Origin: Symbiodinium sp. CCMP2592
Taxonomy: Eukaryota > Sar > Dinophyceae > Suessiales > Symbiodiniaceae
Assembly: GCA_905221615.1 (NCBI GenBank)
Contig: CAJNDT010003290.1
Span: 310,001 to 374,000 of the forward strand
Direction: 5' to 3'
Length of the DNA stretch: 64,000 nt
Of the stretch, positions 1-64,000 are shown piece by piece. The position numbers and the translations under genes were made by a program. The notes beneath the pieces are model-generated. The model saw nothing but the letters and a program-made list of their open reading frames with translations. It did not search any database and had not been told where the DNA came from. How positions within the stretch are numbered: position 1 is the first letter of the stretch; each line of letters starts with the position of its first letter.

Positions 1-10276: not shown

Positions 10277-12434
10277 GTTGTCTCGAAGCATCAAGCACCT
10301 GTGCTCCATTCTGCTAGGACCGCTGTCCGTCCTTCGGCTCTTGGAGTCCCAGCTGGCTGACTTAAAGGCGGCTCGGCAGTTTCTCTATGCATTTGAGGCT
10401 CTGCACACGACTCAAAGTTGCCGAAGCAGCCAGAAGTTGCCGGCGCGCGCCAGCGGTGTCGAGACTCTCTGTTGTCGCAAGGGTCGAGACACCATCGTGG
10501 AGCCCAATGCCACGCAAAACCTCACCGAGATTCGAGTTGAGGCCGCGATGCCTTTATCGACAGCCGGAGGTGTTTGGTTCGCTCTCATGGATATCTTTTC
10601 ATCTGTTGCTCATGCGACTGCCGCTGTTCTTCTGAGTTTCCAATGGAGGTACTTATCCGTCACCGGGCACCAACAGTACTCACCATCTCGAGGCTGTTCA
10701 CCTCGAGTGCACTGCCGACCACTTGCTGGCGGATCTGTCCAAGGTCGCCGAATCCGTTTGCTTTTCTGATTCTCGGTATGATTCTCGTAGTGATTTTGAT
10801 TCTGGGTTGTAGTTGCTGTCGCGTGTGATAGCGTGTGAGACAGCGGAGATCTTCCTAAACTATCGTGCTTGGCTTCCACTTGCCGTGGCCCATCCATTCA
10901 GCATTGCCACATCTCGGTGAGGTACCCATGCGGCCAAACAGAAGAAGCCATCGCAACAAGGGAAATTGACATGTCGAGAACTTGTATTCATTTCTTTTCA
11001 TTTTCTTAGATCTGGACGAAAACTTCTACTAGAGTTTCTCTCTTTTCGTTATGATGATGGTCATCATTGCCCATTGCCTACAGTGGTACAGGTGCTCGAA
11101 GCTTCCGAGCAGCTTGCACTGGCAAGGAACAGGACCACGGTTGAGGCTTTTACTGGCTTTGTCTGGCTTCACTGCTGTTTGGGGCCGGGACCCGGGTTCG
11201 GTGGTTTGAGGTTGGCGGATGGCTTGCCAGGAAGTTCTTGTAACGTGCTTAGGCTGTCGAAATCTGGATCCCTGAAGTCGGAGCTTCAAATTTACTCCCC
11301 CCAAATTCTACCGATTTGAAAAGGCCTGTGCCTATAACAAACATCAACGCCGCTTAGCGACAGGACCATAGCATTGGAGGATGCAGTGAGGCCGGGTTGG
11401 GAGTGTCTGTGATGGCCATGAGATCATGAGATGGCAGTTTGTCACGAGTCACAGTTGCGAGAACGACTCCTGCAGAGTCTGATGGCCATTCCGCGAAGGC
11501 AGTCCAGAAACGAGAGCAGGGCACGTGCAGGGAGTCGGCCTCTGAGTCAGCTCTGAGAACTTTTTGATTGGGCCGGAAGCCTCAAAAGTAACAAGCATCC
11601 AACCTGGTGGATTTCGCGCTAGCGATTTCTGGAGGTGGAGCTCACAGCTGTGGCGAACGTCACCGCCTGCGCCGGCGCTTGAAACAACTGCGCGAGGAGG
11701 AGGGACCCGAAAGCCAAGGGACCCGAAAGCCAAGCGACCGCACAGGGAAAGGGTATAGGTCCTAGTCCCAGTGCAAGTTCGTAGAAGGGGAACAGCGCAG
11801 ATTACGATTGTTGGGATGCAGGCCTAGTGTTGCGCTACATTCACATCAATAGCCAAATACTTGTGCTGCGCACAGACTGAAATCTGTGCCAGCTCGGTCA
11901 AACGAGGCTCGCAGCATGGCCGCGGAGAAAGAAGACATGGAAAGGCAGGGGCTCAGACATGAACTCCTGCCGACTAGCTGCCGTGCTCAGAAGTCGTTGT
12001 GCCCCAGTTCAGCACACGCCGTGTCTCGTGTTTCGTGCGCGACATGTACCTTGATCTCGATGGACCTCCCTAGGTGTTTTGAGTAGCATGTGCGGAGCTG
12101 GATCATGCGGGAAGGGCGCGCATGACGACACTTGGATGGTTCAAGATTTGTTTCATTCTTTGAGCCTTGCGGCTTTCAATGCCTTTGTCGGATGACAACC
12201 CGTGCGATGCAGTGAGCTAGATGCAGGCTCCTCGACACGATGCACGTGCATGTCGCCAGGATCCGGGAGGCCATTCTGTCTGCGTAATACTTGAAGTCAT
12301 GTACTGGCGACGCACTGTTCTAGACACATATCACAATGACGATGGCGGTCGTCATCAGAAGCCTCGTGGGTAGATGTTGCCGTGTTTTTTGGCAGCTTTG
12401 ACCGTTGCTGGCAGTGTTGGTGTCGGTGATGGGC

Positions 12435-12436
<2 letters not shown>
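10277..12436. other. Intergenic, no supported gene
   Basis: Fragments such as LRLLESQLADLKAARQFLY (about 10330-10390) look like more coiled-coil exon relics and could belong to the EF-hand gene upstream, but no splice chain was found. From 11000 to 12400 open frames are short and conflicting. Confidence 0.3.

Positions 12437-12468
<32 letters not shown>
12437..12468 (+). repeat. (CTG)n microsatellite
   Basis: About ten consecutive CTG units, followed by further interrupted CTG/TTG units to about 12520. No coding support. Confidence 0.9.
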
Positions 12469-12470
<2 letters not shown>

Positions 12471-12764
12471 TCTTCCTTTCGTGGTTGTTGCTGCTGTCGC
12501 TGCTGTTGTCGTCCTTGTCTGTGTCGTTGGTGTTGTTGGGCCTCCTAGTGGTGTGGGCGTCGTTGGCGTCTTTCTAGCTGTTCACTTGTTGTGTCACTGT
12601 TTCTGGTAGCATCTCACGTGCAACAGGAGGAAGTGGACAACAACAGCTGAGCATGCCAGACTTTAGCCCGGGGGCACCAAAGCCTGAACTCTAAACCCTT
12701 AAGTTCCAACGTCCAGCCTGCCATGATGACAAGGCGCGCCCATCCTACCTTCTGTTGTTTTTGG

Positions 12765-12985
12765 TGGCGGTGGTGGAATTGTTGTGTGGTCGTGGTTGTG
12801 GTGGCAGTGGTGGTCGTGTTGTGGCTGTTGTGGCTGTTGTGGCTGTCGTGGCTGTGGTCGTGGTCGTGTTGTGGCTGTCGTGGTTGCTGTGGTTACTGCG
12901 ATTGGTGTGGCTGTGGTTGTGGCTGTGGTGATTGTCGTTGTTGGTTGTGAGTGTGTTTGTTCTTGTGCTGTTGGTTGTGGCTCTT
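12765..12985 (+). repeat. GTTGTGGCT minisatellite
   Basis: Repeated nine-base units of the form GTTGTGGCT or GTCGTGGCT with GTGGTC variants. All six frames stay open or nearly so because of the repeat, which explains the overlapping V/C/W-rich and H/T/N-rich frames; none is taken as a gene. Confidence 0.8.
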
Positions 12986-13892
12986 GCTGGCACCACCGGC
13001 TACCCCCCGTCGCTGTAGCGTCGCGGTCACTGTCCACGTTCGGTATACCGTTCCTCTTCATCAGCCATGCTATCATGGCTAATAATCGCTCGCATCATGA
13101 TCAACGGCTGCCACCCCACAAGTCAGGAAGCCGCTCAAGGCCGGCGTGCGCTGAATGCTACGCGGGCGCTTGAGGTGGGTGGCATGACATGGCATTCAGG
13201 TTTCACCTGCCAGGGATTGAGGCTCCTTGAAAGTCAGGGTTTTCGGCTTTGTGTCAGCTGGGTGCCTGTAGCCCAACTGTACGTAAGACACCCGGAAGTT
13301 TGAAATGCTTGATAGCGGTTCCATGAAGCCTCGTGAGGGGGACCTTGCGACCGCAAAGAAACTTCCGACTTCGAATGAATCCCCGGGCTCGACAGCATGC
13401 ATTGGATCCTCATCCTGACTGTTCCAGATATTTCAGTTTCCTCATCTGCAAAATCTGTTTGGTGGAAGGCTCTGGCCAGCAAGGATGTTCTGGAGAAGGC
13501 CATCTTGGGATCGGACAGACTCCGTGCAGACAAACGCCTGGGAGCTCTAGGAGCATGGCTACCAGAAGGCGTTGGAAGAGCTCACGCATCTAAACGAAGT
13601 GGTACACGCAGCCTGGATTGGATTGCGTTGGACATGCTCTGTCATCCGATCAGTAGAGACCCCCCTGCCACAAAGCAGCAAAGGCAACGAGGCGCCGGGA
13701 GCACCGGCAGTCAGACAAAAGTGAGCAGCTCATGGTCCTGTCTCGCGGCTCACGTTCGAAACTCTCTTGCTCTGCTTGCGTGCTCAGGTACCCCAAGAAA
13801 CAGGCGCAGCTCGCAGCCGTGCTTCCGTGTTACTAGCAGCCTTTCTGTGTCAAGCGCGAGAAGCGATGGGCTTGCTGCTCTGGCCCTGGCAG

Positions 13893-14480
13893 GTCCGAGC
13901 CCAACGTCTCTGCAAGCGCATCTCGAGAAAACGTGAGAGAAGCGTCAGAGCATGTGGTTGAGACGACTCCACGATCCTCTAACGAGACAGATTCCGGTGT
14001 GGAGAAACTGATGCCAGTGCATCTCTTGCAAGCGCAGAAGTCTCAGGCTTCCTCCGGCACAAACCCTGACAGCGCTGATGAAAGCTTCCACAAGGGTCGG
14101 CAAGATGCTAGAAAGCCTCCCTGTCACAAGCGCAAAAGCTCACTGCCCGGTCATGTAGATGGCTTGCCGGCAGAACCGGATCTCGGCATTACGCCGGAAG
14201 CGAGTGCAGAGCCTTCAACCAGTCCGACAACCACCACCTCCGTCAGCACCTCGACCAGCACGACACAATCATCCACTACCCCCCAGACTTTGCCAGCATC
14301 AACACCCCGGCAAGGGGACAGCGCCGAGCCCGAAGAAGACCTTCCCAACCGGGCTGTTACTGGAAAGCCTGATCCGGCGATCGATGCTGCAGCAGAGGGC
14401 GTTCACCCGGAGGGCGCGCCTGCAAGCACACTGCCACCCACCACCAGCTTGCCAAAGCCACCGCGAATTCACGAGGCTTG
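13893..14480 (+). CDS. Candidate Ser/Thr/Pro-rich exon
   Basis: A 588-base stretch follows an acceptor of the local AG|G type (CCTGGCAG|GTCC) and stays open in one frame beginning SEPNVSASASRENVREASEH. It is rich in Ser, Thr and Pro, with the repetitive section STSPTTTTSVSTSTSTTQSS near 14210-14270 and an acidic, disordered character elsewhere. A GC donor (CTTG|GCAAGT) at 14481 could end it. Possible partner exons lie at 14713-14835, after a TTTGTTTCAG acceptor, but the phase could not be fixed. No known domain; probably a disordered part of a larger protein. The same strand and dense splice-like signals argue for a gene rather than chance. Confidence 0.4.
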
Positions 14481-15987
14481 GCAAGTGTTTCTGCCATGCT
14501 CAGTTGTGTGCTGCAGGTGTGCATCGTCTCTCCGTCCCTGTCTGTATCTATTCAACATCTGCAAGCACGGAGTCTGTGTGGGATGCTCTCCCGTGCTGGT
14601 TTGGTAGGAGACTTGGCCAATCCAGTACGAGGACGGCGAGTGGGGCACAGAACGAGGCCCACGAACCGACAGTGGACTTGACTAGGCCAAGGGCCTCAGC
14701 CTTTTTTGTTTCAGGCCCGCCTCTTGTGGCCTCCACCACAGGGCCGTCCTCTCCTAACTGGTACGAGGCCGGGAAGCGGAAGCCTCTACCTTCAAGACGA
14801 TGTTCATGCCGGGAGCTGCAACAGCTTCATTGAACATCATACAGGCTTCAGCCTTGAGTCTAGTGCAGTGTGCAGGAATCGACCCGGGATGGTGCAACGC
14901 AGTCGTCATCGTTCACGGCTTGGTGGTTTGGTGGGTTGGTGTGTGGGGGTGGGTGGCGGAGCAAACTGAACAGTATGGTACTACGGCAGTGAGGTGGAGG
15001 CAGGTCCAACACAGCTCTCCCCCTCACCCTCGCGACATGATGTTTGGATTTGGGCCCTGTTTGAGGGATCCGGTCTGGTCGTTCATGCAGCCGTCGATGG
15101 CCCTGGTGCTGCTTATCCCTCCGTATAAAGAGCCCGAAACTCGAGACGCTGAGCCCGTGAGCCTCGGGCGCGGCCCCGGTTATCCGACCATTCCTACTGT
15201 TAGGTACGCAGTCACACATGTTCCTAAAAGTTAGCTACTTATTGATAGTAAATTCCTCTGCCAGTGATGCACAGCCCCCACAGCTTGCTGCTAATGACTA
15301 CTGTCTTATACTCCTGCTCTTGCTGCGATGCTCGTGCCAGGCGAGGCTTAGTAAAAACCACGAACGTTTTTGATTTGAATGGGTTTAGCTGGCAAAGGCC
15401 ATCCCTAGGATGTTTCTGCCGTTAGTTCCAGCCAGCGTATCGTTCGGAACGGGCGAGGAGGGGTAGAGAGAACGTGGGGGTTAGGAGTTTTCAACACTTC
15501 CGTCCTTATTGGGTTGTTTTTATGTCGCTTTTGATTTTTGAAACAACACGGGAAAAGCATGAAAGCAGCCCCACAATCCTGGGAGTTGTGGCCAACTGAG
15601 CAGAAGTCGACACGACGCGGCGAGGGCGATGCCTCGGGTATTCTGGATTAGGGGCCGAGCAGGATCACTAGCAGTCTATCTGCAAAGCGGTGATGCGGCT
15701 GTGACTTTACAACATCGTAGTGGGGGTCCGAACCGCGAGAACGGCGGGCCGAAATGGTCTGAATGCCAGGAGGCTGACTGGGGGGAGCTCTGGTCTCAGC
15801 AGGACGGCTCAGCAAGTTCGCAACAAGGCTTTGGGCCGCATTCTGCGTCCGTCTAAATCTCTCAGATCTCGGTAATAGGGAATCTTTTGGGTCCGCTACA
15901 GGCTTACATCGTTCAGGTCTTTTTTTTTCCATGTGTGTAGGGGGTGGCGGTCATTCCAAGTTCCGTAGCCGGTGAGTTCGACAGCGC
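14481..15987. other. Mostly intergenic, possible further exons
   Basis: After a TTTTTTGTTTCAG acceptor at 14713 a short open stretch could continue the Ser/Thr-rich gene. From 15240 to 15600 nothing protein-like was seen. Frames near 15629-15856 have no recognisable domain. Confidence 0.25.
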
Positions 15988-16485
15988 ATGCCGCGCATGC
16001 CGCGCATGCCATACCTCGTGACTGTCCAGGAGCGGCTTGCGCGGCAGCTCCCCGACCTCTACCGGCGATGGGAGCTGGCCCAAAACCACACGCGTGGCAT
16101 GCCGGGTCCCCGGAAAGCGGGCTTACGAGGTGCCAAGATGCGGTCTGGATGCATAGTGCATACCACCACCACCACTACCATGTCGCTGCTCGTGATCTCC
16201 TTGTGGTGGTGGAGGTACCAGCAGCAGTTTCCTTCGCTGCTGTTGCCGCCGTTTTGCTGGATTTGGTTTGATCCTCTTCTTGTTGTTGTCGTCGCCGTTG
16301 TCCACTACATCGTCATCACGTCGGGCTATCGAGAATCCAGTTCTGCATTGGTCATGAACGGCCGGCTGAGGCTCAAGGCGTGCCTAGTAGCAGAAGACGC
16401 TGAGCGCCAGTTGCATGCAGCTGTGGAGAATCACCTGAAGGCCAGGTTTCCCGACATTCGGGCGGACCGCCCTGATAGACCGTAG
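15988..16485 (+). CDS. Candidate two-exon gene of unknown function
   Basis: Two short + strand segments look protein-coding. The first encodes LVTVQERLARQLPDLYRRWE (about 16015-16075). The second encodes ACLVAEDAERQLHAAVENHL and ends at a TAG at 16483-16485. Between them, 16160-16330 is low-complexity CAC and GTT repeat and probably intronic. A single uninterrupted frame spans all of it, but the middle translates to repeats and hydrophobic noise. Both ends are helix-prone and charged. Family unknown; the join was not resolved. Confidence 0.3.
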   Translation: MPRMPRMPYLVTVQERLARQLPDLYRRWELAQNHTRGMPGPRKAGLRGAKMRSGCIVHTTTTTTMSLLVISLWWWRYQQQFPSLLLPPFCWIWFDPLLVVVVAVVHYIVITSGYRESSSALVMNGRLRLKACLVAEDAERQLHAAVENHLKARFPDIRADRPDRP

Positions 16486-18082
16486 CGTCTGCAGCAGCGG
16501 GAAATAGACCAGACAATCCGCTGCTGCTAGCAACAGCCACGGTAAATTGATAAGTGTGACTCGTTTAGCACAAGGTCACGATCAGGGGATGACGGGGACG
16601 AAGCTATGCATCTTAGATTTGTTTACAAGACTTGAGGTTCAAAGAGTTTCAGCTGGAGATTTTCCGAAGAGTCTGCAAGCTGCTTGCAGCAAGGCAGGGT
16701 CATCCAGGGCTTTTGGCAGGCCATACACCTGGTCTCGGTGCATTTCAACGCCACGAAGGCCTTTTGCTGCCGTTGGTTTAGGGTTCCTGTCTTGGAATCC
16801 CCGACTATCAAGACGCTGAACAGCCCGACAAAGCCTTAAACTCTTGCCTAAGAGTCGCAGCTAGGTGAAGCTGCTGAGACTCCGGGGGCGAGCCAGGATA
16901 GCTGGGAACCCAGCCGTCACAGCTGTTAGGGAATCTAACTCCTTTGTAGTGGATTGGGAGGGATTCGTTTTGCAGATGACGAGGGGAGTCATCCAGCCTG
17001 GCTGCGACACCGTCTGCAGGCCCGTGATGCACTGGAGCGGCTGTCAGGACCTCAAGACGTTGCAATACACGCAGATGTGTGTTCTGTTTTCTCTGAATGA
17101 CGTTAACTGCTCGTTGGTCTGGTGAGGGTTTGGGTGTAGCTGTGCAACTGATGGCCATCACAATGCTGTTCGGGTCAAAAGGGGAGTCATGATGACCGCG
17201 CAGCCAGGACAAAAAACTATAAATTTTTTTCCATCCTAGAGCCACGCTACTGGCACCTGCATCTGCTCTTCAGGCCTCGATGCCGCTATACCGGCAACAG
17301 CAGGCCATACCCGTTTTGGGAAGAAGGGCACAAGCATCAACATCTTTCGAATCCGCAGACGGAGCAGGATGCTAATTCTGAAGCCTTGCACCGACGAAGC
17401 GCTGTCAGGCGCGAGGATGTCGAGGTGGAGGTGAAGGAGGCTTACCTCACCTTAATAACTGGACTGGCTGATAGCACAAGGACTTCGGATTTCACGCATC
17501 ATGCTAGCACATAGTGCAGGAGCACTGCGCTGATAGAAGTACAGTTGTTAAAGCGCTGACATGTCAGGAGTTGCTCAAGATGCCCCAAGTGACATATCTA
17601 GCAGACGTCGAGCAATCTACTGCACATCCTTGCCTCTGCGTTTTTCTAGGCTTTCTCTACCGCTGGTCATGCACACGTATTGTGTTGTCAACCAGCTTTT
17701 TTTAACCCTGAGTGCATCGAGCGGAGACCGGAAGAGCGCGTTCCTGAATCACGCATGCCATTGCTGCACTAGCCGGCCTCTTCATGATTTGCAGGCTGCT
17801 CTGCGCCTCGAGAGTCTGCGAGGGCAGGTGAAGGCCCACCCAACTCCAAACGACCCGGTGAAGTCTGGCGTGAATCGTTTGCGAATCTGAACTCTCTGGG
17901 TTGAAAGGGTTTTTCCTGAATAGCTCTGAACGGATGACGACGATGATGACGACCACGAGGGGTGTCAATGATGATGCTGGAGATCAAGCTTGCTATGATC
18001 GTACCGATGTTGCTGTCGTTGTTTTTGTTGTTGGTGGTGACGGTACGGACGGTGATGATGACCATGACCGTGGTTAGATTCA
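16486..18082. other. Intergenic with weak exon-like stretch
   Basis: A + strand frame without a start codon ends at 17514. It includes EALHRRSAVRREDVEVEVKE and EAYLTLITGLADSTRTSDFT and could be a terminal exon, but no acceptor was assigned. GATGACGACGATGATG-type microsatellite occurs near 17935-18060. Confidence 0.25.
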
Positions 18083-18217
18083 TCATAGGGACCCTTGAAA
18101 GGGTAGGGGGGAGGGCGGTAGGGGGCCTTAGTACTTATAATAAGGACTTAATAAGGCCTATTTAAGGAAGTATAGTCACCTAGCCCCCTCCCCCCTGCCC
18201 CCTTAGGGTCCCTATGA
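18083..18217. mobile_element. MITE-like element with 13-bp TIRs and ATTCA TSD
   Basis: A 135-base element has perfect 13-base terminal inverted repeats (TCATAGGGACCCT at 18083-18095, complement at 18205-18217). It is flanked by a perfect 5-base duplication, ATTCA, at 18078-18082 and 18218-18222. Inside are G-rich then C-rich arms (GGGGGGAGGGCGG versus CCCCCTCCCCCC) and a central palindrome around GGCCTTA...TAAGGCC, so most of the element can fold into one hairpin. It carries no gene and would depend on a transposase in trans. The superfamily cannot be assigned from the ends alone. Confidence 0.8.
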
Positions 18218-20502
18218 ATTCAAGATATTTCAAGATGATGATGGTTATGGCTCCAATTTTATAGAAGCTATGGTGGTAGTACGCTTTTTCCACTGCAAGC
18301 ATCGCTGTGGCTATCTTCGGTAATGATCGGTATGACTAGTGTTATGTCTGCGGCGGTCTGCATGCTCATGATGAACAAGACCATCAGCCTCAGGATCCAC
18401 CTGTTACTCATAACTTTGGGATCATTTCTGTTGGGATCGACATGATAGTTGCTGTCACGATGATTGGCTTGGAAATGTAAAGAGGCGGTGACATGTTTGT
18501 TGTGGTTTTGTTTCCAGACCTTAAACATTGCAATGGCTGTTCCTGGTGCGGCACAATTGTCATGACTTTCATGCTAGCACTTGTTGCGGCTGTTAGGGTT
18601 GTTCAAAGAGTTTGAGGCCCTTGAACGGGCCGCGGCGCCCTCCTGGAAGCAGCTTCAGGCAAGCTGAGTGACCAACGTAGCCTGGCTGTCCTGGATACCG
18701 AGCCCTCCTACGATCTGAACTCTTTGAAGGCAGAGGGAGCCTAGGAAGCGCATGTCGGCCCGTGCAAGGCCGGGTTGGCAAAGCTCCGAACCCTTGGCGA
18801 ACTTCGTCAGGGCCCAGGCAAGGCTTCGGCATTCGACATCCCAAACTCAGAAGCCCTGTCTTCTGCTGTCTGCTAGATCTTGAAGGTTCGAGGCTACAAG
18901 CCACTCCATAAGATTGAAACCCGCAGCTTTAGCCACAAGCTTGGATACCTAGACGGGTGGCTTTCACGTCAGGGTCTGCTCCTCGTGCGGTTGCCGGGGT
19001 TCTTCTTGCTTCAAGCTTCTGAATTCTTGTCTTACACGACTGAGCCCGAAGACACAAGCGGAGAAGCCGGCTCTACGTTTTGGACGCTTTTGCCATCATC
19101 CAGTGCAGTTCGGGAGGCGTAGAGCTTCTGCTCATTCAGGAATCTTGCGTGCACGCTGTCTAAATATTTGCTTCCGTCGAACGACCATCGTCTCGTGGAG
19201 GTCCTGCAAGATTTCTTTGCCTGTCAGGCTTCCCGAGTGCTGGCGACAGGAGTGCTTGATGCGCCCAGCCAAAAGAGCCAGAATACCTGGGCTCGTTGAC
19301 AATCCGGGTTTACTGATTCGGGACAGTTCAGCACAGGTTTCAGGCGACCACAATCCTGCAGACAGACATACAGTCCCAAAGCACGAGCTCGATCGCAGTC
19401 GCCGTTAGCTTTGCAAAGGAGCCAGTGAACCGCTTGGCAAGTGTTCGTCGAGTTTCATGCGCTGATGCGGCTTCCTCTTGGCATTTCAGCTGCTAGCTGC
19501 AACAGCTGCAAGTGTAGGTAGCTCATGAAATCGGAGTCGGGAAACACGTGCCGAACTAGCACTTGCCTTCAGTCCAGTCTCTCCCAACCACTAGCCACGC
19601 ACCAGCCCCCGCTGACCCATTTCCAAGTCAGCCACGAGCGTTTCAGCAGACGCACAGTACAAATGGAAGTTTGCTGCCATGGCCGAGTCTACTGGCCTAT
19701 ACCTACCGCCGAGCTCGACGGTCAAAGACCTGGCGAGGCTGAGTGCCCTCGATACCTGACACCTAGCACTTGCCTGGCACCAGTGGCGACCTGCAGGAGT
19801 GATGCCTCGTCGCGAAGCCTGAAGCGAGAAGAAGACCGCATGCCAGCAGCACTTAAAGGACCTTTCAATCATTCACGCACTCTTCTTCTCTTCTTCCGTC
19901 GGAAGCGCCACCGTCTGCAGCTGAGGGCTCCCTGCTGCCGGTGCTGTGCCGAGCTTAGCCTTGTCTGAAGGTTCGGGCAACGGGCCGCGGGTGCAAACTG
20001 AGGCGTTGCGGCGGGCCAACACGAGTCCAACTCGACGCTCGGCGGTCTCAGCGGGATTCAGAGCCTCCGAGCCCCCGAGAGCAAGAACGTAGCTTTGGAT
20101 AGCTTTGGGAGTTTCAGGGAAGTCTGGGGGTTTCTGAGTTCCTATCCGTAGCCAAGGAGCAGCTCCGCCCAGTCAAAGCCAAACAGCCCGGGCCCCGAAG
20201 TGATTGTTTTCATGCGGCGACACGCAGCCATGCATGATTCTTCACGCACAGAAAAGCCATGTCGTTGGCACCAACGGATAAAAACGACGGTGTATCAAGA
20301 ACCGATCTCGGCATCCACAAAGGCTCTGGTCCATGCCGCGACGACCGGGTCACTAGGCCAGGCCCCAGCGTTAAGGGAGCCCGTAGACCGACTGCTCTTC
20401 ATGTTCGTATCTGGGAGGCCTTCAGGCTGCGTCTGTGGAGGCCCTTGAGTCTGGGGATGTACTGCCCTGAGTTGGTGTAGGTGTGCACCGCGCTTGTTTC
20501 AG
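18218..20502. other. Intergenic with decayed coiled-coil stretch
   Basis: From about 18600 the + strand reads EFEALERAAAPSWKQLQ before stops, a coiled-coil relic. From 19165 to 19291 a frame encoding LPSNDHRLVEVLQDFFACQ up to a TGA looks exon-like. Neither could be linked to other exons. Confidence 0.25.
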
Positions 20503-21053
20503 ATGCGGAAAATCTCAGAGTCCTCGTGACTGCTGAGGCGACGGGCAGCGATGCCCCGCGCGCCAGCTCCGAGTCGAAGCTCCGGAAGGTACGTGCTCTG
20601 CTAAGCCGCCAAGCAGAGGGAGGGCAGCTCGCATCCTTGAGGCTTTTTTGGAGGCTTACGATGTCGGGGGCAGGGACTGTCGGCCTTTCACCTCTTACAG
20701 CTTCGCAGTTCGAGGGCGAGAAAGCTGCAGCCGACAATGGTGATAGTGATGGTGACGACAATGATCATTATCATGTGGAGCACTGCTTACAGTAACTAAT
20801 CATGCAATGCATGTGTGCATCATCATGATTCATCCTACTGGATGATACTGGATGTCTGTGCCTGTTTGACAACAGGCCGCAGCTTCTGCACGCGAGGAAC
20901 TTGCAGACTTCTTCAGCGACTGGTTCGGCGCGTTGCGCCTGCATCACAAGGAGCGTCGACAACTTCTGCAAAGTTTCAGCTACGAAGCTCCCGCCACCAG
21001 GAGGAGGAGGAACTCCAGGCTGTCAGACCGCGGCCGAGAGAGGCTGGTCGAGG
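20503..21053 (+). CDS. Two candidate exons of an unknown gene
   Basis: Exon 20503-20588 follows the acceptor TTGTTTCAG and ends at a strong GT donor (AAG|GTACGT). It encodes DAENLRVLVTAEATGSDAPR and a basic end, ESKLRK. Exon 20876-21053 follows ACAACAG and encodes EELADFFSDWFGALRLHHKE, then a very basic stretch including ATRRRRNSRLSDRGRERLVE, ending before GTGTGC. The join is phase 0 on both sides and keeps one frame across a 287-base GT-AG intron, which is good support for a real gene. Further exons on both sides were not found. No family recognised; the acidic/aromatic helix and Arg-rich end suggest a nucleic-acid or protein interaction segment, without proof. Confidence 0.5.
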
Positions 21054-21887
21054 GTGTGCTAGCAGCTTACGTGGGCTGTTGGTCTTTGGTGCGAGCGAGA
21101 ACCTCAAACGCATGTGTACTGTATCTCAGGGTTACTTACGCATGGGTCCGGTTGTTAAACGGTGTCATTGTGTTGGCTCGACCCTGCAGTTTAAAGTTTG
21201 CATTGTCTGGTTGTGGTTTTCAATCTGCAGCAGGTCGGGATCTGGTTCCTCTGATTAGTTCCTGATTCTCAGATCGCAAAGCAGATCCGAACCCCGAAAG
21301 ATTGAGCATGATTGATTAAGCTCTTTTGCTTTGATACCGCTGGCCACTCAAGACCATGGGCCCAAGTTGCAAGGCGGAGCAAGCCGCAGTGCTGGGCAAG
21401 GTGCAGGATTTCGTTCTAGGGTTTCCAACGTAAGCCGAGCTTCGAATTTTCATGCCCAGGTGTTAGACTAGGTGCGTCGTTGAGGAATGTTACGTGCACT
21501 GGTAGTTTTGATGCGACCAGACTGAGAAACATCTGGACCCCATCCGTGAGGCCACGCAGCCCAAGTCCGAAGTTCGCAGGGCCAAGTTTCAAGTGGCTGC
21601 TTGGCTGCAGACACTCCGCTCTCTTGAAGCGTGAAAGCCTCGCCATGCGGAGCCCTAGCAGACCGTTGGGGAGCCAAACAGCTGACTGCTCGAGTCGAGG
21701 CCTTTGGATGCTAGGATGTTGGCAAGCGCAGGTCAAGGATCCCAGGACGGGCCGAAAGAGCATCCGAGTCTGGCCCTCAGGTATCTGATAAAGGTAAGAC
21801 TGTCACGAAAGCTAGCTCTGTGGAGCTCGCGGGAGTTGCCCTTTAGCAATTCACTTGTATTAAGGCACTAGGGAAAAAACAGGGTTT
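21054..21887. other. Intergenic, no supported gene
   Basis: Several short overlapping frames on both strands (21416-21788) are mutual shadows with no domain or splice support. Confidence 0.3.
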
Positions 21888-21993
21888 GCACCTTATCAGG
21901 TGGGACGTCCAAGACTTAAGGTGGGGGGTAGGGGGGGGGGAGGGCCCCCCCCCCCTTCACCTTGTCATTGTGCGTTTTCCACTGATAAGGTGC
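21888..21993. mobile_element. Palindromic G/C-run element (MITE-like)
   Basis: Inverted repeats GCACCTTATCAG (21888-21899) and CTGATAAGGTGC (21982-21993) enclose long runs of G then C, allowing a near-complete hairpin. Just downstream are further C-runs and another AAGGTGG-G-run-C-run block at about 22025-22072, into which the large retrotransposon inserted. No target duplication was identified for this palindrome. Confidence 0.5.
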
Positions 21994-22072
21994 GCTTCCC
22001 TCCCCCCCCCTCCCCCCCCTCCTTTAAGGTGGTTGTGCCTGGGATAAGGTGGAGGGGGGGGGGCCCCCCCCC

Positions 22073-22322
22073 TGTGCCGATACACCCACAAGGAAATGCT
22101 CCTTGTTAGGAGGTGTATGACCAGTTTATTCCCTAAGGATCAAAGGGCAGCGCCCTGCACACGGACAGTGATTGTTTTGTCTACCTACGCAAGGAGAGCT
22201 TGTCTTGTCTCAATATGGTAAAACCACTGTGAGCCAATGGGCAGCGGAATGTATATGTATGAGCATGCAGCCATTGCTGTAGGTACCTGTTAGAGCTACC
22301 CCTTTAGAGGTTTACGGAATCA
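22073..22322 (-). repeat. 3' LTR of the large copia element
   Basis: This 250-base direct copy of 37740-37989 begins TGTGCCGATACACCC and ends GGAATCA on the + strand. It differs from its partner at 8 sites, three of them in the last seven bases. Inside is a short imperfect hairpin (AAGGAAATGCTCCTT). Confidence 0.92.
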
Positions 22323-22324
22323 AA

Positions 22325-22344
22325 CAGACACTAATTTTCTTTTA
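22325..22344 (-). other. Polypurine tract region, 3' LTR side
   Basis: Just inside the 3' LTR, the coding strand carries TAAAAGAAAATTAGTGTCTG. The purine run TAAAAGAAAA is the best candidate for second-strand primer, although it is about 10 bases from the LTR edge rather than abutting it. A near-identical copy occurs internally at 29675-29694. Confidence 0.5.
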
Positions 22345-22622
22345 CCGGAAGCATGGCCGCACATTCACACATATACTATTATGCCCACTGTCACAGTTGC
22401 GGAGTTTGGACTCATGATAAAAACAGCATATTGTTTATGCTAGGTATAGCACTGAAGTACACTGTTGAAGTCACTCCTTTTGAACCCTTTCATGCACATT
22501 GGTCAGAGAGATCATCTGTACAAGATCAGGTCTGGTGATGTTCTTCTATCGAATTATGCAGCCCTTCACTGTGCTCTTGTTAGAGCTTTGTGAGTCACTG
22601 TTGTGAAACTCTGAGAATTTTC

Positions 22623-25600
22623 TTATCTCAGATTCGGATCCAGGTTTGGATCATAGGCTCGAGCATAGACGTTCGGATGTGGTTCATCCGGGTCTGAGTG
22701 ATCTTCTTCGGAACTTGAAAAGATTCCGAGTAATCTGTTCTCAGCCCTGGTGAAGGCGGCGTCTGCAGTTTCATATCCATGGTTGGATGTAGTCGCCTTT
22801 GGCTCGGCCTTTGGTGCAGCTTGTGAGCTGATTGGAGTTGCCTCGGCTTTAGCCGGTTGTGGCTGCTTAGCCTTTGCCCGTTCGGCCCTTCTTCTTTCAA
22901 GCTGTCCGTCTGAGGACGCCCATGATCTTTCACTTTCATCTCCTGAGGGAGATAAGGCGTGGGCATGAAGGCTGTTCCAGTACTGTGCTGCAGAAGGAGT
23001 TAGGACTTCTTCATGGTCAGATTCTGACTGGTCTTCCTCAGAGCTTTGGTCGTCAAAAAGTGTCTCAAGGACATTTTTGAGGTTTTTATGTCTTCGCTCT
23101 ATCTCTAGTGAGGAATGGACCAATTGATTGAAGACTGTTTTTGAGTCCTTCAGTGCTGTTAGAAGGATTTCCACTCTGGATAGAGTATCTTGGATGGTGT
23201 CAAGATGATCCTTTCTTTCCTCCTTGTCTCTCTGGATAGAGTTTCGCAATGATTGTGCGATTCTGAGGAGGTCGAGATATTTCTCAATAGGCATAGTTAC
23301 CGTATGATTGTCATGTATGACAGTTGTTTCGTCGCTGCTCAAGTTCCTGAATAGGACTTCCACGACTGGTAGAAACTCCGTGCTCCACGGTTCCTCTTCA
23401 TCATATGTTTCTACGTGCTGTTGCACGCGTTGTGTAAACTGCTCGGCTGCTTCTACCGTTGCATCGATAGAGCTGACGTGTCTTACTGCCATGTTTCGGC
23501 ACATAGTGTTAATGGCCTGGCCTTGATTGGCTTCGCCAAGTGCAGCGTCTGCATGGTTGCAGAGTCCACTGTTATGGGCTTCTCTAGCTGCTTTTCGTTG
23601 AATGCGCCGATTTTGACCTCCTCTTCTGGTAGGACCTTTTGGTCTCGGAGGATCTGAAGGTACTGTTCCTTTCGCCTTTGGCGGAGGAGACTTAGGTGGA
23701 GGTGACATGTTTGCCTTGTTAGGCACTGGTGGCATTGCCTTGGGCACTGACGACGATGAGGCACTTGCGAGTGCAGATGTACCTCTGGCTCTTGCCGAGG
23801 ATCCCTTAGGGATTGATGTATAGGTAATCTGCATGGCTTCTTCGGCCATTTGTGAATGCAATGCATCACTGAATAATTGCCTCATATGAGGAGTAGTACT
23901 TGCATCGTCATAGGTTTGAAACCGTTCAATGTCCCTTTCGGTGCCACGTGATCGTGTATCACCTCTTTGAAAAGGATCGTTCCTGCGAATCTCCGCAACT
24001 TGTACTGCCTGGAGGCAGGTTTTACACAGCACCTTCCTTGAAACATCTTTTGCTTGCTTGAGCTGGTAACAGCTGTCTGAAAGATGGTAGACTTCGCTTC
24101 GGGAAGTGTGCCACACAGGTCGCAAATCCGTTGTTTCTCCAGAATTGACCCTGTTGGGTCCTAAAGGTTCACGCGTCTGTGGTTCATCCTCGGGTTCGAG
24201 AAACGGTGGTGGTCGTTTCGCTGCTGCTTTTGCATTTGATTGTTGGCGGTCCATACATCTGATGGGAGCCCTGGTGAACTGCTTCCACATCCAGTGTAGG
24301 CCCATTAGCAGCAGAAACACATTCCACGCGATGCTGAAGACGGAGAAGTCTTGCTCACTGGTTAGTGAGTTGGGAAGTGAAGGTTCATCAGTCTTGATAG
24401 ACTCTGCGTTCGCTCCACCGTGGTTACGGTGTCCGAACCAGCCCGACAACCCCGCTGCTGTGGCAGCTGTTCTGAGTGCCTTGCCGCTCGGAGCAGACGG
24501 TGGGCGTGATGCCTTCCTTCTTCTCCTCCGGCTGGAGGATTCGTCCTCTTGTTCCTCTTCATCTCTCTGAGCAGACATCAAGTTTGATGTTTCTCTTTCG
24601 TGTTCTTCGATGTCACTTTTTGTTGGTGACGGTTCTTCTTCTAGTCCATCCAGCTCTTCCAAAGACATGTTGAGCTTGTCAACAATATTGGTTCTTTGAG
24701 GTCTGGATCTCGATCTTGGTAGATCTTGTTGTGAAGAGGACGATGATGCCTGGCTCCTTCTTGGAGGAGAGCCTTCAGGCTCGCTGGGACGTTCAGGCCG
24801 TGGCCTTTCCCAGAATCTTCCATATCTGTGATAGCTACCTTGTGGTTGCTGTCTGTCGTACCAGCTGTTGCCGGATGAATACACAAATGAGTCTTTGTAA
24901 TCCCAGTATTCAGCATTACGCTGCTTGTAAGCCTGTCGCTTGTTAGCGATCTTCTGAACCTGGGCATCTGACCGGTTGTGTTTCCCTTTTGTAAGGATTG
25001 GTTGTATCGTGAAGCCCAAAGGGCTGTGCCAATCTTTGTCAGAGGGACTCAACCACAGGTCAAGGTTAGAAAAAGTTGAATAGTACTGCTTGACTGAGAC
25101 AAACAGACGGATATCGATATCCCTGTTTCTGTTCATGTCCTGCCACATATCTGAGACTCGTTCCCAGTATGTTCTTTCGGCGGCAGGTGTAGCATCTCTT
25201 GGACTAGGTGACGCCGTGTGCGGCGTTTTGCTCCAGTCAAGGATATAACTGTTGATACAGTCGAGGTCAGCAACTTTCTTCGCCGGGTCCGGCGGTAGAC
25301 GATCTGCACGTGCCAGTCTGTGCTGGTCAGAGTTGTTCAAGCAAAGGTGTCGCACTTGTGAGTGCCTTCCTGCTATTCTGTTGAATGCTGCAAGTTTCTT
25401 CTCCAGGTATAGAGAAAACAAACCGTTTCGCGGGTGAACGTCTCCACCTTTTAAGGTGAGCCTCGACGCAATATTATTGAGATCCCCCGCAATTACATCC
25501 GGTTTGAAAGGGAGAACCTCGTTGAGGAACGCGTTCACCAGTTCGCGCCTCTGTTCTTCCTTATGAGTCATGTATGAGTTGAAATGGACGATCGCGATGG

Positions 25601-28600
25601 TGATGACCTTGTAAGGCCCTTTTGTACACCACATCTCGTCAAGATCGTTTGATGCTTCTTGTGAGAAGATCTCTGCGTATGACTCAAAGTCTTCCTCTGG
25701 TGGCTCATCACCCTCGACATGGCCGTTCCATTCACAGAGAACCGGCGCAGGGTCGAGGTCCGACATTGTCAGACACGCCTCTGGTGAGAGGTAAGAGCCA
25801 TCAGTGGGTCCATCCTTGTCAGGATTTTTACCCTTGAGAGGGTCATATCCGATAATCTTCATGTACTCATCTCTCGTCATCCTCTGGCCGGAATATGGGT
25901 GGACCCATTCTTTTGCCTCCTTGATGGTACTGTGGTACCCAAAGGTGAGGCGGCATACCGCACCGTGGCATGCCCACAGTCGCTTCTTGGGACCACCAGC
26001 CTTAGGCTTCATTGTTCGGTGACGGTAAAAGTGGTGGACGAGAGAGATGTCTGTTGTTGGGTCACCCTTGACTCCAATATACATTGAGGGTGCCTCAGGC
26101 TCCTTGGGAGGAGAATGGATTAGCATCCCTCTGTATTCATGTTGTCGCATGGTTGCGATCGAATACTTTGACGCAAGTGCTCCTGCCTCGAGTACGAGGG
26201 TAATATGTGCTGAATTGTTGAAGCACATGTCAATAAGAGGGTGGTAATCGAATCCCTTCTCAGGTTTGAGTTTCTTTTTGGGATTCCCTGCTGGCACCGG
26301 CGCTCGATCCATATTTCCCCAGTTGCATACCACTAGGCTTAGTGATACGCTGTCTGGGTTTGAGCCCTCTATGTATTCTCTCTTTTCGTTAACACCGGCC
26401 ATCCTATTACGAACTATCTCGTAATGTGCGTCGAGCACCAGTTTGTCTTCGTAGCCAGTAAGAGAGAGAAAAGAAGCCGGGTGGCTTGTTCTGGAGTCCT
26501 TGATATTGATGTGACTCTTGTTAATGCTCTTGTATTCCTCCAGGGTTGGAGCCTCTGTGGAGCTGGTGTAAGTATTAGGAGGATTATTCCTAATATCATC
26601 AAAGCTACATGGATCAACGCCTGGATGGGCTCTCATGAACGAATTCCTTGCGATGTCGCAATACATGTTGATTTTCTGGATTGCCAAATCTACGTCCTCA
26701 GGTGTGAGGATGGCCTCGTATAAAAACTGACGCTCTTCTGAGGTCATTCCTGCTGACACTTTAGAGGTCTCGAGGCAATCGATTGGCAAGACGCACTCGC
26801 ACATCTGTTGTTTACCCTGTGGGGTAAGTCGACAGTCTGCACATACAATCGTACCACAGGAATAGCAAAAATAGCCTGTAGGCTGGTTGCAAAGATCGCA
26901 GAGAGGATTATCTGGTCGTGTCATCAGCCGTATCCTTTGGTTAAGACTCATGGCTGTCCTGCGTACTCCTACAAATCTCTCCTTGGTAGGAGGTGCAGAG
27001 GAGGAAGATGCCGAATCTCTGGGTCTGTCCCACTCCTCTTCGTCAGGAGCCTCAGAATCCTTGATCATGAGTGGACTTCGGATTTTTCGATTCCATCGAC
27101 TAACCCAGATTCTCTCTTTCATTTCCTGTTGCATAGCCGGGTTAGACGATGACTTCGAGATTCGGTGCTTGCGATTTTCTCGAAGTCGAGCGCTGATGCG
27201 CTCATGTTCTCTTACGAGATCTTCCTCATCAGCAGGTTCCTCGTATTCGAGGTTGAGCTTGCTTCTGTTGACTCGATAATAACTTTCTGTTTCAGGATCG
27301 AAGAGAACTAGGAATTTCTCCTTCTCCTTTTTAGGAGATTTTGGTTTCTGTGGCTCTTCGTCTGAACTCTGAACATATTCTGCTTCAGGCTTTGGTTGGT
27401 CAAGTTTGACCTTCTTAAGTTTCTCTGTGATCTCTTCCGTGGGAGATTCTTTCTTCTCCTCCGACGCTGCAGGTGCAGAGTTCGTCTTGTGAGACGGATT
27501 AACATCAACTCGGAGTTCTGAAGATGACGAAGATTTTGAGCTCTTTTCGCTTGATGCCGATTCATCGTCTGATTCTTCGTCACGATCCTGGTTAGGATCC
27601 GGTTCCTCAGGTTCCGTCTCTGTTCCAGAAGATTCTTCCTTGGGAGGAACTACGTTGGCGGAAGTATCCTGAACAGGTTCTGGAGGTTTGTGACCTGTCG
27701 TTATCTTAAGAACTTCGGTGGCGCTTCTGGTGCCGTCGGAGTTCCAGAGCTGTCCCATAAGACTGTCCGGATCCTTGTCAGCCTCGGCCTGCCGGGCGAG
27801 CTTGGATCTCGGATGGATCTCCTTTGCCGTAGTCTCCGTTTTCGGAGGTACCTCACCTGCAGAAGCGGTTTGCTCCAGGTTTGGAGCTGTGTCAGCCTCT
27901 GTCTTTGGCAGAGAAAAAGACTTCTTGTGAGAAGATCTAGCCTTGGGAGGCTCTGGTGGCAGATTTCGCCTTGCCACTTTTCGAAGTGCCGATTCGATTT
28001 CTCGGCCGTAATTTGCGCACCATTTCTTCGACTCGTAAGTCGCTGACGGCATCTGTTCGGAGCAATGGTCTGCCCACCATGGTCCGATGCTCTTGAGCTC
28101 ATCGTATTGCGATGATACCCAGAGTGTTTCAGAGGGTGCGAATACGGCGCTAAGAGTACGGGCATGCACTACATCTGGTGTAGCAAACATCCCTACTTGC
28201 GACTGCCACAGGTTTGTGACTTCGTTCACTACGTTATTTGCATCGAATACCAGAAGCAGTGCCTTGTTGGCACGCAACATGGTCGGATTGGGATTCGCCA
28301 GGTTTAGCGTTGAGAACTGAACAGTGTCCCTGTTGGAACGACTGTTTTCATTCACAAGAGCTTGGAAATCTGGTGCTGTAACCACCTGCGCTAGGAGGTT
28401 TGATGGTACCAGACCGTGCCTCAGGATTGAGGATAATGCCTGTAGGTCCGTGGCATGCATGATGTAACAAGGGTTGTTCTGTCGAACAAAATCCTCCATG
28501 CCGACGGGCCTTGGCGCGTTAGTGGAGAGACGCTGTGCATGGGACTGCACAGGATTGCTCCCCGTTGCCATGAAGTCTGAGATGGTCATGTGTGACCTTG

Positions 28601-29762
28601 GTCTCTCTTCTTCAGGATCTGGTTCTTCAGCTCTTGGTAGAGTTCGTCGTGAACCGTGTCCTCCCACTGCCGAAAGGAAAATTTTGCTCATGGTCAACAC
28701 ATTTGCATCCGGTGGGATGTTAACGGCGGCATCTGTGGTTTCGGCCTTGCCATCTTTGTTATAAACCATGGTGACCACAAACCTAGACTTAGTGTTGAGG
28801 AGGACACCAAGCGCGATCTCTTGTGGTGTATACTGTGCGAGCTCTGCATCGGCCAACTTGAACATGTCCAGAAGATAATTGTGTTGGCCAGCAAAGAGAT
28901 CTGGGCGCTGGTTCTGAAGGTGTCTTGTTGAGTGTGCCAACCACCTTCCGACTCTGTTGGTCTTGGAAAGAATGTGGAAGCACATCTCTGGTGAGAGACC
29001 TGTTACATCTGCCAGTTTTGGCACTGAGGAGGAATAGTCATATTCTCCGGATCCATCAAGGCTCACACATTGTTCTACCTCCGGTGGGAGGCCTGTCTGA
29101 AGGTGATGTGCAAGCATCGTACAGAACTGGCGTGGATCACGAGCGTGATTACCGACGTTGTTATCCCAGTATACAAGGGGACTGTTGTCCCATGGTCCTT
29201 GAAGGACTCCTTCGTAGAGCCTGACTCCATGTCTGGAGTTTAGAGTGAGCCTTGCTCCACTCGCATGGCCATATCGTGAGATCAATTGAGCAAGATCTCT
29301 TGGATGCGGATTGAACACCTGTTGGTGATCCATGATGATGAATTGAGGCTCATGATTTTTCTCACGTTTGTGAATTCGGTGTCCACCGTGTTCGGTGTTT
29401 CGACGTGATGCTTCCCGACGAGACTCGGGGTACGAGCTATCCATGTGTGGATGTCGCTCATGGTACGCCTGCACTGCCCTGGGTAGGGCGTGTCCATCAC
29501 GGCTACGGAAGTTTGATCGTGTGCTCATTACGGCACAATGACCAAACAGGATCAGGAACGCTTGGTTAGCCCGAAAGGCTGATTGCTGTGAGGCTCGAGG
29601 CTGAAAGCGGCTGCGGATGATACAGAACATATAATTCTCATGAACATGTCCGATCTTAATGAAAACGCAGCTCGCAGACACAAATTTTCTTTTAGACGGA
29701 AAACAGTCTAAATAGAAAATCCAGCACATGGTTGTGCTACCAGCAAACGAGACTACCACCAT
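22623..29762 (-). CDS. Giant extra ORF: Tpt1-like, zinc, EEP nuclease, TM
   Basis: A 2379-codon frame downstream of RT, where ordinary copia elements have nothing. ATG at 29762 overlaps the RT stop by 10 bases; a second good start is Met79 at 29528. Approximate domains follow. 436-560: HATDLQALSSILRHGL and ALLLVFDANN, resembling the RNA 2'-phosphotransferase (Tpt1/KptA) ADP-ribosyltransferase fold. 640-880: acidic, Ser-rich and disordered. 954-990: a cysteine cluster of CxxC pairs (CDLCNQPTGYFCYSC). 1144-1575: EEP-type nuclease with NWGN, LVLEAG, VHFNSYM, the catalytic-type GDLNN at 1424 and a terminal DWHSPL in place of SDH-P. 1808-1826: hydrophobic helix (SIAWNVFLLLMGLHWMW). About 1890-1912: a His-Cys...CxxC motif. 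2170-2234: coiled coil. EEP proteins cut DNA or RNA phosphodiesters; Tpt1 acts on RNA 2'-phosphates. A role in RNA processing, host-defence evasion or integration is inference only. Confidence 0.7.
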   Translation of the reverse strand: MVVVSFAGSTTMCWIFYLDCFPSKRKFVSASCVFIKIGHVHENYMFCIIRSRFQPRASQQSAFRANQAFLILFGHCAVMSTRSNFRSRDGHALPRAVQAYHERHPHMDSSYPESRREASRRNTEHGGHRIHKREKNHEPQFIIMDHQQVFNPHPRDLAQLISRYGHASGARLTLNSRHGVRLYEGVLQGPWDNSPLVYWDNNVGNHARDPRQFCTMLAHHLQTGLPPEVEQCVSLDGSGEYDYSSSVPKLADVTGLSPEMCFHILSKTNRVGRWLAHSTRHLQNQRPDLFAGQHNYLLDMFKLADAELAQYTPQEIALGVLLNTKSRFVVTMVYNKDGKAETTDAAVNIPPDANVLTMSKIFLSAVGGHGSRRTLPRAEEPDPEEERPRSHMTISDFMATGSNPVQSHAQRLSTNAPRPVGMEDFVRQNNPCYIMHATDLQALSSILRHGLVPSNLLAQVVTAPDFQALVNENSRSNRDTVQFSTLNLANPNPTMLRANKALLLVFDANNVVNEVTNLWQSQVGMFATPDVVHARTLSAVFAPSETLWVSSQYDELKSIGPWWADHCSEQMPSATYESKKWCANYGREIESALRKVARRNLPPEPPKARSSHKKSFSLPKTEADTAPNLEQTASAGEVPPKTETTAKEIHPRSKLARQAEADKDPDSLMGQLWNSDGTRSATEVLKITTGHKPPEPVQDTSANVVPPKEESSGTETEPEEPDPNQDRDEESDDESASSEKSSKSSSSSELRVDVNPSHKTNSAPAASEEKKESPTEEITEKLKKVKLDQPKPEAEYVQSSDEEPQKPKSPKKEKEKFLVLFDPETESYYRVNRSKLNLEYEEPADEEDLVREHERISARLRENRKHRISKSSSNPAMQQEMKERIWVSRWNRKIRSPLMIKDSEAPDEEEWDRPRDSASSSSAPPTKERFVGVRRTAMSLNQRIRLMTRPDNPLCDLCNQPTGYFCYSCGTIVCADCRLTPQGKQQMCECVLPIDCLETSKVSAGMTSEERQFLYEAILTPEDVDLAIQKINMYCDIARNSFMRAHPGVDPCSFDDIRNNPPNTYTSSTEAPTLEEYKSINKSHINIKDSRTSHPASFLSLTGYEDKLVLDAHYEIVRNRMAGVNEKREYIEGSNPDSVSLSLVVCNWGNMDRAPVPAGNPKKKLKPEKGFDYHPLIDMCFNNSAHITLVLEAGALASKYSIATMRQHEYRGMLIHSPPKEPEAPSMYIGVKGDPTTDISLVHHFYRHRTMKPKAGGPKKRLWACHGAVCRLTFGYHSTIKEAKEWVHPYSGQRMTRDEYMKIIGYDPLKGKNPDKDGPTDGSYLSPEACLTMSDLDPAPVLCEWNGHVEGDEPPEEDFESYAEIFSQEASNDLDEMWCTKGPYKVITIAIVHFNSYMTHKEEQRRELVNAFLNEVLPFKPDVIAGDLNNIASRLTLKGGDVHPRNGLFSLYLEKKLAAFNRIAGRHSQVRHLCLNNSDQHRLARADRLPPDPAKKVADLDCINSYILDWSKTPHTASPSPRDATPAAERTYWERVSDMWQDMNRNRDIDIRLFVSVKQYYSTFSNLDLWLSPSDKDWHSPLGFTIQPILTKGKHNRSDAQVQKIANKRQAYKQRNAEYWDYKDSFVYSSGNSWYDRQQPQGSYHRYGRFWERPRPERPSEPEGSPPRRSQASSSSSQQDLPRSRSRPQRTNIVDKLNMSLEELDGLEEEPSPTKSDIEEHERETSNLMSAQRDEEEQEDESSSRRRRRKASRPPSAPSGKALRTAATAAGLSGWFGHRNHGGANAESIKTDEPSLPNSLTSEQDFSVFSIAWNVFLLLMGLHWMWKQFTRAPIRCMDRQQSNAKAAAKRPPPFLEPEDEPQTREPLGPNRVNSGETTDLRPVWHTSRSEVYHLSDSCYQLKQAKDVSRKVLCKTCLQAVQVAEIRRNDPFQRGDTRSRGTERDIERFQTYDDASTTPHMRQLFSDALHSQMAEEAMQITYTSIPKGSSARARGTSALASASSSSVPKAMPPVPNKANMSPPPKSPPPKAKGTVPSDPPRPKGPTRRGGQNRRIQRKAAREAHNSGLCNHADAALGEANQGQAINTMCRNMAVRHVSSIDATVEAAEQFTQRVQQHVETYDEEEPWSTEFLPVVEVLFRNLSSDETTVIHDNHTVTMPIEKYLDLLRIAQSLRNSIQRDKEERKDHLDTIQDTLSRVEILLTALKDSKTVFNQLVHSSLEIERRHKNLKNVLETLFDDQSSEEDQSESDHEEVLTPSAAQYWNSLHAHALSPSGDESERSWASSDGQLERRRAERAKAKQPQPAKAEATPISSQAAPKAEPKATTSNHGYETADAAFTRAENRLLGIFSSSEEDHSDPDEPHPNVYARAYDPNLDPNLR
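29675..29694 (-). other. Internal copy of the polypurine-tract motif
   Basis: Twenty bases match the 3'-LTR-adjacent motif at 22325-22344 at 19 of 20 positions (TAAAAGAAAATTTGTGTCTG on the coding strand), with similar CCGGA/GACGGA context beyond. It lies about 60 bases after the RT stop, within the first codons of the giant ORF. It is either a central polypurine tract or the fossil of an older 3' end from before the extra ORF was added. Confidence 0.6.
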
Positions 29763-32700
29763 ATTCCTTGGCAGTAAAATAATCGGTAAATCTCTGTTGA
29801 GATATCAATTCCAAGGAAGGCTACCGCTGTGGCGGCATTCTTGAGATTGTCTATGATCCACCGAACAGTGAAAGCTTTATGTTGAAGAAGTTCACGGAAG
29901 GGTGGATGAATGTCTGTTTCTGGTAAATTCCCTGTTTCCAGAGCCTTGATAAGCTCATCAGGTTGCGCCGAGTGCTTTGTTAATGCATCAGCTAGGCAGT
30001 ACTTCGAGCTTACATGAGCTAGGTCATCTAAAGATCCAGAGTTGGATTCCTTACGAAGCATCTGAATGAGGTGGTGAGTTTCCTTCTGCTCTGGAAGGTG
30101 TGTCGTGCCTGCTGTTGTCACAAGATTGTTCGCATCTGTTCTGATATGTATGGGTACGGTCTCTGATGAGAGATCTGCCCAGAGTCCCTTGAGGAACAGG
30201 CAAGTACCAAAGCAACGCATCAGTGCGTTAAGCTCTGCCACTGTTGTGGACATTGTGGTTGTCGTAATCTTGTGAGACTCATAATCCACCAGGCTACCTC
30301 TCGAGGATGTTTCCTTACTAGAGGATTCAGAGAAATCGTTCTTCTTGGAAGAAGCAGCTGCTGCTGATTGTTTCATTCCCTTTAGCTTTGGATTTCGATC
30401 TTCAGCAAGGAAAATAACATGTGCTCTCTGAGATGATTTGTGATCATTGTTCCTGTAGGAAGCATCAGGGTAACCGAGGATTCTGAGATTTCCTTTCAGC
30501 GGCCAAAAACGCAGTTCTACTTCAGTAGACTTCAAAATCCTAACCAGCTTGTTCAATTCTCGAATATCACCGATAGTAGGCTTGGCAGCCTTACTCGCAC
30601 ACCGACTGAAGCGATAACAGATGTGAGCTTGAGTCCGGCTTTGTAGCCAGTTGATCTGTCCTAAAACACTTCTGTAAGCAGTGTGCTGCTGTGGTGTGCA
30701 TTGTTGCTCATTGTTGAGCTTCTTATCAAAAACAATTTCCTCTAGAGCTTCAACAGCTAGGTTCTGATTTACTGAGATATGTGCTGGCACTGATGCTGTA
30801 GCATCCTTCCAGACTAATCTCTGTCCTACAAACATAATATCGTTCGTGTCTTCAGAACCGACTGCAAACTCCTTTTTGATCGATTCAATCACGGCCTTAC
30901 GAAAGGTGTCATCACCGGCCATGCACAGGTCATCTACATGTAAACAGACTACTCCATGTACCTGTCTACCCTTGGCATTGTTGCCTGCTATGGGATCTAG
31001 GAGATAGTCAATCGCTGATTCCATGGTCTTTGGCTGAGACTTCTTGAGCTCAGCATCTGCTGTTTCAGACTTCTTACCATACAGAACATATGTACAGCGA
31101 TCCGCACGGGTTGGCACCAGGCCGTAAGACAGGAGTGCCTTATCAACGATGTTCCACCATCTTCGCGGTGCATCGTTAAGTCCATAAGCGGGTTTCTTCA
31201 TCCTCGCTGCAATGTAGGGAGGATAACCTGCTTCAGGAGGAATCTGACAGATTATGTCTCTCGACTCATCATAGTCTTCACCCTGCAGGAAAGCAGTCTT
31301 TAGGTCGATGTGTGTCAGATTCCACAGCTTGTTAGCTGCTAGTTGAATCGCTAAGCGGAAACCTGGGCGACTCGCAGCAGGACTATCAGTTTGCTGTATG
31401 TCCTTTTGTCGATCCTGGAAACCTCTTAGGACCCATCGGGCCTTGCACTTAAGGAAGTTTCCGTCCTTATCTCTTTTTAGAGTCAGGACCCATCGACCAG
31501 TGACATAATTTCGGATGTTTCCGAGTTTCCGTGTATCGACGAGCTCAAAGACATCATTGTCTAGCCAGCTCTGATATTCTGCTGCTTTCGCTTCATCAAA
31601 CTGTTTCTTCATCTCACGCTTTTCCTTGGCGGTTGCCTCCTTCCGTTGTGCCTTCTGGGTCAAATTTGCTGAGTTCCTGGGGGAACTTAGGGATAAGGCC
31701 TTGTCCTCTTCCGTGAGAAGATCATACTCTTCACGGATGTCAGATCGGAACCTTTTGGTGGGTTTATACCGTGTTCGGTCTGACCTCACTCTTGATGTTA
31801 CCTCTCTAATGTCTACGGGTCCGCCATGCATGTACCGAGGCATGGAGAAAGAACCTGTGTTACTGCACAGTTTCTGTTCTTCTGTGAGAAGGATCCAGTC
31901 CTTCTCATCTACGACCAGGTCACCTTCCTCATCAGAGTAATACCTTGTGTCGTCTGACTCGGCATCGCTCTCCGGTTCTGGTGAACCAGAGGTGTGAGGA
32001 GGAGCGGACGGTTGTCCGGGGTCGTCCGGGACCAGTTCTTCTTCAGAATCTTCTTCATCTTGTTGTAACGGAAGAATGGGTCCCTGTGGATGTGCCTTCG
32101 GTTTAGGTTTTGGTGTCGGCACCTGTGAAGGTGATTTCTGTTTGTGCGGCGAAACTTTCCTTTCCGATGAAGACCTTGGCGACACATCACCCCCCAGACG
32201 CCGAGGAGACGGAACGCGAGGAGGCGGATGCACGCGAGGCTTAGCCCGAGCAGGAGCCACGGGCTCATCGGAGGAAACGGCCGGTAGTCGCGGTGGAGGT
32301 ATGGGAGGAGGAGGACGCGACGGCGGCGTGCCGGGAGGCATCGGCTGATCTGGTTCCGGCATAGAGACATCGTCAGATGTGATCCGTGAGCGATTAGTGC
32401 TCATGGGTTCTGACGGGTCTGACGGCGAAACCTCTTCGTCCGACATGATAACATCCGGCGGTGTTCGCACGGACGGTGAAGTCTTGCCGCCTGTCATCTG
32501 GAAGAGCACCCCCGAGAAGGTTGATGGGTGTACTTTATTCCAGGAAACCTGGTGCGGCAAGCAACACGTCATAGTCGAATTGGGCTTCTTCTTGTTCCAG
32601 AAGACAAGAACGCCATCAGTTACACTGGTGAGTGCTTTGACTGTTCCAAATGTACCTCTGTATAGAGTACACTGTTCGAAACCAGACCCTGGTAAGAGTC

Positions 32701-32998
32701 TTGATCTAAGGCGAGTAATGTCTGACACCAAGGCATCAAGGGACGGTGATGGTTTGGAATGATGCAATGGTAATTCAGTTTTACTCGATAAGGAATTTAC
32801 TCTAGCAACAAGTGATCTGATTTTCGGATCTTGCAGGAGTTTGGAATCCTTGAGAGGATTTGCTGTCAAAAGTGAATACTCTTGGTCAAGAAGTTCCGAA
32901 AGTCCCTGGAGGCATTCATCTCCAGAGTATCCTAGTATGTCTGTGACTAAAGAAAGATGAGATGCATATGTATCTCTCTTCAGAATCTTGCCAAACAC
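29753..32998 (-). CDS. Copia reverse transcriptase-RNase H polyprotein
   Basis: A 1081-codon frame with no ATG near its beginning (the first codon usable as a start is GTG), overlapping the integrase frame; it is therefore probably reached by frameshift. Residues 1-150 are an unassigned N-terminal region, followed by a long Pro-rich then acidic linker to about 370. RT spans about 460-770: ARWVLRGFQD, HIDLKTAFLQGEDYDE, the AYGLNDAPRRWW motif and the catalytic HVDD at about 684 (YVDD in most copia). RNase H follows, with acidic residues in GYPDAS (841), TVAELNA (918), RTDANN (about 958) and LADALTK (1003). All expected catalytic acids are present, so activity is plausible. A Ser/Lys-rich insertion sits between the first and second RNase H acids. 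Confidence 0.9.
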   Translation of the reverse strand: MFGKILKRDTYASHLSLVTDILGYSGDECLQGLSELLDQEYSLLTANPLKDSKLLQDPKIRSLVARVNSLSSKTELPLHHSKPSPSLDALVSDITRLRSRLLPGSGFEQCTLYRGTFGTVKALTSVTDGVLVFWNKKKPNSTMTCCLPHQVSWNKVHPSTFSGVLFQMTGGKTSPSVRTPPDVIMSDEEVSPSDPSEPMSTNRSRITSDDVSMPEPDQPMPPGTPPSRPPPPIPPPRLPAVSSDEPVAPARAKPRVHPPPRVPSPRRLGGDVSPRSSSERKVSPHKQKSPSQVPTPKPKPKAHPQGPILPLQQDEEDSEEELVPDDPGQPSAPPHTSGSPEPESDAESDDTRYYSDEEGDLVVDEKDWILLTEEQKLCSNTGSFSMPRYMHGGPVDIREVTSRVRSDRTRYKPTKRFRSDIREEYDLLTEEDKALSLSSPRNSANLTQKAQRKEATAKEKREMKKQFDEAKAAEYQSWLDNDVFELVDTRKLGNIRNYVTGRWVLTLKRDKDGNFLKCKARWVLRGFQDRQKDIQQTDSPAASRPGFRLAIQLAANKLWNLTHIDLKTAFLQGEDYDESRDIICQIPPEAGYPPYIAARMKKPAYGLNDAPRRWWNIVDKALLSYGLVPTRADRCTYVLYGKKSETADAELKKSQPKTMESAIDYLLDPIAGNNAKGRQVHGVVCLHVDDLCMAGDDTFRKAVIESIKKEFAVGSEDTNDIMFVGQRLVWKDATASVPAHISVNQNLAVEALEEIVFDKKLNNEQQCTPQQHTAYRSVLGQINWLQSRTQAHICYRFSRCASKAAKPTIGDIRELNKLVRILKSTEVELRFWPLKGNLRILGYPDASYRNNDHKSSQRAHVIFLAEDRNPKLKGMKQSAAAASSKKNDFSESSSKETSSRGSLVDYESHKITTTTMSTTVAELNALMRCFGTCLFLKGLWADLSSETVPIHIRTDANNLVTTAGTTHLPEQKETHHLIQMLRKESNSGSLDDLAHVSSKYCLADALTKHSAQPDELIKALETGNLPETDIHPPFRELLQHKAFTVRWIIDNLKNAATAVAFLGIDISTEIYRLFYCQGIWW

Positions 32999-34989
32999 GA
33001 GGCAAAGGTCTCACAGAATTCATAAGGATACACTTGTGCGAGTTTCGTTTTAAGACCGTAGCCTTGAATACCCTTTTCGTCTCCTGGTGGAGATGTTGGA
33101 GATTTCGTTTTGGCAGAATGCCTCTGGAGAGGAGTTAGAACCTGCGGTGGCAGGTTGTGCATGAAAATCGAGGATTTCGATTCATAGTATCCTTTTGGAT
33201 CTTTCATGCCATAGGCTTGTAGGTTACAGACCTCATAGCTGATCTTGCGGTTGGAAAACAGGCGTTTTGCTTCTGGTGAAGACCAGAGCCTGCTGTAGTA
33301 TGGGTTCTCAAGAACAAAGTAACGTCCGAGCTTCATTTGGTGGTCTGCGACCGATTCACAGAATTTTAAAACAGAAAGTCTCTTGGCAGAGCCTTTCTTC
33401 CACTGTGAGTACCAGCTAGACCACTGAGAGTGATCGGGTGACATAACAATAATAGTAGGTTCTTGTTCCTTGATGATCCTAAGAAGATTGGAGCGACCTT
33501 GCGGTTGCTCAAGATCTAGACCACTACGCAAGTCGACTGGCTGACCTACTCGCAGACCTGACAGGGCAGCCTTGTGACTCATACGGGGAGATCCACCGTA
33601 GAGTTCTAGGAAGTCAATCTTCCCAGTGCTGGTGACCTGCCAGTGACACTCTTGATGCGGAACCGTTAGGTCTGTCGACTGCAGGGAAGCATCAAAGGTG
33701 ACCATGCAACTTGCGTGATCAGAACCTTCTGACGTCAGAGTTTCCTCATCAGGCGCGAGAGGAATCTCCACATCAGATGTTATGTCATAATTTTTCCTCA
33801 GTTTTGAGATATTAACGCGGACGATGCGTGTTCCAAGATCCACACCTACCATGGATCCTCCGAGTTCGGAGATCACCTTTCCTTTTAGCCAAGATCCATG
33901 TTTGGACCCAGTTGATCCAATCTTAGACTTATCCTCTGACCAGTAGAAAACCTTATCTCCCAAAGAGAAAGGTCCTTCGGTCATTGACAGTCTGGCCGCA
34001 AGATCTCTGCGCAGATCATCAGATTGGCGTGCCTCTTGGTAAGCCCTGTTGGCAAGCTCCTTAATGGCTCTCGCAGTGACTTCCGTATCAGTTGGATTAC
34101 CTGTCAACTGATTGGGATCAGCGTTCTCTGGTGTTATAACATCTCGAGGACGCCTACCAAAGGCCATTTCTAAAGGAGTAACTCCTCCGTAGGTAATCGA
34201 AGAGTTTCTTGCCAAACATGCTTGTCGAACGAGGTTGCCATACTTCATGGTGATTCCGTTATACTGCGGGTCACCATCCTTCAGGATCTGAAGTATGATC
34301 TTAATCTGATGCTTCAGCAATCTTACAGCAGCTTCGGCCCTGTTGGGCCATGGTGTTCCAGGTCCTGTTGCTACAGGCTTGATATTCTGCCGATTGTAAT
34401 AAGCCTCCATTTTTGGAGTCATGAATGCTTGATCTCCAACTACAACCTTTGGGTTGATCTGAAATTTCTCAAAGTAGTCATTCATAATCGACATTGTAGT
34501 ATGCTCTTCTTTATCCTGGACTACTTCGGAAGTCAACAGGTTTGTTGCTCCGTCATAGAGAATAAGAAATATTAAGCGACTATTCTTGCCGGGAATTGGA
34601 AGCTCACCGTGATCTACGAAGGTGAGATCACCGAAAGTCTCTGATCTTAAACCGGAAATCTTCGCTCTTGAAGGAGCTCTCACGTGTTCCTGACAGGCTG
34701 AACACTTTTTGACCAGTTGGTCATATAGCTGATATATCTCCTTTGGGATCTGTAAGGCTTTCGTGCGTCGCTTGAACTGATCCGTACTCATATGACGGTG
34801 CTTAAGGTGAAGCTTATAGAGTTCTACAGGGTCCTTAAGCTTCTCATGAATCCTGCGAAGAGCAATGGGAAGAGATGGCGATGGTTCTGCGACAATCTCT
34901 TCACCTGTAGGTGAGTCTGTACCAGGAGCCGGGTATTCTCTTGACTCAAGTGGTCTTACCTCCGTCCCGTCATCAGCTCCTGGGACCAT
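32980..34989 (-). CDS. Copia integrase fused to methyltransferase-like domain
   Basis: A 669-codon frame from ATG at 34989. The same frame is open back to 35285, overlapping the gag-protease frame by about 250 bases, so the real product probably continues from gag-protease by a -1 shift. The integrase part has the zinc site (LHLKHRHM at about 60, CSAC at about 92), then DDE catalytic residues in VDHGE (about 126), GDQAF (about 184) and NRAEA (about 217), followed by a GKVFYWSEDKSK-type C-terminal module near 343. From about 457 to the end is a second domain resembling cytosine-5 DNA methyltransferases of dinoflagellate retroelements: LELYGGSPRMSHKA as motif I and VLENPYYSRLW as motif VI. At motif IV it has SPDHSQWSSW, where an active enzyme has Pro-Cys. 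The catalytic cysteine is therefore missing and methylation activity is doubtful. Confidence 0.8.
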   Translation of the reverse strand: MVPGADDGTEVRPLESREYPAPGTDSPTGEEIVAEPSPSLPIALRRIHEKLKDPVELYKLHLKHRHMSTDQFKRRTKALQIPKEIYQLYDQLVKKCSACQEHVRAPSRAKISGLRSETFGDLTFVDHGELPIPGKNSRLIFLILYDGATNLLTSEVVQDKEEHTTMSIMNDYFEKFQINPKVVVGDQAFMTPKMEAYYNRQNIKPVATGPGTPWPNRAEAAVRLLKHQIKIILQILKDGDPQYNGITMKYGNLVRQACLARNSSITYGGVTPLEMAFGRRPRDVITPENADPNQLTGNPTDTEVTARAIKELANRAYQEARQSDDLRRDLAARLSMTEGPFSLGDKVFYWSEDKSKIGSTGSKHGSWLKGKVISELGGSMVGVDLGTRIVRVNISKLRKNYDITSDVEIPLAPDEETLTSEGSDHASCMVTFDASLQSTDLTVPHQECHWQVTSTGKIDFLELYGGSPRMSHKAALSGLRVGQPVDLRSGLDLEQPQGRSNLLRIIKEQEPTIIVMSPDHSQWSSWYSQWKKGSAKRLSVLKFCESVADHQMKLGRYFVLENPYYSRLWSSPEAKRLFSNRKISYEVCNLQAYGMKDPKGYYESKSSIFMHNLPPQVLTPLQRHSAKTKSPTSPPGDEKGIQGYGLKTKLAQVYPYEFCETFASCLARF

Positions 34990-35036
34990 AGACTTCTCTT
35001 CAACAGGAGGTTTGACCGCATATTTGCGGGTTTTCT

Positions 35037-37637
35037 TCAGAAGGTTTTTAAGACCCTTTGGAGTCTTTGTCTTCGCAGGTGGAACCTCAAGTCTTTCTTC
35101 TTCTGGAGGTTCGTGCGGTGCAGATGATTCTGCAGGTTTGTCTCTAGAGCCTGATGATGGTTCCGATGGTTCGGAAGGCTCAGGAGCATCACCAGATGGT
35201 TCTGGTGGATCAGGTTTCTTGGCAGATGATTCTGCCGGATCAGATGGAAGAGGCTTCTTCTTACCTGAAATCCCTTCGGTGGTGGATCAGCTGCTCCCTC
35301 AGGTGCCTTGTCGCAACCTTTGAGGTACGTATGAGCCCTTTTCTGTCCTGCGCAGGCTGGACAGCGACCTTCCGGGATCCTAGTATAAGGTCTTCCTTCT
35401 TCCTTTGGCTTCCTAGCTCCTAAGGCAGTCTCTGTCGCACTGAACGACGTACCTGACTTAGGGAGATACTTCCTGGTGGAAGTGAAGCCTAGAAGGTCCA
35501 ATACCAAATGGTTATTGGTACTAATCGGAAGAGGGGTTTTATACAAACCGAAAGCTTCACACGTTGCTAGGTCAGCTGTGGGACTACACTCGAGGGTCAT
35601 TCTTAGATTCCTCATCTGTTCGATGGAGAACAAAATGGGAACTCTCCCCTGATCCAGAACTTCTATGGTTGTATCTCTTCTTGGAGTTGTGTTGAACCAT
35701 AGAGTTACACGCTCCTTGATAAGAGCTGTTTCACTATCTGCGAAAGAGAACTTCGTGTTCGAAGGTGAGAAAGTGAAATCAATCATGCCTGGGGCACGTT
35801 GCTTCACGGCCTTGATAAGCCTGTTCACCGCATAGCGGGAACCCATAGCCCTAGTACAACCTGAGTCAAGTATGACAAAGGTAGGGTTCTTATCAAGATT
35901 GATCCGCTCTGTGAGAGCAGATAGGACGGTGTGCTGCAACGGAAACACCGCTGTTGCAGTTTCAACACCTTGCCCCTCGGATGGTTCAAAGACCTGGGGC
36001 ACGTAACTCACTGATGAGTTGAACACGGGTTCTTGGTGCGCGCTCGGATCTGTGCCTCTACCTGATGATCCTGCTTGATTTCTTCTCTTCTTTCTCCGTG
36101 TTTTTCTTCGTGAGGCTTGTGATGCATAGTATGTATAAGACGTTTGATCGTCATAAGCGGCATAATTCCAACTGGAGTCAGTATAATAACTGTCCTCATA
36201 CCATGAATCCCAGCTCGGTGCGGTGGAACTTTCATAGGCCTGTGGAGATCCAGTTTGGTCTCCTTGTAAGGAGGCAGACTTAGCTGTATCCTTACCTTTG
36301 CCTTTTGATTTTGTACCCTTGAAGGAGCTTCCTTTATCTCCTTTGTCCTTTCCTTTTCCTTTGCCTTTTCCACCTTTTCCTTTTTCCTTTCCTTTACCTT
36401 TACCGAAATAGCTGGAATCAGTTGGATCATGTTCTGCCTGGTTGGCTCTCCCTTTTCCGCGGTATGACCTAAAACGGCCACGTCCTTTTCGCTTGCCACC
36501 CTTTGCTCTTCCCGGTGATCCGGGACGCATTCTTGGTCTTCTTCCCTTTTTGAATCTCCTTGCAACGAAGGCCTCATGGTCATCAACTGTCCAGAAGACA
36601 GCTTCTTCATCCTCGGCGGCAAGAAAGCCTTCCTCAAGGGTGTCTTCGTCTTGGAGCCAGAATCCATCGACTCCATCGTATTCACCCTGATCGAGGATGA
36701 GGAAGTTTCGACCTCCGCGTTTGCGGCGTTGGTCTCTCCTTCCATGGCGGTCCTTCTTGTGAGAAGAGTGCCGAATGTTGGGATCCTGCAGACCAGTTCT
36801 GGTCGTTGAGAACTGATCGAACATGGTCTGCCGTACCACAGGGTACGTGTAGGTCTCAATTCGGTGACCTTGGTTGGTCAATGCTGTTACCAACCTCTCA
36901 CGTTGCATCTCATTTAGGTCGGACTGCACTAGGAAGAGGAGAGCTAGGAGATTATCATTTAGAGGAAACGCTCTTCGATGATTATCAAGGCGTTCCTTGT
37001 TCCATGTTTCGAAGAAACGTGCGGCGTATGTGTCTCTCTCGGTTGCATCCTGTAGGCGCAAGAAGGTTTGATCTGCCTGCACAGCCTGCATGAAATCTGG
37101 ATGGGCATCTTCCAGAGCTATCTCTGGTAAGAGATCCATCCATGAGTTTTTCACGCGCTGTAGCACGATCTCAAACTTGGCAATCCAAGTCACAAAGTCT
37201 TGGTTGCCCTTCCATGCCTTGAATAGGCCGAGGAAACGCCACAGGAAAACGTACTGTTCTCCTTTCACGAAAAATGGACGCATCTTCTTCTTGAAGTAAT
37301 CTACTCCATCTGGGGCTGCAAGCCTTTCTCGGTTCAGTGATTCCTTTTGTACTGCGGCCAATCCGGAGAGCCTCGTCTTGAGAGACGGACCTCTTTTGGT
37401 GTCATCCAGCGTTGTTATGTCGCACCAGTCGTCAATCAACTGTTCATACTCAAACCACGAGGTGGTGCCATCATAGGCAGGCGCGATCTTGGGCGTTATG
37501 CCTAATGATGCAAGCATGCGGTCAGATGTTGCATATGACTGTGCGACATAAGTGGCTGGACCTTGGGAGGTCTCTTCGTTCTCATATCCCCCGGAGGATT
37601 GGGAACTGTCGTCGGCTTCGCTGTGCGAGCTCGACAT
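35037..37637 (-). CDS. Copia gag-protease polyprotein
   Basis: An 866-codon frame from ATG at 37637. Residues about 30-300 are a helical gag domain (WFEYEQLIDDWCDITTLDDT, FETWNKERLDNHRRAFPLND). Instead of a CCHC zinc knuckle there is a Gly/Lys-rich nucleic-acid-binding stretch near 412-446 (GKGKGKEKGKGGKGKGKGKD). The aspartic protease is near 585-720, with the active-site motif VILDSGCTRAMGS. A Cys/His site, CPACAGQKRAHTYLKGC, follows near 757. After about residue 787 the frame reads as low-quality sequence, while the -1 frame becomes protein-like (GKKKPLPSDPAESSAKKPDP). The useful reading therefore shifts to the integrase frame between 35285 and 35037. The exact shift site shows no canonical slippery heptamer. 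Confidence 0.85.
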   Translation of the reverse strand: MSSSHSEADDSSQSSGGYENEETSQGPATYVAQSYATSDRMLASLGITPKIAPAYDGTTSWFEYEQLIDDWCDITTLDDTKRGPSLKTRLSGLAAVQKESLNRERLAAPDGVDYFKKKMRPFFVKGEQYVFLWRFLGLFKAWKGNQDFVTWIAKFEIVLQRVKNSWMDLLPEIALEDAHPDFMQAVQADQTFLRLQDATERDTYAARFFETWNKERLDNHRRAFPLNDNLLALLFLVQSDLNEMQRERLVTALTNQGHRIETYTYPVVRQTMFDQFSTTRTGLQDPNIRHSSHKKDRHGRRDQRRKRGGRNFLILDQGEYDGVDGFWLQDEDTLEEGFLAAEDEEAVFWTVDDHEAFVARRFKKGRRPRMRPGSPGRAKGGKRKGRGRFRSYRGKGRANQAEHDPTDSSYFGKGKGKEKGKGGKGKGKGKDKGDKGSSFKGTKSKGKGKDTAKSASLQGDQTGSPQAYESSTAPSWDSWYEDSYYTDSSWNYAAYDDQTSYTYYASQASRRKTRRKKRRNQAGSSGRGTDPSAHQEPVFNSSVSYVPQVFEPSEGQGVETATAVFPLQHTVLSALTERINLDKNPTFVILDSGCTRAMGSRYAVNRLIKAVKQRAPGMIDFTFSPSNTKFSFADSETALIKERVTLWFNTTPRRDTTIEVLDQGRVPILFSIEQMRNLRMTLECSPTADLATCEAFGLYKTPLPISTNNHLVLDLLGFTSTRKYLPKSGTSFSATETALGARKPKEEGRPYTRIPEGRCPACAGQKRAHTYLKGCDKAPEGAADPPPKGFQVRRSLFHLIRQNHLPRNLIHQNHLVMLLSLPNHRNHHQALETNLQNHLHRTNLQKKKDLRFHLRRQRLQRVLKTF

Positions 37638-37717
37638 TGTGCTGCCTCTTATCCGCTTGGTTAAGCGTTCGGCGAGGCCGACCGCTGTAGCGGACTTTGG
37701 GAGGCGGGCGGCCCTTT

Positions 37718-37733
37718 CCGGGCTCCGCTACCA
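37718..37733 (-). other. Primer binding site, tRNA 3' end
   Basis: Six bases inside the 5' LTR, the coding strand reads TGGTAGCGGAGCCCGG. That is complementary to a tRNA ending GGCTCCGCTACCA, close to the eukaryotic initiator-Met acceptor (a ...CTNNGCTACCA end implying an A1:U72 pair). Copia elements commonly prime with initiator tRNA-Met. Confidence 0.7.
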
Positions 37734-37739
37734 GAAAAC

Positions 37740-37989
37740 TGAGCCGATACACCCACAAGGAAATGCTCCTTGTTAGGAGGTGTATGACCAGTTTATTCCC
37801 TAAGGATCAAAGGGCAGCGCCCTGCACACGGACAGTAGTTGTTTTGTCTTGCTACGCAAGGAGAGCTTGTCTTGTCTCAATATGGTAAAACCACTGTGAG
37901 CCAATGGGCAGCGGAATGTATATGTATGAGCATGCAGCCATTGCTGTAGGTACCTGTTAGAGCTACCCCTTTAGAGGTTTATGGTTTCA
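37740..37989 (-). repeat. 5' LTR of the large copia element
   Basis: This 250-base partner of 22073-22322 runs from TGAGCCGATACACCC to GGTTTCA and is followed directly by a C-run. It should carry the element's promoter and polyadenylation signals; no TATA-like element is obvious, as expected for dinoflagellates. Confidence 0.92.
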
Positions 37990-40771
37990 CCCCCCCCCCC
38001 TATCATGAGGTCCCCCCCTCCCCCCCCCTCCTCAAGGTCCCTTGGTTTTGTTTGTGTCTGACGTTCGGCGACTGAAGTGCGGTCTTCTCTCCAGAGTTAC
38101 CTCTAGTTGTCGTTCGCACATTACTTTCTCAAGAGTTAAATGAACGAGCAACGCCTGCACCCTTCACCGGCCCAAACTTTCCCTCCGCTACTGTCGTGCA
38201 CATCGCTTTGCAGAGCTCAGCACCGGACCTCGTGCTTCTAGCTTTCGTGACCAGCTCTCAAGTGTGGTCACAGGGGGATTTCAGCTCAAGTATCGAGCTT
38301 GCCTGCTGACCTGAATTTGCTGCATACAGAACCGCATGTAATGCGTCGATCTTGAAGTGCTGGAGATCGCTGTGCAAAGGAGCCGAAGGTCAGCTCCACC
38401 AAGCCGGGGCTCTCAGCTACGGAGCTTCCTTTGCGCCGGGGAAGGGTGTTTAGCAGATTGCCTCCGCTGGCGCACATGCACCAAGCACCGAGCCACAATC
38501 CCAACAGTGTTTTTTCTCAGGGTCGCGGACTACCGGAACTACGCAGAACGAGAGTCTCGCTGGCCTGCATTGCCGTTTCTCTTGGCCAGGGCTAGAAGTC
38601 TCAATCGGTGGAGGGAGCCTAAGTGGAGTTGAGAGCTGGAGAGACAGCCAAGGCTAGTCCATCGAAGTGAAAGAAAAAGAGGCAAACCAAGAGGCGAAGA
38701 GATACACACACGCACACAGAGACATGTCTCTCTTTCCATCTCTCGGTCTGTCTGTCTGTCTGTTTATGTACTTACATGCATACACAAGAACAGGTCTGTT
38801 GCCCCAAAGGACCATGTTCCGTGATGCGATCTCTGCCGGCTTTGGTCTCCTTAGAGGGATGAGTAGGTAGATTTTGCCCGAGCCGCTGTCAAAGCAACAC
38901 CATCCGAGTCACTCCCAGCATCTCCCAGCGCTTCCCTTTTGGCCGCTCCTTGATTCTTCGCCAAGAGCAGGTTGAAAGGCACAGGATGGGGAGGTCCTCC
39001 CATCAAGCGCCCCAAGCGCAAGGACAGGGCGATGATTCTCTCGTGATAACGGCTCCATGGTGCTCTGTCCTGGGAAGGACAACCGAGACCTCACGCCTGC
39101 GCAGCAGATGCAGATTGGCTGAATCTAGTGCCCGGCAGGGTCTGCAAGCAAATCGATTGAAGATTTCATTGATTTAGGTTTATCCCAGCATAGGGAGACT
39201 TTGCCACGGGCTCAGGCAGCTCGACATGGAAGGTCAGACAGCGCCACAGCTGCAAGAAGGGCCTCTTCGACGTAGATTGAACCTTTGCCCGAACTCCCAC
39301 TCCAAACCTGGGATGCTAGATGAAGCAAACCGCAGAGAGGGTGTCGGAGTACTGTGCAGGTGCCGGAAGAGGACTGTCTGCGCTCCCTTGCAGAACCTTT
39401 GAGTTTGTGACACGCTTCAGAAATCAAGAGCCCTGCTGATCGGCTGTGACCCACACACTTCCATGACTGTCTGCGGCTGGCTTGTCTTGTTGGCCCAGAC
39501 CAGGCAGTAAGGCTTTGGAGGCAAGACCTCCAAGAACAACGACGATCGTAAGAGCAAGGCGAGTGCGGGACGACAACAGCCGCAAACATGGTCTGCTTGA
39601 CAAAAGCAGTCAAGCCGAAAACTAGGTTGCAGTGTCTACATATATACATATAACATGAACAAGCCACCATAGCAATGAGAAGTACAGTGCGGAGGAGCAA
39701 GAGGGCCTGGCTGACATGATCCAGGGGCAGGTGCACGAGGAGGAGCCAAACCCCCGAAAGTGAAGGGGTGTCTCATGGTATCTCTTTCGTATAATGTGCT
39801 TGCGGGTTCAGGCACTGTTTCGTCAGCACCTGGGACTCCTGGATTCTGTGCGATGTCGGTTCATGAGCACCAGCCACTTAGAAATTTACTACGCCGAAGG
39901 ACACGGAGTTCTTCGTCATGCAGAGCTTTCCGAAGTTCACCTTGATCCAGCCACCCACCCGGACTGCTCGTCAGATGGAATGTTTTTCGCACTGCTTCAA
40001 GGGCAGTCAAACCGACTTGCACACACATTGACATGTCCCCGCTCTCAGCATCCATGAGGTCCCTGGTGATCTTTCTCGGCTACGTGGTGCTGCGCAGCTG
40101 CAAGCAGAGCTCAGGATGTTTCGAGCGTTTGGCAGCCCTGGCAACCAAGGCTCTCGACCACTTCCGGGATCGGCCTCGCGGGTCTGGAGACTTTCTTTCC
40201 TGGGCAGACCGACCTGGCTTTGACCAATGTGATGGTGAAGTCAGGTGAGGCTGCCTGTCAGGCCGGTCGGAACTAGTGGGCTTAGGGCCCCAATCGCGAT
40301 CGCCGATCTGGCCACCCTTCGCCACAGGACTTTCGCTGGCAGTTGTGGCGCGCGCAACTGGGCCGCAGCAGGTGCCACTTCGCGGCGGCTGCGGTGGTTT
40401 CAGTCAGGTCGCAGAAAGTTATTAGCGCCGGCTTTACGTTGCCTAAGTATCTGCAGCTGTCGCCGTCATTTTCCTCGGAGCGCGAAGCTTGTTGCCGAGG
40501 ATTACATACCAGTACTCACACAGCTCCTTCTCCCACATGCTCGGCAACGCCGTCGCCCGAGAATGCCGCCTTTGATGGGACTGGTCTCAAGCATTTCTCT
40601 GAGGTTTCCAACTTTCAGGGGAGGAGCATTTAAGTTGCCGAGAAAGGTTTGTGCTTCTTGCCATTTCAAGAAGGCTTGCTGCTCGCACACTTCGCTTGTG
40701 GAGAGCAGACCTAGACATGATCCATACATTGAGAAATCGGTAGAATCGAGGCTATATACCTCTTTGTAGTG
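37990..40771. other. Intergenic; one exon-like frame
   Basis: A C-run and GC-rich tract (37990-38045) mark the insertion site. Downstream no gene is firm. A + strand frame near 39800-40055 includes HLEIYYAEGHGVLRHAELSE and could be an exon, but the antisense frame (GWLDQGELRKALHDEELRVL) is equally protein-like and neither has clear splice partners. Confidence 0.3.
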
Positions 40772-53210: not shown

Positions 53211-53405
53211 ACTTACTCACACTCACTCACATTCATGCTTGACACTCAAGCACGCATTCACTCACACTCAGTCAAACCCACCCGCTCACTCACACCCACT
53301 CGCACTCATTCACACTCATTCACTTCACTCACACTCCGTTACACATTCTCAATCATTTTCACACGCACCTACACTCACTCACAGTCACCCACACTCAGTC
53401 ACACC
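53211..53405 (+). repeat. (CACTCA)n array, left
   Basis: Irregular CACTCA/CATTCA/CACACT units run for about 195 bases, stopping a few bases before the left LTR of the small copia element. A second array of the same type is at 60264-60556. Confidence 0.85.
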
Positions 53406-53412
53406 CGCTTAG

Positions 53413-53669
53413 TGCGGGGTCACGCGCAGGGAACTGATGTCGAGCGAACCACGTCACTGAAATCACGGACGCTCGTTCAGCAGGAATGTTTTTTCCATCA
53501 TTCGGCACAGACAATCTTGTTCTGACTAGCTCGTCTAGAGCCAGTAAGTTACAGCAATCACATTCTAATTTCAGCAATGCATACAGAACTGGCTGACTTC
53601 ACATGTGGGCCACAAGACCCGAGTCGATGCACAATCATGCTGTGTTAGATACGAGTGCGTGTTGTCACA
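53413..53669 (-). repeat. 3' LTR of small copia element
   Basis: TGCGGGGTCACG to GTTGTCACA on the + strand. Just inside is a purine-rich stretch on the coding strand (GAGGGGGCGATG), the likely polypurine tract. Confidence 0.9.
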
Positions 53670-53726
53670 CATCGCCCCCTCGACGAGGGTTCACAGTACA
53701 GGTCCTCAGGACCGTGAGTCAGCGAC

Positions 53727-55060
53727 TCATGCACATGAGACGTGACAGACGCCCATTTGCGAACGGAACTTGTGAAAGGCTTGTCGTGCCAGTGGCTTTG
53801 TATGCAAATCAGCATCTTTGTCATCGGTGTCTACACGTTCTACAGTGCAAGCTTCCTGAATGGCATCGCCGATGAACCCCAGACAAATGCGTTGGGTCTT
53901 CTTGAGATACCTCATTTTACGGCTGTAGCCGGTTTTCATTGCAGCACGTGCAGCATCAGAATCCGTGAGGAGCGCACATGGCACTGGACTGCCCACAACG
54001 GTTTCTACCACATCCAAAATGGGCAGAAACTGTCTCGGCCTCGCCAGTCGATTTTGCTGTGGACTGCTGGCGGCGGGATGCCCAATCAATCAATGCATGT
54101 GTCGAGCCATCGGAACTGGATAAGTATACGTTCCATCCTGAGGTGCTGCGGGCTGTGTCCAATCATCCCCCATGATCGGCATCAACCAACACCTTCATCA
54201 TCATGTCAGAAAGGTTGGAACGACGAAGTCTCCAGATAATGCCATAATTCAAAGTGGACTCCAAGTACTCAAACAAACGCCTCATGCGCTTTTCAGCTGC
54301 ACGCGACCATTTTGAAGCATATCGGCCTAAGAAACCCGCAGCAAACATCACATCGGGGCGTGAAGACCTAGCTAAGAGAAACAACCCACCTAAATGTACA
54401 GCCGCGTCGGTCTGCTTAGAAGGCATGTGACCCTACTCGGATTCAACATCCTCATCCGTCATGGGTGTGTCAACCCTTCTCAGGGGACCTTTGATGGCGC
54501 GTGCCATTTTGTAACGCTGTAACAGCATCGCTGCATATGCGGGCTGGGCAACAGTGACGATCACATTCTGATGCGAAGCAAAGTTTAAGCGGCACGAGGT
54601 CCCTAAAAACCGATCTATGTTTTGAACGTTTCCCATGTTAACTAAACCCATGAAGCTATGCATGTGCTTGGTTGCTTGTTCGGGCGCGCCCCCAAGAAGT
54701 ACATCATCTACATACACGGCCATGATGCAAGTTTTGTTTGGCGACAACCACAAACCCTTCTGATTGGCAATCGGCTGCCAGCCATGCTTCAGCAACTGTG
54801 AACGAAGATGGGCATCCCAATCCGATCCAGCACGCGGGTGCCCGTAAAGAGCACGTATCAAACGCACAACAGGTTCCCGCATGGATCGTGCACGGTGGGG
54901 GAAGAGATGCATCAAAGACTTCGGGATTTTCAACCATGTGGCATTGCCGCCTAGCAAAGCTTGCAAATAAGCGGATTTCACGTCCGCTTGATATACGCAG
55001 CCACGATATACGCAGCCACGCGTGGCAACGAAGCATTTTTTTTGAACGCACCTTTTAACC
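53727..55060 (-). pseudogene. Copia reverse transcriptase and RNase H, broken
   Basis: RT is recognisable at 54981-54433: MKSAYLQALLGGNATWLKIP, RLIRALYGHPRAGSDWDAHL and the catalytic AVYVDDVLLGG. A stop at 54433 interrupts it. It resumes in 54426-54163 (LLARSSRPDVMFAAGFLGRY, KVLVDADHGG). RNase H is split over two frames: TGEAETVSAHFG at about 54040, and TDSDAARAAMKTGYSRKMRY plus DADLHTKPL at about 53960-53770. Catalytic motifs survive but at least three frame changes or stops preclude a single product. Confidence 0.8.
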
Positions 55061-55123
55061 AGCGTACCAAACGCGGCAGTCCCAGTGCAGACCCAAGTCT
55101 AGGCCGGTTGCGCGCTACGGTGT

Positions 55124-55860
55124 CTAGGGCATGCGGCTTGCAAGGGGCGGCTCAAGGGAAGAGTCAGCGAGGATGTCGCTCAGCAGTGGGGACTCGCCAT
55201 CGACATTGGCAGTGCCCCCAAGGGGCAAGGAGAGGAGGCTTGCTGCAAAGGCGCGGGCAGCCGCAAAGGAAAGTAGGGCTGACCAGCGGGAGGCAAAGGC
55301 AGGGACCGCGAGAGGCGGCAGCACGGCCCTCGCACGGAGGCGCGCAAGGAGTTTGACAAAAGTGGCAGCTTCAGTGCTCCAGCGGCCACCGAGCTCGAGA
55401 GCGAGAACGACAAGCTTGCATCGGGCAGACTGTCGGAGCTCAGGGTAGGTGCGCTCCTTGGCTTTGCGCGCGAACACAAGTGCAGCGCCGGCAGTGCGAC
55501 CAGCGGCCCTGCGGGGGGCACCAGCAGAGGTCAAAGGGGACACGAGCGTAGTATCGACTGCGAGCTGCGAGCCTCCCCAGAGCGCAAGTCCATTCGCAAT
55601 GACTTCGATGCGGCGCTCACCCTGCCTGGCGACATCAGCGTTGAGGTCGCGAAGCCGGACGTTGAGGGCAACAGAAGCATACAACAACAGCGTGGCCTCG
55701 TGCGTGAGCGGAGCCGCCAAACGAACCCAACTGATGCCCCCGCGCACAAATACGTCACTCTTCCGCAGGAGGAGCGTGGGGGCGACGACAGTGTCCATCC
55801 CCATGAACATGAAGTTCCGCATGAGGTTCCAGAGCCCATTCCGGGTGGTGATCCCGTACA
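55124..55860 (-). pseudogene. Nested LINE-type protein tail (nuclease-like)
   Basis: Within one long frame (56185 to 55124) the part from about 55850 onward is a recognisable dinoflagellate retroelement tail: GLWNLMRNFMFMGMDTVVAP, ISWVRLAAPLTHEATLLLYA, LALWGGSQLAVDTTLVSPL, RTYPELRQSARCKLVVLALE and RWSTEAATFVKLLARLRARA. The D-x-T-x-V-S-P motif following a hydrophobic strand fits a PD-(D/E)xK nuclease-like domain of non-LTR elements. The upstream part of that frame is a shadow of copia integrase. Its position between copia integrase and RT shows it inserted into the copia element. Borders are approximate. Confidence 0.65.
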
Positions 55861-57146
55861 TGATGGGGCGGTGGAGGCGGCGACGGCCCCTCCGGCGACA
55901 ACATGGAAGAATCATCGAACTCATCCAAGCTGGCATGACCAAAACAGTGAGCCCGCAAGCAACCGGGTGATTGATCGTGCTTGGCACGACGATTGCGGGA
56001 CAAGCACGCCTTGCAAGACACGTCGCAACTGGTGGCCCGCAAACCACATAAGGTGCACTTGCCAGTTGCATCAGCCGTCGGCCCAAGCTCACCAGGCACC
56101 AACTCAAACATGCGAGCAAGCCAGTGCATGGACTCACGCAGCTCCAAGAAAGGGAAACGCAAGTCAGGCATGAACCGCACATCACGAATTTTCACAATGC
56201 GTGCTTCGCCTGTCGACTGCACGTAATGCTCATAATCAAGCACGACATAGGACTCTAACCAACCGTATCCTAAAACCACACCTAATCGACCCCGCGGCTC
56301 AAACTTTTGCAACGATGTCTTCTCAAGGAAGAAACATACCGAACCAAAAGGCTGACGCCGGCTGACGTCATACACTCCGTCAAACCGACGCTCAAACGGA
56401 GATGGGCCACCATCAGCGGTAGGAGATTTGGCATATAGGTACACAAATGCTGCCAAACAGAACGCCCAAAACACATACTGCAGTCCACTCATCAACATAA
56501 GCGAACGCATGCCTTCAGCAAGAGTCCGATGAAAGCGTTCTGCACGCGCATTGGTTTGCGGCCTGTTTGGCAGACTGCGTTCATGTCGGATGCGCTGCTG
56601 TTTCAACTGCTCATCAAACTCCGCATCAAATTCGCCCCCATTGTCGGTGCGACAACGGAGCACAGGTGGGTTCAGACCACCTTACATGTCATTCCAAGTT
56701 GCTGCTGTTTCCACCGCTGTTTTGGAACGCAGTGGGCGCACGCTGGGAGAACAGGTTGCCTCGTCACGCATGGCAATAGCATACACTTCTCCGTTCAAGC
56801 TGGCTTTGGTGGGACCAACCAAGTCACAATGTATGTGTTCACCAAACTTCACAGCAAACTCCTTAGCATCTTCATGCTTACGAGCCGCTGGTTTCTTCGT
56901 GAGTTTGGCTTTCACACAGATAGGACAATTAGGGTCCGCAGGCAAATGAGTCAAGCAGTGATGTTCAACTTTGGATTTCGCACTGGCGGCAGTTGTAGCG
57001 CATGCGAGGGGTTCAAGTTCGCCAAGTTGGGTTTGACTCGTGAACTCATCAAAGAGTGTCTGAAAGAACTCGTCGGTCAGCAGTACCGCGCGCAGCGGCT
57101 GCGGCTGCCCTTTCAGCCTTGCGGTTATTCCGTTTCTCAATCTCAT
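55755..57146 (-). pseudogene. Copia integrase, broken in two frames
   Basis: Frame 57146-56682 holds the zinc-binding half (HHCLTHLPADPNCPICVKAK) and the start of the catalytic core (HIHCDLVGPTKASLNGEVYA). Frame 56663-55755 continues with DNGGEFDAEFDEQLKQQRI and NRPQTNARAERFHRTLAEG, giving all three DDE acids overall, and a C-terminal part ending in Cys-rich KCTLCGLRATSC. The break between them is a frameshift plus stop near 56670. The tail end is overwritten by the nested LINE fragment. Confidence 0.8.
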
Positions 57147-57679
57147 CCAAGTACTCTGCTTGAATGCTTTCGATGGCCTGCTTCAGACCGTTCAGGTCCG
57201 TGGATGAGCCAGCCGCCCACAATGCAAACGTGGCCTTCAATTCATTAAATCCACGAAGCTTGTTTTTGAACAATGATATGCCCATGGCGTTTGTCAGCTT
57301 GTGCTCCCCGGTACCCATCTGGTGACGATACAATCTAAAACAAGCATGCAGCCGGAACCCAAACCATGCAGGTGCAAAAGAGGCGTTTCCAAAAAAAAAA
57401 AAGATGCCATGAAATGCCCCAAATCCTGCAGACCCGCACATGTTAACTTCTGAATCTCAGAGTTGGCCTTCGCAGCCAAGTGTGTGGATTCATGCTTGTG
57501 TCGCTCGTCCAACAACATGCGCCAACAATGGCTGCAAATAGGCTGACATCTATTCGGTTCATGCCAGGATCCAACATGGTAGGAAAGTCTGCGAATGTTA
57601 CGTTTTCATCTTCCAACTCACGCAAGTATGACAATGCCAGAGCCGGATCCGGAGACGCGCGCAACACCTGTGTGCACAA
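57049..57679 (-). pseudogene. Gag remnant of small copia element
   Basis: Short frames 57679-57443 (PALALSYLRELEDENVTFAD) and 57441-57049 (RGFNELKATFALWAAGSSTD) are helical and fit part of a copia gag. The gag is shorter than expected and no zinc knuckle or protease motif was found, so a deletion is likely. Confidence 0.5.
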
Positions 57680-57818
57680 GCTGTATCTTCACGAATAATA
57701 GTCTGCATGCCCCTCGGGAAGATCTTTGATGAAGATCCGGCCAGGGGTTTCTTCACCGATGTTGGTAGTCAGAGTTGCCATGCCACCTGCTTGAATCTAT
57801 GCCAAGGACGTGAACCTT

Positions 57819-57833
57819 GGGCTCATAACCCTG
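57819..57833 (-). other. Primer site complementary to Met tRNA anticodon arm
   Basis: Directly next to the 5' LTR, the + strand reads GGGCTCATAACCCTG, a methionine tRNA anticodon stem-loop. The GGG:CCC stem is the hallmark of initiator tRNA. Copia of Drosophila and yeast Ty5 prime with an initiator tRNA cut in the anticodon loop, and this site fits that mode rather than the 3'-end priming of the large element. Confidence 0.7.
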
Positions 57834-58089
57834 TGCGGGGTCACGCGCAGGGAACTGATGTCGAGCGAACCACGTCACTGAAATCACGGACACTCGTTCA
57901 GCAGGAATGTTTTTCCATCATTCGGCACAGACAGTCTTGTTCTGACTAGCTCGTGTAGGGCCCGTAACCTACAGCAATCACATTCTAATTTCAGCAATAC
58001 ATACAGAACTGGCTGACTTCACATGTGGGCCACAAGACCCGAGTCGATGCACAATCATGCTGTGTTAGATACGAGTGCGTGTTGTCACA
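57834..58089 (-). repeat. 5' LTR of small copia element
   Basis: This 256-base copy of 53413-53669 is one base shorter in a T run, with a cluster of five substitutions near 57946-57970. Confidence 0.9.
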
Positions 58090-58489
58090 CGTAGCAGCAT
58101 GAGTCACAGGAGTCCGCGTGAATCGGTGATCCTGAAACAGCCATTCTGCGGTCAATCAGAGGATATATGTGGAACGGGCACATATGCGACATCAGATCAC
58201 AGATTCAAGCCTTCCAACAATGAACGTTGGGCGTGACACACATCGACCACAAAGTGCACCCTGGCCGACAGCAAGCCTACGGTGTTGCACAAGTGCTGCG
58301 GCGAGATGAGCGAATGCATGCTTGAACTCCCCTGCTCAGTGCTCGCCAGCCGAAAGGCAACCGCACTAGCTGTCCGCGGGGCGCCTTGCGTGCGCCCGTA
58401 ATGCAGTAGCAAGTGGTAGGACCGGGACCCACTCCGGGACTCCGGGCAGTCGGAAAAAGGTGCGGGCAAAAAAAACGACACGTTGTCTG

Positions 58490-59470
58490 TCAGACAATTG
58501 CTTCATGTCCACAGTTGGTGGCCCTGACAGGTGGGAACGGTGTGTCCATGCCCCTCGTCACGGCACAAGAAATGGTGCGCGAGCTCACAGCGTGAACAAG
58601 GTGGATCCGTAGCGCTCGGTGTTCTAGCGATGGCCTGTGAGGTAGGGACCTTGTCTGAAGCCGCACTGTGTGGAGCGCAGCTCGGCGTCGATAGCAGCTT
58701 CCAACCATTCTTGGAGGATCCGAGCAAAAAAACGTGTACAAAGTGCTAAAAAGGCAAACGGGCCGGTAATTGTTGGCGTCAGCCATCGTTCATTTCTTGT
58801 GCACCTATGCCACTCCTATGAGGCGGGCTTTATTGAAAAGATCCAACAACGGCTGCCGGTTGTGCGGCGACAGCCGCTGAAGCGCTTCCGCCGGGATATT
58901 ACCCTGGCCAGGCGCTTTGTGGGAGGCCATGCCCCTGAGCACCTTGGCCAATTCCTCCAGCGTGATGCGCTCCATGTTCACCGGGCTGTCATCGGTGAGC
59001 CTGTGGGTGGGACCAGTGCGACCTGTATGGTTTTCTGGGCAGTTCAGCATGACTGTGCGTGGTTGTAGTCCGAGCGAAGTCGCTTGATCCATATCTGCGT
59101 ATCGTTGGCGTCGATCGTCTCGTCGCTCTCCTTGAGCCTATCTTTAAGCCACAAGCCTCGCCTGTCAGCGAATCGATTTGTGAAGACGCTGTTCTTTGTC
59201 CCGGTGTTGCCGCTGATGAGCTCCCAGGTCTGCTGTGAAATCCACGGATGCTTCAGGCGGTGGTCCGGTGGGGGAATGCAATGCTCCATCGAATGAAAAA
59301 CAGGGTCCCGAAACTTCTGCCACTTCTCGTCGAGACTGTAAAGACTGATTCCAGCTCGGCCTCTTCATCTGCTCCATCAGTTCCTCCGTCGACCGGAGGC
59401 CGCATAAGCTTGATTGTCGAGGGAAACTCATGCGGTTGCCGAACAGCTCCGTTTTGCCAGGGAACCCCAT
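58490..59470 (-). pseudogene. LINE-type reverse transcriptase fragment
   Basis: Pieces in several frames read as the linker and N-terminal RT of a non-LTR retrotransposon: HPWISQQTWELISGNTGTKN (about 59235), LEELAKVLRGMASHKAPGQG (about 58960), NNYRPVCLFSTLY (about 58770), then, after a frameshift, ARILQEWLEAAIDAELRSTQ and CGFRQG (about 58700-58640). The order matches LINE RT motifs 0 to 2. The catalytic YxDD region is not present, so the copy is truncated as well as frameshifted. Confidence 0.75.
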
Positions 59471-59472
59471 TG

Positions 59473-60263
59473 CCGTTGCACCCTAGTTTACACCCTGCTC
59501 TATGGCCATGAGGGGGCCTGCGGGGGCCTGGAGCCTCTCTCCCATTGACCCGATTTTTGCGGAGAGCTCTTTCTGTTGCTCTTCCTGTTTGTTGCCCTAA
59601 AGCTTCGCTCGTTCAAGCTGAGCCACTACATGTGAAAGGAGCGCGGGCATCTTGTCCAGCTGCTTTCTGTCCCCTAAAACCGCTCACGAGCTTTGAGCGT
59701 CGGGTCAGGTCGCCCGTGAATTTCATGAGTTTTTGAGTTGGGCGGAAAATCCCCAGCTGCACACGAACTTTCGGCGCAGCTCCTCAATGTTGCACGGCTA
59801 TGAGTTCCTCAGCGCAAGCTCAGCTACATTCTCGACAACAAACTGGGATGCGGTCTTTGCTGATAGCACATCCGACCAACCCGGAAAGGAATTGTTTTTT
59901 TTGCGTTTGTGCGAAAGCTTGTGTGTAGAGGAGAAGATCTTGAAAGGCAGGTATCAGGCCCAGTCGTCGTAGACTGCACTGGGCGGAGCAATGCGCTGAA
60001 TTAGAGTGGCATTGGCTCCCGTATACCCCACGGGCCCCAGCTACTCCCTTTCCTGTTCTTCTTTACGCCATTTTACAACTTCACAGGCTGGCGGGAAAAA
60101 AAAGCGGCAAGTCTGGAGCAAGTTAGTGGGGTTGCCAATGTGAAAAAAGCTCTTTAGGTCATGTGCTCTCTTTTCTTACTGACAATAAATAGGCTGACGT
60201 GTGTATGCTTTGCATAGGGCCGCCGCCCTCAAAGGGACACCTTGAAGGGTGAAAATTACAGTG
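59473..60263. other. Spacer, no gene seen
   Basis: Short frames on the + strand have no domain. The LINE endonuclease expected upstream of the RT was not recognised here. Confidence 0.4.
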
Positions 60264-60556
60264 TTCATTCATTCACACGCACCGACAGTCGCCCACACTC
60301 ACTCCGCAGACGCATTCACACTCGCTCACACGCACTCGCGCTCACTTTCACTCACGGACTCACTCACTCACTCACTCACTCATTCAGTCGCTCGCCCGCC
60401 CGCCCGCCGTCCGCCCGCCCGCCCGCGCGCACGCACGCACGCACGCACGCACGCTCTCACTTACGCACTCACTCACTCACTCACTCTTGCAGTCACGCAC
60501 TCCCTTACGCTCTTTCACAGTCACACTAACTCACAGTCACACGCACTCACAGTCGG
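60264..60556 (+). repeat. (CACTCA)n array, right
   Basis: CACTCA/CACTCG units with a (CGCC/CCGC) and (GCAC) block at about 60390-60455. The threonine/serine/histidine-rich frames across it are repeat products. Confidence 0.85.
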
Positions 60557-60654
60557 CACTTTCTCAGCACAGCACAGCCGCAAGCCGCTCAACCGGGCGC
60601 GCATGAAAGCTAGATAGTGCGCTGCATTTTTTTGCTGCTTCCGGAGAGCAATGC

Positions 60655-61855
60655 TTGCAATCTGAATTCACTCATCGAGGTGAGGAAGGCGCTGCAGGAG
60701 GCGGTCGCGCTTGGCCCTCGTGGAGGCGGATATGCGCGCTGCCGGGCACGGCTGAGGATCGAATTGGTGGGGCAGGCATGCCCCTGCAGGTGTGGGGCTT
60801 TAAGTGTTGTGCCAGACCCCCCCCCTCCCCAACGAGTCGAGTGCAGGATGTCGCCGACAAATCCGACCTGAATCCGACAACTGCAAGGCACGAATGCGGC
60901 CATTGGGTTTGCGCAGCGCAACAAGGCGTCCAACTCGGATGCACGCCAGGACGCAGGAGGGACCCGAGCTCTGCTCCGAAGAGCCGCCGCTCAGGCGTTC
61001 GATGCCGGCTTCCTCGCGCCTCAGCGACGTCCGTAGACGTGCAGTTTTGCGGAGAGCCTCCCCTCCCGCAGCATCCGCATGCTGTTGCCTGGCGTCGGGC
61101 ATGCATAAGAGGGCTTCGGAAAACAGTGCCGAGCGAACCAGCACTAACCCTCCCCGGCTGCAGGCAGCAGGTGGACGATTACGGGGACCATGCCCTCGCC
61201 TGCTCCCACACAAGGTTGTTGGCTCGCCAAGCGAAAATGGTCGAGCGGGCCTGGGTGCACGAGTCGTGAGGTGGTTGGATGATGGGCAAGTCGTCCCTCA
61301 ACAATGGCTCGTGCCCACTACCGCATTGGGCGTGCCAGCTGACGACCGCAGACGGCTCGACTTAGTCGTTTATTGCGCCACGCCGCGGGGAGGCGCACTG
61401 TGCTGCGATCAAACGGAGCACATACGCGGAGCTCAGCAGCGGAGGACCGCAGGAGCTCGTTGTTCTGGGATCGGACGTCGGCGGGCGCTGGAATATAGCG
61501 AGGTTGGCCGCTTCGTGCAGCGTCCAGTCCCAAAGAGCTCCGCCAGCTCTCCGCCGCGCGGCCGCCGCGGGCTGGTCGCGCCGTTGGTGGGGCTTGCTGG
61601 CTGTTGCCGTGCAGCAGGCCGTCGCCAGCACGGCACTGGGGCAGGCTTGGCCAGTGCCGCTCCACCTGCGTCAGAGGGATGGAGCGAGTGCTCGAGCTCG
61701 CCGGACCAGCAGCGGGCCCCAGTCGCTTGCCGCTGCGCTCGTAGCAGGTGGCAGCGACGACACTACGTAGACGTAGCGACGGTAGTCAGCCGGCCTCTGG
61801 CAGCCTACTGCGACAGCCACCTTGCAGGCGGAAAAAAGGCGCGTAAAAAAAAAAC
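60655..61855 (+). pseudogene. LINE-type protein C-terminal tail, + strand
   Basis: Frame-broken remains of a non-LTR retroelement tail. First is a Cys-His motif, GCRQQVDDYGDHALACSHTR, followed by LLARQAKMVERAW (ending 61269). Then come QVVPQQWLVPTTALGVPADD and RRLDLVVYCATPRGGALCCD (about 61280-61400), and RAPPALRRAAAAGWSRRWWG and LAVAVQQAVASTALGQAW (about 61530-61650) in another frame. RLDLVV plus CCD corresponds to the D...D-x-T nuclease-like core, but the second motif here is damaged. A run of ten A residues near 61846 may mark the element's 3' end. It is a different subtype from the tail nested at 55.1-55.9 kb. Confidence 0.7.
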
Positions 61856-62910
61856 ACAGCATGTGCCGGGTCGGCCATCGATGCGACAATGGAAGTTTGC
61901 AAGGCTGATTGTTTACAGTTGCCACCGGATGCAGCGGATTCTGATTGGACGTCGAGCATGTTCGCACACGCAATGGACGCTTGCGATTGATTGATTGCGA
62001 TTGTTTTCAAGCGCACCTTTGTACAGCTGCTCGTGCATTTTCGGGCCGCAGGTTCAATAATTTTTTTTTAAACTTGCGTAGAACCAATCAGTGTTCGGGC
62101 CGTGTGCAGACTTAAGCAACACAACCAGGCTGCGTCCTGTTCTCGCAAAAGAGTCCCTGGCAGGATTTTCCTACGCTAAGCCATTGCCATATATATGCAA
62201 GTTCAGAAGAGTTGTATCGGGCGGAACTGCAACTAGTCCCGCAAGGGAGGCTGCAATACTTCGATGTGTCCCGATAATGTCCCGATTTGGACTGACTGCA
62301 TTCCAGAAGATGTGCTATGCCTCCAGACGTGCATGACGATTTTGAGCAAGGAATGCTGTTTGTGTTGAAGTCATTGCAAGCGGAAAAGGTTAGTGCAAGG
62401 CATCACCTGTCACATTGGTATCATGACACATGCGCGATGCGATCCAGAATTTTTATCGAGCCCAGGGCGTTGGTGAGTTTCGGCGACGCGTCCTAAGGGC
62501 GTGGGGTGGGCTTTGTTGGAGGTAGACGGCATGACGCAAAAAAACAAATGAGCACAGGACGCGTGGAACGATGCAGAATGCTATCCGCTAGCGGTCAGGT
62601 CGCAGCGTGCGAGAAAACATTGACAGGGAGTGTGGTTGGACAATGATGGGCATGTGCGATGTAATAGGGACCATAGACGCTCTTCGTTTAGGTTTGGCAT
62701 CGCGCCGAGATGAATGACCAGAATTTGTGGGGTTGATGCGCTGCAGGCATGAGCTCAAAGCATGCCCCTGATTGCGTGCTAGAGAGTTGTACCGTCCAGA
62801 AAATCCCAAAATGGGAGATCGCGGAGGCCTCACTTCCTATAAGGATTCCTATACTGTCGGCATGATGCCGAATCTTGTAGCGTATGCTGCTTGTGGATTC
62901 AGTGCGTCAG
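61856..62910. other. Spacer, no gene seen
   Basis: GC-poorer DNA with short frames only. It may hold the promoter and first exon of the RS/KH gene; the + strand frame from MGDRGGLTSYKDSYTVGMM at 62811 could be such an exon but has no independent support. Confidence 0.35.
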
Positions 62911-63755
62911 GAAGTCGCAGCCGCGACCGTGACACCAAACGCAAGGCGGACCTTGGATTCAAAAGCACGAAGTCTGATTGGACCAAACATCGTGGAGGAC
63001 AGTCGGAGTCGTTCACGCAAGAAAGATAGCCGAAGCCGGAGCCGGAGCAAAAGTGCAGAGGCATGGCATCTCCGCAAAAGGTGTGGCGCCTTTAATCCGT
63101 GAACCAGCCTGTGGCACAGGCGAGGCCCAAGCGACCAGATGATTATGGTGTCAGCAACTTACTGATCGGCTGCCATCGGCTGCCCATATGTTCCGTAGCG
63201 CAAAAAACGAGATTTACTAGTGTCACTAGAGTTTGCTTTAGGTGGACACCATGAAAATCACTGATGATGACGCCGCCTTCATCCTGGGCAAAGGTGGCAA
63301 AACCAAGGCGGCCACACGAAGAGACATAGACGCTCAAGGTGAGATGCACGCGGCAAACTGTCATCGGTGCTGCAGGAGAAGATTGCGAGGGTTTCCAACG
63401 CAGAAATAGACGCTCGGCCCAAGCATGCAGGGATTAATGTATCAGTTGACAGGCGGTCGTCACATCTTGTTCCAGTCGGGCAGACGGAGCTTGGCAGTCG
63501 GGCGAGCTTTGGAAAATTCCGCCGCCTTGGCACAGGAGCTCTTCGAGCGAGATTTGGTCTTGGAGATCCGGGGGTCCAAGAAGGAGCGTCGTCGAGCAAA
63601 GAAATATGCCGAAGGCCTTGAACCGCAGCCATCATTCGCATTCTCTTCCCGGTGCGATTGCCACAGGTGTCATGGCACAGCGGACGGGGTGCATCCCTCA
63701 GAGTAGTCGCAGCAGCAGAGGTGTTTGAGGCATGCTGCGTGACATGTTGAAAAAA

Positions 63756-63802
<47 letters not shown>

Positions 63803-63963
63803 AGAAGGCCTGGGGAGCGAGAGAGAGAGAGAGACTGGGAGAAGGCTCCTCTGGATCTGAGACCCTCCGAAAGACAGAAACTGAGCAAAACAGCACAAGC
63901 CTTGCACTCAGGCCCGTAACAGTGAACGAGGACTACGACGACGGAGATTTGACAATGCTGCGC
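62911..63963 (+). CDS. RS-domain KH RNA-binding protein, very small exons (partial)
   Basis: Seven exons join in phase: 62911-62945, 62998-63060, 63242-63307, 63376-63411, 63536-63614, 63667-63688 and 63912 to about 63963; the gene continues past the window. Five of six introns start GC, the last GT. The product begins with an RS region (SRSRDRDTKRK, then DSRSRSRKKDSRSRSRSKSA). A KH domain follows: VDTMKITDDDAAFILGKGGK, TKEKIARVSNAEID, ELFERDLVLEIRGSKKERRR, AKKYAEGVMAQRTG and PVTVNEDYDDGDLTML. The GKGG loop is the KH nucleic-acid contact. Two joins rebuild split codons exactly (G|GT and GG|G). RS plus KH suggests a role in splicing or RNA handling in the nucleus. Every frame stays open after splicing, so it looks functional. 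The first exon's upstream border and true start are not known. A GA microsatellite lies in the last intron. Confidence 0.85.
63756..63834 (+). repeat. (GA)n microsatellite in intron
   Basis: Two blocks of GA dinucleotides within the 223-base GT-AG intron of the KH gene. The serine/leucine-rich - strand frames across it are repeat artefacts. Confidence 0.9.
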
Positions 63964-64000
63964 GCCATCTCGGCTGGCTTTCTTTATGTGCAGGGACCGG

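Follow-up and report, generated by a model that had tools for sequence, protein, structure and literature searches.

A 15.9-kb copia-order retrotransposon of Symbiodinium with a methyltransferase-like domain in Pol and a long additional open reading frame downstream of reverse transcriptase

The window analyzed in this study is a 64-kb stretch of DNA from Symbiodinium sp. CCMP2592, in which positions 22073-37989 of the minus strand are occupied by a Ty1/copia-order LTR retrotransposon of 15.9 kb. The repeat search recovered direct repeats at 22072-22322 and 37739-37989 with 97% identity. After trimming to TG..CA, the 5' LTR (37740..37989, minus strand) and the 3' LTR (22073..22322, minus strand) are 250 bp each and differ at eight positions, exactly as the original prediction had described them. 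Six of these eight differences are grouped as three adjacent doublets, a pattern that points to a small number of events, or to inter-copy recombination, rather than to single-base ageing. A site resembling the primer site that had also been predicted lies 6 nt after the 5' LTR, where the sequence TGGTAGCGGAGCCC (37720..37733, minus strand) putatively resembles the 3' end of an initiator-Met tRNA; a scan of the 64-kb window with the bacterial code found no tRNA gene. Both flanks of the element are C runs on the plus strand (22054-22072 and 37990-38000), so any short C duplication would fit as a target-site duplication. Given these runs and a G run lying directly before the C run on the left, the insertion site, or the assembly at that place, is unusual. 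A candidate spliced-leader relic in the LTR was rejected: 4.5% of the 2,000 random LTRs generated reach its score, which is also exceeded at many sites of the window.

Four long frames of 896, 768, 1085 and 2393 codons from stop to stop were found on the minus strand, compared with at most 317 codons in 100 first-order Markov sequences matched in length and dinucleotide make-up. The four open frames of the original prediction are thus confirmed; the minus-strand orientation, and the breaks between the gag-protease (gag-PR), integrase-methyltransferase (INT-MT) and reverse transcriptase-RNase H (RT-RH) frames, were absent from it. The first frame (gag-protease, 35037..37727, minus strand, 896 codons) carries at residue 618 the sequence VILDSG, which we take to be a protease-like motif. 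It is followed by a frame of 768 codons (32980..35286, minus strand) that contains integrase and then a methyltransferase-like domain, and by the RT-RNase H frame of 1085 codons (29753..33010, minus strand), to which RNase H motifs were provisionally assigned by eye. The latter frame matches the Pfam profile RVT_2 with E 2.7e-17 (63.6 bits against a cut-off of 31.6), as expected of a copia-type RT. Integrase matches are weaker, since Pfam rve (E 0.021) and an IS481-type transposase (3e-4) both remain below the cut-off; a profile of 11 related sequences, the window included, found retroviral integrases at E 0.0074. Taken with the frame order, these weak matches place integrase upstream of RT.

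Ty1/copia elements have the order gag-PR-INT-RT-RH, and a size of 15.9 kb is unusual for copia. The window element shares with them the RVT_2-type RT, INT before RT, the paired short TG..CA LTRs and the site resembling a primer-binding site by the 5' LTR (its primer tRNA being our assignment), whereas its length, the methyltransferase-like domain between INT and RT, and an ORF of 2,300 codons after RH set it apart. The stretch at 22073-37989 is a true copia-order element, if an unusual one.

We then compared the junctions between frames with related sequences, which are predicted proteins whose introns may hide frame changes. Nine of 13 relatives of the methyltransferase region (P0005-P0008 and P0010-P0014) continue past the stop of the window INT frame at 32980. 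BLAST aligned the window RT frame from its start in six of the nine (P0005, P0006, P0007, P0011, P0012 and P0013), and the remaining three were judged by eye; P0005 covers INT and the methyltransferase and extends into the initial part of RT. Because nine of 13 relatives read through, the split between the methyltransferase and RT frames in the window copy is probably a lesion. Whether the split between gag-PR and INT (35037-35286) may also be regarded as one is less clear; both sides lie in one frame in P0008, and P0005, P0006 and P0015 begin nearby.

The methyltransferase-like domain that had been predicted after the integrase lies at 33097..33624 (minus strand; approximately residues 555-730 of the INT frame), between INT and RT. 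Structure prediction speaks for it, in that the best match of the predicted fold is to C5-cytosine methyltransferases, with a modest margin. On the other hand, Pfam DNA_methylase was found neither in the window frame (E up to 1) nor in the six of 13 relatives scanned (E up to 10), and motif IV reads MSPDH in the window, without the cysteine, compared with APVC or APIC in nine of 13 relatives. This cysteine is presumably the catalytic residue of C5-cytosine methyltransferases, and since it is missing, the methyltransferase part of the window copy would be at most structural. With two frame changes splitting gag-pol in addition to the missing cysteine, the window copy in its present state is unlikely to be autonomous. 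Neither the methyltransferase alignment nor the RT gave confirmed relatives in IMG/VR.

Retroelements with a cytosine-methyltransferase domain have been described in Symbiodinium, namely the LINE SymbioLINE-Dnmt and the DIRS element SymbioDIRS-Dnmt3 (de Mendoza et al. 2018, PMC5890265), and the available part of that article states that no DNMT domain occurs there in the LTR Copia superfamily. Compared with these two elements as presented in that part, the window element is copia-type, and its domain is divergent, with the cysteine missing in the window copy. The same part of the article reports KnitGypsy-Dnmt3 of Klebsormidium, an LTR element whose Pol frame includes a methyltransferase, although KnitGypsy has the Gypsy order and a Dnmt3-type domain with conserved key residues. 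In the window, a C5-methyltransferase-like domain lies in a copia-type Pol, a feature that this main article on the subject (PMC5890265, available part) denies to the copia elements there.

The fourth frame, ORF2 (22623..29804, minus strand), has 2393 codons from stop to stop; counted from the first ATG (residue 14), it is the frame of 2379 codons that had been predicted after RT. A relative has MSTRSNF in common with ORF2 (residue 92, position 29528) and matches poorly upstream of it, so MSTRSNF is taken as the probable start, giving an ORF2 of approximately 2,300 codons. Residues 195-580 (28062..29219, minus strand) weakly resemble Tpt1/KptA RNA 2'-phosphotransferases: PTS_2-RNA (PF01885) was the top Pfam match in each of the three ORF2 pieces scanned, out of four that were cut out, with E 0.0057 (window), 1.4e-4 and 0.033, all below the cut-off (best 22.4 bits against a gathering score of 26). 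When whole proteins were scanned, it was found in P0001 only (0.025) and was absent for the window and P0002. A B-box-like zinc finger at residues 964-991 (26829..26912, minus strand) was matched with E 4.1e-4, also below the cut-off, with 0.17 in P0002 and no entry for P0001. The well conserved block at residues 1143-1592 (25026..26375, minus strand) may contain endonuclease/exonuclease/phosphatase-like motifs, which were seen by eye and are only a lead; the structure model of residues 940-1640 had a pLDDT of 29, and no endonuclease/exonuclease/phosphatase sequence was among the six PDB matches with E up to 10. The PDB sequence search with the Tpt1-like and conserved blocks gave nothing convincing. 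A conserved His/Cys motif at residues ~1896-1930 (24012..24116, minus strand) is the same in P0021. ORF2 had no match in NCBIfam, neither ORF2 nor its conserved block had confirmed relatives in IMG/VR, the block had none in the prokaryote collection, and a plasmid search with 3.5 kb of ORF2 DNA gave no match.

When LTR elements carry extra genes, these are usually short and their use is not known, and retrovirus-like copia elements have been claimed in the case of Sireviruses. The highest Kyte-Doolittle window of the ORF2 frame is a predicted hydrophobic segment at residues 1819-1837 (24291..24347, minus strand), which was also recognized by eye in P0001, P0019, P0021 and P0022. A membrane segment near the C-terminus that is common to relatives, in a gene placed after pol, is what might be expected if ORF2 were an envelope-like gene expressed from a spliced message and the element a retrovirus-like copia. 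Plant LTR elements offer a parallel, as the available part of PMC7264820 describes additional sense ORFs between pol and the 3' LTR, env-like ones with transmembrane domains and splicing among them; ORF2 of the window has the same position, but is probably much longer and has the weak Tpt1-like and B-box-like matches. These matches are unlike a glycoprotein, and after its probable start ORF2 has only the one marked hydrophobic segment and no signal peptide by eye; we consider an envelope function rather unlikely.

Just before the 3' LTR lies a 19-nt A-rich motif resembling a polypurine tract (22325..22343, minus strand). It recurs once, at 29675..29693 (minus strand) upstream of the probable ORF2 start, with 18 of 19 nucleotides identical; the best recurrence in the random sequences was 15 of 19, and none of the 100 equalled it. 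P0001 encodes SKRK at the place matching the internal motif. The internal copy may act as another polypurine tract or as a start signal of ORF2, or it may be a scar of the gain of ORF2.

Two protein searches, each of which scored about 8,000 candidates, identified at least nine ORF2-family proteins: P0003 and P0004 from Symbiodinium sp. CCMP2592, P0019 and P0020 from S. microadriaticum, P0018 and P0022 from Symbiodinium sp. KB8, as well as P0001, P0002 and P0021. Protein families beyond these nine were not present among the matches listed. The sample consists of predicted proteins retrieved through ORF2 itself and cannot show copies without ORF2. Pieces of gag, INT or RT are also found in four of the nine listed proteins (P0003, P0019, P0020 and P0022), which come from the three named Symbiodinium sources, and the other five have no pol piece. 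The pieces follow the order of the element in P0003, P0019 and P0022, and in P0020 an ORF2 piece comes before gag, an arrangement like that of tandem copies. These gene models are patchworks, and P0003 is only 58% identical to the RT frame over 344 columns; P0019 has an identity of 73.9% in its linked RT piece and of 60.7% in its ORF2 piece. A divergent subfamily is colinear with ORF2 over most of its length at approximately 56% identity (55.6% between P0001 and residues 27-1899, 56.0% between P0021 and residues 1476-2298), the identity to P0001 per 80 residues ranging from 37% to 81% with a peak at residues 1121-1200.

Since other Symbiodinium sequences combine relatives of ORF2 with this machinery, the additional cargo probably belongs to the element and is not debris. 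The unusual size might also have arisen by chance nesting, in which an unrelated element carrying ORF2 was inserted into a short copia element. However, no second repeat pair of at least 40 nt, direct or inverted, was found in 21000-39000, and this explanation does not sit well with the joint recurrence of pol and ORF2 pieces in four of nine listed proteins; we consider it highly improbable.

To assess constraint at the protein level, ORF2 was compared with two relatives of 91-92% identity, P0003 and P0004, in comparisons that may share history and that use gene models from which splicing could have removed stops. Positions with a local identity of at least 70% in 21-residue windows were kept to drop misjoined edges (855/891 for P0003 and 586/612 for P0004), leaving 44 and 38 replacements, respectively. 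Their mean BLOSUM62 scores are +0.64 and +0.58, compared with -0.45 and -0.43 for random single-base change, and were higher in all 2,000 draws each. The unfiltered means, +0.26 (65 replacements) and +0.24 (50 replacements), are also above the neutral means, the random draws having been made for the filtered set only. Moreover, replacements are commoner in those columns where P0001 and P0002 are not identical (p 0.034 for P0003 and 0.016 for P0004). Open frames in a young copy by themselves prove no selection. ORF2 has no nonsense changes against about 4.6 expected on a clean LTR clock (2.9 if doublets count once), and therefore either the LTR clock is off or the ORF2 frame has been kept. Judged from these sequence comparisons, ORF2 seems to have been inherited within a lineage and to have been under constraint for a long time, because it is shared together with pol pieces, is colinear with the subfamily and has conservative replacements.

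The original prediction that the extras have been kept and probably matter to the element is supported by this linkage and by the protein-level constraint, but only in part: gag-pol has two frame changes, the methyltransferase-like domain lacks its cysteine, and ORF2 is less conserved than INT. In P0003, the identity is 98.6% for INT (282 residues) and 90.8% for ORF2 (641 residues), so ORF2 is held less tightly than INT and its recent constraint may be relaxed. Such faster divergence, and the two copies of the 19-nt motif flanking ORF2 as a possible trace of template switching, would suit a host gene or a part of another element that recombination in a single ancestor placed between pol and the 3' LTR and that is now drifting passively. 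The mostly colinear subfamily, the conservative replacements and the lack of any family other than the nine ORF2 proteins among the matches listed argue against such passive capture, to which we give little credence.

We consider it fairly probable that the window contains a copia-order element of Symbiodinium-like dinoflagellates whose lineage stably gained two additions, a C5-methyltransferase-like domain placed between INT and RT and, further downstream, a separate gene of ~2,300 codons. The full RNA of such an element would yield Gag-Pol, and ORF2 would have a message of its own that begins close to the internal A-rich motif. Its product, possibly located in membranes, would most likely be an accessory protein that handles the RNA or DNA of the element through the Tpt1-like and zinc-finger parts. 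A further proposal, which we put forward tentatively and hold to be rather doubtful, is a giant copia lineage in coral-symbiont algae with its own nucleic-acid toolkit outside the standard gag-pol set. Here, the methyltransferase-like part of Pol and the Tpt1-like (RNA-2'-phosphate/NAD-type) protein of 2,300 codons would repair or disguise the RNA or cDNA of the element against the host, with the polypurine-like motif separating ORF2 from Pol.

The element is of interest since an extra gene of ~7 kb, which shows protein-level constraint, recurs together with parts of pol in Symbiodinium proteins of several origins. Such an element is not named in the available portion of the literature on dinoflagellate or Symbiodinium LTR elements or on Tpt1 with retrotransposons, from which preprints and most subscription journals were outside the scope. 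Most CG sites in the Symbiodinium genome are methylated, according to the available part of PMC5890265, and confirmation with the DNA of many copies would allow a direct test of what benefit such a load brings to a retroelement in a CG-methylated genome.

We also examined 20 other copia loci of the same genome, hand-chosen from 150 scored RVT_2 matches (150 of 5,766 candidates) that did not include the RT of the window, as stretches of ~9.7 kb ending ~4-5 kb after RT. None of the 20 matched ORF2 at E 1e-3, but these are distant families (22-30% identity to the window RT in 12 loci, no RT match in eight) and are uninformative on copies of the window family. A weak methyltransferase-like match was found in two of them, L022 and L026, where it lies upstream of INT. 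At approximately positions 540-2100 of both loci, a methyltransferase-like stretch (PPCGPYS in L022) is followed by motifs resembling 2-oxoglutarate/iron oxygenases by eye, both before integrase and neither of them detected by Pfam; these stretches could be relevant to how bases are modified in dinoflagellates. P0003, from Symbiodinium sp. CCMP2592, is a public gene model named BSL3 in which element pieces are fused to a phosphatase domain (PF00149); it probably owes its name to the host part, and at least this one odd host gene model can be explained as partly element pieces. A second copia-like element is present in the window at 54436-56681 (minus strand), with integrase-like (55758-56681) and RT-like (54436-55098) sequences recognized by eye in separate open pieces. 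Finally, a long simple-repeat stretch at ~44400-46500 of the window has several frames open on both strands.
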